Source: a virus. From it: a stretch of 64,000 nucleotides of DNA. Location of the stretch: positions 62,001-126,000 of the IMG/VR virus record IMGVR_UViG_3300010430_000004. The stretch is one strand, 5' to 3'. Below the pieces are notes generated by a model. That model was not told the DNA's origin. It ran no database searches and saw only the letters and a list, made by a program, of their open reading frames with translations. Position 1 is the stretch's first letter. Each line of letters opens with the position of its first letter. The position numbers were made by a program, and so were the translations under genes. This document shows positions 1 to 64,000 of the stretch, one piece after another.

Positions 1-1
1 C

Positions 2-388
2 ACTACTGGTTTTTATGGTGAACGTTTTAGACTTATAGAGCTTAGGTTGAATTTAATGAATGGCTCTTTAAATACGGTTACAGGGCTTACTAAAGCCATT
101 GATGCCCAAGGGCAAGCAAAGAAAAGCAATGAAAATGCTGCAATAGCCTATTCTAGTGTTATCTCTGTTTCCTCTATAACGTCCAAAACAAACGGTTCAC
201 GATATGTCAATGTCAAAGATGCTTCAATATTTTCTATAAAAGACGTTGTATATATTAAAGCGGTAGGAAAGCCGGAAATACAAACCAGCATAGTTGGTAA
301 GGTTGGGAATAGACTAGAAGTAGCTAAGAATATCACCCAAGGTTATAATCTGGAAAATTTAGGAAGAGTATATAAAGATCTTACTTAG
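2..388 (+). CDS. Virion-type protein, C-terminal part (5' end outside window)
   Basis: The frame is open from base 2 with no stop, so the gene very probably starts upstream; about 128 residues are visible. An in-frame TTG at 47 and ATG at 56 exist but neither has a convincing ribosome-binding site. The visible part begins with a charged, helix-like stretch, then an Ala/Ser/Asn-rich linker and a beta-rich tail in which an 'IKDVVYIKAVGKPEI' segment looks like a small beta domain. Position just ahead of the baseplate block suggests a structural or tail-associated product (inference). The 3' end overlaps the convergent minus-strand gene by 8 bp. Confidence 0.6.
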   Translation, partial: TTGFYGERFRLIELRLNLMNGSLNTVTGLTKAIDAQGQAKKSNENAAIAYSSVISVSSITSKTNGSRYVNVKDASIFSIKDVVYIKAVGKPEIQTSIVGKVGNRLEVAKNITQGYNLENLGRVYKDLT

Positions 389-1202
389 TAGGACCACAAA
401 GCACTCTGTGCATTCTGTGTCCACTTTTAATAAATTGCCTAACACACTTTAAACCAGTCTGCTCTTCACATCTATCGTTATCTTTTACCCATTTAAGTTG
501 ATCATTGTCGTGCTTTGTCCATGGCAATTCAGTAAGGTTCTTTTTCTTAGTTTCTGGACAATCACTGTCTTCTTCATTTTCTATTTTGGATGCCATAGAT
601 TTTAGAATATTTCTAGCATTTGTATTTTTTATATTATACTTACTAGGGTTAAAAAGCTCTTCCATATAATATTTTCTGTGTTTCTTTAAACATTTATCAC
701 TAAACATATAAGGGTGCATAATACTTGCTGGGCATCCATCTTTTAAATAGCCCTTTTTTTCAAAAACACCTAAGCTAAATAGAAAATTTTCAATTTTGTA
801 TTCAATAGTTCCATCATCTTCTTTTATATCTGTATGGCCCCTAAATAAAGTACAATGACCAAGCTCATGGAAAATTAAAGCTTCCCTACCAGTCTCGCTC
901 AACCACTTCCAATAGTAATCATCAATGGTTACTCTTTTAAAAAAATATTCACACAAGCCAACTGTGCTAGAATCATCTTCAGGATCAGAATATCCCAAGG
1001 TGCCGAAAACTGTATGATTTCTTATTTTAAGCCAAGGTCTTTTGCTTAATTTTAAAAATTTATCAATATGGGGAATAAACTCTTGATCTGCATAAAAGAT
1101 AGGTGTTACCTTTTTCATGCTAGGGGTAACTGTTACTGTAGAGCAACAAGGGCCAACTGCGAATACTAAAAAAATATAAAGTAAGACTCTTCTCATAACC
1201 AT
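381..1202 (-). CDS. Secreted HExxH zinc-metallopeptidase-like protein
   Basis: 273 residues. The N-terminus (MVMRR followed by a hydrophobic run to about residue 18 ending in a Cys pair) is a signal peptide, possibly of lipoprotein type although the lipobox is imperfect. HELGH at residues 112-116 is the zinc-binding HExxH motif, with a further His at 123. The remaining Cys-rich C-terminal half is unfamiliar. It follows the upstream minus-strand gene by 5 nt, so the two form an operon. A second Met (start at 1196) is an equally possible start. Phage proteins with this motif may act on cell-envelope or surface proteins, but the substrate is unknown; no close family is recognised beyond the zincin motif. 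Confidence 0.7.
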   Translation of the reverse strand: MVMRRVLLYIFLVFAVGPCCSTVTVTPSMKKVTPIFYADQEFIPHIDKFLKLSKRPWLKIRNHTVFGTLGYSDPEDDSSTVGLCEYFFKRVTIDDYYWKWLSETGREALIFHELGHCTLFRGHTDIKEDDGTIEYKIENFLFSLGVFEKKGYLKDGCPASIMHPYMFSDKCLKKHRKYYMEELFNPSKYNIKNTNARNILKSMASKIENEEDSDCPETKKKNLTELPWTKHDNDQLKWVKDNDRCEEQTGLKCVRQFIKSGHRMHRVLCGPTK

Positions 1203-1207
1203 TAATA

Positions 1208-1567
1208 TCAGGCCATTGTGTAAGTTACTTTAATAGTTTCAGCTCCTGGATTGATTATTTCAAAACTAGTGATTGTTAATTTAGACAAAAAACTAGCCTT
1301 TAATTTGCTAGATCCTGCAAGTAGACGTTTAACACTAACAGCACCAAGGCCGTTAATGTCAATATCAAAGTCAGAATCACTTTCTATATAAATGAGTTTA
1401 TCTTCAGCAGTTCCTGTAAAAATAACAGAACTTGTAGCTGTAGCTAATTCTAATGTCTCTTTCTTAATGTCGCCTGCATCAGCGCCGCTCACTCCTTGGC
1501 ATATTTGGACTTTATCACAGTCAGTGTTGGTGAGTTCGATGTTCAGACTAATTTTGGCTTTTGACAT
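1208..1567 (-). CDS. Hypothetical beta-rich protein
   Basis: 119 residues, no signal peptide and no recognised motif. The sequence is a string of short beta-strand-like segments rich in Thr, Ser, Ile and Val, of the kind seen in small virion decoration or fibre-associated proteins (inference). It is first in a two-gene minus-strand unit with the HExxH protein. An AATCTTTAA element lies about 26 nt upstream of its start on the minus strand, matching the motif found before other structural-region genes. Confidence 0.6.
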   Translation of the reverse strand: MSKAKISLNIELTNTDCDKVQICQGVSGADAGDIKKETLELATATSSVIFTGTAEDKLIYIESDSDFDIDINGLGAVSVKRLLAGSSKLKASFLSKLTITSFEIINPGAETIKVTYTMA

Positions 1568-1592
1568 TTATTTACCCCATTTAGCATAAAAA

Positions 1593-1601
1593 TTAAAGAT
1601 T
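1593..1601 (-). promoter_or_regulatory. Candidate late-promoter element AATCTTTAA (minus)
   Basis: The minus strand reads AATCTTTAA, 26 nt before the ATG at 1567. The same core AATCTTTA precedes the genes at 1644, 4268, 14741 and 13396. Calling it a promoter is inference from recurrence in intergenic DNA. Confidence 0.4.
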
Positions 1602-1620
1602 AATATTTGCTCCACGTCAA

Positions 1621-1629
1621 AATCTTTAT
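1621..1629 (+). promoter_or_regulatory. Candidate late-promoter element AATCTTTAT
   Basis: AATCTTTAT 14 nt before the start codon at 1644, followed by a GAGGT ribosome-binding site. It shares the AATCTTTA core with the other structural-region gaps. The 76-nt gap 1568-1643 is divergent, with one copy of the element facing each way. Confidence 0.45.
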
Positions 1630-1643
1630 ATAGAGGTAACTAA

Positions 1644-4223
1644 ATGAGCTTTTTTGATGACGTACTAGCTGAAGGTAGAAAGGCACTATCTTCTCTAAAA
1701 GATAGGCAAGCAGACACTCCTGGAAGTGGTGGCAAGCCAACTGTGCCTTGGGGCTCTACAAATCCTGGAGAAGTTTTCTTCAAAGCTCCTGAAATTAAAG
1801 GAGAAAACTGGAATAAGTTTTTCCCATATAGATTAATGGTTATCGACATTAGAAACAATACACCTATTAGTTCAGGCTCTGCTGTAAGAAAGAGCATAGA
1901 ATCTCAAGAAGTTGACGGTAGAACCACCATAACTGTACAACCTATGGGAAATACTTGGGTTTATACCTTTCCTATATCTCCTCAAAGACTTAATATTTCT
2001 ACTCCCTTTGCCATTAGAACCACTGCTACCTCACAAGGGGTTCTAGAAGAGCATAATGCTGTAAAATTTAAAATGATATCCATAGCAGGAACCACTGGAA
2101 TTTGGCCTAATAGACCTAATATTTCAGCTCCAGCAAGGTCAGCCACAGTAGCCCAGACCCTATTGGCTAATACTTTTCAGAATCTTAGAAGATTGGGTGA
2201 CTCTGTAAGGCGAATACAAAATATTGCAGGAGGCAACCACCCATCTGATTCTCCAGAATCTCCCAAACCTGAAGGGGCTCTTGCAGAGCAAACAGGATAT
2301 TACCAACTAGAATTACTTGAAAAATTTCTAGAACAATATGCAGTGGCCAAAAAAGACCCAAGAAACAAGCACTGGAGATTGGTCCTAGATATGCCTAAGA
2401 AAAATGAGGCTTATGTAGTTTCTCCGATTGTCGCTCTTTATGATAAAAATCACGAGAAGCCAGCAGAAAATTTTTATACTTTACAATTAAAGGCATGGAA
2501 GAGAGTAAACTTAAAACAAAAAGTAGAATCAATAAATCCAAGTGCCACACCTATTACAGCCAATAGTCTACAAAGAATATACAATTCTATCAACGAAGCT
2601 AGGACAATAGTAGGAATATCCCTCGATTTGGTAAAGGCTGTTCGTTCAGATTTTCAAAGACCTTTAAACGCCCTTAGACAAGCTGCTCTTTTTCTTAAAG
2701 ATTCCGTAGGTTTAGCAACAGCTGCTGCTGATTTGCCACGACAAATTGTTCAAGATTTCAGCTCATCTATAAAGGATTCTTTAAATATTATAGAAGATGC
2801 TGTAGAAGATCTTGGAAATTTATTACCTGATGGTGGATTCTCTGCATTGCAAACCAATACCCAGAACAATGAAGGTTTATCAGAAAACCAAGTAAGATCT
2901 GGAGCATTAGGCGATGAAAGACAAAATTATATAGACAGTGATCCTGCTAATAATATTTTTAGAGATCCTGAAAGATATCACGAGTTTTTCAATAATCTTG
3001 ATTTGGGCCTTATGAACCTAAACCAGGATCAACAAGATATTATTGACCAAGAGATTGAAACTGTTAGAAATTTTAGAGTTGAAGATTTTAGAGAAATAAA
3101 AACAACCATTCAAGATCTAGCACAAGGTATATCTAACAGATATGGAGCAATACCAGAGGCTTATGCAGAGCTTTATGGACTTCCAGCACCAAGAGTCAGA
3201 GTTACAGAAATGACTATTGAAGAAAACGAGATTCTTGCTGCACTTTTTGAAGTTATTCAAGGGTTGGATTATTTAACGGCCAGTAAATTTCTAGATAAGC
3301 AAAACACTCAAAGTCCTCTAGAATATGTAGGAGGATTGGCAGATGAGTCTGGCATAGCCTTTGAATTGTCTAACAGCAAATATTTAGTACCTGTGCCTTT
3401 TAATAAGACTATTGAGCAAATTTCTCAAAGATATTTAAAAAATGCTAATAGGTGGATTGAAATTGCCACTTTAAATAATCTAAAAAGCCCCTATATTGAT
3501 GAAGAAGGCTTTACCAGAGACTTTCTATCAAACGGAGATGGAAGACAATTCAATATTGATTCTGATGATGAATTATATATAGGCCAAACTATCACACTAA
3601 GCAGTACTACTGTACCTAGATTTACTAGAAGAATACAAAATATTGAAAAAATTACAGATGGTAACTATTTAATAACTGTTGATGGTCTGGACAATCTTAC
3701 CCAACTTAAAATTGCTCAAAGTGCCAAAATGACAGCCTTTCTTCCTGGAACGGTAAATTCTCAAAATATGATTTACATACCTAGCGAAGAAACAGTAGAT
3801 GACCAAAACGAAACCTTTGCTATACCTTACCTTGAAGAAGACGAACTTTCGGGTCTTTCCAAGATTGATTGGTTGTTAACAGACTCTGGTGATTTGGCCC
3901 TAGATGCTACTGGTGATTTTAGGCTTGCTAATGGATTAACCAATATAATTCAAGCAATTAGGCAAAAACTGGTTACTAAAAAAGGTTCTCTTTTTGTTCA
4001 CCCTAACTATGGTTTAGGATTACAGCCAGGAGTGTCCCATGCAGACATTTTAGCTGGAGATATTTTTGATGACATGAGAGATATGATAGAACAAGACCCA
4101 AGGTTTTCTGGCATCGAAAGGCTTATTTTGGACATAAAAGGCCCAACCTTGGAAATAAAAGCAGAGATATCTTTAGCTGGCAATAGAGGGCTTTTGCCTA
4201 TCAGCTTTGAAGTACCAATATAA
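1644..4223 (+). CDS. Baseplate protein with C-terminal gp25-like domain
   Basis: 859 residues. The C-terminal 120 residues (from about 740) match the gp25/W-lysozyme-like baseplate wedge family: 'GDLALDATGDFRLANGLTNI' is followed by an Ile/Arg-rich helix and 'KGSLFVHPNYGLGL'. Residues about 580-660 look LysM-like ('LVPVPFNKTIEQISQRYLKN' and an asparagine-rich turn), as in tail-hub proteins. Residues 60-160 form a beta domain with 'PYRLMVIDIRN'. T4 gp25 is only about 130 residues, so this is a fusion of a hub/LysM-type module with a wedge protein. It opens the baseplate block and has a GAGGT ribosome-binding site. The gp25 domain is confident; the N-terminal roles are inferred. Confidence 0.85.
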   Translation: MSFFDDVLAEGRKALSSLKDRQADTPGSGGKPTVPWGSTNPGEVFFKAPEIKGENWNKFFPYRLMVIDIRNNTPISSGSAVRKSIESQEVDGRTTITVQPMGNTWVYTFPISPQRLNISTPFAIRTTATSQGVLEEHNAVKFKMISIAGTTGIWPNRPNISAPARSATVAQTLLANTFQNLRRLGDSVRRIQNIAGGNHPSDSPESPKPEGALAEQTGYYQLELLEKFLEQYAVAKKDPRNKHWRLVLDMPKKNEAYVVSPIVALYDKNHEKPAENFYTLQLKAWKRVNLKQKVESINPSATPITANSLQRIYNSINEARTIVGISLDLVKAVRSDFQRPLNALRQAALFLKDSVGLATAAADLPRQIVQDFSSSIKDSLNIIEDAVEDLGNLLPDGGFSALQTNTQNNEGLSENQVRSGALGDERQNYIDSDPANNIFRDPERYHEFFNNLDLGLMNLNQDQQDIIDQEIETVRNFRVEDFREIKTTIQDLAQGISNRYGAIPEAYAELYGLPAPRVRVTEMTIEENEILAALFEVIQGLDYLTASKFLDKQNTQSPLEYVGGLADESGIAFELSNSKYLVPVPFNKTIEQISQRYLKNANRWIEIATLNNLKSPYIDEEGFTRDFLSNGDGRQFNIDSDDELYIGQTITLSSTTVPRFTRRIQNIEKITDGNYLITVDGLDNLTQLKIAQSAKMTAFLPGTVNSQNMIYIPSEETVDDQNETFAIPYLEEDELSGLSKIDWLLTDSGDLALDATGDFRLANGLTNIIQAIRQKLVTKKGSLFVHPNYGLGLQPGVSHADILAGDIFDDMRDMIEQDPRFSGIERLILDIKGPTLEIKAEISLAGNRGLLPISFEVPI

Positions 4224-4236
4224 AAGGCACTTAAGA

Positions 4237-4245
4237 AATCTTTAA
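4237..4245 (+). promoter_or_regulatory. Candidate late-promoter element AATCTTTAA
   Basis: AATCTTTAA in the 44-nt gap before the 2186-residue baseplate gene, 22 nt upstream of its ATG. It belongs to the same motif series as 1621, 14705 and the minus-strand copies. Confidence 0.4.
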
Positions 4246-4267
4246 TAGATAAAGGGAATTAGATTAA

Positions 4268-7200
4268 ATGGCAAAATCACCAGAAGTAAAATCTTTCGAA
4301 CAAATACTATCAGAGGCTCTAGCGTCTTATGAATCTAGACATGGTGCCAACGATAACAATATTGGTGGAGCTAAACTATCATTTTTAGAGTCTGTTGCCC
4401 AAATGGTATACAGAACTACAGGTGATACTTTTCAAATACTAAAAGATCGATCTGTTGACAGAGCTAAAGGCGAAGCCCTTAAGGATATTGCACTAGAAGA
4501 AAAAGTATCAATTTTATCAGCAACCCCAGCAACTGGACCAGTTACTATTATTGATACATCTTTTGATAAAATAGCTACAAAAATATATGCAGGATCTATT
4601 GCTCAAAATTTGCCTAATGTTGGCAAGCTTTTTGTTGAAGTTTCCGATGCTTCTCTGTTTCCTACTGCTGGTTCAATTTATATTGGCAGAGGGCTAAATA
4701 CAGTTGAAGGTCCTATTGCTTATAGTTCAACCACTCAAGTAGGTGGATATTGGAGAATCAACTTAGATGCTCCACTTACAAAGTACCACAATATCTCTGA
4801 GCCTGTAATCCTTTCCCAAGGTGGAACAAGAACAGTGCCAGCTGGTACTGTAGTGTCAGCCCCTGCTGTTGGTGCCTCTGACGATATACTTTTCTCAGTT
4901 ACAGAAAACGTTACTCTTCTTGATGGAGAAAACCAAATAACAAATGTTAAAGTTGTTTCACAAAAGACTGGTGTAAAGAATAATGTACCTAAAGGTGCTA
5001 TTACCTCTTTTCCTTCTGAGCCTTTTGCTGGAGCTTCCGTACTTAATGAAATTAAATTTGATACCGCTAGAAACACCGAAAGAGATGAATCTCTAAGAGC
5101 AAGAATTAAACAATCAAGACTTTCCAAAGGTCTTGGTACACCAATAGCCATTAAAAACGCTACTCGTGGAGCTAAAGCTACCGATGAGTCTGCTACCGTT
5201 ACCTCAAACGAAATGGTCACTGGTGATGTTGACAAAACTGTTTTATTCATTGACAATGGAGAAGCATACGAAGAGAAAAGCACAGGTGTTGGGCTTGAGA
5301 TAATCGTAGAATCAGCCCTGGGTGGAGAAGATAGTTTCCAACTTTCAACTGGTGGAAGGCAGACTCAAGTAGCTAAAGCATTTATTGAAACCACTCTTTC
5401 GTCTCCTTTTGCTATTAATGGTGGAGATGTACTAGCTGTATTAGTTGGTGGAGTTGCTTATGAACACGCTTTTAAGGCTACTGATTTTGTAAGTGAAGGC
5501 GCAGCAACGGCTTTTGAAGTTGTAGCTTCTATAAACGCTAATTCAGCTATTGAATTTCAAGGCACCACTTCTGAAGATGGAGAAAAAGTAGTTCTTCAAG
5601 CCAAGGAAGAAGATGATGAATATATTCAAATAACAACGCCATCAAACGTTATCGCTGGCAATGCTGGTGACACTATGGGTTTTCCGATTAATGAAATCGA
5701 AACCATTAGAATTTATAAAAACAACAAACCATTAAACAAAAATGGGCGTTCAGCTGTTTTAAGAACAGAAAACCAAATAGATTGGTCAAATGCCATTGCC
5801 AATGGTGATACTCTTGTTTTATCTATTGATGGAACTCCAGAGCAAACTTATACTTTTACTGATGCAGATTTTATAGCCGAAGGAAGTCACACTACTGCAT
5901 CATCGACCAATACCCTAGCTTCTTGGATTAGCGTCATCAATGACAAAGTAACAGGTATAACAGCTGAAGTAGATGGAACACAGATAAAAATCACGAGTAA
6001 TCTTGGTGCAAAAACAAGAGCGGCAATTTCAATTAACCCTACATCTACTCTTGTAACCAAAGGTATGTTTACTACTAACCAAGGTTTAATATCTCAGGGC
6101 CTTGAAGCTGATTTTAAAATTTCTAGAAATACTTCTCAATTAAAATTATTTACACCATTAGATCCTGGAGACAGACTAACTGCTGGTTCTAGTTTTACCA
6201 ATGGAAATGTAGAAAGCAATCCTATTCTAGGTGGAACCCTTTCTTTTCCTACAGATGCTAGTATTTGGGTTAATTTTGATGATCCAGATTCTGCTGTGAT
6301 TAAAACTGGTTTAATTGCTGGCACACAAATGAATGTTACAAAAGAAGCAGGAAATGTTTTACGTTTCGAATCAACTACAGCTGGTGTTTTTGCTAATGTT
6401 GAAGTTGGAGATTACGTTATAATTTGGTCTGAAGAATTTGCCGCGACTAACAGGGGCGAATTTGTTGTTACAGCTAAAACTTCTGATTACTTAGATTTTA
6501 AAGTTACTTCTCTTGAATATGCCCTTGCTGCCGTTGAAGCTCTTGTTTCTTATAGTGAAGGTATTGTTGTTTTAAGATCTAAAGAAGTGCCTCAAAAATT
6601 TACAATAAGTGCTGGTGTTAAAAATATCAATACCGTAGCTGAAGAATTAAACAACCAATTTACTATGGGCGAAGTGCTGGTAGACAATGATGAAATTTTA
6701 ATTTTTGTTACAAATACAAAAGGCTCGCAGGGCTCTGTTCATATAGTTACTTTTGATTCTGCTGGTAAAAATTTAAACTTTGTTGAGGATACTTTAGATG
6801 CTAGTATCATTTCACAAATTGCTAGTTATGACAATCAAACTCTAGAAGGTTCGTTTCCTTTGTTCATACATGGTAAATTTACTTCTGAAGATGCTGCTTA
6901 TCCACCAAATGACTATATTGATACCATTGATATTGACACAGATATTACTGCTCAAGATCCAAATAATTTGGTAAATATACTAAGTCCTTATAATACAATT
7001 AATGATGTTCTAGGCGAAGACGAGCACACACAAATTAAAACTCAAAGTGCAACTACACTTACTGTTGAGCAAAATGCTCTTATTAAAAGAATCAGAACAG
7101 AAGATAGATATGCAATATTGAGCCCACTTAATTTTGGTTTTGAAGACGAGGTTGTTGCTGTTCTTGATGAAGATGCTTCAAATAGATCCTTTAAGATCCC

Positions 7201-10200
7201 AATGACTAGAACTATAACTACAAATACTACTGCAACTTTAAGTTCTAATACATTTAATGCCTACGACACAGACAATGGACCTACCGCTTCTTTGGAAGAT
7301 AGCTTTGGATCTTTGTTTAATTTTTCTAACTATAAAGCCTTGATGCAAGCCAAAAATGTACTAGATCCATCTGGTGATGAAAACTCTATATTATATAAAT
7401 CAGTTATATGGGGTGCTGGTGGAGAAAAATATAAAATAGGTTACACTTATCCTACTGCTCCTAACGCTCCAATTTTAAGTACAGTTGTGGTTAGAGACGA
7501 AGTAGATATTAAAATTTCTATAAAATCAGGAAATTCAGTCACCACTTCTATTGATGGCACTACTGAGTGGAATGTATCTATAACACCAAATACCCCTGTA
7601 GCTGGTACTGACCAAGTCACATATACATATACTGGTACTGGTACTGCTCCAAATCTCGCACCTCTTACTGGTGGAGAATATGTTAATATAAAAGAAACTT
7701 CAGGATTTAATGTTTTAAATAAAGGCATATTCAGAGTTTCAGATGAAGTTGGTTTTACTCCAACTGCTACATCTTTTAGTATAGTCAGAGCAAATGGGGA
7801 AGCTATAGCAGAAACAGACGCACCTACTCTTGTAGCAGCTGCTATTGTTTTTTATCTGTCTGACACTACCACTGCTCTTGAAGTGAAAGACTATATTGAT
7901 GCTAACCTTTCAGACTATATAGCTGCTACACTATTAGACGATAACGGAACCTCTGGCGCTGGTGAAATAAACAGAAGCACATACGAAGAAAGTGGCTTTA
8001 CTTTTTCTGAAGTTTATTTACTCGATGGTGTTAACTGGGTCTTAATGAATGATCTTTCATCTTCTCCTCAGTTTACTTTTAAAAGAAATCTCAACTTTAT
8101 TTCTGGCGGAGGCTATGCCTTTAATGATGGAGAAGTTGTAAAATTAATACCTACTACTTTTAGCCAGCTAAATGAGTTTTTAAATACACTATCTGTAACA
8201 GGTTTCTCAACACTTGGAACTGTTAAGCTTACAAATAGAGACGAGGCCCTTGAGCTTGGAACCCAAGTACTCGGTTCAGCTGGTGCGATACAGATAATTG
8301 GTGGATCAGGAAATAAAGTTGTTTCTCCTGTAATCAATCAATCAGTAGAAATCGATAATCAATATATAAAAACTTCTCTAGGGGCAGCTGCTACTTCAGG
8401 TATTAACCCTGATCAGTGGGTCAAGCTTGTCGCTCTAGACAATCAAAACAAGATTACAAATTTCTCAAATGTAAATAGAATAAAAATAACCCCAAATACA
8501 CCAACAGCTAATAAATCACTTATCCAAATAAGCAACTCCCAAGATGGAGAAAGACATTTTGGTGCTCCAAGAAGATTCGTAAGAGATCGTGGAAGAACTT
8601 TTAAGGTTGAATTCCAAGGTAGTCTTGTTTGTATTAGCCATGACGGTATATCTGCCAGTCCAGCTTTTCAAAAAGAAGTAGAGCTAAACGATGCTGCTGG
8701 TGGAACTATTAGTGTATTTCGTGGAATAAACAGCAATCTAGCTACCTATGTTATTGAGAGTGGTCTGGCCACCTTTAAAGCAATGGATCATGGTGACTTC
8801 CTAACAGTTTCTGGTTTATCTGATTCAGAAAATAACGGCACTTTCAAAGTAATCCAAATATCTTCTGATGGCTTAACTGCCACTGTAAGAAACCCAGATG
8901 CTGTAAATAGTCTTCCAGATGCTACTATAACTATTACAAATAACGCTAATATAACCAGTGATACTTTTTCTGTCAATGGAACTTCTCTAGTAGAAGGTGT
9001 AGACTTTGCTGCTGGAGTTGATGATGAAGCTACTGCTGCAAATCTTGCAGCTGCTATAGCAGTTATTGTAGGGGTTACAGCTGTAGCTGATACAAATATA
9101 ATTACTGTTACTTCTGATACTCAAGGTGTAATAGTTCCTATTTCTTATACAGATAGTGGAAGTGGAGTTGCTGCTACAGTTTCTGATCCTCAACTTACTG
9201 GTGAAACTTTTGCAGATGCTAATCTAGTAGGAAATGCTGAAATTAGAGAAGGCGACACCGTTATTTTTGGTTCACCTTTTAATATTCTTAATCAGGGAAG
9301 ACATAGAGTTATCAGAACCTATAATGATTCTATTTATATAGAAAATGATAAAGCCGTTGAAGAAATGGTTGATATCGTAGACAATTTAATTTCAACTGGT
9401 GCTGATGCGACTACTGAATACGATGTTTTAAATAATAATGAATTTATGAGAATCCAATGGACTGGTACAGGCACAGAGCCTGATTTAGGCTTGCTTAAAG
9501 TTGGAGATATATTAACTATCGGTACTGATTTTAATGCAGCAAACCAAGGCGAATTTGCCATTGTAAAACCTAAATCTGCTCAATCAGAAATAACTAGAGT
9601 TACAACTGTCCCATCGACAGAAATAACTACAGGAACTCACTTTTTGCTAAATAATGCTGGTGATGTAATAGAATATTACGTTTGGTATAATAAAAATGGC
9701 GGCGGTGGAGACCCAGGTTTGGCCGGAAAAACTGGAGTCGAAGTTGCTATTACTCTTGTTGACACTGACGAAGAAATTGCCACTAAGACAAAAAATCTTT
9801 TGGATCCTCTTGGTGATTTTACTGTTGGGTTACAGTCAAACGTACTTACAATAACTACTGTTGGTAAAAACTTTACCACAAATTCAGCCGATGGTGATAT
9901 TGGTGGAAACTTTTTAGTTGAAACATTACAAGAAGGCAATGTTACCTATGTTGACTTAATTAATCCAGGGTTTGCCACTGAAACTGGAATCACTGTAAGT
10001 GATGTTTTTGAAACCCATCGCCCATCGTTTAAAGTTTACGAATACGAAGCTTCTGTTGAAAATGACGTATTCAGTATTGCTTCTGATTATTTCAATGAAA
10101 ATAACATTGGAACATGGACCATTGAAGAAGTTCTTGACCGTGATACTATAATTGTTTCTGGAAATATGACTGCTTTAGATGAAACACCACTGTTAAGCAA

Positions 10201-10828
10201 TGAAGAAGCTATTTTTGTAGAAGAAGGTGTTAAATATACTGGTTACAAATTCATACATACCATGGGTATCGATCCTGGAAATAGCACTTTAATGAATCTT
10301 ATATTTGACAGCCAAGATCAAGTAGAAAAAATAAACAATATTGGTGTTGTTTCGGCAAATACTATTAATAAACTTAATTTTGAAACAGCCATTAAAAATG
10401 GTCTAGATAGTTACAGATTTTCAACTGGTTTAATAGCAGAAACAAACAGAATAGTTTACGGTGATCCTAGAGATAACCAAACATATCCTGGAGTTGCTGC
10501 TGCTGGTGCTGAGATTTTCATTAATGGACCTCTTGTTAAAAAGATTCAAGTGTCAGTTGACATTAGAGTTAAAACAGGTATTCCATTTACTTCAATAGCA
10601 GAACAAGCTAGAAACGCTATTTCTGCTCTTGTAAACTCTAACGACATAGGAAAAGCTATTGCAATTTCGGATATAGTTGGTGTTGTTAGGCAAATACCTG
10701 GAGTGTTGTCTATAGCTATAAGTAGCCCACAGTATGACCCAGCTAATGATATCATTGCTGTTCAGCCTGCTGAGAAAACACTAATACTAGATGATATTAA
10801 TGATATCATTGTAAGCGAAATTGGATAA
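4268..10828 (+). CDS. Giant baseplate J-like wedge protein with repeat insertions
   Basis: 2186 residues. The first 330 residues carry the baseplate-J pattern: a helical N-terminus, 'RTVPAGTVVSAPAV' near 188 and 'ERDESLRARIKQSRL' near 271. The last 190 residues have the J-type C-terminus ('TSIAEQARNAISALVNSN' and 'SDIVGVVRQIPGVLSIAIS'). J/gp6-type proteins link wedges round the baseplate and drive sheath contraction. Typical members have about 350-660 residues; here roughly 1600 residues of beta-rich modules are inserted between the halves. A 'GD-x-hydrophobic-x-I ... N-x-G-x-F-x-V' module recurs at about residues 710, 1135, 1505, 1660, 1745 and 1935. A module at 1778-1895 also occurs in the giant fibre. 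The gene follows the gp25 fusion and ends 2 nt before the next baseplate gene. Confidence 0.85.
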   Translation: MAKSPEVKSFEQILSEALASYESRHGANDNNIGGAKLSFLESVAQMVYRTTGDTFQILKDRSVDRAKGEALKDIALEEKVSILSATPATGPVTIIDTSFDKIATKIYAGSIAQNLPNVGKLFVEVSDASLFPTAGSIYIGRGLNTVEGPIAYSSTTQVGGYWRINLDAPLTKYHNISEPVILSQGGTRTVPAGTVVSAPAVGASDDILFSVTENVTLLDGENQITNVKVVSQKTGVKNNVPKGAITSFPSEPFAGASVLNEIKFDTARNTERDESLRARIKQSRLSKGLGTPIAIKNATRGAKATDESATVTSNEMVTGDVDKTVLFIDNGEAYEEKSTGVGLEIIVESALGGEDSFQLSTGGRQTQVAKAFIETTLSSPFAINGGDVLAVLVGGVAYEHAFKATDFVSEGAATAFEVVASINANSAIEFQGTTSEDGEKVVLQAKEEDDEYIQITTPSNVIAGNAGDTMGFPINEIETIRIYKNNKPLNKNGRSAVLRTENQIDWSNAIANGDTLVLSIDGTPEQTYTFTDADFIAEGSHTTASSTNTLASWISVINDKVTGITAEVDGTQIKITSNLGAKTRAAISINPTSTLVTKGMFTTNQGLISQGLEADFKISRNTSQLKLFTPLDPGDRLTAGSSFTNGNVESNPILGGTLSFPTDASIWVNFDDPDSAVIKTGLIAGTQMNVTKEAGNVLRFESTTAGVFANVEVGDYVIIWSEEFAATNRGEFVVTAKTSDYLDFKVTSLEYALAAVEALVSYSEGIVVLRSKEVPQKFTISAGVKNINTVAEELNNQFTMGEVLVDNDEILIFVTNTKGSQGSVHIVTFDSAGKNLNFVEDTLDASIISQIASYDNQTLEGSFPLFIHGKFTSEDAAYPPNDYIDTIDIDTDITAQDPNNLVNILSPYNTINDVLGEDEHTQIKTQSATTLTVEQNALIKRIRTEDRYAILSPLNFGFEDEVVAVLDEDASNRSFKIPMTRTITTNTTATLSSNTFNAYDTDNGPTASLEDSFGSLFNFSNYKALMQAKNVLDPSGDENSILYKSVIWGAGGEKYKIGYTYPTAPNAPILSTVVVRDEVDIKISIKSGNSVTTSIDGTTEWNVSITPNTPVAGTDQVTYTYTGTGTAPNLAPLTGGEYVNIKETSGFNVLNKGIFRVSDEVGFTPTATSFSIVRANGEAIAETDAPTLVAAAIVFYLSDTTTALEVKDYIDANLSDYIAATLLDDNGTSGAGEINRSTYEESGFTFSEVYLLDGVNWVLMNDLSSSPQFTFKRNLNFISGGGYAFNDGEVVKLIPTTFSQLNEFLNTLSVTGFSTLGTVKLTNRDEALELGTQVLGSAGAIQIIGGSGNKVVSPVINQSVEIDNQYIKTSLGAAATSGINPDQWVKLVALDNQNKITNFSNVNRIKITPNTPTANKSLIQISNSQDGERHFGAPRRFVRDRGRTFKVEFQGSLVCISHDGISASPAFQKEVELNDAAGGTISVFRGINSNLATYVIESGLATFKAMDHGDFLTVSGLSDSENNGTFKVIQISSDGLTATVRNPDAVNSLPDATITITNNANITSDTFSVNGTSLVEGVDFAAGVDDEATAANLAAAIAVIVGVTAVADTNIITVTSDTQGVIVPISYTDSGSGVAATVSDPQLTGETFADANLVGNAEIREGDTVIFGSPFNILNQGRHRVIRTYNDSIYIENDKAVEEMVDIVDNLISTGADATTEYDVLNNNEFMRIQWTGTGTEPDLGLLKVGDILTIGTDFNAANQGEFAIVKPKSAQSEITRVTTVPSTEITTGTHFLLNNAGDVIEYYVWYNKNGGGGDPGLAGKTGVEVAITLVDTDEEIATKTKNLLDPLGDFTVGLQSNVLTITTVGKNFTTNSADGDIGGNFLVETLQEGNVTYVDLINPGFATETGITVSDVFETHRPSFKVYEYEASVENDVFSIASDYFNENNIGTWTIEEVLDRDTIIVSGNMTALDETPLLSNEEAIFVEEGVKYTGYKFIHTMGIDPGNSTLMNLIFDSQDQVEKINNIGVVSANTINKLNFETAIKNGLDSYRFSTGLIAETNRIVYGDPRDNQTYPGVAAAGAEIFINGPLVKKIQVSVDIRVKTGIPFTSIAEQARNAISALVNSNDIGKAIAISDIVGVVRQIPGVLSIAISSPQYDPANDIIAVQPAEKTLILDDINDIIVSEIG

Positions 10829-10830
10829 TA

Positions 10831-12495
10831 ATGGCGACCATTGAAGAAGAAATACAAAAAGAATACGAAAGGTTAAGAAAATATCTTAACCCTTCAATTA
10901 AGGGTCCAGAAGTGGATGCTATTCTTTATGGTGTTGCCGCCATGAGTCGTGGCCTTATACACAACGTAGAAGCTGTACACGATCAATTATATATAGTCTC
11001 TGCTACTGGGAAATATCTCGATCAAAGACTAGCAGATTATGGCCTAATTCGTCCAGGCTCAGTTGGTTTATCTGATGAAATTTTTAAAGAAATCGGAATC
11101 GAAGTAATCAACAGAAAACAAGTAAGAGATCTTATACATATATTATTAAGAACAATGTATGGAGAAGAATTTACAAATGCTACTATTAGGGCAAATACTC
11201 TTGAACCTTACAATTTAAATGATGGTGATGATCTTATTCTTTCAATAGATGATAGTGATCCTATTATTGTAAAGTTTACCACTGATCAATTTTCAAATAT
11301 AAATGCTGCTACTGCTCAAGAAGTTGCTGATGCAATAACCAAAGAGATTAGAAAGCAAGGACTAACAGGTTCTGGTGTAGCAAAAGACGATGGCCTTGGT
11401 GGGTATGTAATTTTATTTTCAGACACTTCAGGTCCATCATCTACTATAAAAGTTCTTGGTGGACGTTCACAAAACGAATTTAAATTTGATCAAATCAGAC
11501 CTACCAGTGGAGATGCTTCCACTCAATGGACCATTGAACAACAGCCTTCTGGTACAACTCGTGCTACGTGGACTGCTGGTGCCAATCCAAATATAGGAAA
11601 AGTTAAAGTTGGAGACTATGCTAATATTTTTGGTTCAGCCTTTGACGATAACAATAAAGGTACTTTTAATATACTAGAAGTCAAGGGTGGAACTGTTGGA
11701 AATGCCTATGTAGAGTATGATAATCCATTAGGCATAAATGAAATTCAATTACAAGGTACACCGGATGGGTTTTTGTTTTTTAATCCTGAACGCAAAACAT
11801 TAAATAGCAAATTACGCTTTGCTGCTGCTTATCAGTCAGAAAGTAGGTTACTTGAGGTGTTCTTACCAGCAGTAACAAAAGTTGTTAGAAGAGACAGAGA
11901 AGGCGCTTCACATCTACATGACCCGACCGCTGCAGGATATGTACCTAACGATGGTACTTTCCCAGGTCCTTATCTTTTTGATCTTAGCAAGAACTATGTT
12001 ATTGGTGATGTAGCAACTACAAACGATGATGAACTTAATAATGGTTCTAATAATGTTTTTCAAGTAGCAGACTCTTCACAATTTCCAGATGAACAAGGAA
12101 GCTTAGTTTTTGGTTTTGGAACTTCGCATGAAGAGGGTCCAGTCCCTTATATTGCTAGACCTTCAAATAATTCACTTATGATTAGCCCTGCTTACAAATT
12201 CAAAAAAGTACACCCAGCTGGAACAGATGTTTCTTTTATTATTCAAAATAGCCCATATATTCCAGCTAAAGACGGCACGGATTATCCTTTTTATATTACA
12301 GACAGTATATCAGGCAGATTATATGCTGAAGAATTGATTAAAACAGTAGCTGCCACTGGTATTCGCTTAGTTATTACTATACTTTACCCCAATGATATTG
12401 GGCTTGGTAAACATGGCACTCCTTTTTCTGAAAAAACAGAAGTATGGGGTGACGATGGTTGGGCAAAACCTTTTCAAATAAATGAGGATGAGTAA
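10831..12495 (+). CDS. Second baseplate J-like protein
   Basis: 554 residues. The N-terminus ('LYIVSATGKYLDQRLADYGL') resembles the start of baseplate-J proteins, where a helical region ends in a G-x-YLD motif. Residues about 115-205 form a beta module, and residues 255-300 contain one copy of the 'VGDYANIFGSAFDDNNKGTF' module that is repeated in the preceding 2186-residue protein. The C-terminal part ('SISGRLYAEELIKTVAATGI') looks like a J-type C-terminus. It probably forms part of the baseplate wedge or its attachment to the tail hub. It overlaps the following gene by one base (TAATG). Confidence 0.75.
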   Translation: MATIEEEIQKEYERLRKYLNPSIKGPEVDAILYGVAAMSRGLIHNVEAVHDQLYIVSATGKYLDQRLADYGLIRPGSVGLSDEIFKEIGIEVINRKQVRDLIHILLRTMYGEEFTNATIRANTLEPYNLNDGDDLILSIDDSDPIIVKFTTDQFSNINAATAQEVADAITKEIRKQGLTGSGVAKDDGLGGYVILFSDTSGPSSTIKVLGGRSQNEFKFDQIRPTSGDASTQWTIEQQPSGTTRATWTAGANPNIGKVKVGDYANIFGSAFDDNNKGTFNILEVKGGTVGNAYVEYDNPLGINEIQLQGTPDGFLFFNPERKTLNSKLRFAAAYQSESRLLEVFLPAVTKVVRRDREGASHLHDPTAAGYVPNDGTFPGPYLFDLSKNYVIGDVATTNDDELNNGSNNVFQVADSSQFPDEQGSLVFGFGTSHEEGPVPYIARPSNNSLMISPAYKFKKVHPAGTDVSFIIQNSPYIPAKDGTDYPFYITDSISGRLYAEELIKTVAATGIRLVITILYPNDIGLGKHGTPFSEKTEVWGDDGWAKPFQINEDE

Positions 12496-12923
12496 TGTCA
12501 CAATCCATAGTAGTAAAAGGAGCAGATGTAAAAGTCTATATGAATGGCGAAGTTGTACCAGAGGTTCAAAAAATTAGCTATGCTATAAACTATGGCGAGC
12601 AAGAAATATATGGAATAGATCAAGTATTCCCTCAAGAAATTGCTGTAACAAAAGTGTCAGTAGCTGGATCTATATCGGGATTTAAAACAAAATATTCCGG
12701 TGGACTTCAAGCAAAGGCCCTACGACCATTGATATTTGATGTACTAAACGCACCATACATCAGCTTAAGAGTGGTGGATAGATCTACTGGTGAAGATATC
12801 ATTTATATTCCTAGCATTAAAGTTTCAGATGAGACTATGGGTGCTGCTGCTAAGGGAATAGTAAATCTTAGTTTTAAATTTAAAGGTATTATGCCTTTTA
12901 ATCCTCTTGACCGAAATTCTTAG
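12495..12923 (+). CDS. Tail-tube-like virion protein
   Basis: 142 residues, beta-rich, with no signal peptide. The alternation 'KGADVKVYMNGEVVPEVQKI' and 'EITVTKVSVAGSISGFK'-like strands resembles the single-domain beta-barrel of tail-tube and tube-initiator proteins, which often lie beside baseplate genes. The family was judged from the strand pattern only. It is the last + strand gene of the baseplate block and its end overlaps the convergent minus-strand gene by 26 bp. Confidence 0.5.
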   Translation: MSQSIVVKGADVKVYMNGEVVPEVQKISYAINYGEQEIYGIDQVFPQEIAVTKVSVAGSISGFKTKYSGGLQAKALRPLIFDVLNAPYISLRVVDRSTGEDIIYIPSIKVSDETMGAAAKGIVNLSFKFKGIMPFNPLDRNS

Positions 12924-13086
12924 AAATTTTTCTAATACACCAAGCACAAATCGCTGAATAAGAAACACCTATGCTGGCTGTCCAGAATATACCAAACGTA
13001 GGTGTAAATTCAACCATTAATGGAATTATAAAAATTAAAGAAATAAAGAAAAGTCTATCTAGCCAATTAAGCTTATTCTGGCTCAT
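12898..13086 (-). CDS. Small two-helix membrane protein
   Basis: 62 residues from the ATG at 13086; a GTG at 13098 would add four residues. Two hydrophobic spans (about 14-30 and 34-52) separated by a short turn, with charged ends, make this a small inner-membrane protein. The start lies inside the previous minus-strand gene (14 bp overlap), so translation is coupled. Size and topology would fit a holin or antiholin partner of the neighbouring 107-residue membrane protein, but nothing proves this. Confidence 0.55.
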   Translation of the reverse strand: MSQNKLNWLDRLFFISLIFIIPLMVEFTPTFGIFWTASIGVSYSAICAWCIRKISKNFGQED

Positions 13087-13396
13087 CGCTAGAGCCACTT
13101 AAATCTAAGCTTTTTTCAGAAAGATTGATTTTAACTCCATCAAGCCTTCTGAGCCTATAAAATATAAAAGTAGAAAACATAAGCATGGTAGGCATTATAG
13201 TGGCGGTCATGTAGTCACCTTTAATAGTCATCATAACAGAAGATACCATTATAGTTAAAAAGGCTGTAAAGAAACCAATATAAAACATCATAAGAGTAAC
13301 TGAAGGCTTGCCACGTACAGGGTCATGTACAAACGGCCAGTTCATACCTTTTTTGCACCACTTTTCCCATCTTTCCATTACATCTGCAAAGCTCAT
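13073..13396 (-). CDS. Membrane protein, possible holin
   Basis: 107 residues with a basic amphipathic N-terminus ('MERWEKWCKKGMNWPF'), two membrane spans (about 35-57 and 64-82) and an acidic cytoplasmic tail. A strong ribosome-binding site (AGGAG, 8 nt before ATG) and an AATCTTTAT element just upstream suggest its own late transcription start. Holins have this size and topology, and no other strong holin candidate lies beside the endolysin, but the assignment is inference. Confidence 0.6.
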   Translation of the reverse strand: MSFADVMERWEKWCKKGMNWPFVHDPVRGKPSVTLMMFYIGFFTAFLTIMVSSVMMTIKGDYMTATIMPTMLMFSTFIFYRLRRLDGVKINLSEKSLDLSGSSDEPE

Positions 13397-13410
13397 AATA
13401 ATCTCCTACA

Positions 13411-13419
13411 ATAAAGATT
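13411..13419 (-). promoter_or_regulatory. Candidate late-promoter element AATCTTTAT (minus)
   Basis: The minus strand reads AATCTTTAT in the 24-nt gap between two minus-strand genes, immediately before the ribosome-binding site of the 107-residue membrane protein. Same core as the other late-motif copies. Confidence 0.4.
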
Positions 13420-13420
13420 A

Positions 13421-13669
13421 CTAGAACTCCCATCTATATGAAATATATTTCTTATCTATAGCATTTGCCAATATAAGAGTATTCACTATCAATACTTTTT
13501 GGGTAGGAGATATTCCCTTTGTTATTCTTTTTTCATATTTTTTAATATTTTCATCTAGCCCAGCTTCTCTGGAATAGGATATAGCTAATTGATTCAAAGC
13601 CCTGTCTTGATCAGGGCTAGGTGTAATTGATATTCCAACTGCTAAAGAAAGTGTAACTATTTCGAGCAT
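13421..13669 (-). CDS. Hypothetical protein, possibly secreted or membrane-anchored
   Basis: 82 residues. A moderately hydrophobic N-terminus ('MLEIVTLSLAVGISITP') could be a weak signal or anchor; the middle is charged and helical. No family is recognised. The start lies inside the end of the 59-residue gene at 13657-13836, consistent with coupled translation within the minus-strand operon. Confidence 0.5.
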   Translation of the reverse strand: MLEIVTLSLAVGISITPSPDQDRALNQLAISYSREAGLDENIKKYEKRITKGISPTQKVLIVNTLILANAIDKKYISYRWEF

Positions 13670-13836
13670 TTACAAGATTTACACTTGCCTTGTCTTAGCT
13701 TTAAAAGTTCATTTTGAAGCTTTGTATCAAGAGCATAAAATCCCTTGTCATCGATCACTTTGTTTATAAGGACTTTATTTTTCTCTTGTTCTTCAGCAAA
13801 TCTGATTTTATTACCTAATTTTTCAAAAAATTTCAC
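13657..13836 (-). CDS. Small protein with C-terminal Cys cluster
   Basis: 59 residues from a GTG start. The GTGA junction overlaps the stop of the upstream gene by 3-4 bp, and its end overlaps the next start by 13 bp, which is the usual spacing in this operon. The protein is charged and helical ('MKFFEKLGNKIRFAEEQEKN') and ends in CKSCKC, a possible metal-binding or redox cluster. Without it there would be a 165-nt hole in an otherwise seamless operon. Confidence 0.6.
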   Translation of the reverse strand: MKFFEKLGNKIRFAEEQEKNKVLINKVIDDKGFYALDTKLQNELLKLRQGKCKSCKCSK

Positions 13837-14234
13837 TCTTCATCCTTTTCGCTAACAACTCCATCCACAGTGGCTGGATTGTATTTTTTCATAGCAGTTT
13901 TATTGTCGCACTCAAGGTTGCTACATTTTCTGCTATAATATACGCCATGTGGTAGATTCATCAATCTGATTTCCATAATACCACCACCACAGGTGTAGCA
14001 TTCCCATCTACTCTTGGCTTTGTTGTACTTTTTATTAATTTTTATTTGTTCTTTATCTTCTTCTATTTGCCTAGCTACTAGATCCTGAAGGTCTGCCAAT
14101 CTCTCAGAACTGGTGGCCCTACTTAGTTGGCTTCTTAATGAAGAAATCTGCCTTTTAAGTTTTTTAATAGTTTCCCTAGCTCTTTGAAGTTCATTAAGTT
14201 CTTTCTCGCCGTGAATTCTTCTACCTTTTGACAT
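13833..14234 (-). CDS. Coiled-coil zinc-ribbon protein
   Basis: 133 residues. Residues 8-70 are a charged coiled coil ('ELQRARETIKKLKRQISSLR'). Residues 79-109 hold a four-Cys zinc ribbon (C79, C82, C104, C109). The start has an AAAGGA ribbon-strength ribosome-binding site and lies 100 nt inside the end of the upstream gene in another frame, an unusually long overlap for this genome. Function is not recognised; such architecture suggests nucleic-acid or protein binding. Confidence 0.6.
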   Translation of the reverse strand: MSKGRRIHGEKELNELQRARETIKKLKRQISSLRSQLSRATSSERLADLQDLVARQIEEDKEQIKINKKYNKAKSRWECYTCGGGIMEIRLMNLPHGVYYSRKCSNLECDNKTAMKKYNPATVDGVVSEKDEE

Positions 14235-14383
14235 TGTGTATCCTTTTTAGAACCATCTTTATTAAAGATTTCGGTTTTTCCTGATTTGGTGAAAAATACT
14301 GCAATATATTCTTTTCCCATATATTGCACTACACCTCTGTCACCGTTATAGTCTACAATGTCATTTTCTATAAATTTTAACAT
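14135..14383 (-). CDS. Hypothetical small beta-barrel-like protein
   Basis: 82 residues. The N-terminal 35 residues ('NDIVDYNGDRGVVQYMGKEY') look like a small SH3/KOW-type barrel; the C-terminus is basic and helical. It has a good GGAGG ribosome-binding site and its start overlaps the upstream gene by 7 bp. The last 100 nt also encode the start of the zinc-ribbon protein in a second frame. Confidence 0.5.
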   Translation of the reverse strand: MLKFIENDIVDYNGDRGVVQYMGKEYIAVFFTKSGKTEIFNKDGSKKDTQCQKVEEFTARKNLMNFKELGKLLKNLKGRFLH

Positions 14384-14601
14384 CCATGAGCCTCCGTCAA
14401 TTTAATAATATCCTCAAACCATTTGCTTATTTTGTCATGGTCGGCATTTTCTTTCTTAACCCTTAATTTGTGTGAGATTTGGCAATTATCTATATATTCC
14501 CAAACCTCATATCCAGGAGCTACATCTATTTGCAACATATTTATATCTCCTGCATTGGCTTGAATTGCCATAAACGATATTAATAACAGTAGTTTTTTCA
14601 T
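14377..14601 (-). CDS. Small secreted protein
   Basis: 74 residues with a clear Sec signal peptide ('MKKLLLLISFMAIQANAG', cleavage after ANA). The mature part is about 56 residues with two Cys. First gene of the seven-gene minus-strand operon, with an ideal GGAGG site and a promoter-like sequence directly upstream. A periplasmic role such as lysis or exclusion is possible but not shown. Confidence 0.65.
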   Translation of the reverse strand: MKKLLLLISFMAIQANAGDINMLQIDVAPGYEVWEYIDNCQISHKLRVKKENADHDKISKWFEDIIKLTEAHGC

Positions 14602-14618
14602 AATTCCTCCATATTTTC

Positions 14619-14647
14619 AATATAGCATGAATTTGCCAAAAAAGCTA
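14619..14647 (-). promoter_or_regulatory. Phage promoter, looser copy (TAGCTT-N17-TATATT)
   Basis: On the minus strand TAGCTT (14642-14647) is followed after exactly 17 nt by TATATT (14619-14624), with ATGC immediately before the -10. This matches the three + strand promoters at 38416, 48708 and 55843 except for two substitutions. The start codon at 14601 lies 18 nt past the -10. Confidence 0.55.
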
Positions 14648-14667
14648 CTAAATTTTGTACAGTAATT

Positions 14668-14676
14668 AATCTTTAA
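14668..14676 (+). promoter_or_regulatory. Candidate late-promoter element AATCTTTAA
   Basis: AATCTTTAA in the 139-nt divergent gap before the giant fibre gene; a second copy (AATCTTTAT) lies 37 nt downstream. Two tandem copies before the longest gene would fit strong late expression. Confidence 0.35.
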
Positions 14677-14704
14677 TTAAAGAATAATAAATGTTATAAA
14701 AGTA

Positions 14705-14713
14705 AATCTTTAT
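14705..14713 (+). promoter_or_regulatory. Candidate late-promoter element AATCTTTAT
   Basis: AATCTTTAT 27 nt before the ATG of the giant fibre gene, followed by a TAGAGGAA ribosome-binding site. Context (TTTATA just downstream) is close to the copy before 1644. Confidence 0.45.
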
Positions 14714-14740
14714 AATATAGACGCTTTATAGAGGAATTAA

Positions 14741-17700
14741 ATGTCAGTTAAACGTAGAGTAAATTTTGTAAACCAGATGCGTGTCGATGTTCCAGCTATG
14801 AAATCGATAGAATCTGGAATTAGTAATGATTTCGATGAGTTACTCAACGCTCTTGTAACTGGAGAAAATAATAGTTACGTTATTAGAGGTTTTAACGTAA
14901 ATATGACAGGAGCTATAGGCTCTGCTGCATCGGGTCTTCAGATGCTTGTTGAAGATTCTGCTATTCTTCACGGCTCTTCAAATGAGTCCGGTACATTTTT
15001 TGTAGTCCCTTCTGGAACTGCACCGCAAATTCTCAATTCTGTAACAAATACACGAGTAATCGGATCTTTTACTCCAGGCGCTCAAAACTATATAAGTCTC
15101 GAATTTGTTAGACAAGTAGATGACACTACTACTGGTCAAGTATATATATGGAATCCTGCCAATAAAAACGAAACAACTAAAACTATTCCTTTAGCAATTA
15201 CAATGGATTACAACCTAGTAATTGGAACTACCCAGCCAGCCAGCAATTCGTTGCCTATGGCTCTAGTTACTACTGATCTTAGCAATAACGTTGTAGACAT
15301 TACAAACATCAAACCAAACCTTTTAGGTCTTGGCCGTGGTGGAGCTTCCCCTGATCCCACATATTCTTATCCTTGGACAGATGGAAGAGAACCAAATGCT
15401 CTAACTTCTAGCAATTCCCTAATTGACCCATTTAAAGGTGGAGATCTTCAGCTTCAAAACTTGAAAGAGTGGATGGATGCTGTTATGTCTCGTTTCAAGG
15501 AAATCTTTGGAACACCATACTGGACTAGTGCAAATGCTTCAGGATCATTGGCCTCTCTTAGGCAAGATCTAGCAAATACCATTTTTACTGGCCGTGGAAC
15601 AGTTACCCATAGTGACACTGTTGCTGGACAAATTAACTGGTCAAATGATCTAAGTGCCGTGGTTATTGGTTCAGACATTAAATATGTTATTACTGCCAAT
15701 CCTGCCACTACAGATATTACTCTTGCCGATAATGATGTTGCTTATATTACTCTCGTAAGAGATGAAGACATTACACCAAATCTTATCTTTACCAATGCCA
15801 GCCAAGTAGTTACTTCTGTTGGTGCTATCCCATGGACAAGTGGTTTACAAGCCGGAGATTTTGTCAAAACTGCAACTGCTTCAGCTGCTCTATATTATGA
15901 AATTTTAACCGTTGACTCCCCTACCCAAGTAACTTTGGTTGAGGCTTATGCTGAAACTGATACTGGAGCTGTTGGGGTTCAATCACAATACGCTTTTGGT
16001 GGATATGAAACCAATCCCTCTCCATCTACTGATAGACATATAAAAGTTGCCCAAAGAGACCAAGTTCCTTTTGGTGAAAATATTTACTGGGTACTTTTAA
16101 GACAAGACAATGGTGGAAGTGTACCTAGAGTTTATGCTCGTTTTATTGGAAAAGAATTAGAGCAAGGTGAAACTCAAGACATTAACGATGGAACGCCTCA
16201 AGCAGTCCTAGATTATATTGGCTCATTCAGCGAATCTGATTCTGGACCAGACTATGGTCAAGCATATACGCCTCTAGTTGCTGAAGTAAGCACTATCACA
16301 GCTGTAGCAGCTTCTGACATTACTAGTGGGCAAAGATTTTCATTAAATGCTTCAAACGACATTGAACAATACTATGGTTGGTTTAACAAAGATGCTGCTG
16401 GTGGAGACCCTACACCTTCAGGTTTAACTGGTATTGAAATTCCAGTAACTACAGGTGACAACCAATTAGTTGTTGCTGCTGCCATTCAAGCTGCTGTTGA
16501 TGCTATTTCTGATTTTAATGCTGTAGATAATTTAAACGGTACAGTTACAATTACCAACGATGATGCTGGTGCTACAACTAATGCTGCAAACGTTGATGTT
16601 GGTGGAGCTTTTGCTATCGCTATTGATGTTGAAGGTACTGGAGATAGAAACAGATACGTTATTGACGAAGAAAATTTAACCAAAGGAATCAAAACTCTAG
16701 ACAAAGCTCTTGGTTTACTTCAAGATGCTATTGACGATTTGCCCTGGAAAGGCACTGCTATCAACTTTGCTGCCCTTCCTAGTAGTGGTAACTCTGATGG
16801 TGATGTTAGACTTGTATTAGATACTCGTGTTGCATATCACTGGGATGCTTCACAAAGCCTTTGGCTGCCACTTACAGGTGGATCTGGCCTCAAATTAATT
16901 GGCGGTGGAACAGTTTCATTAACTAAAGTTAAAGAACTTGTTGGTACAATAGAGCAGTTAGTTAACACTGCCAGCATTAATAATCCTAATCAAAATAACT
17001 TTACCGCTCAAACATTTACCCCTGCTGTAGACACTACTGTTAGTGCTGTTGAGCTTTTATTCTGGGGAGCTGGTTCAGCTCCTGTTGGAACAGTTACTTG
17101 TGAAATTTGGGGCACTGATGGTTCTTCTGAACCAGATGAAACAAATATTTTAGCTACTTCTACTCCGTTAGATGTAACTGGTATTCCTGATTTTGTAGAT
17201 GATATTAGACAATTTACCCTTACTGCACCAATCACGTTAACTGCTGGAACAACTTATGCTATAGTTTCTAACACAGACAATATGACTGGTGGATTTATTA
17301 GATATAGAGGATCTACTGCAAATCCTTATGCTGGTGGATCGGTCTTTGCTCAATCAAGTCCCCCAACTGGTGCTTGGTCAAACCCAGGCGGTGGAGCTTA
17401 CGATCTTTGGTTTAGAATCTTAGAAGAGCAAGATGCTCAAGAAGTTATTTATAACTCACCTAATGCTTCTCCTGATCAGTTTTTTGCTCCAAATAATAAC
17501 TATAGAATGGGTCAGAACTTTATTCCACCTGAAAGTGGAAATTTAACATCTGCTTCTTTATTTTTAGCAGGATCAGGTTTCTCAGGTTCAGGATCGATAA
17601 AAGCAGAATTATATGACACAAGTGGAAACAATCCAAATACTCTTATAGCTACTTCTACTAATACTGTAGATCCAACTACTCTTCCTAGTCACCCATCTGC

Positions 17701-20700
17701 TTCTGGTTTTCTTTTTAACTTTCCAGCAACTGCACTTGTAGGTTTGACTAAATATTCTATAGTTGTAAACTTAGAAGACGTAGTTTTTACTGGTGGAAGC
17801 ATAGGGGTATATCACAATACTGCTAACCCTGTTGCCACAACTGGAGTTGGTAGAGTATCAAGTACAAATGGTGGAGGCTCTTGGAGTTTTACTTCAGCAC
17901 ACGACCTTATAGGTACCATATCAATAGAAAGTAAAGGCGTTTCAATTAACTTTGATGCTGATATGTTTCTCGAAAAAGCTGGACTATTATATTCAGCCAA
18001 CACTATCCCAACTTCAGAAAGCCCAATAGCCCTATTAAGCGACAAAGATGTTGCTTATGTTGAGCCAAACCTAATTGCTCCTGGTGGCAATCTTGCGGTA
18101 GTTTTAGATACTCTTGATAACGTTCCACCTACTGCTGTAATTATCGGTAGAAACGATGGTGGCGAAGCTATTGTTGGTTCTTCTTCTACTAGATTAAAAG
18201 TAGGCGAATCAATCAAGCTATATGACACAATTACTGATCAGGCTCGTAACAAAGTTTACGGACATAAATCTGGTTTCTTTAGATCAGATGAACCCATAGT
18301 ATGGACTGGCTCAGAAATCCAACATACTACTGATATAATTTTTGAAACTCTCAAAGACGATGGAACAGAGCAGGCATATACAATAACCGCTCCAGCTCCA
18401 GCTGCTTTGCCAAATATAGAACAAACCGCTCAGTTAGCTTATGGTCTAGCTTTTATAGCTAACAATCATATAGCTCAGACATTTACAGTTCCAGGTGGAC
18501 AAGATTTTGATATCCTAACTTCTGCTTTTAAAATGAGAAGTCAAGGAGCCACTACTGGAACTTTTACTGCTGAAATTTGGGGTGTAGACGGCGGTGGATT
18601 GCCTGATAGCTCCAATGTCGTTGGTACAGCTACAGCTTCTTATGATGCTACAACCTTGCCTACCACTCCCACCGCTGGAGTAGATGCTACTTTTAATTTT
18701 AGTGGAGTAACATTAACTGCTGGAACTCAATACGCTTTTGTTCTAAATGGATCAGCCCTTGGTGGAAGTAATATAGAAATCGGAACAGCCAACTCTGATG
18801 TTTTACCTTCAGAAGAATTGGCCTTTGCAGCAAGCCCAGGAACAACTGGTTCTTGGAGCACAGATAATGAAGATGCTTATTTTGTTATTACTGGACAATC
18901 AGCGGCAGCTTCTCCAACGGCTCTTGCTGATGGAGAGTATGCTTACGTTACTATTGATAGAACACAAGATGCTCAGGCAATAGAATTTACTGTTGGTACT
19001 GCACCAGCTGAAGCTGCTCCAGGAAGTGAAGTAGTTATATTCGGTAAACGTAAAGATGTTTCCGGCGCTGGTTATTTACATCTTCCATTCAATAAACAAG
19101 TACTTGAGCCTGGACAGTCTGTTTTAATCGGAGCTGCTGGATCAGGCGGTAGTGGAACAATTCTTACTGCTGACGTTAAACGTAGGCTTTCTTTTAGCCC
19201 TTATTGTTATGCCACTGCAAACGAGATTGCATTAGATACCGATTCTAAAATCAACACAGTAGATTCAACTGGTGCTTATTCTCCAGCTGATAAGGCTTTT
19301 AAGTTTTCCAGCATAGGTGAAACTTTAGTTTCTAACGAATTGCTGGATGCAGACTTTTGGTCTCAGGGCAAAGACATCACTGAAGCTGAAGCCATGTTTA
19401 GATATGTACTAGCTAGCTATGATGATTCTTCGACCTTTGAATTATCTAGAGATGGTGGAAATGAATATCAAGCATTTGTACCCACTAGAATAGGTGCCAC
19501 GGACACTTTATCTGGAAAGCATGAATTTGCTGAAGAAGCTTCTTTTGCTCATTCATTTAATAATGGTGCTACAGATGGCTCTATAACTTTAACAGATGAC
19601 GCTGGACTTAACCCACTAGAGTCTGGAAGTTTTACCTTAACAGCAACTACAACTTTAAAACAGATTCCATTAAATGTAACTAAATCTGGAACTGCACTAG
19701 GAAATTATAGAATTCAAGTAGTAAAAGACGATGGAGGAAATCCTTCGACTGATACAGCAGACTTGTTATTTGAAAGCTCTGCTAAAAATATAGCTTTATT
19801 ATCTGCTGGTGCCAACGCTACTGTTTTAGATTTTACTTTAACTTTAGTTGCTGGAATCTATCATGTAGTTATTGTTACTGACACTGAATATAAAGATACT
19901 TATACTGCTAACAATGCAAACAATATAGCAGTAGAAGCCACTGGAACAGATTTAACTACTGTAGTTAATGGTAGAGAACTTTCACTATTATTAAGAGTTA
20001 CAGCTGGAACAGCCAATACTCTTTCTCAAGGTTATGGTGTTTTCTACGACAACTCTTATGGCTCTACAGATATTACCCTCAAGAAACAAATAAATAAGTT
20101 TTACTTTAGCAGTGATGATAACAAGGTTCTTTTTAATCTTAACTTTTTGCCTGATCCTGATATTTTGGTTGCTTATGATCCTTTTAGGGGTCAAACTTAT
20201 GTTGCTGCTGATGGTGTATTTAGAATCGAAGGTAACTCTGTTATTTTTGAAGCAGGAACTTTTGCTACCGATCCAACTACAGGTGCTGAAGATATTTTAA
20301 TAATCTTTAGACAAATAGTTGGAAACGGTTTTGATAATTCTGACCAAAATGCTAACAAAATTGCTTCAATAGAATCTCAACTAATTGATATTGGCGATCA
20401 ACTAGAATCTGTTTCTGATTCAATGGTTGTTCCAAAAATTGCCGCCCCTTTTACTACTGTACAAAGCAGAAGCTTAATGCCTGACCTTTCTATGGATTTA
20501 AAACCTAGATTGGGAATTGAACGCATAATGACTCAAAGTGTTTCAAAAATTCAAGATGAAATTGGTCCCAACGGTGGAGCAGTTTATGGTTTAGTAAATG
20601 ACAAATTTGACCAAATAAGATTTGTTGGGGATATTGACTCTAGAAACGACTCTTCTGGAGTATATATAGCCATTAACAACACAGATGGTACTGGATTTGT

Positions 20701-23137
20701 AGAAGTTACTTTTTACGGAACTGGGCTAAATTTATTATACTACTGGAACGGAGTAAGAGATCAGAGAGTATCTGTTGATGGCGGTGCAGAGACCACAATC
20801 AACCCGAATACATCTGGGTTGTTGAATGCTAGAAACTATACTCCAAATACTAGTGTTAATGTAGCTAGTGGATTAACTCTAGGTACTCACACAGTTAAAA
20901 TTAGAAATAACAATGGAGCTGGACAAGGTGTTCTTGGTTTTGAAATTTTAAACGAAGAAGTTAATGGAAATATTTTAACAAATCCTGGGGCACAGCTTTT
21001 CAAGGGCAAACGTTTAGTAAATTCTACCCAAGACTCTACTTCTTACAACTCAGACTTTGAATCTGGAACATTGACCACTTATGGTGGACACGTTTTAATG
21101 TACCAAAAATCCGATGGGTCTGTAGCTAAAGCCGTAAATTCTTCAGATGATACTTTGGGCACAGAATTAATCACCAATGGAACTTTTGACTCGGATATAA
21201 CTGGATGGACAAAAACTGGGGGAAGCCCAGGTACGATTACTCACTCAGCTACTTTTGGTGGAAGTTTAAGGTACAATGATACTGGTGCTGGGTATTTGCA
21301 AGCAAATGCTTTCTTTGCTACCGTTCCTGGTATAATGTATGAAATATCTGTAGATATTAAATCTATTTCTGCCAATCAGTTGGCTGCATTAGTAGGAGAT
21401 GCCGGAGAAGCTTTAGATGGAAACGGCTTTATAGGTATCCCAGGAAGATGGGGTGGCCTTGGTCTTGGTGGGGCACCTAAAGATAATATAAGGTTTAGTT
21501 TTGTTGCCCAAGGTACTAGTGCTAGAATTCAAATTTACGAAGGAAACTCTTCTGTAAACGTAACTGATGCCTTTGTGGACAATGTTTCCGTTAAGGAAGT
21601 GCCAGCAAAAGTTCTTGCAAGTGCTGACCACTCTAATGAAGAAATTATACGTAGGGTCACTTATAAAGAATTTGGTGCTGGACAGTCAACTGCCGATTTC
21701 AGTTCACCGCTTCCAACAAATGCAGGCCAAGGGCCGAGGGCATTTACTCTAGACGATGGAACTATGACTTTACTAAGTGATAATGTAGCTGTTTTTAATC
21801 GAGGAATTTATCCAAAAGATCCTAGCGATATCATCACTTTCACTTTTGTTGGAACAGGTTTGGATCTAATAAGCGTTTCCGACAATGCTTCAACAGCTTG
21901 GGATTATGACATTCATGTAGACGGAGTAAAAATTGGTTCTCCAGATCCTTCGTATTGGAACAACTTTGAAGGAACTAACAAAATAGTTTCAGGTCTTCCC
22001 TATGGAACCCACACTGTTCGTCTTCAAACAATAACAGCATCAGGCACTGCACCAGTGTTTAGAGACTTTATTATCTATGGACCTAAAACTCCGACCTTAC
22101 CTTCAGGGGCTAAGGCTGTTTCTGATTACTTTATTATGGCCGACTTTCGAGAAGCTTATAGTCAAGGGTTGTTAACAGTATCTCGTGGAGCACTAAGAAA
22201 AGACATTTCTAGAGAAATGCTTTATGTAGAAGGGACTGGTGGAGCAAACAACTGGGGATTAAGTTTTGTGCCTTCAGCAATAATTGGTGGATATCAAGCT
22301 TTTAGCGATAGGCAAGATGCTTATATGGAATACACGTTTTTTGGTACTGGATTTGACCTTAGATGGGCGGCTGACACAGGAAGAACAGCAAGCGTAGATG
22401 TAACTCTTAATGGAATTGCAGCTTCAGCAGCAAACTATCCGACAGCAGAATATTTCGAATACGGTGGAACAACAGCTAGATGGAACACAGGTCTTGGATC
22501 TTTATCAATGATAGATACAGGCCCAAACCTTGGTGTTGGCGCTGGAATAAGCAACTTGCCATTAGGAACTTATACTGTTAGGTTTTCTAACAACAATGCT
22601 GGATCTTTTATAGTGCCAGAAGCGTTAGATATTATAACACCTATTCACGCTCCTAAGCAAAATGGGCCATTTACTATTCAGGGTGCGTTAGAAGTTGGAT
22701 CTCAAGGCATTAGAGACTTGAGAAAGTTTAGCAGCAAGGACATTCCAGTTGCAAATATGTCCGGTGCTGGCTATACACAAATGCTTGACTCTTTGACGAC
22801 TTTAAGTGCTGGTCAAGTGAAACCTATTGGTTCTCCAATGAGTATTGTTCTAGAAGAAGATTCTTATGTTAATTTTACTTATAATGTTGAATACCGTTCA
22901 ACAGGGGCAGACTCAGCGGATGATTTCACTGTTTATCTAAACGGAAAAGCATTTGGGCTTAGAACTATAGATCAATCTCACTCAGCTAATAGATCAATAC
23001 AAAGATTCATTAGTGAGAGATTGTTTTTAAGAAAAGGAAGTTACACCGCTCACTTAGAAGTTGCTTCAGGAAGTGCTGTAAGCTTTACTTACAATGCCAC
23101 TAGACATAAAATGACCTATAAAGTGGAGAAAAAATGA
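14741..23137 (+). CDS. Giant tail fibre / adhesin protein
   Basis: 2798 residues. The first 250 residues are a phage fibre N-terminus ('SIESGISNDFDELLNALVTG', then 'FNVNMTGAIGSAASGLQMLV'), likely the attachment to the baseplate. Residues 517-634 repeat a module found in the 2186-residue baseplate protein. Residues about 752-897, 912-1067 and 1240-1387 are three related jelly-roll-like domains with the pattern 'QTFT ... EIWG or ELYDT ... LTAGTTYAIV'. From about 1894 the protein is paralogous to the 735-residue protein at 26706 and holds three copies of an 'F-GTG-L ... GLPxGTHTVR' beta module. It probably binds a host surface receptor. The gene overlaps the next one by 4 bp (ATGA). Confidence 0.85.
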   Translation: MSVKRRVNFVNQMRVDVPAMKSIESGISNDFDELLNALVTGENNSYVIRGFNVNMTGAIGSAASGLQMLVEDSAILHGSSNESGTFFVVPSGTAPQILNSVTNTRVIGSFTPGAQNYISLEFVRQVDDTTTGQVYIWNPANKNETTKTIPLAITMDYNLVIGTTQPASNSLPMALVTTDLSNNVVDITNIKPNLLGLGRGGASPDPTYSYPWTDGREPNALTSSNSLIDPFKGGDLQLQNLKEWMDAVMSRFKEIFGTPYWTSANASGSLASLRQDLANTIFTGRGTVTHSDTVAGQINWSNDLSAVVIGSDIKYVITANPATTDITLADNDVAYITLVRDEDITPNLIFTNASQVVTSVGAIPWTSGLQAGDFVKTATASAALYYEILTVDSPTQVTLVEAYAETDTGAVGVQSQYAFGGYETNPSPSTDRHIKVAQRDQVPFGENIYWVLLRQDNGGSVPRVYARFIGKELEQGETQDINDGTPQAVLDYIGSFSESDSGPDYGQAYTPLVAEVSTITAVAASDITSGQRFSLNASNDIEQYYGWFNKDAAGGDPTPSGLTGIEIPVTTGDNQLVVAAAIQAAVDAISDFNAVDNLNGTVTITNDDAGATTNAANVDVGGAFAIAIDVEGTGDRNRYVIDEENLTKGIKTLDKALGLLQDAIDDLPWKGTAINFAALPSSGNSDGDVRLVLDTRVAYHWDASQSLWLPLTGGSGLKLIGGGTVSLTKVKELVGTIEQLVNTASINNPNQNNFTAQTFTPAVDTTVSAVELLFWGAGSAPVGTVTCEIWGTDGSSEPDETNILATSTPLDVTGIPDFVDDIRQFTLTAPITLTAGTTYAIVSNTDNMTGGFIRYRGSTANPYAGGSVFAQSSPPTGAWSNPGGGAYDLWFRILEEQDAQEVIYNSPNASPDQFFAPNNNYRMGQNFIPPESGNLTSASLFLAGSGFSGSGSIKAELYDTSGNNPNTLIATSTNTVDPTTLPSHPSASGFLFNFPATALVGLTKYSIVVNLEDVVFTGGSIGVYHNTANPVATTGVGRVSSTNGGGSWSFTSAHDLIGTISIESKGVSINFDADMFLEKAGLLYSANTIPTSESPIALLSDKDVAYVEPNLIAPGGNLAVVLDTLDNVPPTAVIIGRNDGGEAIVGSSSTRLKVGESIKLYDTITDQARNKVYGHKSGFFRSDEPIVWTGSEIQHTTDIIFETLKDDGTEQAYTITAPAPAALPNIEQTAQLAYGLAFIANNHIAQTFTVPGGQDFDILTSAFKMRSQGATTGTFTAEIWGVDGGGLPDSSNVVGTATASYDATTLPTTPTAGVDATFNFSGVTLTAGTQYAFVLNGSALGGSNIEIGTANSDVLPSEELAFAASPGTTGSWSTDNEDAYFVITGQSAAASPTALADGEYAYVTIDRTQDAQAIEFTVGTAPAEAAPGSEVVIFGKRKDVSGAGYLHLPFNKQVLEPGQSVLIGAAGSGGSGTILTADVKRRLSFSPYCYATANEIALDTDSKINTVDSTGAYSPADKAFKFSSIGETLVSNELLDADFWSQGKDITEAEAMFRYVLASYDDSSTFELSRDGGNEYQAFVPTRIGATDTLSGKHEFAEEASFAHSFNNGATDGSITLTDDAGLNPLESGSFTLTATTTLKQIPLNVTKSGTALGNYRIQVVKDDGGNPSTDTADLLFESSAKNIALLSAGANATVLDFTLTLVAGIYHVVIVTDTEYKDTYTANNANNIAVEATGTDLTTVVNGRELSLLLRVTAGTANTLSQGYGVFYDNSYGSTDITLKKQINKFYFSSDDNKVLFNLNFLPDPDILVAYDPFRGQTYVAADGVFRIEGNSVIFEAGTFATDPTTGAEDILIIFRQIVGNGFDNSDQNANKIASIESQLIDIGDQLESVSDSMVVPKIAAPFTTVQSRSLMPDLSMDLKPRLGIERIMTQSVSKIQDEIGPNGGAVYGLVNDKFDQIRFVGDIDSRNDSSGVYIAINNTDGTGFVEVTFYGTGLNLLYYWNGVRDQRVSVDGGAETTINPNTSGLLNARNYTPNTSVNVASGLTLGTHTVKIRNNNGAGQGVLGFEILNEEVNGNILTNPGAQLFKGKRLVNSTQDSTSYNSDFESGTLTTYGGHVLMYQKSDGSVAKAVNSSDDTLGTELITNGTFDSDITGWTKTGGSPGTITHSATFGGSLRYNDTGAGYLQANAFFATVPGIMYEISVDIKSISANQLAALVGDAGEALDGNGFIGIPGRWGGLGLGGAPKDNIRFSFVAQGTSARIQIYEGNSSVNVTDAFVDNVSVKEVPAKVLASADHSNEEIIRRVTYKEFGAGQSTADFSSPLPTNAGQGPRAFTLDDGTMTLLSDNVAVFNRGIYPKDPSDIITFTFVGTGLDLISVSDNASTAWDYDIHVDGVKIGSPDPSYWNNFEGTNKIVSGLPYGTHTVRLQTITASGTAPVFRDFIIYGPKTPTLPSGAKAVSDYFIMADFREAYSQGLLTVSRGALRKDISREMLYVEGTGGANNWGLSFVPSAIIGGYQAFSDRQDAYMEYTFFGTGFDLRWAADTGRTASVDVTLNGIAASAANYPTAEYFEYGGTTARWNTGLGSLSMIDTGPNLGVGAGISNLPLGTYTVRFSNNNAGSFIVPEALDIITPIHAPKQNGPFTIQGALEVGSQGIRDLRKFSSKDIPVANMSGAGYTQMLDSLTTLSAGQVKPIGSPMSIVLEEDSYVNFTYNVEYRSTGADSADDFTVYLNGKAFGLRTIDQSHSANRSIQRFISERLFLRKGSYTAHLEVASGSAVSFTYNATRHKMTYKVEKK
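20691..22653 (+). repeat. Three GTG/THTV beta modules in the giant fibre
   Basis: Three protein-level repeats at about 20691-20961, 21829-22083 and 22321-22653. Each starts with a strand such as 'VEVTFYGTGLNLL', 'ITFTFVGTGLDLI' or 'MEYTFFGTGFDLRW' and ends with 'GLTLGTHTVKI', 'GLPYGTHTVRL' or 'NLPLGTYTVRF'. The same three occur in order in the 735-residue protein. Confidence 0.75.
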
Positions 23138-23841
23138 AAATAACTAGTGTAGATTCTTCAAAAGAAAAAATAGGAACACTAATTAATGCTGGCTCTGATA
23201 TTAATTTAGGGCCATCGGTGTTGACGATTGGTGGTTTGCAATATACTACAGAGTCAACTCTGGTTGTCGCAATGCCTGCTTTAGCAGAAAGTGAAAGATA
23301 TCAAGTTTATGCAGTTCAAATCGCTGGAGTTGTTAGTTTAGTTATCAGTCAAAATGAGAATTCAGTTGGTCCTTCAGGATACAATACTTGGAAACTAGTT
23401 GGAAGTTTTTATTCAAGTGTTGGTTCTAACTTTCTTCAATTTGCTAATATTAAAACTAAACCTTTTGAAGACATTGAAGAGGCCATTGATTTAGATGGAA
23501 ATGCAGATTTTACTACAGGAGAAATTACAGTTACTAGAAACGGAAATCAAATAAATATTCAAACCACTAGAGATTTGGTCTTTCCATCTCAATCTACAGC
23601 AGCTTCAACGATTGGTATATTGCCTTTGTGGGCAACCCCATTGCAAGATCAATTCAATATATATGTAAATAATGGCCCATCAAATATTGCTAGAGCTAAT
23701 GCTAGAAATAACAGAGGTTTTAATGTTGATTTTAGTAATTTTGACGGATCCAATTCCAACGAAACAACAGATTTTGGTTGGGCTCAGTTAGATTATAGAG
23801 TTCCAGGAAATACTGATAAACGAAACATTGAGGACTTATAA
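23134..23841 (+). CDS. Fibre-associated protein
   Basis: 235 residues, beta-rich, no signal peptide or known motif. The ATGA overlap with the giant fibre gene and the one-base overlap with the next gene place it inside the adhesin operon, so it is probably a fibre subunit or a fibre-tip protein. The family is not recognised. Confidence 0.6.
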   Translation: MKITSVDSSKEKIGTLINAGSDINLGPSVLTIGGLQYTTESTLVVAMPALAESERYQVYAVQIAGVVSLVISQNENSVGPSGYNTWKLVGSFYSSVGSNFLQFANIKTKPFEDIEEAIDLDGNADFTTGEITVTRNGNQINIQTTRDLVFPSQSTAASTIGILPLWATPLQDQFNIYVNNGPSNIARANARNNRGFNVDFSNFDGSNSNETTDFGWAQLDYRVPGNTDKRNIEDL

Positions 23842-25106
23842 TGAGTAACACAGGAAAAGGCGCAACGTCTATTAAAAAAGATATTCTCCAGCCAGGAAGT
23901 ATCCCAAAGACTGGATACAAAAGCCTTAGATGGAAACATCAAGCAAGTGCTGGTGACACTGTAATTAATATACAATCACTAACCGTTCCAGCTATATCTA
24001 CTGCTAAAGGTTTTGTCCAACCTTCTGCCCCTGAACGCGCAACTGTTGATCATTTTCAATATATGAATAATTTTCGTTTAGAATCTTCCCTTAGAATGCT
24101 TTCTATGCCTGAAGATTACAGAATAACTGGTGCTCAAACTATAGTTTTAGAGGTTGCTGCTGCTGAAGGCGAAATTTTTACAGGTGTAATGATGGCTTTT
24201 CCTGTATCAGGAAACACCATTGTTGACGCTAACACAGATCCAATTTCAGTAGTTTTACCTGCTGGACAAACAGACATTTCCATCGGAACCTATGACGTGG
24301 GTAAAAATACCAACGCCCAACATGGTCAATATACTGTTCACGAAGATGGACAATTAGTTTACCGTAACTTTGGAAACCAATCCGATGGCGAAGGTTCTTA
24401 TTACGAATTAGACGGCATTATTCGTTTTAACACTACGAGCACAGAAGATAGAAACATATCTTTAATTCCTACAGCAGCTATCGTTCACGCCCCTGATAAT
24501 TCTCTTCTCCAAAAAATTCAAACAGTATCTGGAAAAGTAGATTCTATGATTCCTACACTTGCTGCTGAAGCCGGAGTTCCTGAGAGTACGTTTGGTGGAG
24601 TAAGTGACCCAGACATAAAGGCCCATGGTGCAAGGGTTGTGCAAAACGAAGCAGACATTGCTCAAAATACAACAGATATAACTACTAAAACACAACACGT
24701 ATTGCCGTATGTTGATTCTGGGGTTCAAACATTGAGCCCTACTATATTCTTTAATTTGACTATACCAGCTGGTACAGTAACAAAACAATACCGTTGGATT
24801 AGGACTGGTAAAGTAGTAGATCTTTGGATTTGGTTCAGATACGATGGTGCAGCAGCAACTAATGATTTTTTCTATTTCGATTACACTACACTTGGAATTC
24901 CAACTCCAGAAAACCACCCCAATGCATCTACTTTTCAGCAAGATACTATCAGTAGCTCTGGAAATGGTGGTTGGGGTAACGGTGGATCAGTATTGAGTCC
25001 AGCAACTTGTCAGTTTTTGCAAAATGATAGAATTTATTCAACTGCTGAAGATCAGAAGGTTATTGCTGAGTTTCATGGTCACATAAGATACATAACGAGC
25101 GATTAA
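23841..25106 (+). CDS. Tail fibre / adhesin protein
   Basis: 421 residues. The N-terminal two thirds are beta-rich; residues about 225-300 contain a helical, coiled-coil-like linker ('NEADIAQNTTDITTKTQ') typical of trimeric fibres; the C-terminal 120 residues form an aromatic, Gly/Asn-rich beta domain like a fibre tip. Location between fibre genes supports the call. Receptor unknown. Confidence 0.65.
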   Translation: MSNTGKGATSIKKDILQPGSIPKTGYKSLRWKHQASAGDTVINIQSLTVPAISTAKGFVQPSAPERATVDHFQYMNNFRLESSLRMLSMPEDYRITGAQTIVLEVAAAEGEIFTGVMMAFPVSGNTIVDANTDPISVVLPAGQTDISIGTYDVGKNTNAQHGQYTVHEDGQLVYRNFGNQSDGEGSYYELDGIIRFNTTSTEDRNISLIPTAAIVHAPDNSLLQKIQTVSGKVDSMIPTLAAEAGVPESTFGGVSDPDIKAHGARVVQNEADIAQNTTDITTKTQHVLPYVDSGVQTLSPTIFFNLTIPAGTVTKQYRWIRTGKVVDLWIWFRYDGAAATNDFFYFDYTTLGIPTPENHPNASTFQQDTISSSGNGGWGNGGSVLSPATCQFLQNDRIYSTAEDQKVIAEFHGHIRYITSD

Positions 25107-25116
25107 GGGATAGATA

Positions 25117-25623
25117 ATGAGTGCTAGAAGAAAATCAAATGAAGAAATAGAAACTAGGATAGCTGCTTTAGAAAATCCTGCAGAGCCTCTTGGTATTTTA
25201 GCTAGCCTTACTACTGGTGGCGTTACCCACGCTGGCGGTGCTACTTGGGACGCAATACCATTTAACAATATAAAAAGCAACAATGGAATGTCTTACAATC
25301 CAGGAACTGGAGAAATAACCATTACAAAAACTGCTTGGTACACTGCAAATGCTAAAGTCAACTTTGTAATTAATCCACCAGGAAACCATACACCGAGCAT
25401 TAGGGCTTTTATTACTAGGCCAGGCGGTGCCAACGATTCCTTAACAGGAGATTTTCAGTCAGAATCAACTTCAGGAAGTTTTAATTTTGGTAGAGGAGTG
25501 AGTTTTTCCGAAAGATTTGAGGCTGGAACGGTAATTAAATTTGAGGCATTTGCCAATTCTGGATCTGTAGCCACGCTCCAAACCTCTGGCTTAACATACT
25601 TTTCATTAGTGGAGAACAGATAA
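25117..25623 (+). CDS. Short fibre protein with C1q/TNF-like jelly-roll
   Basis: 168 residues: a short coiled coil ('RKSNEEIETRIAALENP') followed by a beta-sandwich whose strand order and closing 'ATLQTSGLTYFSLVE' resemble the C1q/TNF-like tip domain common in phage and bacterial adhesins. Good AGGGAT-type site; next gene starts on its stop (TAATG). The fold assignment is by pattern and needs structure prediction. Confidence 0.6.
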   Translation: MSARRKSNEEIETRIAALENPAEPLGILASLTTGGVTHAGGATWDAIPFNNIKSNNGMSYNPGTGEITITKTAWYTANAKVNFVINPPGNHTPSIRAFITRPGGANDSLTGDFQSESTSGSFNFGRGVSFSERFEAGTVIKFEAFANSGSVATLQTSGLTYFSLVENR

Positions 25624-26696
25624 TGAGTATTTTAACCCCAAGAAGCAATAGATATGACAGAAATTTGTTTATCAATGGTAACTTTGATTTCTTTAGATAC
25701 GGTACAGCTGGTAATTTAGGTTACGTTGCTGACAGGTTTAGAACTTCTGGTTCTGGAAACGGCCAAGGCACTGCTGCATTATTGCAATCTAAGAATACGG
25801 ACGTTCCATTTGGCGGTGGAAATTCTATGCAACTTGAATGTATAGGACTAGCTTCCCCTGATCCCACAGATTCTTTAGGATTCGTTTCCATAATGGAAGG
25901 TGCTGATATTGAAGAATATTTAGGACAAGAAGTTACTTTTGGTGCTCATTTTAAGGCCAATCATACAGGAACTTATGGAGTAGGCTTTAACGTTGGTGCT
26001 GGAGAGTTTTCTTACGTTTCAGCATTAACTATAGATACAGCAGACGTATGGCAATTCCATACCTTTACAGTGACCCTTCCTTCTAGTGTTGCAGCTCCTT
26101 TAGACAACACCAACGGATTCGCTTTAGTAATCGAATTAATGGAGTCTTCGGCTTTTTCTACCAGCACACTTGATCAGATTATTTCTGGAAATAAAAGAGG
26201 GATTGCTGGACAAAAAAACCTATTCGATAATATTGGAAATACGCTAAAAGTAGCAAAAGTACAACTCCTTAAGGGTAGTGGGATATCTCCAACAGAATTT
26301 GTTAGACGTGGCTTTGATAAAGCTGAAGAGTTGCAAAAATGCAAAAGATATATGAGAAAAACGTATAGCGAAGAAGTTACGCCTGGAACAATTACCAGTT
26401 CAGGGAGATATAGTCACGCACACTTTGAAACAAACTCAAATGTTTTAGACTCTGTAACTCACCATTTTGGTGAATCAATGAGGGCAGCACCTCAAATGAC
26501 AGCTTATTCATACAATACAGGTGCAGCTAATCAATGTCTATATGTAACAGCAGCTAGCAGCTCCTCCGTTCATCCTGTCAACTTTTATGAAGAGACAGAA
26601 AAAGGTTTTAGTTACGGAGCTACTGGAACAGTCGGTGGAACTCGTGGTAACGCTGCTTTAATGTTATTTCACTGGGTAGCCAGAGCAGAGCTATAG
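25623..26696 (+). CDS. Tail fibre protein with carbohydrate-binding-like domain
   Basis: 357 residues. It opens with 'NLFINGNFDFFRYG' followed by an 'ADRFRTSG' segment, the usual start of phage adhesins that carry a galactose-binding-like beta-sandwich; near residue 235 'ELQKCKRYMRKTY' matches the linker found after that domain. The C-terminal 120 residues are a Gly/Ser/Thr-rich tip. It likely contributes to glycan recognition on the host surface. Confidence 0.7.
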   Translation: MSILTPRSNRYDRNLFINGNFDFFRYGTAGNLGYVADRFRTSGSGNGQGTAALLQSKNTDVPFGGGNSMQLECIGLASPDPTDSLGFVSIMEGADIEEYLGQEVTFGAHFKANHTGTYGVGFNVGAGEFSYVSALTIDTADVWQFHTFTVTLPSSVAAPLDNTNGFALVIELMESSAFSTSTLDQIISGNKRGIAGQKNLFDNIGNTLKVAKVQLLKGSGISPTEFVRRGFDKAEELQKCKRYMRKTYSEEVTPGTITSSGRYSHAHFETNSNVLDSVTHHFGESMRAAPQMTAYSYNTGAANQCLYVTAASSSSVHPVNFYEETEKGFSYGATGTVGGTRGNAALMLFHWVARAEL

Positions 26697-26705
26697 GAGA
26701 ATTAA

Positions 26706-28913
26706 ATGCCAAATAAGACAAAAGCAAAAATTGCAAATATAGGTGAGGCTCTTGGTAAAAAAGCTAAAGAGTTTACTTTCATTGATCCTCCTATGGTTGA
26801 CGCTCCTTTTACCCAGATACGAAACCTGGATGATTCCAATCGTCAACTCCCAGATCCTAGCAAAACCCTCAAACCTGCTATGGGCGTTGAAAGAATAGAA
26901 TTTAGCGCAATAGAACTTTCTACTAAAGAAAAATTTAACGATGGCACTTCAGTGTACAAAATGATCAAAGACGACCCCAGAGTTAGATTTTTTGGAGAAG
27001 TCGATGGTACCAATACCTTTGGAGGTTCAAAGACTGGTTTTACCATAACTTTTCTTTCTACTGCAAATGAAGGTTTTGAAGTAACTTATTTTGGTACTGG
27101 CATAAATCTTATGATCCAGCAAGCAGCCAACGATGGTAGATATATGGAGGTAGTTGCCGATGGCGTAGTGCAGCCCAATATAGTTGTTGGATCTTCTACA
27201 ATTTTAAATGTTAGGAACACTAAAGTAAGGTCAATTTATAATGCTGTAAAAGGACAAACACTAGGTATTCACACAGTTAAATTTAAAATTGGTCCATCTG
27301 GCTCTTTGCCTATTAATGGTATAGAAATACTCAACGAGTCTACTCAAATTCAAATTCCTCAAGGGGAAATTTTTGCTGCTGGAAATAAATATGCAAACGA
27401 TACTTTAGTTACAACAGATTATAATGCTGATTTTGACAATTCACCAGTTCTTAATGGTCGTGGTGGACGAGTGTCTATTTATATGACTCCCCAAGGCGAA
27501 ATTAAAAAAGCAATTCAGCAAACAGATAACACGCAATTAAATTTATCTTTAGTTGATCACTCAAATGAAGAAGTTATTAGCAGAATTAATTGGAGAGAAT
27601 TTGGCCTAAATAGAGCAGATGATTTTAGTACTCTTACTTCTAGCAATTCAGACAGGGCATTTACTCTAGACGATGGTGCTACTACCTTAATTGGAGATGA
27701 CGTTAGAACTGGAAGTACAATGGGGGTTAGACCTAGCCTTACAGGAGACAAATTAACCTTTACTTTCATTGGAACTGGACTAGACTTTTACTGCGAGCAT
27801 TCGGTAACAAGTAACACTGCTCATGAAGTTATTATCGATGGTGTATCGGTAGGAAACTTGGTTCAAATAGATTCCACCAAAACAGAAAAAATAGTTTCAG
27901 GGCTTCCCTATGGTTCTCACACTGTACAGATATCAAAGATAGATGCTTCTTCGAATATAGATATTGAATATTTTATAGTGTATGGACCTAAAAAGCCAAC
28001 TATTCCAGACAATGCCCAAGAAATTAGCGAATATTTTTTAATGGCTGATTATGACGGTACTACTGCTACTGGAACTGCTGTTGCTGATCAACTTCAAAGA
28101 CCTAAAGGTGTTTTACAAAAATGTTCAGAGAAAGAGCTGGTTTATTCTGGAACTTGGATTCAAAGTGGAGGGGTTCAGCCAGACAATCCTTCTGGATTTT
28201 TCATAAATACCTCAACCTTAAACGACTTTTACGAGTATACGTTCACAGGAACTGGTATAGTAATTCATCACGCTGGTACTGTGAGTGGCACTTATAGTTT
28301 TGAAGTTCAAATAGATGGCGCAACTAATGATGCTGGAGTAGCAAGAAGTAACGTAAGTAACGATGGTTCTGGAAATTACAGTACAACCGTAGCGACAAGT
28401 AATGCCCCTGTAAGATTAGAATTTACAGGTCTCACAATGGGCGCACATACTATTAAAGTAACTCTAAAAACTGCTGCTAGAAATATGGGAATGGGAGCTT
28501 TATATATAATAACCCCTATTCACTTCCCCAATACAAAATCTGGCTCTCAATCCATGAGCCCTGGAACTCAACTTCAAACAAAGACTGCTAGTGGTGGAGT
28601 AGATTTAGGAAAAGCTAAAGCTTGGGCCAAATACAGTACATTGGATGGCAGCATAATATCGTCACATAATGTATCGGCCATTATAGAGGTGAGTACTCAA
28701 CTTGTTAAATTTTATTGGGACACACCATTTAAAAGCGAACCAACCATTGTTGCTACCACTTCAGGTACTCAGTCTGCTATACCTAGAGGGATAGAAGACA
28801 ACGGTACAGGTTTGGCAGATGGCACAATGAAGCCAGGTGTAACTATAGGTTGCGATAGTGTTTCTAACTTTTATTCTGTTGTTGCTTACGGTGAACTGGA
28901 AGGAGAAGAATAA
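26706..28913 (+). CDS. Fibre protein paralogous to the giant fibre C-terminus
   Basis: 735 residues. It aligns in order with residues about 1894-2667 of the 2798-residue fibre: 'DAPFTQIR ... LKPAMGVERI' matches 'AAPFTTVQ ... LKPRLGIERI'; 'DHSNEEVISRINWREFG' matches 'DHSNEEIIRRVTYKEFG'; 'RAFTLDDG' and 'IVSGLPYGSHTV' are shared. It has three 'F-GTG-L ... THTV' modules and a unique C-terminal beta domain. A duplication followed by divergence explains both genes. Ribosome-binding site AGGAGA; the gene runs into the next at a TAATG junction. Confidence 0.75.
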   Translation: MPNKTKAKIANIGEALGKKAKEFTFIDPPMVDAPFTQIRNLDDSNRQLPDPSKTLKPAMGVERIEFSAIELSTKEKFNDGTSVYKMIKDDPRVRFFGEVDGTNTFGGSKTGFTITFLSTANEGFEVTYFGTGINLMIQQAANDGRYMEVVADGVVQPNIVVGSSTILNVRNTKVRSIYNAVKGQTLGIHTVKFKIGPSGSLPINGIEILNESTQIQIPQGEIFAAGNKYANDTLVTTDYNADFDNSPVLNGRGGRVSIYMTPQGEIKKAIQQTDNTQLNLSLVDHSNEEVISRINWREFGLNRADDFSTLTSSNSDRAFTLDDGATTLIGDDVRTGSTMGVRPSLTGDKLTFTFIGTGLDFYCEHSVTSNTAHEVIIDGVSVGNLVQIDSTKTEKIVSGLPYGSHTVQISKIDASSNIDIEYFIVYGPKKPTIPDNAQEISEYFLMADYDGTTATGTAVADQLQRPKGVLQKCSEKELVYSGTWIQSGGVQPDNPSGFFINTSTLNDFYEYTFTGTGIVIHHAGTVSGTYSFEVQIDGATNDAGVARSNVSNDGSGNYSTTVATSNAPVRLEFTGLTMGAHTIKVTLKTAARNMGMGALYIITPIHFPNTKSGSQSMSPGTQLQTKTASGGVDLGKAKAWAKYSTLDGSIISSHNVSAIIEVSTQLVKFYWDTPFKSEPTIVATTSGTQSAIPRGIEDNGTGLADGTMKPGVTIGCDSVSNFYSVVAYGELEGEE
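27069..28533 (+). repeat. Three GTG/THTV beta modules, second set
   Basis: Repeats at about 27069-27340, 27751-27990 and 28231-28533 in the 735-residue protein: 'FEVTYFGTGINLM', 'LTFTFIGTGLDFY' and 'YEYTFTGTGIVIHH', each ending in a 'GxHTVK/Q/TIK'-type strand. They are collinear with the set in the giant fibre. Confidence 0.7.
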
Positions 28914-29299
28914 TGGCTAAATTATATAAAGATTCTGAAGACAATATAGTGAGTATAATTTCTGTCAATGGTACTATACCCGATGGTTACACTGAACTTA
29001 TAGCTGAAGAAATTGACGCTGCTGAATTACAACGTTGCAAGGATAGCAAAATAGCAGATATTAAAATGAAAAGAGATATTAAACTTTTAGCAAACGATAA
29101 AGAATGGATCATAGCCTCTAAAAGTGGCAACGATACAGTTTCTATTGTTGCAACTAGAGACGCTTTGCTTGCTGATGTTGAAACGGCAGAAACAGATATT
29201 GCCGCTTTAACCACTAAAGAAGAAGTCAAGGCTTTTTGGTTATTTCCTGAAGACGAACCAGCACCTGAGCCAGAGCCTGAAGAGGAGCCTGAACCATGA
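28913..29299 (+). CDS. Hypothetical acidic-tailed protein in fibre operon
   Basis: 128 residues: a short beta N-terminus, a helical middle and a Pro-Glu tail ('EPAPEPEPEEEPEP'). Small acidic proteins after fibre genes often act as fibre assembly factors, but no specific chaperone family is recognised. Coupled to both neighbours (TAATG before, ATGA after). Confidence 0.55.
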   Translation: MAKLYKDSEDNIVSIISVNGTIPDGYTELIAEEIDAAELQRCKDSKIADIKMKRDIKLLANDKEWIIASKSGNDTVSIVATRDALLADVETAETDIAALTTKEEVKAFWLFPEDEPAPEPEPEEEPEP

Positions 29300-29664
29300 A
29301 ATTTGGAATAGTTTGTCAGAAAACATCAAAAGTTTTTAAAATATATGAATCAGATGAGCCAAAAGATTCTACAAAATTCTGGGACTATAAGTGGACCAGC
29401 ACTGAAGGCCATTGTGAGCACATACAATTACACAACGATTTAGATGAAAGCTCTATTGAAGAGCTAAACGCAGAATTGAACAATCTAGAATCTAAAATGG
29501 TAAAAATTCAAATAGGAATATCTAGAGTTCCTACTGGAGAAATGGAAGAAGCTCGCGACGATGAAGGTGTTATCATATTAAATGAAAATAACAATCCAAC
29601 AATGGTACCTAGCTATATTGACCAACCCACTTTACAAGACGTAAAAAGAATAGTTAGAAAATAA
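29296..29664 (+). CDS. Hypothetical protein
   Basis: 122 residues, acidic, mixed alpha/beta, with one His/Cys cluster ('STEGHCEHIQLH') in the middle. No family recognised. It sits between the fibre operon and the endolysin with 4-bp and 1-bp overlaps, so it is transcribed with late genes. Confidence 0.55.
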   Translation: MKFGIVCQKTSKVFKIYESDEPKDSTKFWDYKWTSTEGHCEHIQLHNDLDESSIEELNAELNNLESKMVKIQIGISRVPTGEMEEARDDEGVIILNENNNPTMVPSYIDQPTLQDVKRIVRK

Positions 29665-30260
29665 TGTGGAAATTTATATTGTCTCTTTTTAAGGGGTCAA
29701 CCAAAACAACACCTAAAGCTAAACCTAAGAAAACAGAAAGAGAAATAATAGAAGAAATTTCTAAAATCATACAGGAATCAGAAATGAGCAGTGCTAAAAA
29801 TCCAGATTATAAAGTTACATTAAAAGAATTCTTAAAAGGTCGAGCAAACTTTGACAAACTTGACGCTGATATTCAGAAAAATATTGAAGAAACTCTTGAG
29901 AAAATAAACAAGGTTAGAAATAAATATGGCAAAGCCATGAAAGTCAATGATGGCCTTAGAATCAAAGAAGGATATAAGGGTTCTGGAGCACCAACTAGTA
30001 AACATTTCAAGGGCCAAGCCATTGATATTGACGACAACGATGCTGGTGACTTTGCTATTTGGTGTATAGCTAATTTAGATTTCTTAGCTTCTGTTGGTTT
30101 ATTTATGGAAGACTTTAGATGGACCAATGGCTGTGGATCATGGGTGCATTTTCAAACAGTTCCACCTAGAAGTGGCAAGAGAGTTTTCATACCCAATTCA
30201 TCACCAGCTTGTAATCCTAAGTTATGGGATGGAAAATACGACAAGAAACTTAACGTATAG
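29664..30260 (+). CDS. Endolysin, peptidase M15-like
   Basis: 198 residues. The C-terminal 100 residues carry the M15 (D,D-peptidase/VanY-like) signature: 'TSKHFKGQAIDID' supplies H114 and D121, and 'GSWVHFQTV' supplies H162; these are the expected zinc ligands. The N-terminus is a short hydrophobic patch followed by a Lys-rich linker and a helical segment, so it may be membrane-associated or a signal-arrest type. It should cleave peptidoglycan cross-links at lysis. Its end overlaps the convergent PQ-loop gene by 11 bp. Confidence 0.8.
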   Translation: MWKFILSLFKGSTKTTPKAKPKKTEREIIEEISKIIQESEMSSAKNPDYKVTLKEFLKGRANFDKLDADIQKNIEETLEKINKVRNKYGKAMKVNDGLRIKEGYKGSGAPTSKHFKGQAIDIDDNDAGDFAIWCIANLDFLASVGLFMEDFRWTNGCGSWVHFQTVPPRSGKRVFIPNSSPACNPKLWDGKYDKKLNV

Positions 30261-30492
30261 TATAATACAAAAGTATTCCAGCTTGACAACCAGCTATAGC
30301 GTATTGGGCAATCAGAGCCTTATCTTTACTGGTCTTATAGACATAGAAACATAAAATAAACATTGAAATAAACCACATAGATAACCATGAAGGGTCCATG
30401 CCCTTGCCGTGGCCTTGCTTAATAACTAACAATACCTGTGGCATTGAACAAGCCACTGCAAGAAAAGATCCAAGATATCCTAAATGTTTCAT
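30250..30492 (-). CDS. PQ-loop / SemiSWEET-like membrane protein
   Basis: 80 residues, three membrane helices (about 5-24, 35-51, 58-77). The first helix ends in 'SMPQVLLVIKQG', the PQ motif of the MtN3/SWEET family, and the length is that of bacterial SemiSWEET transporters, which dimerise to move sugars across the membrane. It is last in a three-gene minus-strand unit. Such a gene in a phage is unusual; it could alter host sugar flux or be a membrane-active protein of similar fold. Confidence 0.65.
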   Translation of the reverse strand: MKHLGYLGSFLAVACSMPQVLLVIKQGHGKGMDPSWLSMWFISMFILCFYVYKTSKDKALIAQYAIAGCQAGILLYYTIR

Positions 30493-30599
30493 TTAATTCT
30501 CTTAAGAATAACCTTTTTAGGTTTTGTAATTTTCTTATAAAGATAAATAGATATAAGAGAAAAAACCAAAAATATATAGCCGAAATAAATTAATGCCAT
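30489..30599 (-). CDS. Small single-span membrane peptide
   Basis: 36 residues: a hydrophobic helix ('IYFGYIFLVFSLISIYLY') followed by a strongly basic tail. It fills the space between two minus-strand genes exactly, overlapping the upstream gene by 10 bp and the downstream start by 4 bp (ATGA), which supports it as a real gene. Function unknown; topology would be N-out/C-in. Confidence 0.5.
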   Translation of the reverse strand: MALIYFGYIFLVFSLISIYLYKKITKPKKVILKRIK

Positions 30600-30841
30600 T
30601 CTAGCTCTAATTGTCCGTTGTTTTCTTCGTTAACCATAGAGTATACTGAAATTCCCATATCTGCTACTTGTCTTTCAAATTCTCTAAGCTTAGAAGTTTC
30701 GCAAATAACTATACAGTTAAAGAAACCAAGCTTTGCGTGTTTCATTACTATTTTTTCTACTTCTTTCATTGTAGAGCAAATCTTATCGTGGCTTTCTTTA
30801 ACAGCTTTAAGTGAAATCTCTTTTAGTTCATTTCTTTTCAT
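30590..30841 (-). CDS. Hypothetical protein
   Basis: 83 residues, helical N-terminal half with alternating charges and a short beta segment ('GFFNCIVICETS') followed by another helix. No family recognised. TAGGAG ribosome-binding site. It is the first gene of the minus-strand unit and diverges from the CYTH gene across a 53-nt gap that contains a perfect palindrome. Confidence 0.55.
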   Translation of the reverse strand: MKRNELKEISLKAVKESHDKICSTMKEVEKIVMKHAKLGFFNCIVICETSKLREFERQVADMGISVYSMVNEENNGQLELEWH

Positions 30842-30860
30842 AAAATTCTCCTACACAAAA

Positions 30861-30874
30861 TAATATCGATATTA
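30861..30874. promoter_or_regulatory. Palindrome between divergent operons, possible operator
   Basis: TAATATCGATATTA is a perfect 14-nt palindrome centred in the 53-nt gap between divergent start codons at 30841 and 30895. Position and symmetry suit a binding site for a dimeric regulator of both units; no binding protein is identified. Confidence 0.35.
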
Positions 30875-30894
30875 ATACATAAGAGGAGTATATT

Positions 30895-31515
30895 TTGGAA
30901 AAAGAAACGAATAATTCTAAAGAATTTGACAAGATTGATCAAGAATTTCTAGAATTTGAAACAAAATACAATACCGATGGTGAACTTGTTTACAAATTTA
31001 AAGAAATTGTAGGTAGCCACCCAGATATTGAAGACTTCTTATATGTAGAGGGCGACGACATTTATTATACTAAGGGCGAAGAATTCCTTAGATATAGAAT
31101 GCCACAATCAAAGAAAAACAAAAGAGCAGAACTAACATACAAAACTAAACATGGCAACAAAAATAATATTGCTAGAACTGAAGTTAATTTAAGAGTAGAC
31201 CCCAATGACCACGCTACTGTAGAAAAATTTGTCAATATTCTTGGTTATGAACAAAATTTTAGAATCACTAAGATTTGTCATATATACTATACCAAAGAAG
31301 CTAATCTAGTTTTTTATAGCATTATTGACCATGCCAACAAATCTAAGTCTATGAGCCATTTCATAGAAATTGAAGTAAACGAAGAATTGGCCACTGGCCT
31401 CACTGAAGAAGAAAATTGGGATATTATTAGAAAGTGGGAAGGCGTTATGGCCCCCCTTGGAGTTCTTGCTCAGAAGAGATTAAGAAAATCACTATTTGAA
31501 ATGTATAGGAAATAA
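30895..31515 (+). CDS. CYTH-domain-like protein
   Basis: 206 residues from a TTG start with a strong GAGGAG site. Residues 65-165 resemble the CYTH fold (triphosphatase / class IV adenylyl cyclase): 'KKNKRAELTYKTK', 'ARTEVNLRVDPNDHATVEKF', 'KICHIYYTKEANLVFYSIID' and 'SHFIEIEVNEE' give the alternating charged strands that line the tunnel and bind metal-triphosphate. Family members hydrolyse triphosphates or make cAMP; the substrate is not predictable. First gene of the large + strand replication/recombination unit. Confidence 0.6.
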   Translation: MEKETNNSKEFDKIDQEFLEFETKYNTDGELVYKFKEIVGSHPDIEDFLYVEGDDIYYTKGEEFLRYRMPQSKKNKRAELTYKTKHGNKNNIARTEVNLRVDPNDHATVEKFVNILGYEQNFRITKICHIYYTKEANLVFYSIIDHANKSKSMSHFIEIEVNEELATGLTEEENWDIIRKWEGVMAPLGVLAQKRLRKSLFEMYRK

Positions 31516-31516
31516 T

Positions 31517-31807
31517 ATGCCTTATTTAAAGCGCAAAAGAAGACCTAATATTTTTAAAAAATACGATGATGATTCTATTCAGATAGATGGCCATGTTGTT
31601 TTTGCTGATAGTGTAGAAAACGGCGGTGATTTACAATATGCTATTGCTGAAATTATAAATCTTATGTTAAAAAAATTGCCAGACAATTATGCAAGTAAAG
31701 AAATGATAATGGGAGCTTTATCTGGTGCAGATAAAGAGTTTTACAGAAAAGTAGTTGCACCTTATGAAGACAAAAAAATCGAAGAAAATGGAGCAGTATA
31801 TGACTAA
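31517..31807 (+). CDS. Hypothetical protein
   Basis: 96 residues from the ATG at 31517, chosen because AGGA lies 7 nt upstream and the previous gene stops at 31515; an earlier in-frame start would run into that gene. Basic N-terminus ('MPYLKRKRRPNIFKK'), then a helical acidic body. No family recognised. Confidence 0.55.
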   Translation: MPYLKRKRRPNIFKKYDDDSIQIDGHVVFADSVENGGDLQYAIAEIINLMLKKLPDNYASKEMIMGALSGADKEFYRKVVAPYEDKKIEENGAVYD

Positions 31808-32024
31808 AGAACAACAGCAAATTATAAATAAATTCATTCTCGCTTTAACTAAAGCTGAAGCTTTTGTTCCAGAAGTTATGTTACCTGAAGATATGTGCAT
31901 TTCAAAAGAAAGCAAAGGTTCTTTGGCTATGATTAGTGTAGCCAAAATTATGTCTGAGTGGAAAAAGTGCAGAGTAGAGTTAGACAAAACTCAAGATTTT
32001 TCTGGAGAAAGCGATGAAAAATAA
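31800..32024 (+). CDS. Hypothetical protein
   Basis: 74 residues from the ATG at 31800 (GGAG 8 nt upstream; 8-bp overlap with the previous gene). All-helical and mostly acidic. The end overlaps the HAD-like gene by 11 bp. No family recognised. Confidence 0.5.
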   Translation: MTKEQQQIINKFILALTKAEAFVPEVMLPEDMCISKESKGSLAMISVAKIMSEWKKCRVELDKTQDFSGESDEK

Positions 32025-32715
32025 AACAGTAATTTTGGACGTTGATGACATTATTCTTAAATTTATTGAAGGGTTCAATAGATACTTAGTCACTGTACGG
32101 GCCGATATAAAGATCAAACCTCATTATCTCCCTAAGGTTTGGGGTTTTACAGAGCTTGGTGACATTAGCAAAGAAATTAACGAATATATCAATACCTATG
32201 CCGATGGTGGACAAATAAGTTGTGACGGTGTAAAAATAAGCTTTGGAAAACTTTACGATGGTGCTGCTGATTTTACTAACAAGATCAAAGAAATGGGCCA
32301 CGATGTTGTTCTTCTAACTGCTCACCCATCTCACAGAATTATTGAAAGAATTAATAACTTAAAAAGTCAGGGTTTGAAGTTTGACCATATTTATTGTACC
32401 GCTGCTCACGATGCTGATGGTAATAAAGTGTACCACTCTAAATCAGATTTCATTGAGGCTCTTGGATATACTGATGAAAACTTTTTATTTGCTGACGATA
32501 AAGCTGCTACAATTATGGAAATGCTTGGTAGATTTAAAAATGCCGATTTGTTTACCCTAGATAGAGACTATAACAAAGAAGCCCTTGTAGAGTCAGCTAA
32601 TTTATTTGATGAAGACAGAGAAAGGTTAAATATAATTCCAGGAGGGAATAATATTATGCCAAGCAATCAAATAGCCCTTCTATACGAACAAATATTACAA
32701 AAACTGGAGAAATAA
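32014..32715 (+). CDS. HAD-superfamily phosphatase-like protein
   Basis: 233 residues. Motif I 'VILDVDDIIL' (D9, D11), motif II 'VVLLTAHPS' (T102), a Lys in 'YHSKSDF' and motif IV 'FLFADDKAA' (D161, D162) make a complete HAD active site. The size and arrangement fit nucleotidases such as 5'(3')-deoxyribonucleotidase, which would suit its place next to a nucleotide kinase-like gene. A GGAGG sequence followed by an in-frame ATG lies near its 3' end (32640-32656), possibly by chance. Confidence 0.7.
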   Translation: MKNKTVILDVDDIILKFIEGFNRYLVTVRADIKIKPHYLPKVWGFTELGDISKEINEYINTYADGGQISCDGVKISFGKLYDGAADFTNKIKEMGHDVVLLTAHPSHRIIERINNLKSQGLKFDHIYCTAAHDADGNKVYHSKSDFIEALGYTDENFLFADDKAATIMEMLGRFKNADLFTLDRDYNKEALVESANLFDEDRERLNIIPGGNNIMPSNQIALLYEQILQKLEK

Positions 32716-33260
32716 TGCTTATAGCCTTTGTTGGATCACCTTGTTCTGGCAAGACTACAGCTGCTGCTGCCTTATTTTCTGAATTGAAAAACATGGGCAA
32801 GCCTGCTGAGTTCTTTCCTGAGTATGCTAGAGAATATATTATGAAGAAAAGATTCACTGAAAAGACAAGTGAACTAAATGAACAAGATCAGTTAAATATT
32901 TATGATGGGCAAAAAGGCATAGAAGAATCATATAAAGTAATGAGCCCTAATTCCATAACTATTACCGATGGTTCTACTCTCAATTCATATTTTTATGGTT
33001 TAAACAAATATGTAAAGCTGGAAGAAGAACTTCATAGATATGATGTTATTTTCTTTTGTCGTGGTTTAAAAAATAATGATCAAGATGATAATCGTGTTCA
33101 CGATGAAGATTTTTCTAAACAAATAGACAAGCAGATGGCTAAAAAAATACACAAATATATCAATAATATAAGCGAAGATTCAAAAAAGATCTGTACTCTT
33201 TGGGGCAACAGAAAGCAACGAATGAAGACAGCACTGGAATTCTTGAATGAAGTTTCGTAA
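32715..33260 (+). CDS. NadR-like P-loop kinase (AAA_28 type)
   Basis: 181 residues. 'AFVGSPCSGKTTAA' is a Walker A loop at residues 5-16; 'FPEYAREYIM' is the motif typical of NadR ribosylnicotinamide-kinase-like ATPases, followed by 'ITITDGSTLNSYFY' (Walker B region). NadR-type enzymes phosphorylate nicotinamide riboside for NAD synthesis; several phages encode NAD-salvage kinases. The exact substrate is inferred. TAATG coupling to the HAD gene; 14-bp overlap with the helicase gene. Confidence 0.65.
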   Translation: MLIAFVGSPCSGKTTAAAALFSELKNMGKPAEFFPEYAREYIMKKRFTEKTSELNEQDQLNIYDGQKGIEESYKVMSPNSITITDGSTLNSYFYGLNKYVKLEEELHRYDVIFFCRGLKNNDQDDNRVHDEDFSKQIDKQMAKKIHKYINNISEDSKKICTLWGNRKQRMKTALEFLNEVS

Positions 33261-34788
33261 AGTATCACCTACAAAAGCTTATATTGTAGATTATACTGAA
33301 GCTGAGTTTGCTGATCTTGAAAAGCATTGCAAATACACCAATAGTAGTGTTGGCTTTCAATTATCAAAACACATGAAAAATACCAGATACAGGAACTGGT
33401 GTGCAGCAAACAATAGCTCTAAATGGGAAGATACCAAAAATGAGCTAATAGCCAAAAAAGATCATTCACTATTGCAAAGAGACAAAGAAGGTTGGCACCT
33501 TTACCCAGGCTACTTGGGCTATTTGCCTAAGAAAATAAAAGTGGAAGTTGAAGACAATTCAACCTACCCAGAATTCAAACTTCTGGCTTGGAAACACAAG
33601 TTTCCCCATGAGCTGTATAATTGTCAACAAGAGACCATTGATCTCATGTTAAAGAACCCTCACTGCCACGCCGAACTTGCCACTGGTATTGGTAAAACTA
33701 TCACAATCATTACCCTTGCCCAACAAACAGGCAACACTATTATTGTTACTCCATCTAAGGATCTATTTAAGGATCTTGTTAAAAAATTCACCTACTATCT
33801 TGGAGCAAACAACGTAGGAACGTATGGAGATGGAAAAAAGAAAATAGGAAAACCTGTAACTATATGTATAGCCAAGTCGTTGACAATGATCAAGCCGAAT
33901 ACTCTTGAATGGGAATTCTTTAGTAACGCGTCAGTGGTCATAGGTGATGAGTGCCACACACTGGCAGCAGCAACACTAGAGAAGACATTTCACAATGTAC
34001 TAAGCAACGTACCATACAGATGGTTTTTGTCCGGCACAGCTGTACGTGGTGACGGTACTGGCAAGATGTTGAAGAGTGTAATAGGGCCACAAGTTTACAG
34101 TTTTAACACTAAACAAGGCATAGAGGCTGGTATACTCTGTAATTTAGAATTTAAAATAGTAAAAATACTCACGGATAAGCCTGGAAAAACCTCAAAAGAC
34201 CCTATGGTTGAGAAAAGAAATCATTTGCTTAGAAATACAAATGCTTCAAATTTTTATTCAAAAATGGCTAACTTATTGTATGAAAAGAAAAATCAGAAAA
34301 CGTTGATATTAGTAGAAGAGATTGAGCAGATATGTATGCTTGCTAAAAAATTAAGAGTGCCCTTTACCTATGCCCATGGCAATACTGTTAAAAAGGCTGA
34401 TCTTGAAAAACTTAACAAGAAACATGGAACCAATATTGAAAGCCGAACAAAAAATGATGAAAGAATTGACGCATTTAATAAGGGTGAATTTGGTGTTTTT
34501 ATTGGAACCAGCTGTGTAAGTACTGGTACAAATTTTTTCGCCAATGCTCACACAATGAATTGGCAAGGTGGAGGCTCAGAAACTTCTACTAAGCAAGGAA
34601 GTATTGGCAGATCAGTTAGACAACTGCACCTATCAGAGTATGCTCATTTACATGACCCTATTACTCTTAGAACTGTATGGGACTTGGATATTGTTGGAGT
34701 AGAGAAAATGCAGAAACAGTTAATGCAACGAATAGAGTACTACGAAGAAACTGGTGAAACCTTAAAGTTTATAGAAGGAATTAAATAA
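33247..34788 (+). CDS. SF2 DNA helicase, UvsW-like
   Basis: 513 residues. Motif I 'ELATGIGKTI' (145-151), motif II DECH (234-237), motif III 'LSGTAVRG' (262-265) and motif VI 'GSIGRSVRQ' (about 451-459) define a superfamily 2 helicase. Length and the N-terminal non-helicase domain of about 100 residues match T4 UvsW, which remodels stalled forks and branch-migrates recombination intermediates; this suits the gp46/47 and RuvC-like genes nearby. Starts inside the NadR-like gene and ends in TAATG. Confidence 0.85.
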   Translation: MKFRKVSPTKAYIVDYTEAEFADLEKHCKYTNSSVGFQLSKHMKNTRYRNWCAANNSSKWEDTKNELIAKKDHSLLQRDKEGWHLYPGYLGYLPKKIKVEVEDNSTYPEFKLLAWKHKFPHELYNCQQETIDLMLKNPHCHAELATGIGKTITIITLAQQTGNTIIVTPSKDLFKDLVKKFTYYLGANNVGTYGDGKKKIGKPVTICIAKSLTMIKPNTLEWEFFSNASVVIGDECHTLAAATLEKTFHNVLSNVPYRWFLSGTAVRGDGTGKMLKSVIGPQVYSFNTKQGIEAGILCNLEFKIVKILTDKPGKTSKDPMVEKRNHLLRNTNASNFYSKMANLLYEKKNQKTLILVEEIEQICMLAKKLRVPFTYAHGNTVKKADLEKLNKKHGTNIESRTKNDERIDAFNKGEFGVFIGTSCVSTGTNFFANAHTMNWQGGGSETSTKQGSIGRSVRQLHLSEYAHLHDPITLRTVWDLDIVGVEKMQKQLMQRIEYYEETGETLKFIEGIK

Positions 34789-35840
34789 TGGCATTTAAAA
34801 GATTCGACGATTCTTTTTATAAACTAGCTAATCAAATAGCTGTAGTTCTTGAAAGAAACAAAGATCCCAAATACGATGGTATGAAGGATTGGGAAATTCA
34901 AAAAGAGCAACTAGAAAATCTTATGAAATATGAAGACAAGTTCAAACAATCCATATACAGAAGCATTCAGACCAGAGAGATTTACAAAAAGTTTATCATA
35001 ACTACTGTTCAAAACAATATCCTTTCAGCTCGCCCTTTCTTTAGAGAGAAAGCCAAAGTATTTAGCGCCGAAATTACACCAGCTATTCGCGAAGGTGATT
35101 TTGAGGCTCTTAAGACTTTTAAAATCAATTATAAATTTATCCAATTTATTAGAGAAAACTGGAAAGGTAAGTTTCCAAATAAAGGCGAGCAATGGTACGA
35201 AAAGATTATGAAATCTAGGACATTGCTTATAGAAAACTCTCTACCTTTGGCTGTAAACATTGCTAAACGTTTCTATAAAAGCGTACCAGAAAGCCACATG
35301 GAGCTGCTAGACGCTATTAATATTTGTGTAGACGGACTTATTTCTGGAGTAGACAAGTATTCGGCTGAAGAGTATACTAAGGTTTTTAGAAGCGTATGTA
35401 TTGGTAGAATGAAAGGTGGAATGGTAGAAGACTACTCTCAAACTCTTATTCACTTCTACCCATCTGATAAGAAAATTCTTTATAAAATTAATATTCTAAG
35501 AAATAGAGAAAAAATTACAGATATTCACCATTTATGTGAAAGACTAAATGAAGTAATTAAAGAAGACCAAAAAGAAGGCAAGAACCTAAAAGTAGATACT
35601 GTAACTGTTCCAGAAATTATGAGACTGATGCATGGCTCTTCTACGTTTAGTGCCGATCAAGCAGCAAACGAAGATGAAGAGGGCAATGATATCAATATTT
35701 ATACCTATGCTGCTGATGACAAACCCACCCAAGAAGAAATGGTTGAGAAGGCTGATCTGCTTGGTAAGATCTTTGATTCTTGTGAAGATCTTGATATTTT
35801 AGAAATGAAGATATTAAAACTCAAAGGAATTTCAATATGA
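34788..35840 (+). CDS. Sigma-70-like factor lacking region 4
   Basis: 350 residues. Residues 145-220 follow sigma region 2: 'LLIENSLPLAVNIAKRFYK', 'LLDAINICVDGLISGVDKYS', then 'VFRSVCIGRMKGGMVEDYSQ'. The stretch 'MVEKADLLGKIFDSCEDLDI' and 'LEMKILKLKGIS' looks like the start of region 4, but the protein stops there, so the -35-binding helix-turn-helix is absent. T4 gp55, which directs late transcription, is likewise a reduced sigma. It probably redirects host polymerase to a short phage promoter. The next gene starts 4 bp before its stop and does not supply the missing part. Confidence 0.75.
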   Translation: MAFKRFDDSFYKLANQIAVVLERNKDPKYDGMKDWEIQKEQLENLMKYEDKFKQSIYRSIQTREIYKKFIITTVQNNILSARPFFREKAKVFSAEITPAIREGDFEALKTFKINYKFIQFIRENWKGKFPNKGEQWYEKIMKSRTLLIENSLPLAVNIAKRFYKSVPESHMELLDAINICVDGLISGVDKYSAEEYTKVFRSVCIGRMKGGMVEDYSQTLIHFYPSDKKILYKINILRNREKITDIHHLCERLNEVIKEDQKEGKNLKVDTVTVPEIMRLMHGSSTFSADQAANEDEEGNDINIYTYAADDKPTQEEMVEKADLLGKIFDSCEDLDILEMKILKLKGISI

Positions 35841-36139
35841 CAAGTATTAATCGTGTGTTTTGTGAAACTTATCAGAAAAAAGGCGTAGAAGTCAAAGCAA
35901 GCAAGGGCCTAGCTCTTGGTGGAGCTAAACAGAAGATTTCAGTGATCAAATTAGAGGTGTTGGTTCATTGTCAAATCTTTATGGGATCACAAGTATTAGA
36001 AATCGAGGCTGGACAAAAGCTTTTAGTAAAAGAAGAAGATCTTCATATAGGCGCTACTGGTGCTCAACAATTAAATATGGATGGAATTGAAGGTCCTTTT
36101 ATTATCATTGATCCTGCTTATATTTATGGTATAGAATAA
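35837..36139 (+). CDS. Hypothetical beta-rich protein
   Basis: 100 residues, mostly beta strands with alternating Val/Ile/Leu, possibly a small barrel or cupin-like fold. The start overlaps the sigma gene (ATGA) and the end overlaps the next gene by one base. Because of that coupling it may work with the sigma factor, but it is not a missing region 4. Confidence 0.5.
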   Translation: MTSINRVFCETYQKKGVEVKASKGLALGGAKQKISVIKLEVLVHCQIFMGSQVLEIEAGQKLLVKEEDLHIGATGAQQLNMDGIEGPFIIIDPAYIYGIE

Positions 36140-36399
36140 TGGATAAAAAGCTGAAAAGCAAGATTCAACAATCAATGCTTGAGCTGTATAACGAGGAAAC
36201 TTACAAAAACAAAAATAAACCTCTAACAGTAGATCAGATGCAAGTAATGCTTCCTTTATGGTGGAAAAAATTAGAGAGACAAGGATTAACTAAACCTCTT
36301 CAGAAAAGAAATTTTGGATACTCTAAATTTGTTGAGTCTTTTTTAAGAGTAAAACAGAGAGAAGAATTATTTAAGCATTTTAATATTAACTATAGGTAG
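36139..36399 (+). CDS. Hypothetical basic helical protein
   Basis: 86 residues, helical and basic, with 'MLPLWWKKLERQ' in the centre. No family recognised. It sits between the sigma-like gene and the gp47-like nuclease; small T4 transcription co-regulators occupy a similar size class, but no motif supports that. Confidence 0.5.
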   Translation: MDKKLKSKIQQSMLELYNEETYKNKNKPLTVDQMQVMLPLWWKKLERQGLTKPLQKRNFGYSKFVESFLRVKQREELFKHFNINYR

Positions 36400-36401
36400 A
36401 T

Positions 36402-37391
36402 ATGTACATTATCATTGGCGACCCTCACATTACTAAAAGAAACCTTAAAGAAAGTAAAAAATTCTTTAAAGAGCTTTTTAATAAAATAGATTCAATGAAT
36501 GGAGTCGAGCCAGTAGATGTCATTTTCCTTGGTGATGGTCAACATACTCATGCTACTATTTCCATGGAAGTTTTAAATCTTTGGGACAAAATATTCAAAG
36601 CCCTTTCTAAGGCACCTAATACAAGAAGTGTAATTTATCTTGTAGGAAATCACGACATTTCTGGAGAGGTTTCTCGTGAAAGAGAAGAATCTTCTTTTAG
36701 TGTATTCAAAGACAAATATAGTAAAGTTATGATCATTGATAAGCCAATTATATTTGGAAACGTAGCTTATGTTCCATATACTTCTTCTGAAGAGTTGTTT
36801 GTTAAAGATTGTCAATATCTTTATGATAATGGTGCAGAAAATACTGTAATTTGTCATCAGACCTTTAACGGTGCTAAATTTGAAACTGGTATGTATGCTC
36901 CTGAAGGTTTTGATCATTCTAGAGTTCCACAGAAAAATATAATCAGTGGGCATATTCATAAAAGACAAGAATTTGAAAACGTCATATATCCTGGAACGTG
37001 GAGATGGATGACAAAAAGTGATGCTAACGATGATAAGGGTATTTTCTTTGCTGAAGAATTGGATATTGAAAAAATCGAACTAGAGTTTTCAAGCACAGAA
37101 AATGTATGTACTCCAATAAAAGAATATATTCACAATGAAGGCGAAAAAATGCCTGATCTTAATCCAGATCATAAAAACTACATGACTCTTGTAGGGACAG
37201 CTAAATGGGCGAATACTACTAAGAAGAAAATAAAAGATAATGCTATTATAAAAATACACACAACAGATAATAAAGCTAGACGTGTAGAAGTTTCAGAAAA
37301 CGTAACCATAGTAGAGTTTATTGAAAAGCACATGGATCTTGAAAAAGAAGTAACCAAGAAAGAAGTCATTCAGTATATAGGTGCGCTATGA
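36402..37391 (+). CDS. Mre11/SbcD-like nuclease subunit (T4 gp47 type)
   Basis: 329 residues. The metallophosphoesterase signature is complete: D7/H9 in 'IIGDPHI', D45 in 'FLGDGQHTH', 'GNHD' at 82-85, H151 in 'ICHQTFNG' and 'SGHIHK' with H183/H185. Length and placement with the Rad50-like gene identify the nuclease subunit of the gp46/47 recombination complex, which resects DNA ends for phage recombination and repair. Its partner gene lies 2.6 kb downstream at 39981, not adjacent as in T4. Confidence 0.85.
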   Translation: MYIIIGDPHITKRNLKESKKFFKELFNKIDSMNGVEPVDVIFLGDGQHTHATISMEVLNLWDKIFKALSKAPNTRSVIYLVGNHDISGEVSREREESSFSVFKDKYSKVMIIDKPIIFGNVAYVPYTSSEELFVKDCQYLYDNGAENTVICHQTFNGAKFETGMYAPEGFDHSRVPQKNIISGHIHKRQEFENVIYPGTWRWMTKSDANDDKGIFFAEELDIEKIELEFSSTENVCTPIKEYIHNEGEKMPDLNPDHKNYMTLVGTAKWANTTKKKIKDNAIIKIHTTDNKARRVEVSENVTIVEFIEKHMDLEKEVTKKEVIQYIGAL

Positions 37392-37774
37392 GTACCCTAG
37401 CAATTATTGATGATCTTAGAAAAATGATGATTATGTCTGGCAAGATGAGTGATCTTCACTATGCTAACTTACAGGGTTGGGGTCAATTAGTGTTTTCTGA
37501 CTATGAATCTGTTGAAATTGAATATGATATTAAGACCACTGATCCTAAAAAATATAGAGAACTTACAGGACATTCTCTTAAATCTGTTGACGAAAAAGCA
37601 GCTTTTGGGTCTACAATCACTTATAGAGTAAAAACTAAAAAAGGCAAGAGAATTACAAAAAAACAGGCAGAAACTGCCCTAAATAGCCTTAAGCTGTGGA
37701 TAGGCCATTTATTTTGGTCAGATATCCAAGTCCAAATCTTTATTAATAAGAAGGAATACAAGGGTTTATCGTGA
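37388..37774 (+). CDS. Hypothetical protein
   Basis: 128 residues, mixed alpha/beta with a basic middle ('RVKTKKGKRITKKQAETAL'). ATGA overlap with the gp47-like gene. No family recognised. An AATCTTTAT element lies inside its 3' end, 28 nt before the start of the next gene. Confidence 0.5.
   Translation: MSTLAIIDDLRKMMIMSGKMSDLHYANLQGWGQLVFSDYESVEIEYDIKTTDPKKYRELTGHSLKSVDEKAAFGSTITYRVKTKKGKRITKKQAETALNSLKLWIGHLFWSDIQVQIFINKKEYKGLS
37735..37743 (+). promoter_or_regulatory. Candidate late-promoter element AATCTTTAT, intragenic
   Basis: AATCTTTAT within the previous gene, 28 nt before the GTG of the terminase-small-subunit-like gene. The spacing matches intergenic copies, and terminase is a late function. 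Being intragenic, it could be chance. Confidence 0.3.
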
Positions 37775-38418
37775 GTGAAGAAAATAAAGACATTGTAGAT
37801 GTTACTGAAATCAGCACTGATTTTACTTTTCAGGAAGAAACAGAGCTACAAAAATTTGTAGAAAAGGATATGCCTGGACTAACAAGCGTAACTGATGATA
37901 AGCTAACTCAGCTGTTTTCTATGTATATGAAGGGTAAAAGTTATACTGAAATTTCTCAGCATCTTAAAGTCAAAAAACCTGTCATTCTATGTCTAAGCAA
38001 ACAAAACGGCTGGTATGATAAAAAGGTAGAATATTACAATGCTATTCAGGCCAATATTCAGGATCGTTTATTACAGACTAAAATAGAGTCTACTAAATTC
38101 TTGGCAGATATTGTAGGCTATTACCATTCCACTATGGGTGCCAAGGTAGAACAAGCCCTTGCTGATGGAAAAAAGATTTCTGAGCTTATGGATAGCAAAG
38201 AGTTCGCTGTATACTTTAGAGCACTAGAGGCTCTTGAAAAAGGATCAGGCAAATCAGTAGATCCAGGTGGAAAAGGCCCAACTATCAACATTCATGGTGG
38301 AGCTAAAACTACAGTTTCTGAAGATGGAAAGACTCTAGAAATAGACACTTCCTCTGGAGAAGTAGGAGATATCCTCAAGTCCTTGGCTGAATTAACAAAG
38401 GCTAGAAAAAAAGACTAG
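37771..38418 (+). CDS. Terminase-small-subunit-like HTH protein
   Basis: 215 residues from a GTG start. Residues 45-80 ('LFSMYMKGKSYTEISQHLKV') form a helix-turn-helix followed by 'KQNGWYDKKVEYY', the pattern of phage terminase small subunits that bind the packaging site. The C-terminal third is Gly-rich ('GGKGPTINIHGGAKTTVSED'), as in several small terminases. The large subunit is not in this window. If the assignment is wrong, it is still likely a DNA-binding protein. Confidence 0.5.
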   Translation: MSEENKDIVDVTEISTDFTFQEETELQKFVEKDMPGLTSVTDDKLTQLFSMYMKGKSYTEISQHLKVKKPVILCLSKQNGWYDKKVEYYNAIQANIQDRLLQTKIESTKFLADIVGYYHSTMGAKVEQALADGKKISELMDSKEFAVYFRALEALEKGSGKSVDPGGKGPTINIHGGAKTTVSEDGKTLEIDTSSGEVGDILKSLAELTKARKKD

Positions 38419-38444
38419 CATTTTTGCCAAAAATATGTTATACT
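38416..38444 (+). promoter_or_regulatory. Phage promoter TAGCAT-N17-TATACT
   Basis: TAGCAT (38416-38421), 17 nt, TATACT (38439-38444), with ATGT just before the -10. Identical layout at 48708 and 55843. The predicted transcript start is at about the ATG at 38451, so the first gene would be leaderless. Confidence 0.65.
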
Positions 38445-38450
38445 ATCTGT

Positions 38451-38795
38451 ATGAGATATTTATTTATACTTTTTATAGCATTACCATGCAACGCTGATAA
38501 TTCTAAAGAAGCCATTAGAACAGCAAGCAAGGCTTTTCTTAAAACCGATCAAGGAAAGACTATAAAGAAAAACGCCGAAAGCAAGACTAGATATATAATA
38601 GAGCGATACGTTGGTGAAAACAACGCAGCAATCGCTGGGGTTTTGGCAGATGTAGCCATAACTGGTCGGATAGATTCTGGAAAATTTAATACAAAAATAA
38701 AGCTTTTTGATAAAACCTATGTAAACCCTCATATAGTATATGATATTAACAATAGTGAGGCAAGTGGCCTCCTAACCATAGACATTAAATACTAA
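38451..38795 (+). CDS. Small secreted protein, probably leaderless mRNA
   Basis: 114 residues from the ATG at 38451; an earlier in-frame start at 38424 falls in the promoter. 'MRYLFILFIALPCNAD' is a signal peptide with AxA-like cleavage (CNA). The mature protein is helical with 'NNAAIAGVLADVAITGRI', resembling a hydrophobic hairpin, and a beta end. No ribosome-binding site is visible, because the promoter -10 ends 6 nt upstream. Located directly before the secreted ClpP-like protease, it may be its periplasmic partner (inference). Confidence 0.6.
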   Translation: MRYLFILFIALPCNADNSKEAIRTASKAFLKTDQGKTIKKNAESKTRYIIERYVGENNAAIAGVLADVAITGRIDSGKFNTKIKLFDKTYVNPHIVYDINNSEASGLLTIDIKY

Positions 38796-38806
38796 TAGGA
38801 GGAAAA

Positions 38807-39721
38807 ATGTCAAAATTAGTTACACTTTTATTTGCATTTGCTCTGGCATTCAGTGCTAACGCAAAAACAAGTAAAGTTGCAAAGGTCAAATTGACCGTAG
38901 ATAACACTATTGCCTTAAATGGGCCAGTAATGGAAGATAGCGTACAAGCTGTCCAACTTAAAGCCAAAAAATTGGATGCCACACTAAAAAGTGGATACCC
39001 TATTTATCTTATCTTGAATACTCCAGGTGGATCTATTCAGGCTGGATTAGAGCTTATTGAGTTTATGCGTTCACTAAATCGTCCAGTACATACTGTGACT
39101 ATTTTTGCTGCTTCTATGGGTTTTCAAATCGCCCAACATCTTGGCAAACGTTATATCCTTAAGTATGGTGTTCTTATGAGCCACAAAGCTTCTGGTGGAT
39201 TCCGTGGAGAATTTCCTGGACAATTAGATAACCGTAGAAATTTCTGGGGTCGTCGATTATATGAAATGGACGCTGTAACTGTTAAGCGTACTCGTGGTAA
39301 ACAAACAATGAAAACTTATCGTACTGCTTATGAAAATGAGCTATGGGTTGGTGGAGCAGATAGTAGAAAACTAGGATACGCTGATCAAGTTGTTCGCATG
39401 AGCTGTTCAAAAGAACTTTCTGATAGCCGTGATAAATTGGAAGTTTATTCTTTCTTTGGTAAATTTAACCTAGAATTTTCTGGTTGCCCTACTATTACAG
39501 GACCAACTGCTGTTACTGCAATGATTCGTACAACTGAAGGTTTAATGAGCATGGAAGATTTCAACAAAAAGGGTGGAGTTTATCCTAATGAAATCGGAAA
39601 AGACACCTATGCACCACTTAAAGCATTATCTCCCAAAGTTACTCAAGAGCTTATCCTTGACGAACTTAAAAAGCACCAATACAAGTTTCTTAACAGAGAC
39701 GCTGTTATTCGGAGTTACTAA
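38807..39721 (+). CDS. Secreted ClpP-fold serine protease-like protein
   Basis: 304 residues with a Sec signal peptide ('LLFAFALAFSANA', cleavage near 19). The ClpP/crotonase core shows 'ILNTPGGSIQAGLELI', the nucleophile in 'FAASMGFQIAQ' (S103) and the His in 'LMSHKASGG' (H126); D185 is a candidate third residue. Cytosolic ClpP has about 200 residues and no signal, so this is an exported variant (compare membrane-associated ClpP-class proteins). It has the best ribosome-binding site in the region (TAGGAGGA) and uses many CGT codons, unlike its AGA-rich neighbours. Envelope or host-protein processing is inferred. Confidence 0.75.
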   Translation: MSKLVTLLFAFALAFSANAKTSKVAKVKLTVDNTIALNGPVMEDSVQAVQLKAKKLDATLKSGYPIYLILNTPGGSIQAGLELIEFMRSLNRPVHTVTIFAASMGFQIAQHLGKRYILKYGVLMSHKASGGFRGEFPGQLDNRRNFWGRRLYEMDAVTVKRTRGKQTMKTYRTAYENELWVGGADSRKLGYADQVVRMSCSKELSDSRDKLEVYSFFGKFNLEFSGCPTITGPTAVTAMIRTTEGLMSMEDFNKKGGVYPNEIGKDTYAPLKALSPKVTQELILDELKKHQYKFLNRDAVIRSY

Positions 39722-39981
39722 TGCCTAGAATTGAATACTCTTGCACTAATAAAAAATGTAAGAAGTCATTCAAGAAGTTTTTCTCAAAAGCTTCCTCTAT
39801 AGTTGAAAAAACAGAATGTAAATTCTGTAAAGAGGAAGCCAAGAGAATACTAAGTGCGCCTAGCACTAAAAGCACAATGATAGTTGACAATGGAGTGCAG
39901 GGTAGACAAACAGAAATCATGCACGATATTGTTGAAATGAATCAAGATCGAGACAAAAAAGGCTATAACAGGGGTGATTAA
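39721..39981 (+). CDS. FmdB-like zinc-ribbon protein
   Basis: 86 residues. Four Cys (C8, C13, C33, C36) in the arrangement of the FmdB/CxxC zinc-ribbon family, starting 'MPRIEYSCTNKKCKKSF'. Such small proteins are common in phage and bacteria and are thought to be regulatory or DNA-binding; their function is not established. TAATG junctions on both sides. Confidence 0.65.
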   Translation: MPRIEYSCTNKKCKKSFKKFFSKASSIVEKTECKFCKEEAKRILSAPSTKSTMIVDNGVQGRQTEIMHDIVEMNQDRDKKGYNRGD

Positions 39982-42014
39982 TGCTTTACTTAAAAGGACT
40001 ATCTATTGAAGGCTTCAGGTCTATCAGAGACAAGCAAGAGATAGATATAAATGCCTTAGGTAGAGCAACCCGAATAGCTGGGGTAAACAATGACACTGGA
40101 GGAGACTCTGGAGCAGGAAAGACTTCAGTAGCTGAAGCAATAGATTATCTTTTTAATGTCTCAAGTATTCCAGCTACAGTGCTAAAGTGCAGAGAATCAA
40201 CTGGTCCTATAGAAATTTGTGGGACCTTTCTTAATGAAAAATCTGAAGAAATTGTAATTAAAAGAAACAGCAAAGATGGTGTTTCAGTTAGCATCAACAA
40301 TGAGCTAGTTGAAGGTTTGTCTACTATTGTTGAAGAAAAGATTGATGAATTGATTTCTATTCCTAGAAAAATATTCAGAAAAATGTATCACAAGAAACAG
40401 AAAGAGTCTGGTTTTTTTCTTAAACTAACCCCTAAAGAGAGTTGGAACTTTTTAAACCAAGCCTGTGGTCTGGGTGAATGGCAGATTAAGCTAGAGAAAT
40501 TGGATATTCGCGTAAAGGAATTAAAAGATCTTTTATCTAAGAAAGAATACGAAATATCAGTAGACAAAGATTCTTTAAAAGACCTTGAAGAAAGAACCAA
40601 TTTTGTAGTACCTGAGAAACCTGTCTTAATTGATACCAAACATATTGAAAAAGAAATTAAGCAAATAGAAAGTACTGTTGAAAAGCTTATAGCTGAAAAA
40701 GATGAAACCATCTCTAAAATCCAGAAGCCGGAAAATGTGCCTACTGATTATGGCAGGCTTATTGAAAAGCTAGAAGAAGAGATAGGCAAACACGAAAATA
40801 GGCACCAAGACGTTTTAGATGAAGTAAATGCTAAATACAAAAAATTAAAAACTATTGTTGAATTTAAAGAAAAAGAATTAAATGACAAGAGATTCGCAGA
40901 ATCAAATGCCAATCATCTTAAAAAAGATATAAAAAAGAAAGTAACCGAACTCAAAATGCTTGGTGAAGAAGAATGTCCTACTTGTAATCAAGTATGGGTA
41001 GACCCTATTAAACAGGAAATTATTAACGAAAAGAAAACAGCATTAAAATCAGATAAAGCCACTTATGATAAATTAGTTAAAGAATCTGACGGACAAGAAG
41101 ATCTTGTTGAAAAAATAGCAAAAGGCAAGGCCAAACTAGAAGAGCTATCTGAGCCTGTAGTCAATAACGAGTTAGAGCATATAAACAAATATAAAGCAGC
41201 GATTAAAAAATACCAGGAAAAAATAAGCAAAGCCTCTTCAGAATATCAAACGGCCTACTCTGCATACTCTACTGAAATAGACAAAGCAAAGAATCACTTC
41301 AATGAGCTTATTGAATCTCAGAAATCCAAAGCCAGTTCTTTGGCCTCTCAGGTGCAGGAAAACGAGCTTAAGAAAGAATATTATGACAAAGCTGTTGAGA
41401 AAATAGAGTCAGATAAGGCCATTTTTGAAAATGCCAAACAAACCAGAAGAGATAAAATATTTGCTAAAGAAAAAGAACTAAGCGAATTAAACAAAGAAAT
41501 GGATCTAGCATACGAATCTAAGAAAGCCATCAGAAGCTATAACATGAAGGTTTTTCAAGAAACTTTAGATACTATAGCTTACAATGCCTCTAATATTCTA
41601 AATATGGTTCCAAATGCACAAAACTCAACAATAACTTTTGAGTCCTTTAAAGAGTTAAAGAACGGAAATATTAAGGAAGAAATTACAGCATTTATTAACA
41701 ATGGCAAGGGACAAAACGTAGATGTTAGATCGTTTTCTGGTGGAGAAGAAACATCTATTGATTTAGCCGTAGATCTAGCTGTTATTGACGTATTAGAGGA
41801 CAAATTCAACAAGGGTATAAATATCTTTCTTATGGATGAGCCCTTTAACGGCCTTGATGGGATATCTAAAGAAGGATATGTTGAAATACTTACTAATATT
41901 GATACCAATAAGAAACTAATAATCATGGACCATTCAGTAGAAGTTAAAGAAATGATTAGCGATACTATTATAGTAGAAAAATCAAACGATGTAAGCAGGA
42001 TTGTAAATGAGTAA
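39981..42014 (+). CDS. Rad50/SbcC-like ATPase (T4 gp46 type)
   Basis: 677 residues. Walker A at 'GDSGAGKTS' (41-49), a long coiled coil with a zinc hook CPTC at 332-335, the ABC signature 'SFSGGEE' (584-590) and Walker B 'IFLMDEPFNGLD' (D619, E620) make a complete SMC-type recombination ATPase. With the Mre11-like subunit it would form the end-processing exonuclease complex. Somewhat longer than T4 gp46 (about 560 residues) because of the coiled coil. Its end overlaps the SWIB gene by 8 bp. Confidence 0.9.
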   Translation: MLYLKGLSIEGFRSIRDKQEIDINALGRATRIAGVNNDTGGDSGAGKTSVAEAIDYLFNVSSIPATVLKCRESTGPIEICGTFLNEKSEEIVIKRNSKDGVSVSINNELVEGLSTIVEEKIDELISIPRKIFRKMYHKKQKESGFFLKLTPKESWNFLNQACGLGEWQIKLEKLDIRVKELKDLLSKKEYEISVDKDSLKDLEERTNFVVPEKPVLIDTKHIEKEIKQIESTVEKLIAEKDETISKIQKPENVPTDYGRLIEKLEEEIGKHENRHQDVLDEVNAKYKKLKTIVEFKEKELNDKRFAESNANHLKKDIKKKVTELKMLGEEECPTCNQVWVDPIKQEIINEKKTALKSDKATYDKLVKESDGQEDLVEKIAKGKAKLEELSEPVVNNELEHINKYKAAIKKYQEKISKASSEYQTAYSAYSTEIDKAKNHFNELIESQKSKASSLASQVQENELKKEYYDKAVEKIESDKAIFENAKQTRRDKIFAKEKELSELNKEMDLAYESKKAIRSYNMKVFQETLDTIAYNASNILNMVPNAQNSTITFESFKELKNGNIKEEITAFINNGKGQNVDVRSFSGGEETSIDLAVDLAVIDVLEDKFNKGINIFLMDEPFNGLDGISKEGYVEILTNIDTNKKLIIMDHSVEVKEMISDTIIVEKSNDVSRIVNE

Positions 42015-42513
42015 ATTTAAAGAAGTAGTTGATTATTTTAACTCTGAGAATAGAAACGCGTATTTCCTAACTAGAGATTTTTCCAAGCGTTTTGGTGGAA
42101 CACTAAATTCTTATTCTACATATAAGTGTTATCTCAGATCAGCAGGATATATAAGAAAAGTTGACACTGGACTTTACCAAAAAGTAAAAAATATACCAGA
42201 AAACATTACAGTTTCTAAATTATTAAACGAAGCCTATCCTAAAGAACCTAGATATTTTGGTCGTGCTCCCTTTATGGCCCCTATTAAACTTACTCCAGCT
42301 TTGATTGAAATATTTAATACAAAGAGAATGGAAATGCCTAGAACACAGATAGTTAAAAATCTTTGGGTGTATATTAAAAAGCACAATCTTCAAGATCCTA
42401 AAAACAAAAGAATTATTATTTGTGATGCAAAACTTAGAAAAGTAATGGGTAAATCAAGCATTTCAATGTTTGAAATGGTAAAAGCACTTAGTAACCACTT
42501 GGGATTCAAATGA
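42007..42513 (+). CDS. SWIB-domain protein with N-terminal winged-helix-like region
   Basis: 168 residues. The C-terminal half (91-168) matches the SWIB/MDM2 fold: 'KLTPALIEIF', 'PRTQIVKNLWVYIKKHNLQD', 'PKNKRIIICDAKLRKVMG' and 'ISMFEMVKALSNHLG'. SWIB domains occur in eukaryotic chromatin remodellers and in Chlamydiae and some other bacteria. The N-terminal 65 residues look like a small helical DNA-binding domain ('TRDFSKRFGGTLNSYSTYKC'). A role in DNA topology or transcription is likely but unproven. Confidence 0.8.
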   Translation: MSKFKEVVDYFNSENRNAYFLTRDFSKRFGGTLNSYSTYKCYLRSAGYIRKVDTGLYQKVKNIPENITVSKLLNEAYPKEPRYFGRAPFMAPIKLTPALIEIFNTKRMEMPRTQIVKNLWVYIKKHNLQDPKNKRIIICDAKLRKVMGKSSISMFEMVKALSNHLGFK

Positions 42514-42872
42514 GCAAATATGAAAACAACCAGAGAGAAGACGTTCTTCGTGACCTTAAAGAGGCACTGAATGACGCTGAAGATTTACCCAGAGAATATA
42601 GAGCTGAGAGAATTATGCAAGTTTTTGACAAGCACTTGTTACTAAACAAAATACCACTACAGATCAATCATTATGATATTACAGCTATGGTGTCCAATGC
42701 TAAAGGCAACATGATTAATATGCCTAGTTATGTAGAAATCTCTAAAAAACAAGTAGGACTTCATGAAGTTAGATTTGTTGCTATTTTACAGTCACTTATA
42801 GGATATTTAAATAGAAAAGACGCATTGAAGAGAATGCCAGAAATTGAATTTACTAAAAGAAGGCAAAAATGA
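42510..42872 (+). CDS. Hypothetical protein
   Basis: 120 residues, helical, acidic N-terminus and basic C-terminus ('EFTKRRQK'). No family recognised. ATGA overlap with the SWIB gene and 4-bp overlap with the next gene. Confidence 0.5.
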   Translation: MSKYENNQREDVLRDLKEALNDAEDLPREYRAERIMQVFDKHLLLNKIPLQINHYDITAMVSNAKGNMINMPSYVEISKKQVGLHEVRFVAILQSLIGYLNRKDALKRMPEIEFTKRRQK

Positions 42873-43207
42873 ATTTTATTCATATTTATTTTTATGTTTC
42901 TTGCGTAATAAGTGGAAATGATATAAATCACACAGATGCTTTTAGAAATATTAAAAGTGAGCATTTAAATATGTCACTTGAAAAACATGTGTGCTCTAGA
43001 AGAGAAGGTGTTTCTATATATATACCACCATCGAATGTCAAGCATTTAACTCCAGTTCTTATAAGAACTGCAAAGTTTACTGCTGCAAATTCGTATACTG
43101 ATCTCAATAAGGGAAGCAAATTAGAAACAGGCGCATCAGAAGGGTGCAAAATAACAACAAAAGAAAGAGTATACATTTCAGCAGTTAGCTGTAAAAGTTA
43201 CAATTAA
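42869..43207 (+). CDS. Hypothetical protein, beta-rich
   Basis: 112 residues. Opens with aromatic-rich 'MNFIHIYFYVSCVISGND' and has four Cys and several short strands; the closing 'ERVYISAVSCKSYN' is strand-like. Reminiscent of small secreted or surface-binding modules, but without a clear signal peptide. Family not recognised. Confidence 0.45.
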   Translation: MNFIHIYFYVSCVISGNDINHTDAFRNIKSEHLNMSLEKHVCSRREGVSIYIPPSNVKHLTPVLIRTAKFTAANSYTDLNKGSKLETGASEGCKITTKERVYISAVSCKSYN

Positions 43208-43217
43208 GGAGAATATA

Positions 43218-43538
43218 ATGGGTAGAGGAAGAAGTGCAAAAAGTATTGAAGAAAAAATCAGTGAAGAATTGCCTGAGTTTTATGATAGTGTTCAATCAAT
43301 GAGCATTGAGCAATTAAAGGATCAGTTGGCTCGTGACGCTGGATATCGCGTAGAAAACCAAATAGCCAAAAAAGAAGATACTGAACTTAAAGCTGCTCGT
43401 GATCACGCCTCATTTCTGGCTGGCCCTTATAATGATGCTGAGAAAATGCTTAAACTTAAGGCTGAATTTGTTAAATCTCTTCTTGACGCTAAAGGTGGAT
43501 CAGTTGAGCAAAAAGACACAACCGAAAACGCATCTTAA
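43218..43538 (+). CDS. Hypothetical helical protein
   Basis: 106 residues, highly charged, all-helical; 'MGRGRSAKSIEEKISEELPE' at the start. Clear AAGGAGA site. No family recognised. The size and charge would suit a small DNA- or protein-binding accessory factor. Confidence 0.5.
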   Translation: MGRGRSAKSIEEKISEELPEFYDSVQSMSIEQLKDQLARDAGYRVENQIAKKEDTELKAARDHASFLAGPYNDAEKMLKLKAEFVKSLLDAKGGSVEQKDTTENAS

Positions 43539-43731
43539 TAAAGGTCTTCAGGAAAACATCAAAAAGAGTGGTGCTTTACCTGAAGATTTTGCTATGGTTA
43601 ACATAGCTGTTCGCTATGATCAGATGAGGTGCTTTATTGCTCACCTTAGAATGATTAATATTGACGTTGAGCTTCCTCCAAAAGTAGAAGCTCTTGTTAA
43701 GTTTTATGAAAACAAGGGAAAATCGGAATGA
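43504..43731 (+). CDS. Hypothetical protein
   Basis: 75 residues from a TTG at 43504, chosen because AAGGTGG lies 6 nt upstream; earlier in-frame starts lie deep inside the preceding gene and give an unnatural N-terminus. Body 'VNIAVRYDQMRCFIAHLRMI' is helical. ATGA overlap with the next gene. The start is uncertain. Confidence 0.45.
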   Translation: MSKKTQPKTHLNKGLQENIKKSGALPEDFAMVNIAVRYDQMRCFIAHLRMINIDVELPPKVEALVKFYENKGKSE

Positions 43732-44213
43732 CTACTCTACAAAAACTAGATTATTGTATAGCAAAAACTGAGTATTCAGATTCTATGTTCGCTTGCCATT
43801 GGCTTAGTGTTACTGAAAGAACTATTAAAGCTTTTAGGGCTCTTTCTACTGAAGAACAAGAAAATCCAGAATTAAAAATAACAAAAAGAATAGGCCCTAT
43901 TTACAATTTTCTAAAACTGGCCGAAAAAGCAAATTTATTTAGAGACTATCATCCAGCCAATATTATGGGCGCTGATTTAGACGAATATACCAGAGATCCT
44001 GAAGATGATGACTGCTATCTTTCTCCATCTTTATTTGTAAAATATTTCGGAGAGTACCCTGGAGAATATTCTGAAGAAAGCTTGATGAACTATATACATA
44101 TTATTATTGTAAATTTTTGCAAAAAAGAGATAGAAATAGAAAAGCTTGAGTCAAAGATTAAGCTCATGGAAAATGAAAAAGAAATTAAAAGACTTAGAGA
44201 AGAAAACTCTTAA
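43728..44213 (+). CDS. Hypothetical protein with C-terminal coiled coil
   Basis: 161 residues. Helical N-terminal domain with Trp/Cys-rich start ('MFACHWLSVTERT'), an acidic loop ('TRDPEDDDCYLSPS') and a 40-residue coiled coil at the C-terminus ('EIEKLESKIKLMENEKEIKR'). Family not recognised. Confidence 0.5.
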   Translation: MTTLQKLDYCIAKTEYSDSMFACHWLSVTERTIKAFRALSTEEQENPELKITKRIGPIYNFLKLAEKANLFRDYHPANIMGADLDEYTRDPEDDDCYLSPSLFVKYFGEYPGEYSEESLMNYIHIIIVNFCKKEIEIEKLESKIKLMENEKEIKRLREENS

Positions 44214-44227
44214 TTGAAGGGCTATTC

Positions 44228-44854
44228 GTGAGGGTTCTTGCTCTAGATATGTCAACTAAAACTGGATGGGCTATTCTAGAAATGGAAAAAGGCAAATGCG
44301 AGCTCATTGATTGTGGAGTTCTTAAACAAACTCCAGAACCTGAAGGCTATGAGTATCCCTTTAGTTATCTTAAATGGTCAAATATGTGCTTTGATCAGAT
44401 AGCTAAGATCTGGGACACTAAAGCAAACCCTGAAGTAGTCGTTATAGAAGAAACCGCTAAAGGTTCTAGAAACTCTTTTACTCAGAAAATTTTAGAATTC
44501 ATCCATTTCAGAATGGCGCTTTGGCTTCAAGACGAATGTGAGCAAAACCCTGAATTAAAATATAGATACTATTTAACTGAAGAATGGCGTAGAATAGCAG
44601 GGTGCCAACAAAACGCTGCTGAAAAGAAAAACAATGCTAAACGTAGCAGAGAAAAAGCCAAAGCCAAGAAAAAAGGAGAAGCTACTACAGTTATAAAAGA
44701 TAAAGAAGGCAACCGTTTAGGTAGGGTGACTAAAAAACACGTTAATGTTAGAAGATGTAACGAGGTTTTTGGCACAGAGTTCATACTCAAGGATGAAGAC
44801 AAGGCCGATGCTTGTTTGTTAGGGTATGCTTATTATAAGGAGAATTTTGAATGA
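44228..44854 (+). CDS. RuvC-like Holliday junction resolvase
   Basis: 208 residues from a GTG start with AAGGG upstream. RNase-H-fold acidic residues are in place: D7 in 'LALDMSTKTGWAI', E74/E75 in 'VVVIEETAKGS' and D191/D194 in 'DEDKADACLLGYAYY'. A Lys-rich insertion ('KRSREKAKAKKKGE') could contact DNA. It would cut branched recombination or packaging intermediates, complementing the UvsW-like helicase and gp46/47. Confidence 0.8.
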   Translation: MRVLALDMSTKTGWAILEMEKGKCELIDCGVLKQTPEPEGYEYPFSYLKWSNMCFDQIAKIWDTKANPEVVVIEETAKGSRNSFTQKILEFIHFRMALWLQDECEQNPELKYRYYLTEEWRRIAGCQQNAAEKKNNAKRSREKAKAKKKGEATTVIKDKEGNRLGRVTKKHVNVRRCNEVFGTEFILKDEDKADACLLGYAYYKENFE

Positions 44855-44949
44855 CAATAACAATACCTGATTGGATGGGTTACGCATTTGTGGCTTATTT
44901 AGTTATTAGATGTTTTCTAACATATATGGATATAAAGAGTTATAAATAA
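44851..44949 (+). CDS. Tiny membrane peptide
   Basis: 32 residues, one hydrophobic helix ('YAFVAYLVIRCFLTYM'). ATGA overlap with the resolvase stop and an AAGGAG site 8 nt upstream support translation, and it fills an otherwise empty 108-nt space. Function unknown. Confidence 0.45.
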   Translation: MTITIPDWMGYAFVAYLVIRCFLTYMDIKSYK

Positions 44950-44962
44950 TATAAGGTAAAGC

Positions 44963-45757
44963 ATGGATAAAGACAAAGTACTGCAAGCAGTAAATGACAT
45001 TAAGAAAAAGTTTGCGACTGAAAGTGTAGATGAAGAACAGGTGAAGGAAAGCTTCGTAGATAAGCTTAATGCCTTGCTACAATCTATTTTCGGAGATGAT
45101 GTTGATGCTGCCTATGAGCTTCTTGAAAAAGGCGACCTTTCTAATTATAGGAAGAGCTATATTAAACGATTAAGAAAATTTGTATATTCTAATCTGAAAA
45201 ATTTCTTCTACGCAGCGTTTATGTTCAGTATTGTAGCATTTCTAGTATCTGAAGCTGTTACTTTTTATGCCGTTGATGGAGTGGTAGAATCTAAGACGTA
45301 TATAAAGGCTATACTGACTGAAGTCAGTTTCATCTTTCTTTCCGGCTATGTAGCAACGACCAAATGGACCCAGGTAATAAGCAAATTACTCCTGGCTGGA
45401 GTATTTGGGCTTATGCTGTTTGTAATCTCTGCTGAAACTCTTAAACAGGGAGAAGCAGGAAGTCAAGAGTCTGCTATTATTGCCCAACAGATTATCACAC
45501 TAGAGACACAGATAAAAGAAAAAGAAGAATTGATTAAATACTATGTATCTATTGGTTGGCCAAGAAATGCCACAACTACTAGATTAGAGAAACAAAAATT
45601 AGTAGATAAGCTGCTATTACTAAAAGAAAAACAAGCAGCTGGAAAAAATGAAAGCGTTACTGACATTGAGCGTTATAAAAGTTATGGTAAGGCTTTCTTT
45701 AGAGTGATATTATTAATGATCAACTTACTTATTTCTAGAAGAGTGTTTAAGTTTTGA
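44963..45757 (+). CDS. Multi-span membrane protein with coiled coil
   Basis: 264 residues: acidic helical N-terminus (1-70), three membrane spans (about 79-102, 112-128 and 135-152), a cytoplasmic coiled coil (165-225) and a final hydrophobic helix (244-258). No transporter or channel motif is recognised. Such architecture appears in phage exclusion or membrane-reorganising proteins, but the role here is unknown. Confidence 0.55.
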   Translation: MDKDKVLQAVNDIKKKFATESVDEEQVKESFVDKLNALLQSIFGDDVDAAYELLEKGDLSNYRKSYIKRLRKFVYSNLKNFFYAAFMFSIVAFLVSEAVTFYAVDGVVESKTYIKAILTEVSFIFLSGYVATTKWTQVISKLLLAGVFGLMLFVISAETLKQGEAGSQESAIIAQQIITLETQIKEKEELIKYYVSIGWPRNATTTRLEKQKLVDKLLLLKEKQAAGKNESVTDIERYKSYGKAFFRVILLMINLLISRRVFKF

Positions 45758-46035
45758 GAAATAGAAGTAGAATCAGGGGCTATTGTTTTTGTTGCGGTAC
45801 AGAAACTGCAAAATGGACCAATATGAAGGGTATGTCTTTTAGATGGAGGCATACTAGAAAAATACTAAGACATGATTTTTGGAATTATGTCTGTACTGTT
45901 TGTGGAGAATATGGTATGTGGAGTTGTGACATTGCAAAATTTGCCCAACTCATTAACATGGGCACTGGTGATCTTTCAGGAAATGATGACTCTCAGGGTA
46001 TGGACTACAAATATTTTAATAAGGGTGGAATATGA
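45754..46035 (+). CDS. Zinc-ribbon-like protein
   Basis: 93 residues from a TTG start that overlaps the previous stop. Two Cys pairs, 'GYCFCCGTE' (11-14) and 'YVCTVCGEYG' (47, 50), suggest a treble-clef or HNH-like zinc site; no HNH catalytic His is placed convincingly. Basic middle region. Confidence 0.5.
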   Translation: MRNRSRIRGYCFCCGTETAKWTNMKGMSFRWRHTRKILRHDFWNYVCTVCGEYGMWSCDIAKFAQLINMGTGDLSGNDDSQGMDYKYFNKGGI

Positions 46036-46343
46036 GCATCAAAGACAAAGAAGTCACTATTGAAGAATTTGCTAAATGGGCAAGTAATAATAAAAACTAT
46101 ACATGGTATCATGGAAAAGGCGGTGGCTTTGATTTTGGCGGCACTAATTGTCCCTTTATTAAATATATGCGCCCTGCATTGGATACTCGTGACATGAAGG
46201 TTTATAGAATAGAGTGTGACCGTAAAGAATATACTACAGATTTTAGAGACGAAGGCGAAGGTACTATCCTTGATATTTTATCCGCTAAACTAGAAAAAGC
46301 TATGAAAAACCACAACAAAGAAATGGAGAAAGAAAATGAGTAA
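46032..46343 (+). CDS. Hypothetical protein
   Basis: 103 residues, mixed alpha/beta with a Gly-rich loop ('WYHGKGGGFDFGGTN') and a helical charged C-terminus. No family recognised. ATGA junction before, 8-bp overlap after. Confidence 0.5.
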   Translation: MSIKDKEVTIEEFAKWASNNKNYTWYHGKGGGFDFGGTNCPFIKYMRPALDTRDMKVYRIECDRKEYTTDFRDEGEGTILDILSAKLEKAMKNHNKEMEKENE

Positions 46344-46968
46344 TGGAATAGTCAAACAATTCGCCACTTCTGATTGGCACGTTGGACATCATAATGTTAT
46401 TGATTTCTCTAACAGGCCCTTCAAGGATACTCGTGATATGCACAGAGTATTGATTAATAATTATAACTCTACCGTACCTGAAGATGGCATTTGCTATTTT
46501 GTAGGCGACATGGGCATGGGAAATCCACTTACTCTTAAACACGTTATTAAAGAGCTAAACGGTACTAAAATTTTAGTACTAGGAAATCACGACAAAGGAT
46601 TAAACAAGATGTACAGTCTAGGCTTTGACGTAGTAACGTTTGGAGCGATCTTTGATATTTGTGGTGAGCAAGTAACAATGACCCATTGCCCTCTAAGAGA
46701 CACATACAGAGAAGATACAAGCAAAATGAAAGAAGGCGAGCTTTGTCCTAACTGGCATGGTGAGCATAGAAAAAAATATAAAAAATATACCATTCCTAAT
46801 TGGGGCCAATATCATCTTCACGGCCATATCCACTCTCCAAACTCTGGTCAATCAAAAAAGATTGAAGGTAGACAAATGGATGTTGGAGTAGATGCTAACG
46901 GATATCGCCCAGTAAGTTGGAGTGCCATTGAATCATGGATAGCAAAGACTAAAAATGTCAAAGGGTAA
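46336..46968 (+). CDS. Calcineurin-like metallophosphoesterase
   Basis: 210 residues. 'FATSDWHVGHHNV' (D13, H15), 'YFVGDMGMGNP', 'VLGNHDKG', 'TMTHCPLRD' and 'HLHGHIHSP' make a full active site. Similar to the YfcE/phage phosphoesterase group rather than Mre11; substrates of this group include cyclic or terminal phosphodiesters. Second of four such enzymes in the window. Confidence 0.75.
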   Translation: MSNGIVKQFATSDWHVGHHNVIDFSNRPFKDTRDMHRVLINNYNSTVPEDGICYFVGDMGMGNPLTLKHVIKELNGTKILVLGNHDKGLNKMYSLGFDVVTFGAIFDICGEQVTMTHCPLRDTYREDTSKMKEGELCPNWHGEHRKKYKKYTIPNWGQYHLHGHIHSPNSGQSKKIEGRQMDVGVDANGYRPVSWSAIESWIAKTKNVKG

Positions 46969-47191
46969 TTTAAGCGTTTTTGCTGCCAATAAAACAAACT
47001 ATAATGATGGAATTAATAAAAGAGAAGATTTTATTACTAGAAGATGGTCAGCATATAGATTAGAAAAATTTGTAGGATTGAGAAGCTTTACTGATGCAGA
47101 CTCCTACAATGATATGAGAAGTAATGGGTTCGCTTATCCTCTTGATGAACACAATCATATAGAAGCTAGAAATAAGAAAGACAAAAAATGA
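46955..47191 (+). CDS. Tandem small-protein family, copy 1
   Basis: 78 residues. Shares with the next two genes the pattern K-x-NY ... W ... YR-x-E-x-FVG ... FT-x-AD-x-YND, here 'ANKTNYNDGINKRED', 'RRWSAYRLEKFVGLRSFTDA' and 'DSYND'. Helical-strand-helical body with polar ends; no known family. 14-bp overlap with the phosphoesterase gene. Confidence 0.6.
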   Translation: MSKGNLSVFAANKTNYNDGINKREDFITRRWSAYRLEKFVGLRSFTDADSYNDMRSNGFAYPLDEHNHIEARNKKDKK

Positions 47192-47406
47192 GTAGGACTA
47201 TAGTTAATTTTGGAAAAAAAGCAAACTATAATCCTAAAGTAAACACTTCAAGCCTTAGCATTAGAGAAAAATGGCACAAGTTTAGACACGAAACATACAT
47301 AGGAATTGGCAATTTTTCTAATACTGATAATTATAATAGTGGAGTTTCAGAAAATACGAATATAAAAGAAAACAAAAGTTCAGAAATGGTAAACTTAAAT
47401 GAATGA
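47188..47406 (+). CDS. Tandem small-protein family, copy 2
   Basis: 72 residues. Paralogue of its neighbours: 'KKANYNPKVNTSSLSIREKW', 'KFRHETYIGIGNFSNTDNYN'. The aligned positions W, Y/F-R, Y/F-V/I-G and N/D-YN are kept while linkers differ, so the copies are old. ATGA junction before, 8-bp overlap after. Confidence 0.6.
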   Translation: MSRTIVNFGKKANYNPKVNTSSLSIREKWHKFRHETYIGIGNFSNTDNYNSGVSENTNIKENKSSEMVNLNE

Positions 47407-47614
47407 TGATTACATAAACAATATAATAGTAAAGACTAAATATTCTTATTCTCTTAATGATAGAAGTTTTCACATGGAAACCCACTGGTCTAATTATTGT
47501 ATGGAAGATTTCGTAAGTGTAGCTGGATTTACTAATACTGAAAATTACGATGAAATTGAAACAGAAGATATAGCCACGGATATAGAAGACCATGATCATT
47601 ATAGCGACGAGTGA
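47399..47614 (+). CDS. Tandem small-protein family, copy 3
   Basis: 71 residues. Third copy: 'VKTKYSYSLNDRSFHMETHW', 'SNYCMEDFVSVAGFTNTENY'. It ends in an acidic/His tail ('IEDHDHYSDE'). Its 3' end overlaps the next phosphoesterase gene by 23 bp. The most diverged of the three. Confidence 0.6.
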   Translation: MNDDYINNIIVKTKYSYSLNDRSFHMETHWSNYCMEDFVSVAGFTNTENYDEIETEDIATDIEDHDHYSDE

Positions 47615-48290
47615 TACTCATTATAGGCACGAAAAAGTGGAGCTAGCTCCAGGTGATGTGTTTATTCATGCCGGAGACAACAACGCTGGTGGACCAAGCT
47701 GTGCTCGTGATTTTATTGAATGGGTTGGCGAACTTAATTACAAACATAAAATAATTATTGCAGGCAACCATGATAATGCCTTTGCCGATGATCCCAAGTA
47801 TATTGAGCAATTATGTAAAGATAATGGGGTCATATACCTAAACGATTCTGGAGTAGAGATTGATGGGGTTAAGTTCTGGGGAAGCCCATGGACACCTAAG
47901 TATGGATTAGACATTTATGTATTTAACGCTGCACGTTCAGTAACCGAACAAGCATTCTTAGGTTTTAAATATCCATTAATAGAAGAAAAGTGGGCTCTTA
48001 TCCCTGAAGATACTGACGTATTGATTACCCACGGCCCAGCTTATGATGTTCTTGACGTAAACAAAAAAGGCATACCTTGTGGGTGCGTAGAGTTGAGAAA
48101 AGCCATAGAAAAAATAAAACCACAGGTTCATATCTTTGGTCACATTCACGAAGGCGCTGGAGATACTAAAATAAATGAGACTGAATACTATAACGTGGCT
48201 TACTTTGGTAAGATTACAAGGCACTCTCGTAACGAATACACTATTGAAAAAAATCCAGCAAGCATGATTTATATTGACGATAATAAATAA
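47592..48290 (+). CDS. Metallophosphoesterase (MPPED/YfcE-like)
   Basis: 232 residues. 'IIIATSDTHYRHE' (D8, H10), 'IHAGDNN', 'IIAGNHDNAF', 'VLITHGPAYDVL' and 'HIFGHIHEGAG' are complete and in order. The long middle 'VKFWGSPWTPKYG' matches the MPPED-type group. It is the third phosphoesterase and the last gene before the noncoding segment. Confidence 0.8.
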   Translation: MIIIATSDTHYRHEKVELAPGDVFIHAGDNNAGGPSCARDFIEWVGELNYKHKIIIAGNHDNAFADDPKYIEQLCKDNGVIYLNDSGVEIDGVKFWGSPWTPKYGLDIYVFNAARSVTEQAFLGFKYPLIEEKWALIPEDTDVLITHGPAYDVLDVNKKGIPCGCVELRKAIEKIKPQVHIFGHIHEGAGDTKINETEYYNVAYFGKITRHSRNEYTIEKNPASMIYIDDNK

Positions 48291-48640
48291 TTGAATCTCC
48301 AGTCTGGACGGTGCGGTGTCGAAAGCCCACGTTCTTCCTGGACCGAGGGTTATGTGCGAGGCATATTAAAATGGTTGCTAAGATCTGCCCTTTACTTGTG
48401 GTATAGTCCATGAACTTACCACAGCCCCTAGAGATAGGTAGCTCCTTGATCTAGTAGAGGCTCTGCAAGCCTACACTGTTACTAGACGCGTCTAGACAGT
48501 TGTTTTTAAGCCCTATTATGGGCAGAACAAGCAGCGCATGGTGGATGTAGGAAACGCCACTAGGAGTCACAATCCTCTCAGCAGCTCAATGATACGGGGC
48601 AACAGCTGGAAAACTGTGAGGTTGCGGCTCGCTTTTTTTA
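48291..48640 (+). ncRNA. Candidate structured RNA, family not recognised
   Basis: No ORF fits this segment. GC content is near 50 percent (about 60 in 48301-48360) against one-third around it. Possible helices: 48311-48317 with 48325-48330; 48352-48357 with 48361-48366; TGTGGTA/TACCACA at 48397-48403 and 48417-48423; ACTGT..CTAGACGCGTCTAG..ACAGT at 48475-48500; GCCC/GGGC at 48510-48523; TGGTGG/CCACTA at 48539-48562; AGGA/TCCT at 48562-48576; and a terminator at 48616-48639. It does not show tmRNA, RNase P, SRP or 6S hallmarks or a tRNA. The 5' end is not defined; the RNA probably starts near 48295. Confidence 0.55.
48616..48639 (+). terminator. Intrinsic terminator of the structured-RNA segment
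   Basis: Stem GTGAG/CTCGC (one U-G pair) with a 7-nt loop, followed by seven T residues (48633-48639). It separates the RNA segment and the upstream operon from the accessory block. Confidence 0.65.
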
Positions 48641-48707
48641 TTCAGCTCAAATCTGAGCCGAGCAAAATCTTCAATAATTTCAATGACTTTATTCTCTAAA
48701 AATTTAC

Positions 48708-48736
48708 TAGCATTTTTTAATAATCCATGTTATATT
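48708..48736 (+). promoter_or_regulatory. Phage promoter TAGCAT-N17-TATATT
   Basis: TAGCAT (48708-48713), 17 nt, TATATT (48731-48736), with ATGT before the -10 and ACTAGCATTTTT around the -35. It lies after the terminator and before the accessory block; the transcript would start near 48743 with AAAGGA as ribosome-binding site. Confidence 0.7.
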
Positions 48737-48757
48737 TAACTCAACAAAGGAAATAAA

Positions 48758-48973
48758 ATGGTTTATTTAATAGTTGTAGGCTTAATATGTACCACAGGCA
48801 CTATTGATTGTTATTCAAAAATAAATAACAAAGCCGAGAAAATAAACGTTACTAGAGAAATGACCAAAAAAGAGTGTGTAGAGAAGACAATGATTCTTAG
48901 AAAATATATAACAGACAATAAATTAGGAAAACCTATAGTTGTTTGTAGAATAAACTGGGAGAAGGTACAATGA
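48758..48973 (+). CDS. Small protein with N-terminal hydrophobic segment
   Basis: 71 residues. 'MVYLIVVGLICTTGTIDCYS' is a signal or anchor; the rest is charged with three more Cys. First gene after the promoter at 48708, AAAGGAA site, ATGA overlap with the SET gene. Function unknown. Confidence 0.55.
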   Translation: MVYLIVVGLICTTGTIDCYSKINNKAEKINVTREMTKKECVEKTMILRKYITDNKLGKPIVVCRINWEKVQ

Positions 48974-49386
48974 ATCCAAGAACGCCTAAATTTTTTAACA
49001 ATGGAATTGAAGTCAAACACATTTCTGAGAAAAAAGGCAGAGGTGTATTTGCTACTCGTACTATTAAAAAAGGTGAAGTATTTGAAATAGCGCCCTGCCT
49101 AATAGTGCCCCATGATGAGAGTGAACTAGTAAACGACACTTTTTTAGGTTTTTATACCTATTCTCCTCCAGGGCCAACTAAGGATGAGGATGAAGAAACA
49201 TACGATGAGTGCTCAATTATTGCTCTTGGTTATGGATCTTTATATAATACTAACAAGAACCCAAACGCTGACTATGCTGTTTATTATAACCATGCTAAAT
49301 ACTTTGCGCTAAGAACTATTAAAAAGGGCGAAGAAATATTAATAAACTATGGTTGGGATGAGTCTTATACAAAGGATTTTGAATGA
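48970..49386 (+). CDS. SET-domain lysine methyltransferase-like protein
   Basis: 138 residues, the size of viral SET proteins such as chlorovirus vSET. 'GRGVFATRTIKKGEVFE' (23-39) binds the cofactor; 'LGYGSLYNTNKNPNADY' (86-102) is the pseudoknot motif, with NTN in place of the usual NHS; 'LRTIKKGEEILINYG' (114-128) closes the fold. SET enzymes methylate lysine side chains. It should act in the cytosol on host or phage proteins; a candidate substrate class is the lysine-rich protein at 62006. Confidence 0.85.
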   Translation: MNPRTPKFFNNGIEVKHISEKKGRGVFATRTIKKGEVFEIAPCLIVPHDESELVNDTFLGFYTYSPPGPTKDEDEETYDECSIIALGYGSLYNTNKNPNADYAVYYNHAKYFALRTIKKGEEILINYGWDESYTKDFE

Positions 49387-49466
49387 AAAAGCTAAGCCAT
49401 TGGTGGCGTTGTAGTTGGTGTGGATTTGCCACAAATGATTCGGTGCATATTTGCAAGGGGAAATGA
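49383..49466 (+). CDS. Tiny zinc-finger-like peptide
   Basis: 27 residues, 'MKKLSHWWRCSWCGFATNDS' then 'VHICKGK': C-x2-C and H-x2-C, a plausible single zinc knuckle. ATGA overlap with the SET gene. It fills the space before the next gene, whose ribosome-binding site (AAGGGGA) lies in its last codons. Confidence 0.45.
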   Translation: MKKLSHWWRCSWCGFATNDSVHICKGK

Positions 49467-49467
49467 T

Positions 49468-49716
49468 ATGGATGTTTATGTGGTTACTTATGGATATGAC
49501 TATGAAAGCACTTCTGTTCTTGGAGTATACTCTACTGAACAAAAAGCCCAAGCAGCAGTAGAAGATATGGTTGGTAATTATTATGATGAAGTGAAATGGT
49601 ACACAGACTATATGGCTAAAGAGTATAGCAGTGAATCAGACAGCACTGGTAGAAGATTTGAAATTGAACAATGTCAGTTAGATGACCAATATGAAGATGA
49701 TTTATTCGAGGACTAA
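49468..49716 (+). CDS. Hypothetical acidic protein
   Basis: 82 residues from the ATG at 49468, which has AAGGGGA 8 nt upstream; an in-frame start at 49420 would overlap the zinc-knuckle ORF. 'MDVYVVTYGYDYESTSVLGV' is a two-strand start, then a helix and an acidic end. Resembles small phage proteins that report or bind nucleotides, but no family is assigned. Confidence 0.55.
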   Translation: MDVYVVTYGYDYESTSVLGVYSTEQKAQAAVEDMVGNYYDEVKWYTDYMAKEYSSESDSTGRRFEIEQCQLDDQYEDDLFED

Positions 49717-49718
49717 TT

Positions 49719-50093
49719 ATGTTATACGGACTATATATGGAAAAAGAAACAGATAATATTGCTATAAAGCGCACAGCAAACTCTATTGAAGCTTTCAATC
49801 ACACCCACTATCATAAGGTTTGGAAGGCTAGAAGAGAAATTGGTGATAATCTAGGAAATCTTGATCAACCAAACCATTCGCTTGTGGGTAAAAAGCTCAG
49901 AAATCGCAAAACAGGAGATATTTATAATGTGGAGTCTGTTAAGAAACAGTTCTATGCTGGATGGTATTTTGGAGCGCTGCTTGAGTGTAACAACAGTCAT
50001 TGTTTTGCATGGTTCCACAACGAAAGCAGTATAGATAGTATTGTTGAAAAGCATTGTATAGAATTTTGGGAAGATTTTGAGGAAGTGAAATGA
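49719..50093 (+). CDS. Hypothetical protein
   Basis: 124 residues; 'LVGKKLRNRKTGDIYNVESV' resembles an SH3-like strand-turn-strand. Two Cys/His-rich stretches ('NNSHCFAWFHNES'). Family not recognised; ATGA overlap with the next gene. Confidence 0.5.
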   Translation: MLYGLYMEKETDNIAIKRTANSIEAFNHTHYHKVWKARREIGDNLGNLDQPNHSLVGKKLRNRKTGDIYNVESVKKQFYAGWYFGALLECNNSHCFAWFHNESSIDSIVEKHCIEFWEDFEEVK

Positions 50094-50374
50094 AAACACT
50101 GAAAAAAATTAAACTAACTTCAGATTGTGGAACAATGGCATGGACCGTTGATTTGCATGAAGTCGCCCACGATAGGGCCTGTTACTATTCCAAAAAAGAC
50201 AGCGACAATGCCACTTATGAAGATGAATATGAATTTACCTGTGAAGACGACTACGAAGCTGTTGATTGGTTACAAAACAATATGGACTGGTATAATTGTA
50301 GATCATTAAAGATGATTATGAATTTTGAAAAACCTTTAAACGAAGTAGATATTGACGATTGGGAGATAGTATAA
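50090..50374 (+). CDS. Hypothetical acidic protein
   Basis: 94 residues, acidic with four Cys in the first 70 residues and a helix-strand C-terminus. No family recognised. One base overlaps the next gene's start. Confidence 0.5.
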   Translation: MKTLKKIKLTSDCGTMAWTVDLHEVAHDRACYYSKKDSDNATYEDEYEFTCEDDYEAVDWLQNNMDWYNCRSLKMIMNFEKPLNEVDIDDWEIV

Positions 50375-50859
50375 TGGGCTTAGATATAGATGGAATAAAA
50401 ATTATCAGAGAAGGAAAAACCGATGACACTGTTTTTGTATACGAAGGTTTTGAACGGTCCCTTAAAGATGAAGAAATAGTAAGTCTTGATTATGATGACG
50501 AAAATTGGGAATGCGTAGCTGACGGAATCTCTATGTCTTATGGATCATATAATGGATTTAGAAGAGTGCTGGCTGAAGCAGCCCTAAACACAAGTGTAGA
50601 AAATGTATGGAAATTGGCTGGAAATCTCAAAGATAGTGAACCTTATCCTTCTCCAATTTTTCATATACTTAATTTTGCAGACAATGAAGGTTTTATAGGC
50701 CCATCGGCTGTAAAAGAATTAGATAGTTATTTTGATGAAAGACTTGAATATCTTAAGGAAGAGCTTTCGGATGATGAATACTATATGCACAAGGTTATTA
50801 GTTTAGCTGAATGTATTAAAGAAACTGCCAAAGAAAATGGCTACTTGAGGTTTGGATAA
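50374..50859 (+). CDS. Hypothetical acidic protein
   Basis: 161 residues from the ATG at 50374, which lies 9 nt after GGGAGAT and overlaps the previous stop by one base; a TTG five codons earlier is less likely. Beta start ('DGIKIIREGKTDDTVFVYEG'), helical middle, acidic. Family not recognised. Confidence 0.5.
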   Translation: MGLDIDGIKIIREGKTDDTVFVYEGFERSLKDEEIVSLDYDDENWECVADGISMSYGSYNGFRRVLAEAALNTSVENVWKLAGNLKDSEPYPSPIFHILNFADNEGFIGPSAVKELDSYFDERLEYLKEELSDDEYYMHKVISLAECIKETAKENGYLRFG

Positions 50860-51434
50860 TGGGTAGAAAATTATCAAGGGCCTTGAACCCTAAACATGGT
50901 TGGCGAGAAGCTTTAGAAGATCTTAAGGATTTTTTATGGTACGACCCAGCTAGTTGGTGTCGATCAAAAATTGAAATGCTTCAGAGAATGGTATATTGGG
51001 GCTGGCACATGAGATGGAGTTGGGACTTTGACGCTAGTACTATTTATGAAATGCTTTACAGAAAATTAGACAGAATTTACTGCTGTATGAGAGATCATTC
51101 CCATTGTGTATGGAACAGCAGCATCGAACAGCCTAGAATGAGAGAACTAAGAGAAGCTAGAGAAATCGCTAAAAGACTATGGGAAGATGACTATGATATG
51201 GCAGCTTTCTATGAGACTGAGGAAAAATACGGCAAGCTTAAATCATGGACTGAAAAAATTCCAAACAAACCTCTCTATAGATATCATTCTTTATGGGGAA
51301 ATGACGAAGAAGTTGATAAGAAAGCTATAGTGTTTAATCGTAGAAGAGATAAGCATTGGAGAGAAGTAAAAAAGCTTCATAAAGATCGTTTATTTTATTT
51401 GCTAAACAAAAACGTAGAGTATTGGTGGGACTGA
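50859..51434 (+). CDS. Hypothetical Trp/Arg-rich protein
   Basis: 191 residues with many Trp ('YWGWHMRWSWDFDAS') and Arg, all-helical. Proteins of this appearance occur in several large phages, without a known function. One-base overlaps with both neighbours. Confidence 0.5.
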   Translation: MGRKLSRALNPKHGWREALEDLKDFLWYDPASWCRSKIEMLQRMVYWGWHMRWSWDFDASTIYEMLYRKLDRIYCCMRDHSHCVWNSSIEQPRMRELREAREIAKRLWEDDYDMAAFYETEEKYGKLKSWTEKIPNKPLYRYHSLWGNDEEVDKKAIVFNRRRDKHWREVKKLHKDRLFYLLNKNVEYWWD

Positions 51435-51664
51435 TGATTCATCATTATCTTTATAAAAGCTTTTCAAATAAGACAAAAATAGCATACGTTAAGTTGACTT
51501 GTACTGGAGAAAAATATGTCTATGACGCTAAGGCCAGAAATGGTTGGTCGAATACCCCAAGTAGGGTTGCTCCAGTAACTACTAGTGCTAAATTAACTAC
51601 TTGCCCATTGTGCAAGAAAAAACTAGTAGACAAGTTAGAAAGCCAATTAAAGGAGTTGAGATAA
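51434..51664 (+). CDS. Hypothetical protein with CxxC
   Basis: 76 residues from the ATG at 51434 (TGATG junction). Strand 'KTKIAYVKLTCTGEKYVYDA' and a 'TTCPLCKKKLVDKLE' zinc ribbon half. Family not recognised. Confidence 0.45.
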   Translation: MIHHYLYKSFSNKTKIAYVKLTCTGEKYVYDAKARNGWSNTPSRVAPVTTSAKLTTCPLCKKKLVDKLESQLKELR

Positions 51665-51924
51665 TGGAAATTTTATTTTTCATCATTCCAGTGTGGATTC
51701 TTATATTTGTAATGCTTGTTGTTTACAGCATTAGCAAGAAAAGATTAAAAGCATTCTTATTGCAGTTCTTAATATATGAGGTATTTTTTGCATTATTAGC
51801 CACGGTAGCTTTTCCAGTTTTTGGGACATTCTTTGGATTTACTTCTTATACTGCTGCTGCAATGTTTTGTGCTTCTGACTTATTAGATTGGGTCAAAAAA
51901 ATAGGAGAGAAAAATGAAAAGTAA
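51664..51924 (+). CDS. Two-span membrane protein
   Basis: 86 residues from the ATG at 51664 (one-base overlap with the previous stop). Two hydrophobic helices (about 3-22 and 31-55) and an amphipathic end. Unknown role. Confidence 0.5.
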   Translation: MEILFFIIPVWILIFVMLVVYSISKKRLKAFLLQFLIYEVFFALLATVAFPVFGTFFGFTSYTAAAMFCASDLLDWVKKIGEKNEK

Positions 51925-52186
51925 AACTACAATACTATTATCTATACTGCCTTTAGTATTTGGATACTTGATTCTTATAGGGGTCAGCAATTCAGATGGG
52001 ATGGAAGCTTTTAAAAAATCTGAACAAAAAACAGCAACTTGTAGCCTCAAAGGATTTAAAGGTTTTCCAGAAAACGTAACCGGACCAGTTACCCTAGAGT
52101 TGGCCAAATTAATCACGGTTATGGTATCCAACGATGATGAAAGTTTAGAAATTACCGTAGCAAAGAAAAGGTGCGAAATCAAATGA
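51914..52186 (+). CDS. Membrane-anchored small protein
   Basis: 90 residues; one N-terminal span ('TILLSILPLVFGYLILIGVS') followed by a periplasmic-type domain with two Cys. Likely anchored, with the C-terminal domain outside the cytosol. Starts 11 bp before the previous stop. Confidence 0.5.
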   Translation: MKSKTTILLSILPLVFGYLILIGVSNSDGMEAFKKSEQKTATCSLKGFKGFPENVTGPVTLELAKLITVMVSNDDESLEITVAKKRCEIK

Positions 52187-52524
52187 AAATTTTATATATA
52201 ATTTTATTAACTTTTGCTATACAATCAGCACAAGCTTTTACAGCAAAAGACGCAAAAACTTTGGCTAATATTAGTAATCTAACCACAGAAGCAGAAAATG
52301 ACGCTGAAATATGCAAACTTAATATACTAAAAGATGTTAGAAAAAAAGCAACTAAAGGTTATTCAATCCTTTTCTTAATAATGAATGATAGAGACTCTTG
52401 CAGTTGGGGAAATGTCCCAGAACTAGTTTCTAAAAAACTCGAAAAGATGGGATATAGTACGCATTTAGTTGAAGCTGGAATTAACGGTAATAAATGGACT
52501 AGAATATTGACGGTAGGGTGGTAA
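52183..52524 (+). CDS. Small secreted protein
   Basis: 113 residues from the ATG at 52183 (ATGA junction). 'MKILYIILLTFAIQSAQAF' is a signal peptide with AQA cleavage; the mature part has two Cys likely to form a disulfide. Function unknown. Confidence 0.55.
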   Translation: MKILYIILLTFAIQSAQAFTAKDAKTLANISNLTTEAENDAEICKLNILKDVRKKATKGYSILFLIMNDRDSCSWGNVPELVSKKLEKMGYSTHLVEAGINGNKWTRILTVGW

Positions 52525-52525
52525 T

Positions 52526-52864
52526 ATGCAAGGCGCAATACTAAATGAATTATTAAGCACCATGGACGCTAAGATGTTCAATCTGGCTGTTCAGTTGTTG
52601 CTTTTCGGAGCTATCGGTTTTTGGCTAAAAGACATGAATAGTCGTATAGTAAATTATTACAAACTTAAGATGAGTGATTTTGGCCGTGGAACAAAAGTTC
52701 TTATACTAGGACACGAAGGATTTATTAGTCGGATCGGATTCAACGAAGTAGAGATTACTATAGATGTAGACAAGACCCTTTTCATTCCAGTAAATAAGTT
52801 TATAAGCACTGACAAGATCATTGTAGCTAAACAAGTTCACCAAAAAATAAGGGATGAGAAATGA
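52526..52864 (+). CDS. MscS-beta-domain-like membrane protein
   Basis: 112 residues: one span (about 18-35) followed by 'SDFGRGTKVLILGHEGFISR' and 'TIDVDKTLFIPVNKFI', a layout like the MscS channel's post-TM3 beta domain ('GD-V-I-G-G-V ... IPN'). It is far shorter than any MscS channel (at least 280 residues) and lacks the pore helix motif. Similarity is suggestive only. Confidence 0.4.
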   Translation: MQGAILNELLSTMDAKMFNLAVQLLLFGAIGFWLKDMNSRIVNYYKLKMSDFGRGTKVLILGHEGFISRIGFNEVEITIDVDKTLFIPVNKFISTDKIIVAKQVHQKIRDEK

Positions 52865-53091
52865 GTAAGGTTAGATTTAAGAGATATATGCACTCTAATA
52901 AAGAAGACAATTATGACCTTGAAGAAACATTCAAAGACAACGAACTGCTGTATTGTGGATATGAAGAAGAGTTGGTATATGAGTATGATACCCTTACTAA
53001 AGAATTAAAACTTATAGGAGCTGGTGGATATTTTCTAGGCGATGAAAAAATTTCAGAAAGTGAATTAACGGAGATAAAGGAATATGACTAA
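52861..53091 (+). CDS. Hypothetical acidic protein
   Basis: 76 residues, acidic, beta-rich middle ('ELVYEYDTLTKELKLIGAGG'). ATGA overlap with the previous gene, 8-bp overlap with the next. No family recognised. Confidence 0.45.
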   Translation: MSKVRFKRYMHSNKEDNYDLEETFKDNELLYCGYEEELVYEYDTLTKELKLIGAGGYFLGDEKISESELTEIKEYD

Positions 53092-53323
53092 AAAATACGA
53101 TCCAGATATGCAAAATTTACCATCTATAGAAATAGATTATGGTCTAGTTCCTGAAATCTATGATGGAATAGTGCAAGATATGCACAAAGGGTACCTTACA
53201 GTTAAAGTAAATGGTCAAGAAATAGAAGATAGAGTTACTGCTAACCTTATAGAAAAATTAATAGGTTGTGTAGATCACGAAACTCTTATTGGAATACTTA
53301 AAGATATAAGGGATTATAAATGA
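53084..53323 (+). CDS. Hypothetical protein
   Basis: 79 residues; 'GYLTVKVNGQEIEDRV' is a strand pair followed by a helix ending 'LIGILKDIRDYK'. AAGGAAT site inside the upstream gene. No family recognised. Confidence 0.45.
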   Translation: MTKKYDPDMQNLPSIEIDYGLVPEIYDGIVQDMHKGYLTVKVNGQEIEDRVTANLIEKLIGCVDHETLIGILKDIRDYK

Positions 53324-53895
53324 TTAGTGTTGAAAAGAAAACTGTAGAGAAGTACACAGTAAGAGGCGATGGCCTTAGCTGGAGCATATTCACCCTAGAT
53401 GATGAAACTGGCGATATCAGTGTTCAATCTGATTGGGGCAACTACTCTTATATATGGAATTGCAGAGGGAATGGAAAGTCCCTAAAAGACTTTTTAATCA
53501 CCGCTGGTGTTGGCTACGTTAAAGACAAATTTAGTTACCCATGTAACGGCGGCAAAAAACACGTTTATCGTAAAGAATCCCTTGACAACTTTAAAAGAGA
53601 TATTATTAATGCTAGAAGAGATCATCAAATTCCTAAACATTATGCTAGATCTTTTTACGAAGCTCTTGATCATTTAGATCTACATGGAGATATCAATACT
53701 GTATATCATAGCGTTGAAAATATGGTTAGCTATTTGCAAGACAGCTGTGAGTTAGATTTATTTGACGATGGACCTTGGAGTGATGACTATGATTTTATGG
53801 AAAATGTAGTGGTTGGTTGTTCTCCACAGCTTAACACTTTTATGGAAAAAGTTTGGCCAGTATTTATAGACGCTTTGAAAAAGGAAAGAAAATGA
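53320..53895 (+). CDS. Conserved phage-type hypothetical protein
   Basis: 191 residues. 'YTVRGDGLSWSIFTLDDETG' followed by 'SVQSDWGNYSYIWNCRG' is the pattern of a hypothetical family often found in phages and prophages, with an Asp/Gly-rich beta sheet and helical C-terminal half. Function not established. Confidence 0.5.
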   Translation: MISVEKKTVEKYTVRGDGLSWSIFTLDDETGDISVQSDWGNYSYIWNCRGNGKSLKDFLITAGVGYVKDKFSYPCNGGKKHVYRKESLDNFKRDIINARRDHQIPKHYARSFYEALDHLDLHGDINTVYHSVENMVSYLQDSCELDLFDDGPWSDDYDFMENVVVGCSPQLNTFMEKVWPVFIDALKKERK

Positions 53896-54161
53896 CTGAA
53901 GAAAAACTAGACTACTATATGAATAGAAAAGAACAAATTACCCTAGCTGAATCTAAGACTTTAAGGGCCAACTCTGCTCAGTGGAGGAAATTGTATTCTA
54001 AAATGGACGACAAAGCTTTGTTGAGTGTAGTCGATAATTTTCTTAACAATATATTCATAGAAGATACTGGAACTTATGATAGTCAACTGGTTCACACTAT
54101 TGTACCGTTACTTGTTAAACGTATAGATCCCAATCATAAAAGAAGCAATGACAGATACTAA
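53892..54161 (+). CDS. Hypothetical helical protein
   Basis: 89 residues from the ATG at 53892 (AAGGAAAG site, ATGA junction). Helical throughout. No family recognised. Confidence 0.45.
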   Translation: MTEEKLDYYMNRKEQITLAESKTLRANSAQWRKLYSKMDDKALLSVVDNFLNNIFIEDTGTYDSQLVHTIVPLLVKRIDPNHKRSNDRY

Positions 54162-54402
54162 TTGGAGTGCTTGCTATATATGTCAGGGAGATTTGCCCGA
54201 TGACTACGAGTATGCCACCTGTTGTTCAGGAAGGGAGTGTGGTTGTATGGGAATGCCTATAGAAGTTCCTATATGCTCTTATGATTGTGAAAGATTGAAC
54301 GGTAGAATGTTTATGGATTATTCTATAGAAGTAAATATTAAAAGCTGGTATCCTGCTTGGCTGGTTAAATTAATAGTAAAATATAAGATTTGGAGAAATT
54401 AA
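54148..54402 (+). CDS. Cys-rich zinc-binding protein
   Basis: 84 residues with nine Cys in the first 50 ('ACYICQGDLPDDYEYATCC', 'RECGCMG', 'PICSYDCERL'), suggesting one or two zinc sites of ribbon or MYND/treble-clef type. C-terminus is a hydrophobic helix. Directly upstream of nrdB. Confidence 0.5.
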   Translation: MTDTNWSACYICQGDLPDDYEYATCCSGRECGCMGMPIEVPICSYDCERLNGRMFMDYSIEVNIKSWYPAWLVKLIVKYKIWRN

Positions 54403-55364
54403 TGAGTATATTTAAACCTAGAGTAGTTTATAAGCCTTTCGAATACCCATGGGCTGAAGAGTATACTGAGAAACAACAAATGGCTCACTGGCTTAAATCT
54501 GAAGTGCCCATGAGTAGTGACATTAATGATTGGAAAACCAAACTGTCTGAGTCTGAAAAGAATCTTATAGGAAATATATTAAAAGGCTTTACCCAAGTAG
54601 AGGTTATTGTGGGAGATTATTGGACAACCAAGGTTCCTTACTGGTTTCCTAAACCTGAGATTATTGCTGCTGCCATTACTCTAGGAAGCTTTGAAGTCAT
54701 TCACCAACAAGCCTATAGTCATCTCAACGATAGCCTTGGGTTAGATAACTACTCAGAATTTTTAGATGATGAGGCTACTAAAAATAAGCTAGACCTTTTA
54801 GTGGCTACTAAGAACAAAAACAAAGAAGAAATAGCTAGGAGTCTTGCCATATTTAGTGCATTTGGAGAAGGCGTACAATTATTCAGTAGCTTTGCTATTC
54901 TTATGAGCTTTAGCCTAAGAAACCTTATGAAAGGCGTAGGCCAAATAGTGAGTTGGAGCGTTAGAGACGAATCTCTACATTCTAATTTTGGCTGTAAACT
55001 ATTCAGAGAAGTTATTAGAGAGAACCCTGAGATCTGGACAGATGATTTTAAAAAGACTATTTATGACGCTGCACGACTAGTTGTTGAGTTAGAAGATGCT
55101 TTCATTGACAAGGCTTTTGAATTAGGTAATATTCCAGGGCTAACTAAAGAAGACATGAAAGCATTTATCAGACATAGAGCCAGCACCAAGCTAGGCGATC
55201 TTGGGCTAAAAATGAATTGGAAAAATATAGACCAAGCTGCATTAGACAGAATGGATTGGTTCGATAACTTAACGGCTGGAGTAAATCATCAAGACTTTTT
55301 TGCAGGTCGCGTAACAGATTACTCAAAAGGGCACGTAGACTTTAGTGGGATATTTACAAAATGA
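54402..55364 (+). CDS. nrdB: Ribonucleotide reductase class I small subunit
   Basis: 320 residues from the ATG at 54402; GGAGA lies 8 nt upstream and the previous gene ends there. Di-iron ligands: E67 in 'FTQVEVIV', E98 and H101 in 'SFEVIHQQAY', E156 in 'FGEGVQLF', E190 and H193 in 'RDESLHSNFG'. Y105 is at the place of the radical tyrosine. The first ligand is Glu rather than the Asp of E. coli NrdB. The protein makes the radical that NrdA needs to reduce ribonucleotides for phage DNA synthesis. nrdA lies 3.5 kb downstream, separated by some fourteen small genes. Confidence 0.9.
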   Translation: MSIFKPRVVYKPFEYPWAEEYTEKQQMAHWLKSEVPMSSDINDWKTKLSESEKNLIGNILKGFTQVEVIVGDYWTTKVPYWFPKPEIIAAAITLGSFEVIHQQAYSHLNDSLGLDNYSEFLDDEATKNKLDLLVATKNKNKEEIARSLAIFSAFGEGVQLFSSFAILMSFSLRNLMKGVGQIVSWSVRDESLHSNFGCKLFREVIRENPEIWTDDFKKTIYDAARLVVELEDAFIDKAFELGNIPGLTKEDMKAFIRHRASTKLGDLGLKMNWKNIDQAALDRMDWFDNLTAGVNHQDFFAGRVTDYSKGHVDFSGIFTK

Positions 55365-55657
55365 TAGATTTTTATGAAAAAGTTCTCAATACTAAAATTG
55401 AAAGCCATGACTTTAACGACCCTATTACTCTTAAGAGGTATCTTCAAAAATTACTAACTACTCTTATAGATGAGGAAGAAAGCTTTAGTGGCAAGAGACC
55501 TTTCGGAAACTCTGGATGGCTATGGGACGTATATCTAGCTTTAATAAAAGCCGGACATATTCCAGGCAAATTAGATGAAGATGGATATATTGAAGAAATT
55601 GAAACCAAAGACGCTGATAATTTAATCAATAATTGTATAGAGCACTTATTCAAATGA
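55361..55657 (+). CDS. Hypothetical protein
   Basis: 98 residues, helical, with 'RPFGNSGWLWDVYLALIKAG' in the centre. ATGA overlap with nrdB. Similar short proteins follow nucleotide-metabolism genes in other phages, but no function is known. Confidence 0.5.
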   Translation: MIDFYEKVLNTKIESHDFNDPITLKRYLQKLLTTLIDEEESFSGKRPFGNSGWLWDVYLALIKAGHIPGKLDEDGYIEEIETKDADNLINNCIEHLFK

Positions 55658-55845
55658 GTATATTCTATACTAAATATTTTCAAATATTTGAAGGCGAAAA
55701 CAGAGAAAGCTTATTGTTTGGAATTGGAATAGGCACTTGTTATGTATGTTCTGATGATGATGATTTTAAGGCTATTTCAATAGATATCATTTTTATAAAA
55801 CATTTCAATATTTTAATTAGATATAAAACTGTAAAAAAATACTAG
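55654..55845 (+). CDS. Hypothetical small protein
   Basis: 63 residues from the ATG at 55654 (ATGA junction). Beta start, 'GIGIGTCYVCSDDDDFKAIS' and a hydrophobic end. The promoter at 55843 starts at its stop codon. Confidence 0.4.
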   Translation: MSIFYTKYFQIFEGENRESLLFGIGIGTCYVCSDDDDFKAISIDIIFIKHFNILIRYKTVKKY

Positions 55846-55871
55846 CATTTTGTTTGCTTTCATGTTATGAT
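55843..55871 (+). promoter_or_regulatory. Phage promoter TAGCAT-N17-TATGAT
   Basis: TAGCAT (55843-55848), 17 nt, TATGAT (55866-55871), with ATGT before the -10. Third close match to the promoters at 38416 and 48708. It restarts transcription after the nrdB block; the next start codon is at 55891 with TGGAGG. Confidence 0.7.
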
Positions 55872-55890
55872 AAATCTAACTGGAGGAATT

Positions 55891-56283
55891 ATGGAAAACA
55901 ATAAATTAGAAAAAATGTTAACATCATTTTTAGAGCGTCTTGATAAAATTGAAGACTTTGCTATTGAACACGCTCCTGATTTTGTTAAAGATATAGTTAA
56001 GGTAGAGTACGTTAAGCTTCAAAATCAAATAATTCATAGTACAATTATCTTTGTTATAGCTGCCACTTATATTGCTGGTTTCTTTTATTTCATAGGAATT
56101 GAAGATTCTGATAATTTTGGAAAACAGTTAGTTTTTGGCATTCCAGCTATTATAGCATTTCTAGGGGTTATTGGTTCTATTTTTGACGGAATCAATGAAA
56201 TTCTCGAATATAGAGAAATGAAAGCTTCTGAAAGATTGGTAGCCATTAATGGAATAAGCAAACTTCTTAAGGGAAAATTCTAA
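55891..56283 (+). CDS. Two-span membrane protein
   Basis: 130 residues from the ATG at 55891; an in-frame ATG at 55867 lies in the promoter -10 and has no site, while TGGAGG precedes 55891. Helical cytoplasmic N-terminus, spans at about 52-70 and 83-102, charged C-terminus. Unknown role. Confidence 0.55.
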   Translation: MENNKLEKMLTSFLERLDKIEDFAIEHAPDFVKDIVKVEYVKLQNQIIHSTIIFVIAATYIAGFFYFIGIEDSDNFGKQLVFGIPAIIAFLGVIGSIFDGINEILEYREMKASERLVAINGISKLLKGKF

Positions 56284-56480
56284 TGAAATACTCAAAAACA
56301 GCTACTATTTTAGCAATGTATGGAGCAGCTTTTTACCTTATAATGGATCCTTTCATTTTTACTGGAGTGCTTTTGTTGTTTATTGGAACAGACCTAGAAA
56401 GTAGATGGCTTAGTGGGCCTGTATTAAAGAAACCTAAAAAAGGTGGCCTTGATCGCTGGCTGAATAGGCATAAAAAATGA
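56283..56480 (+). CDS. Small membrane protein
   Basis: 65 residues, one or two hydrophobic helices (8-38) and a very basic tail ('KKPKKGGLDRWLNRHKK'). TAATG junction with the previous gene, ATGA with the next. Unknown. Confidence 0.5.
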   Translation: MKYSKTATILAMYGAAFYLIMDPFIFTGVLLLFIGTDLESRWLSGPVLKKPKKGGLDRWLNRHKK

Positions 56481-56782
56481 TTTATTTATTTGAAGACTAT
56501 AGCGGAGAAGATTGGTCTGCCAATGATTATATGAAATATATTGACTGCTTTGGCAGCATTGAAGATCTTGAAAAACGCTTAATGATGGGTGATCTTAGCG
56601 CATACGAAGATTACAGAATTATGGAAAACGGTAATTGGAGAGACGTTAAATTAAAGCAGCATTATAAAAAAGTAACATCAATAAAAGATAAAATTATCAC
56701 TGATGCTTATGGAAATGAACACACTATTCCAACAGAAGTGACAAATAATGAAAAAGACTATATAACTGTGGAGTACTCGTGA
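56477..56782 (+). CDS. Hypothetical acidic protein
   Basis: 101 residues, acidic N-terminal half ('FEDYSGEDWSANDYMKYIDC') and a beta-rich C-terminal half. No family recognised. Its TGA overlaps the next tiny gene's GTG. Confidence 0.45.
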   Translation: MIYLFEDYSGEDWSANDYMKYIDCFGSIEDLEKRLMMGDLSAYEDYRIMENGNWRDVKLKQHYKKVTSIKDKIITDAYGNEHTIPTEVTNNEKDYITVEYS

Positions 56783-56850
56783 CTATTGGAATGTGGTTCT
56801 TTTTAATAATGATTCTGTGGTGTGGACACGTACCAAAAAATAGGAAGTGA
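56779..56850 (+). CDS. Tiny membrane peptide
   Basis: 23 residues, 'MTIGMWFFLIMILWCGHVPK' and a basic end; GTGA overlap with the previous stop. It fills the interval before the gene at 56852. Very short, so confidence is low. Confidence 0.35.
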   Translation: MTIGMWFFLIMILWCGHVPKNRK

Positions 56851-56851
56851 T

Positions 56852-57151
56852 GTGGATAGCCTTAAAAATATGCTTAAAAAATATTACAAATTCTATAGAG
56901 CGCCACTTAACGAAGATCTTGAGCTTGATCTTGAAAAAATAGTAAACGATGTTGGCACTCATTTTTATAATATGGGCAGAATAACCGAACTAGATAAAAT
57001 GAAAAGAATCAAAAGAGAAGTTATGAGCACTATGATACTTTGTGATGCTTGTGATCTTCAGGTTCCAGAGATGGCTTGTACTTGTTATGAAGTCGATATT
57101 ATAGACGTATTGGACAATATTAAAAAAATACTAGGAGAAAACGATGGATAA
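56852..57151 (+). CDS. Hypothetical zinc-ribbon protein
   Basis: 99 residues from a GTG at 56852, chosen because AGGAAG lies 4-10 nt upstream and the start directly follows the stop at 56850; an earlier GTG at 56822 has no site. C-terminal 'LCDACDLQVPEMACTCYE' gives four Cys in ribbon spacing. Function unknown. Confidence 0.45.
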   Translation: MDSLKNMLKKYYKFYRAPLNEDLELDLEKIVNDVGTHFYNMGRITELDKMKRIKREVMSTMILCDACDLQVPEMACTCYEVDIIDVLDNIKKILGENDG

Positions 57152-57311
57152 AACTGAAGTTGTTGAAAGGCTTAAAGAAATGGCAGCTGATCTTCAAGAG
57201 CTGGGGTTTATACTAACCAACCATGAAGAACAAGATGCTTATGAGATTTTAAACGATGCTGCTGATCTAGTAAATGAAGCCGCCGATACCATAGACGTAG
57301 GTGAAGAATGA
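57144..57311 (+). CDS. Small acidic helical protein
   Basis: 55 residues, 'MDKTEVVERLKEMAADLQEL' then an Ala/Asp-rich helix, all predicted coiled or helical. Overlaps the previous gene by 8 bp and the next by 4 bp (ATGA); AGGAGA 6 nt upstream. Without it, there would be a 156-nt gap in a seamless cluster. Confidence 0.55.
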   Translation: MDKTEVVERLKEMAADLQELGFILTNHEEQDAYEILNDAADLVNEAADTIDVGEE

Positions 57312-57508
57312 GTAATAAAATGATGAGCACTCACGATTTGCATTGCCCTAACTGTCACACAGAGGTTGATCCAGATACTTTGCAGCAACTATGTTTTGAA
57401 CCTTATAATGGAATCTACTTTGAATGTGACGATTGTAAGCATGGATATTCTCTCAATATATATGTAGAAGCCCAATTAATCAGTGAACCAGAGACAGATG
57501 ATGAGTAG
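57308..57508 (+). CDS. Zinc-ribbon protein
   Basis: 66 residues with CPNC (13-16) and CDDC in the middle, the two halves of a rubredoxin/ribbon-like zinc site. Probably nucleic-acid or protein binding. ATGA overlap with the previous gene. Confidence 0.5.
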   Translation: MSNKMMSTHDLHCPNCHTEVDPDTLQQLCFEPYNGIYFECDDCKHGYSLNIYVEAQLISEPETDDE

Positions 57509-57731
57509 TGCTTATATAACTTTAAAAGGCAGGTATAAGTTTTTTCAAGACTTTTCAACAGTAATTATAGATTTTAAAAGAGCCAAAAAATTTGAAGTGG
57601 TAGATGAAGTAAACGGCCTTTTAAGACTAAGAGCCAAAAACTTTGGTATTCTTGGCAAGAAAAATCAGTATGGAAATGGCTGCTTATATTTAAGCCCTAA
57701 AAATATAAAAGGAATACAAGATGAGCGATAA
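57501..57731 (+). CDS. Hypothetical basic protein
   Basis: 76 residues from the ATG at 57501 (the ATG at 57498 is equally possible). Beta-rich and basic ('RAKKFEVVDEVNGLLRLRAK'). Overlaps the previous gene by 8 bp and the next by 11 bp. No family recognised. Confidence 0.45.
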   Translation: MSSAYITLKGRYKFFQDFSTVIIDFKRAKKFEVVDEVNGLLRLRAKNFGILGKKNQYGNGCLYLSPKNIKGIQDER

Positions 57732-57999
57732 AATGAGCGAAGAATACGGAAAAAGTAAGAGTTTTTTACAAGCATTAGATGAATTTTCTACAGAGCTTAT
57801 GAAAGATTGGATGGAAGTAGAAGAGATTGTTCTAAAAAAGCACAGCTTTATCAAAGCAGTAATGCAAACAATGCCAACTGAAATTGAATACAGAAAACCT
57901 TCAGAAAAAGACTTTCTAGCAAGAGCCCTTGAAGAGGGGTGTTTTGAAATTTATACCCATGCAAATAGAGTCACTATTAGATTGAAGGATGAGGAGTAA
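57721..57999 (+). CDS. Hypothetical helical protein
   Basis: 92 residues, helical with charged residues, ending in a short strand ('FEIYTHANRVTIRLKDEE'). No family recognised; one-base overlap with the next gene. Confidence 0.45.
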   Translation: MSDKMSEEYGKSKSFLQALDEFSTELMKDWMEVEEIVLKKHSFIKAVMQTMPTEIEYRKPSEKDFLARALEEGCFEIYTHANRVTIRLKDEE

Positions 58000-58262
58000 T
58001 GGAATTTTTTAGGAAATGTTTAAGCAAAACCACCAGTTCAGATTGGGCGTTTTTATTGGTTCAATTTGGTCTTTTGATTTATGGTGTTTATGAAGAAAAA
58101 CCTGATCTTTTATTTATAATAATTGTAGCTATTAGTTTAGGCTTTTTGTCCAGTCAACTAATATTTAGTGCTTTGCATGACGTAGTAATGGATGAAGCAA
58201 ATGATCTTATAGATATTCAAAAAAAATATATAAAAATACTTAAGGAAAAAGATGAAAGTTGA
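57999..58262 (+). CDS. Two-span membrane protein
   Basis: 87 residues; two hydrophobic helices (about 15-30 and 36-58) and a helical charged C-terminus. Overlaps the Tat-signal gene by 11 bp, so it may be coupled to it. Unknown. Confidence 0.5.
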   Translation: MEFFRKCLSKTTSSDWAFLLVQFGLLIYGVYEEKPDLLFIIIVAISLGFLSSQLIFSALHDVVMDEANDLIDIQKKYIKILKEKDES

Positions 58263-58614
58263 TCGTAGAAAGTTCCTAAAAGCCCTCGGTGGAGTGGCTG
58301 GTGCTGCTGCATTGGGAATTACTCTAATACCTGAAAGAAAAAGCAAACTAAATATTGATTGGTCCTCAGTGGAAACAAAACCTCCAGGGGCTATAGCAGA
58401 TGTTCAGGTTATAAATACTGAAGGTGGAGTTCTTACTCGTGAAATTGTTGAAGAAGCAGCAGAAAGAGCTGTACAAAGCTTTGGTCAACCCTATAAGTAT
58501 ATTATGCCCTATGACGTAGCAAAGGCTTGGATGGAAGTGGACGACAAGACTTTGAAAAAAATTCTAAAAAACAATTCAAATATTATCATTTCTGACTTTG
58601 CTTGGGGATATTAA
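58252..58614 (+). CDS. Twin-arginine (Tat) signal protein
   Basis: 120 residues. 'MKVDRRKFLKALGGVAGAAA' is a textbook Tat signal: RR-K-F-L-K followed by a weakly hydrophobic Gly/Ala run. The mature domain (about 90 residues, 'EIVEEAAERAVQSFGQPYKY') is helical and unfamiliar. Tat substrates fold in the cytosol and often carry a cofactor. A phage protein using this route is rare. Confidence 0.7.
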   Translation: MKVDRRKFLKALGGVAGAAALGITLIPERKSKLNIDWSSVETKPPGAIADVQVINTEGGVLTREIVEEAAERAVQSFGQPYKYIMPYDVAKAWMEVDDKTLKKILKNNSNIIISDFAWGY

Positions 58615-58619
58615 AAAAT

Positions 58620-58880
58620 ATGAGTCAAACACTTGCAGAAAAATTAAGAAATAAAATTCAAAAAGACCTTTCTATTTTTCTAAAACAGAAAGTTTGGTCT
58701 CCTGAAACAGAAGAGGGCAAACTACAGCGAGAAAATATACAAAAAACTGTAAGCAAAGCTGTTGAGTGCTTTTTAGAAGGAAACGTAACAGAAATACAAC
58801 CAATAATAGAAGACGTTAAAATAGTTGGCAGCTCTATAGAACTAAAGCTATCAATACCAATAAGCTACATAGAGGAATAA
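58620..58880 (+). CDS. Hypothetical protein
   Basis: 86 residues from the ATG at 58620. Charged helical N-terminus and a beta C-terminus ('IVGSSIELKLSIPISYIEE'). Ends one base before nrdA. Unknown. Confidence 0.45.
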   Translation: MSQTLAEKLRNKIQKDLSIFLKQKVWSPETEEGKLQRENIQKTVSKAVECFLEGNVTEIQPIIEDVKIVGSSIELKLSIPISYIEE

Positions 58881-58881
58881 T

Positions 58882-60597
58882 ATGAAAAAAGGCATCGATT
58901 ATCCTAATTGGATGAACGAAGTTTCTGTTCAGACAATGAACAAGGGACAATTACTTCCAGGTGAAAACGTATATCAAGCCTTTGAAAGGGTAGCTAACTC
59001 TGCTGCTTGTCGATTGCTTATTCCAGACATGAAGAAATATTTCTATGAAGCTATGGAAAAGGGTTGGCTATGTCCAGCCACTCCAGTACTTACTAATATG
59101 GGCACTTCTCGTGGTTTACCTATTAGCTGTTTTGGAATAGACGTAGACGATAACCTGTACGATATCTATGACAAGGTTACTGAACAAGCCGTACTCACTG
59201 CTCAAGGTGGAGGGGTTGGAGTAGGCATGAACCGAATCAGAGGCCGTGGAGCACCGATTAAACAGCGTGGTGAATCTGAAGGTATTATTCCATGGGCACA
59301 CGTCTATGATAGCGCCATTATTGCTACTTCTCAGGGAAATATTAGGCGTGGAGCATCATCAATTAACCTTAATATTAGACATAAAGACATTCACGAATTT
59401 CTTAGAATGAGAAGACCAGAAGGTGACACTAATCGTCAGAACCTCAACTTGCACCATTGCGTACAAATCACTGATGAATTTATGGAAAGCATCGCTAATG
59501 GAAATAAAGCCGATCAAGACTTGATGATTGAGATTCTAAAGACTAGATTTGAAACAGGCGAGCCTTATATTCACTTCATCGACACTACTAACTATGATAA
59601 TCCTGCTGGATATAAAAGACTAGACCTAGACGTTTCTATGACTAATATATGTTCAGAGATTGTTCTTCATACCGATCCAACTCACAGTTTTGTTTGTTGT
59701 TTATCTAGTCTTAACTTATTAAAATATGATGATTGGAAAGACTATGTTTTCGATAATGGTATGACTCTCCCAGAACTAACTGCTTGGTTTCTTGAAGGAG
59801 TTTTAAACGAATTTATTGAAAAAGGAAAATCTATAAAAGGCATGGAAAACGCCATCAGGTCTGCTGTAAAGGGTAGGGCTATTGGAATAGGCGTTCTTGG
59901 CTGGCATGGGTTTTTACAATCAAAAAATATTCCATTCGTTTCTCTAATGAGCACTTCCTATACTCATGGAATATTTAAATTCATTGATTCTGAATCATTA
60001 AAAGCTTCTAAACAAATGGCTGAAATATTTGGCGTACCTAAATGGTGCGTAGATACTCGACACTCTCACAGAATAGCCTTAGCTCCCACAGTAAGTAATA
60101 GTGCTAGGGCGAATACTAGTGCTTCTATTGAGCCATATAGGGCCAATGCGTGGAACTATAAAGGCGCTCAGGGAGTTTACTTAATGAAGAACCCTCAATT
60201 AGAAACTTTGCTTAAAGATCTTGGAAAAAACACCAAAGATGTTTGGAAAAGCATAGTAGTTAACGGTGGATCTGTTCAACATCTTGAATTCTTATCAGCT
60301 GACCAAAAAGAAGTATATTTGACTTTTCCAGAAATAGACCAAGTAGAGCTGGTACGTTTGGCTGGACATAGACAAAAATATATAGACCAGGCTCAAAGCG
60401 TTAATTTATGTTTTCCAGCAAATGCTGACGCTGATTATATATGGGATGCTCATTTTGAGGCTTGGAAAAAGGGCCTAAAGACTCTTTATTATTGCAGAAG
60501 TGAAAGCGTAATTAAAGGTGACACTGGAAGTAGAAGCTTTGTACGCAAAAATGTCGATAATAATGAGGAAGAAGATTGCAGTTTTTGCGAAGGATGA
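58882..60597 (+). CDS. nrdA: Ribonucleotide reductase class I large subunit, short form
   Basis: 571 residues, about 190 shorter than E. coli NrdA: the N-terminal ATP cone that senses dATP is absent, so the enzyme should escape feedback inhibition. Active-site Cys C83 ('PISCFGID') and C272/C273 ('FVCCLSSLN'), with N255, C257 and E259 in 'SMTNICSEI'. The Tyr pair in 'LYYCRSE' and the C-terminal Cys pair C566/C569 ('DCSFCEG') for re-reduction are present. It works with the NrdB at 54402 to make deoxyribonucleotides. Confidence 0.95.
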   Translation: MKKGIDYPNWMNEVSVQTMNKGQLLPGENVYQAFERVANSAACRLLIPDMKKYFYEAMEKGWLCPATPVLTNMGTSRGLPISCFGIDVDDNLYDIYDKVTEQAVLTAQGGGVGVGMNRIRGRGAPIKQRGESEGIIPWAHVYDSAIIATSQGNIRRGASSINLNIRHKDIHEFLRMRRPEGDTNRQNLNLHHCVQITDEFMESIANGNKADQDLMIEILKTRFETGEPYIHFIDTTNYDNPAGYKRLDLDVSMTNICSEIVLHTDPTHSFVCCLSSLNLLKYDDWKDYVFDNGMTLPELTAWFLEGVLNEFIEKGKSIKGMENAIRSAVKGRAIGIGVLGWHGFLQSKNIPFVSLMSTSYTHGIFKFIDSESLKASKQMAEIFGVPKWCVDTRHSHRIALAPTVSNSARANTSASIEPYRANAWNYKGAQGVYLMKNPQLETLLKDLGKNTKDVWKSIVVNGGSVQHLEFLSADQKEVYLTFPEIDQVELVRLAGHRQKYIDQAQSVNLCFPANADADYIWDAHFEAWKKGLKTLYYCRSESVIKGDTGSRSFVRKNVDNNEEEDCSFCEG

Positions 60598-60598
60598 T

Positions 60599-60766
60599 AT
60601 GAAAGCTTTAACAAATATTTTATTAGCCATTGGCGGCATTGTGCTTGTAGGTGGATGTATTTATGGTGGTTTTTGGTTAAAGAGAACAATGAATTACAAC
60701 CTATATTACAAAGATCAAATAGTAAAAGAAATTAAAGAAAATGTAAAGAAAGAGTGCCTCAAATGA
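60599..60766 (+). CDS. Small membrane protein after nrdA
   Basis: 55 residues from the ATG at 60599 (GAAGGATGAT site): 'NILLAIGGIVLVGGCIYGGF' is a membrane helix with a possible lipobox (VGGC), followed by a basic helix. Location suggests transcription with nrdA. Unknown. Confidence 0.5.
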   Translation: MKALTNILLAIGGIVLVGGCIYGGFWLKRTMNYNLYYKDQIVKEIKENVKKECLK

Positions 60767-61257
60767 GTTGGAGTGAAAGCGTAGCCAAAGACACTTGGGA
60801 AAACAATGAGCTTTTTGAATTCTCTTTAGTTGGGGATGACTCTATGATGGCTATTCTTTGTAATGAATTTGAGCCTTACAATGTTGTCACAAATAAGCAA
60901 TTAAGTAAAGGCGATTTATTTTACGATGGAGCCGGACAAGCAGCAGTTATTATATCTCAAATTATAACAGGACCATATAAGGTTTATGAATACGAAGCTG
61001 TTTCTGAAGAAAATCCAACTTACGCTGTTTACGAAGATCCTATAGTAAGGGCCAGAAACCTTAGATTTCTTAAAACCTCAAACACCTTTATTGATTTATT
61101 AGAAGTTTCTGGATATACTGGTCATGTAGTTGATGGAGATGTAGAGATTCATTTTAAAGGTAGTGATCATTATTGTGTGCTTGCTAGGGAACTTTTTGAA
61201 CCACAGTATTTAGAATTTATTGAACTTTGGCATGGAGTTAAAATTGAAAGTAACTGA
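60763..61257 (+). CDS. Hypothetical protein
   Basis: 164 residues from the ATG at 60763 (ATGA junction). Beta-rich start and long acidic body with aromatic clusters ('GPYKVYEYEAVSEENPTYAV'). No family recognised. Its 3' end overlaps the NADAR gene by 14 bp. Confidence 0.45.
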   Translation: MSWSESVAKDTWENNELFEFSLVGDDSMMAILCNEFEPYNVVTNKQLSKGDLFYDGAGQAAVIISQIITGPYKVYEYEAVSEENPTYAVYEDPIVRARNLRFLKTSNTFIDLLEVSGYTGHVVDGDVEIHFKGSDHYCVLARELFEPQYLEFIELWHGVKIESN

Positions 61258-61726
61258 TACACATATTTATTTTTGGGGAGGGATATACTCTCAATGGGCT
61301 AAGGTAAAGTTTAATGATGGAGAGAAAGAATTTTCATCTGCTGAACAATACATGATGTATAGAAAAGCAGTAACTTTTAATGATTTAGAAGCTGCTGAAA
61401 AAATTATGAAAACCAACGACCCTAAGAAACAAAAAGCTATTGGAAGAACTGTAAAAAACTTTGACCCTGATGTTTGGTCTAATATGAGCCTAGCAGTGGT
61501 TACTCTAGGAAACTTTTTTAAATTTAGCCAAAACCCTAAATTGTATAAAGAATTGTTAGCTACTGGTGATAAGACTATAGTAGAGGGCTCTCCCTATGAT
61601 AAGATTTGGGGAGTTGGGTTAGCATGGGATGATCCTAAGATTTTAGACGAAGCTAACTGGGATGGCCAAAATTTACTAGGCATAGCTATTATGGAAACTA
61701 GGTTCCTTTTAAGAGAGGTTGCATGA
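61244..61726 (+). CDS. NADAR-domain protein
   Basis: 160 residues from a TTG at 61244, which has GGAG 8 nt upstream; an in-frame ATG at 61232 is the alternative. The NADAR/YbiA pattern is clear: 'IYFWGGIYSQWA', 'FSSAEQYMMYRKA' (about 30-42), 'AEKIMKTNDPKKQKAIGRTV' and 'KNFDPDVWSN'. NADAR enzymes act on N-glycosidic bonds; some remove ADP-ribose from guanine in DNA as antitoxins against DarT-like toxins, others act on riboflavin intermediates. Anti-defence or NAD/ADP-ribose repair is plausible (inference). Confidence 0.8.
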   Translation: MKVTDTHIYFWGGIYSQWAKVKFNDGEKEFSSAEQYMMYRKAVTFNDLEAAEKIMKTNDPKKQKAIGRTVKNFDPDVWSNMSLAVVTLGNFFKFSQNPKLYKELLATGDKTIVEGSPYDKIWGVGLAWDDPKILDEANWDGQNLLGIAIMETRFLLREVA

Positions 61727-62013
61727 GAAATTTAATAGCTGTTCTTAGACTGTGCATTACAGTAGCCTTAGCAATGTCTGCTTACAAGTATGGAAAAATT
61801 GAAGGACGTAGAGAAGGAAGAGCCCAGGGCGCATACGATGGTATGAAATGGGGCAATGAAATGCTTAAGAAAGAAAAAAGAATCAAAGAAAATGAAATCG
61901 AAATCCTTGAAAAGGTTATAGAAAAATGCGACCTACCAGAGTCCCATGGTCTTGGTCCGGTAGAAACTGCGAGCCTTGATATTTATAAGAATATAGGAGA
62001 ATATAATGAGTGA
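61723..62013 (+). CDS. Membrane-anchored coiled protein
   Basis: 96 residues: one N-terminal span ('LIAVLRLCITVALAMSAY'), a basic Gly/Arg turn ('GKIEGRREGRAQGAYDGM') and a coiled charged helix. ATGA overlap with the NADAR gene. Unknown. Confidence 0.5.
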   Translation: MRNLIAVLRLCITVALAMSAYKYGKIEGRREGRAQGAYDGMKWGNEMLKKEKRIKENEIEILEKVIEKCDLPESHGLGPVETASLDIYKNIGEYNE

Positions 62014-62932
62014 TCCAAATGATATCTGGGAAGACGAAGGTTCTGACAGAGAATATATGACTGAAGAAGAATACGAAGCCGTAGCAAACGGTCAGTATAT
62101 TGATGAGGGTTATCAAGAAGTTTACGAAGATGATCCTAACAATTTCATGGATGTATATGAAGAAGAATACGAAGATATGGAAGATGAAGAGCTTCAAGCA
62201 AAAACTGATGAAGTTCTTGATGGTGCTCTTATACGTCTTGAGCAAGGCCGCTTATATAAAATGATTATGGAAACCATAGACGGTGGAATGTTTGAAGATA
62301 CTGGATGCGATGAGCGTTCTATCAAAAATGTTGAGCGTGAGATGAAAGCGTTTATTATGAGTCGCCTAGAAGTTCTTCTTGGCATTCGTAAGAAAGCTGC
62401 AAAGAAAGTAAAAGTTGTTCGTGAAAAACAAGAAAATCAACTAAGTGACGTTGAAGTAGCTGTTATTAAAAAATTAACAAACACTGCTATCCAAAAGTCT
62501 GGCATTAAACCAGTAAGTGGGAATAGCGGATCACTTAAAAAGGTTGGAGCGCCTAAACAAGCGCCTAAACCTCAACCAAAAGCTGCTGCACCTGCTCCAA
62601 AGCCTAAGCCTAAGAGAAGAAAAAAGGCAACTAAATCAGCAGCGCCTAAGAAAAAGGTTAGAAGAAAAACTAGAAAATCATCCAAATCCTTTGCTGACAT
62701 GACAGACGAAGAAAAACTGGCTAGAAATCAGGAAGTTAGTGATAGACAAGCTAGAAATAAGGTAAAATACGATGGGGTGCCAACAGCACCAGGCTCACCA
62801 GCACCACTTCCACCTCCAACAGGAGATGAAATGGCAATGTACCATCAACAACAGGCTCAACAAATGCCAAATGGAACCGATCTTAAAGGAAATTTAACCC
62901 AACACATACTTAACGCGTTGAATAAGAAATAG
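62006..62932 (+). CDS. Acidic/lysine-rich two-part protein, histone-tail-like
   Basis: 308 residues: a strongly acidic segment (1-70, 'WEDEGSDREYMTEEEYEAVA'), a helical central part (70-165) and a Lys/Pro/Ala tail (about 180-232) with 'KAAAPAPKPKPKRRKKATKS' and 'APKKKVRRKTRKSSKS', ending in a Gln/Pro region. The tail resembles histone H1-like bacterial proteins. It may bind DNA, RNA or scaffold a virion. It is a candidate substrate for the SET enzyme at 48970 (inference only). Confidence 0.6.
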   Translation: MSDPNDIWEDEGSDREYMTEEEYEAVANGQYIDEGYQEVYEDDPNNFMDVYEEEYEDMEDEELQAKTDEVLDGALIRLEQGRLYKMIMETIDGGMFEDTGCDERSIKNVEREMKAFIMSRLEVLLGIRKKAAKKVKVVREKQENQLSDVEVAVIKKLTNTAIQKSGIKPVSGNSGSLKKVGAPKQAPKPQPKAAAPAPKPKPKRRKKATKSAAPKKKVRRKTRKSSKSFADMTDEEKLARNQEVSDRQARNKVKYDGVPTAPGSPAPLPPPTGDEMAMYHQQQAQQMPNGTDLKGNLTQHILNALNKK

Positions 62933-62940
62933 GAGAGACA

Positions 62941-63435
62941 ATGCAAAGCAATAAACCAAAAATATCTGAGAGAGTAGAAGCCCTTGAATTATCTGTAGAA
63001 AATTTAAGTGCAGCAAATTTAGGTATGGCGCAAGCTCTAGAAAATCAAAGAAGAGTAGTTGTTTCTCTGGCTGAAAAGATGGATGCTATTTTTTATCTAT
63101 CTAGTGCTAACCAGCCCATTACAGAAGAAGCAGTTGACGCTAGAGTAATTGATTTAAAAGAAAAAGAGCTTAAAGCTGAAACTGAGCAAGCATTAACTAA
63201 TGGCGACATTAAACCAGCAAAAGTTGTGGGAAATCAAAGCTTTGTGGTTGTTCGTGAGTTAGATAAAGATACGAAAAAAGTCATTCAACCTAGAGCACAA
63301 ATTGCTTTAGCTTATATGCCTGATGAAGTTAAAGATGACTTCCTTGGAAAAAAGAAAGGTGACAAAATCGAAAATGGAAACGTAATTATTGAAATTATTG
63401 AAGTTTATGATTTTGTTAAACCTGAAGGTAAATAA
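62941..63435 (+). CDS. Hypothetical protein with N-terminal coiled coil
   Basis: 164 residues: coiled coil (8-50, 'ISERVEALELSVENLSAANL'), then a beta domain with 'AKVVGNQSFVVVRELDKDTK' and 'GDKIENGNVIIEIIEVYDFV'. GAGA site 8 nt upstream. Probably oligomeric. Unknown. Confidence 0.5.
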   Translation: MQSNKPKISERVEALELSVENLSAANLGMAQALENQRRVVVSLAEKMDAIFYLSSANQPITEEAVDARVIDLKEKELKAETEQALTNGDIKPAKVVGNQSFVVVRELDKDTKKVIQPRAQIALAYMPDEVKDDFLGKKKGDKIENGNVIIEIIEVYDFVKPEGK

Positions 63436-63464
63436 GGGTAATCTTTACCTTAAAGGGAGCTTAT

Positions 63465-64000
63465 ATGAGTATTAAAAATTATACAGAAAAAGAAATAGCG
63501 TATATCATTAATTCTAAAGACACCAAAGACTGGACTTGGAATGAACTAGCTGAGAAGTACAACAAGAAGTTTAATCAAGATCGTTCACCTGAAACTATTA
63601 GAGAGTGTTATAAACGCTACGTTCATCTGTATAATGATGATCAGTTTGTGGTCAAACAATTACGAACAGTAGCAAATACTAAGAAAAATTCAGCCCTAAA
63701 AGCTAAAGAAAACCGCGTAATTCTCGAAAGGCTTAATACTCTTGAAGAAATTCTAGAAGTTACCAAAAATGCTGCTCGTGAAATTATTAAAGATATTCCT
63801 AAAAAGTCAAAATTTAAACCTCTTAAATCTAAGAAACGTCTAATGACTAAGGAATTATTGCTGTCGGATATTCATTTTGGCAAATTAACTGCTACTTTTA
63901 ATTTAGAAGTATTGCACAGGCGACTAGATGAAGTTGTTCGTGCTACTCTACACGAGATTGAAAGAGACAGCAAAGAATATGCTGTAGAAAGACTGATTAT
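63465..64000 (+). CDS. Metallophosphoesterase with HTH N-terminus (3' end outside window)
   Basis: About 178 residues visible; the frame is open to the window edge. A helical DNA-binding-like N-terminal part (to about residue 70, 'WNELAEKYNKKFNQDRSPET') precedes 'KELLLSDIHFGKLTATFNLE', the first motif of a calcineurin-like phosphoesterase (D-x-H). Strong AAAGGGAG site. The fourth phosphoesterase in the window. An inverted repeat AAGGTAAA/TTTACCTT (63425-63451) overlaps the preceding stop. Confidence 0.7.
   Translation, partial: MSIKNYTEKEIAYIINSKDTKDWTWNELAEKYNKKFNQDRSPETIRECYKRYVHLYNDDQFVVKQLRTVANTKKNSALKAKENRVILERLNTLEEILEVTKNAAREIIKDIPKKSKFKPLKSKKRLMTKELLLSDIHFGKLTATFNLEVLHRRLDEVVRATLHEIERDSKEYAVERLI

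What the first reader, a model, noticed from the sequence alone, without database searches (positions are those of the whole stretch)
34788..35840. Sigma-like factor truncated before region 4
Region 2 signatures are well kept but the protein ends after the first residues that look like region 4, so it cannot bind a -35 box in the usual manner. T4 gp55 is a reduced sigma that reads a single -10-like element with a co-activator and clamp. The short AATCTTTA element could be its target; a co-activator may be among the small genes at 35837 or 36139.
Basis: partly seen in the sequence, partly recalled or inferred. Interest (0 to 1): 0.65.

Follow-up and report, generated by a model that had tools for sequence, protein, structure and literature searches.

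The report
Phage late sigma with half region 4
This phage gene encodes a transcription-start factor that keeps the part reading the DNA close to a gene's start but always stops halfway through the part that reads further upstream, and the phage's particle-building genes carry a matching single eight-letter signal, which points to a compact late-gene switch shared by a whole lineage of poorly known phages.

Summary
ORF 34788-35840 (350 aa) is a sigma70-family protein: a 58-member family profile aligns with housekeeping SigA/RpoD from region 2.1 through region 3 and the finger into the first helices of region 4 (E 4e-11), then stops about 51 residues before RpoD does. The stop is not an accident: 73 of 73 scorable relatives end within 14 residues (61 at exactly 3) after the same LKG motif. 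AATCTTTA lies 12-41 nt upstream of about 18 genes of this 168.5-kb phage, including portal, baseplate and tail genes: 17 upstream versus 2 coding hits, 147-fold. It has no -35 partner. AATCT(T) recurs at late genes of most relatives, including Myxococcus phage Mx1 (15 versus 1.1 expected). The proposed co-activators fail: 35837 encodes a GroES-like protein, 36139 is not conserved, and no T4-type clamp or gp33 was found. An unexpected candidate is a 72-aa protein encoded elsewhere, found in 18 of 19 searched contigs, that resembles the missing half of region 4. Best reading: a -10-only phage late sigma, a new variant of the phiEco32 gp36/T4 gp55 kind, possibly a split sigma. No biochemistry exists.

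The parts
34788..35840 (+). Truncated sigma70-family factor (350 aa): N-terminal helical domain (about 33-125), region 2 (about 131-217), region 3 (about 225-294), acidic finger/linker (295-314), first two helices of region 4 (315-332, 337-345), then stop
35837..36139 (+). GroES/Cpn10-like protein (100 aa) whose start codon overlaps the sigma stop; conserved next to sigma in relatives; not a gp33-like co-activator
   Evidence: AF2 beta-barrel with disordered mobile-loop region; top Foldseek hits are Cpn10/GroES, T4 gp31 also listed; conservation
36139..36399 (+). 86-aa ORF, unknown, not conserved in relatives; unlikely co-activator
   Evidence: no family hits; most relatives go from the GroES-like gene to SbcD directly; not among core proteins
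33247..34788 (+). DNA helicase upstream of sigma (conserved neighbour)
   Evidence: phrog_16 E 1.9e-46
36402..37391 (+). SbcD-like nuclease subunit (conserved neighbour)
   Evidence: phrog_100 E 9.7e-30
30867..30874 (+). CGATATTA middle-class promoter-like element at the head of the operon containing sigma
1594..1601 (-). AATCTTTA late element, 34 nt before ORF 1208-1567 (-)
1621..1628 (+). AATCTTTA late element, 23 nt before baseplate gene 1644-4223
4237..4244 (+). AATCTTTA late element, 31 nt before baseplate wedge (J-like) gene 4268-10828
13412..13419 (-). AATCTTTA late element, 23 nt before ORF 13073-13396 (-)
14263..14270 (-). AATCTTTA late element, 36 nt before ORF 13833-14234 (-)
14668..14675 (+). 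AATCTTTA copy, 73 nt before 14741-23137 (second copy at 14705)
14705..14712 (+). AATCTTTA late element, 36 nt before the 2798-aa putative tail/fibre gene 14741-23137
37735..37742 (+). AATCTTTA late element, 36 nt before the putative small terminase gene 37771-38418
63440..63447 (+). AATCTTTA late element, 25 nt before the exonuclease-like gene starting at 63465

Best explanation
The protein is the phage's late sigma factor. It binds the host RNA polymerase core through region 2, places its region 3 and finger as a normal sigma would, and opens promoters by reading one strict element, AATCTTTA (core YAATCT, read here as a -10 hexamer with A at -11 and T at -7), just upstream of virion genes. 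It stops before the region 4 helix-turn-helix, so it neither reads nor needs a -35 box. Early and middle promoters look like host-sigma promoters, and the sigma gene lies in the middle operon, giving an early/middle (host sigma) to late (phage sigma) cascade. Shown: homology, conserved truncation, the element, its late-gene placement, absence of a -35 signal. Inferred: that this sigma is what reads the element, that it uses host core enzyme, and where transcription starts.
For: Sigma homology through regions 2-3-finger. Family-wide stop in region 4.1. AATCTTTA 147-fold enriched upstream, invariant octamer; on both strands, before portal, baseplate and tail genes. Upstream information at late sites is no more than random (4.26 bits, random mean 4.04, 95% 4.99) while early sites show a strong upstream element (21.9 versus random 6.7). 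In Mx1, GC 56% and 32% identical sigma, AATCTT is the top hexamer upstream of plus-strand genes (15 versus 1.07 expected, p 8e-13). AATCT variants recur in most relatives and at orthologous late genes: 63/240 late versus 9/156 other, p 6e-8 (one of the 9 is a contig-edge artefact). No phage RNAP beta found. Precedent: phiEco32 gp36 lacks region 4 and reads a single tAATGTAtA element (PMC8948821).
Against: No experiment exists. All these genes are core to one lineage, so co-occurrence of sigma and element is not independent proof. A second class (CGATATTA/TGATATTA) is also conserved and lacks a tested -35. Several fragments and GC-rich relatives (G002, G003, G004, G010; G021 only weakly) do not show the element clearly, and in this phage the major capsid gene has no AATCTTTA within 70 nt. 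Only one RNAP beta family was searched. The AF2 model is moderate (pLDDT 74) and Foldseek TM-scores to SigA are low (0.3-0.4).
Confidence: 0.8

Rival explanations
1. Split sigma: the missing half of region 4 is supplied in trans by the conserved 72-aa protein (contig 129017-129235, outside the window), which docks on the polymerase flap but, with an acidic recognition helix, does not read a -35 box. It would do the job of T4 gp33 with a true region-4 relative. This extends the best explanation rather than excluding it.
For: Found in 18 of 19 contigs with the truncated sigma that were searched; the exception is a 30-kb fragment. Sigma70_r4 is the Pfam family hit by most members (6 of 18, best E 0.003). 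Profile comparison: sigma4 89%, GerE 27%, HTH_3 5.5%, shuffled columns at most 4%. The sigma C-terminus covers sigma4 columns 4-25 and the small protein 24-63. Recognition helix net -1 to -5 in all 18 versus +1 in RpoD. T4 gp33 also clamps the flap tip like region 4 and carries acidic residues facing the zinc-binding domain (PMC7892883).
Against: Similarity is weak; the putative small terminase family scores as high against sigma4 (90.8%), so the match does not prove a transcription role. The gene sits in a replication operon with PolIII alpha, not beside sigma.
Confidence: 0.3
2. T4-type system: gp55-like sigma, gp33 co-activator and a phage sliding clamp.
For: Truncation, single-element late promoters, and neighbourhood with SbcC/SbcD (T4 46 and 47) as in T4.
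Against: No gp45-type or bacterial beta-type clamp gene, no gp33 hit, no gp55 profile similarity, C-terminus LKGISI is not a clamp-binding peptide, replication polymerase is PolIII-alpha type, and the protein keeps region 3 and the finger.
Confidence: 0.07
3. AATCTTTA is read by another phage factor together with host sigma, and the truncated sigma serves the middle promoters or is an inhibitor of host transcription.
For: Two conserved short-element classes exist; nothing shows directly which protein reads which.
Against: The middle and early elements fit extended -10 host promoters (TGnTATTAT, TGTTATAYT), and the sigma gene itself lies in a CGATATTA-headed operon, so reading that class would be circular. 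No other core phage protein looked like a promoter-reading factor among those tested.
Confidence: 0.13
4. AATCTTTA is an RNA element (translation or processing signal), not a promoter.
For: It always lies 12-41 nt before start codons.
Against: Distance to the start codon and ribosome site varies, while the octamer is invariant and restricted mainly to virion genes; the Mx1 version keeps only AATCTT.
Confidence: 0.06

Closest known systems
phiEco32 gp36 (and its single-element middle/late promoters)
   Same: Phage sigma reported to lack homology with region 4, reading a single tAATGTAtA element with starts 6-8 bp downstream (PMC8948821); element strikingly like tAATCTTTA
   Different: 214 aa versus 350 aa; no detectable sequence relationship here; phiEco32 is a 77.5-kb phage of E. 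coli
T4 gp55/gp33/gp45 late transcription
   Same: Sigma without region 4, single -10-like late element, sigma near the SbcC/D genes
   Different: No clamp or gp33 gene found; protein keeps region 3, finger and half of region 4; different element
Myxococcus phage Mx1 WNM70309 'putative RNA polymerase sigma factor'
   Same: Same family, same truncation, same gene order, AATCTT before late genes
   Different: 32% identity; the genome paper does not discuss the sigma, its truncation or promoters
Bacillus subtilis SigO-RsoA two-subunit sigma
   Same: Precedent for region 4 separated from the other sigma regions (PMC10141391)
   Different: There both subunits read promoter DNA (own knowledge); here the region-4-like piece is acidic and unproven

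Membership tests
sigma70 family (housekeeping SigA/RpoD-like) | Region 2 collinear with SigA/RpoD | tested here: met
   E 4e-11
sigma70 family (housekeeping SigA/RpoD-like) | Region 3 and finger present | tested here: met
   collinear alignment 138-341 to RpoD 370-562; AF2 helices 225-294 plus linker
sigma70 family (housekeeping SigA/RpoD-like) | Complete region 4 helix-turn-helix | tested here: not met
   protein and 73 of 73 scorable relatives end in region 4.1
T4 gp55-type late sigma | Sequence relationship to gp55 | tested here: not met
   hhalign probability 0.1-0.5%; single-sequence template, so weak
T4 gp55-type late sigma | Phage sliding clamp gene | tested here: not met
T4 gp55-type late sigma | gp33 co-activator | tested here: not met
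   phmmer and hhalign negative; analogue possible (72-aa protein)
T4 gp55-type late sigma | Single -10-like late promoter without -35 | tested here: met
   (by sequence; different octamer)
phiEco32 gp36-type sigma | Sequence relationship to gp36 | tested here: not met
   single-sequence template
phiEco32 gp36-type sigma | Single-element promoter, no region 4 | tested here: met
Two-subunit (split) sigma | Separate conserved protein carrying the missing region-4 part | tested here: inconclusive
Two-subunit (split) sigma | Physical and functional interaction of the two parts | not testable with these tools
   needs biochemistry or complex prediction
Phage multisubunit RNA polymerase sigma-like subunit (AR9/phiKZ) | Phage-encoded RNAP beta/beta' genes | tested here: not met
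   RNA_pol_Rpb2_6 absent; beta' not separately tested

The most novel reading that the evidence does not exclude
A viral sigma factor is split inside region 4: one gene carries regions 2, 3, the finger and the first half of region 4; a second, unlinked 72-aa gene carries the second half with an inverted (acidic) recognition helix, forming a region 4 that grips the polymerase flap but reads no DNA, dedicated to single-element late promoters.
Probability: 0.27. Interest if true: 0.82.

Novelty: new variant of a known kind. Interest (0 to 1): 0.62.

Why it matters
It gives a whole uncultivated lineage of large contractile-tailed phages (about 75 members seen here, one isolate, Mx1 of Myxococcus) a readable transcription programme: early, middle and late elements can be called from sequence. 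It adds a region-4-less late sigma with no evident clamp to set beside gp55 and gp36, which lets one ask what region 4 and the flap contact are needed for when no -35 box is read. If the 72-aa protein is its partner, it would be a sigma factor cut in the middle of a domain, and a sequence-based link between gp33-like flap binders and true region 4.

Tried and rejected
GroES-like 35837 gene as co-activator: rejected. 86-aa 36139 gene: not conserved. T4 clamp, gp33, gp55: negative. Phage-encoded RNAP: beta family absent. Complete region 4 elsewhere by Pfam: none in this phage; in relatives, weak hits mostly to partial domains, some at the 72-aa locus. phiEco32 gp36 homology: none detected. Raw motif count: not enriched in the window, only its position is. 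In Mx1 the first enrichment run with crude ORF starts was dominated by TAGATC/GATCAA; with annotated plus-strand starts AATCTT ranked first. First sigma4 control profiles were built from wrongly oriented loci and redone. A scan of viral contigs with the 72-aa family alignment was not possible. One apparent 941-aa sigma fusion (L139) is read-through of an open out-of-frame stretch.

Full report
WHAT IS THERE. The window is bases 62001-126000 of a 168,536-bp virus contig, GC 36%. ORF 34788-35840 (+, 350 aa) overlaps a helicase gene upstream and a 100-aa gene downstream. Single-sequence searches find sigma factors (phrog_351 E 2.4e-6, residues 135-344; NCBIfam sigma models) though Pfam does not. 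One annotated phage record holds a relative: Myxococcus phage Mx1, annotated 'putative RNA polymerase sigma factor', in the same gene order helicase - sigma - small gene - SbcD. IMG/VR scans gave 16 and then 76 loci, and GTDB genomes 6.

THE TRUNCATION IS REAL AND CONSERVED. A 58-member profile aligns with SigA/RpoD chains in the PDB at E down to 4e-11, from region 2.1 through region 3, the finger and the 'ER.VLRL' start of region 4; in E. coli RpoD the match ends at residue 562 of 613. AlphaFold2 (pLDDT 74) gives helices 131-165, 173-190, 199-217 (region 2), 225-294 (region 3), a low-confidence acidic linker 295-314, helices 315-332 and 337-345, then the end. Foldseek finds sigmaA chains first in the PDB, with low TM-scores, probably because the domains are placed differently. 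Of 75 non-identical family sequences, 73 could be scored and all 73 stop within 14 residues, 61 of them at exactly 3, after the LKG motif; the two unscored ones are frame-broken fragments from MAG contigs. The lost part is the region 4 helix-turn-helix.

THE ELEMENT. AATCTTTA occurs 33 times on the contig, against 19 expected from base composition alone, and its count in the window is ordinary. Its placement is not: 17 of 7,880 upstream positions against 2 of 136,262 coding ones, while one-mismatch versions are not enriched. Eighteen upstream sites, on both strands, lie 12-41 nt before start codons. Genes with it include portal, two baseplate genes, the large tail/fibre gene, a run of small structural-block genes and the putative small terminase. 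Information content upstream of the late sites equals that of random sites (4.26 versus 4.04 bits), whereas ten early sites (CTAGCATTTTTT, then CATGTTATA) show 21.9 bits against 6.7. So the late element is single. A further class, CGATATTA, heads the operon that holds sigma and precedes the PolIII alpha gene; in relatives it reads TGATATTAT, like an extended -10 of host type (the comparison with host consensus is my inference).

CONSERVATION OF THE ELEMENT. In Mx1 (GC 56%), AATCTT lies 12-42 nt before 15 of 85 annotated plus-strand genes (1.07 expected; p 8e-13; the top-ranked hexamer), among them portal, both baseplate genes and the tail-fibre homologue. AATCTTTA, CAATCTTA, CCTAATCTT, CAATCTAT and similar forms are enriched in most other large relatives. 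At orthologous genes the core is found before 63 of 240 late-gene instances and 9 of 156 others (p 6e-8; one of the nine is an artefact of a contig edge). G002, G003, G004 and G010 do not show it clearly and G021 only weakly; the first three are fragments near the sigma locus. The major capsid gene here has no AATCTTTA within 70 nt.

PARTNERS. The 100-aa gene is a GroES-like protein: a predicted beta barrel with a disordered loop at 16-30, whose best Foldseek matches are Cpn10/GroES chains, with T4 gp31 further down; the phage also encodes GroEL. The 86-aa gene at 36139 is absent from relatives. No gp45-type or beta clamp, no RNAP beta, no complete region 4 was found. Screening conserved proteins by eye turned up a 72-aa protein (contig 129017-129235), present in 18 of 19 contigs searched; the exception is a 30-kb fragment. 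Sigma70_r4 is the Pfam family its members hit most often, weakly (6 of 18, best E 0.003). Profile comparison prefers region 4 (89%) to GerE (27%) and HTH_3 (5.5%), with shuffled controls at most 4%. The sigma C-terminus matches region-4 profile columns 4-25 and the small protein columns 24-63: complementary halves. Its recognition helix is acidic in all 18, so -35 reading is unlikely. Caution: of 65 core families, the putative small terminase scores as high, and the 72-aa gene lives in the PolIII alpha operon.

MECHANISM. Shown by sequence: a sigma without the region 4 HTH, kept so across the family, and a single late element without -35. Inferred: this sigma with host core reads AATCTTTA, probably as YAATCT at -12 to -7, starting 6-8 nt downstream by analogy with phiEco32 (PMC8948821), which would put the start near the ribosome-binding site. 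phiEco32 gp36 is the nearest working model because its region-4-less holoenzyme is reported to be active on single-element promoters; T4's system adds gp33 on the flap and a clamp (PMC7892883; PMC2988020). Whether the 72-aa protein plays the flap role is the main open question.

NOVELTY. Region-4-less phage sigmas and single-element late promoters are known, so this is a new variant of a known kind. Not found in the papers searched: this family's truncation, its late element, or a sigma split inside region 4. Only open-licence papers were searched, so absence there is weak evidence.

Noticed in passing
35837-36139: GroES/Cpn10-like co-chaperonin gene whose start overlaps the sigma stop in many relatives; the phage also encodes GroEL (contig 163545-165317, -).
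   Followed up: yes
contig G000 129017-129235 (+), outside the window; Mx1 157473-157685 (-): 72-aa region-4-like protein with an acidic recognition helix, conserved in 18 of 19 searched contigs of this phage lineage.
   Followed up: partly
contig G000 e.g. 110726, 130397, 136207, 143331, 150530 (+), 30749 (-): Early-type two-part promoters: CTAGCATTTTTT plus CATGTTATA about 30 nt before start codons.
   Followed up: partly
30861-30874 and other sites: CGATATTA middle-type element; here a palindrome serving divergent genes at 30590-30841 (-) and 30895-31515 (+).
   Followed up: partly
37771-38418: Putative small terminase with a helix-turn-helix that also scores well against sigma region 4; carries its own late element although it lies inside the middle operon.
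   Followed up: partly
38807-39721: ClpP-like protease gene (Pfam CLP_protease E 1.9e-15) between the putative small terminase and SbcC.
   Followed up: no
13833-14234 (-): 133-aa ORF under a late element with a weak DksA-like zinc-finger match (phrog_54, E 0.0016).
   Followed up: no
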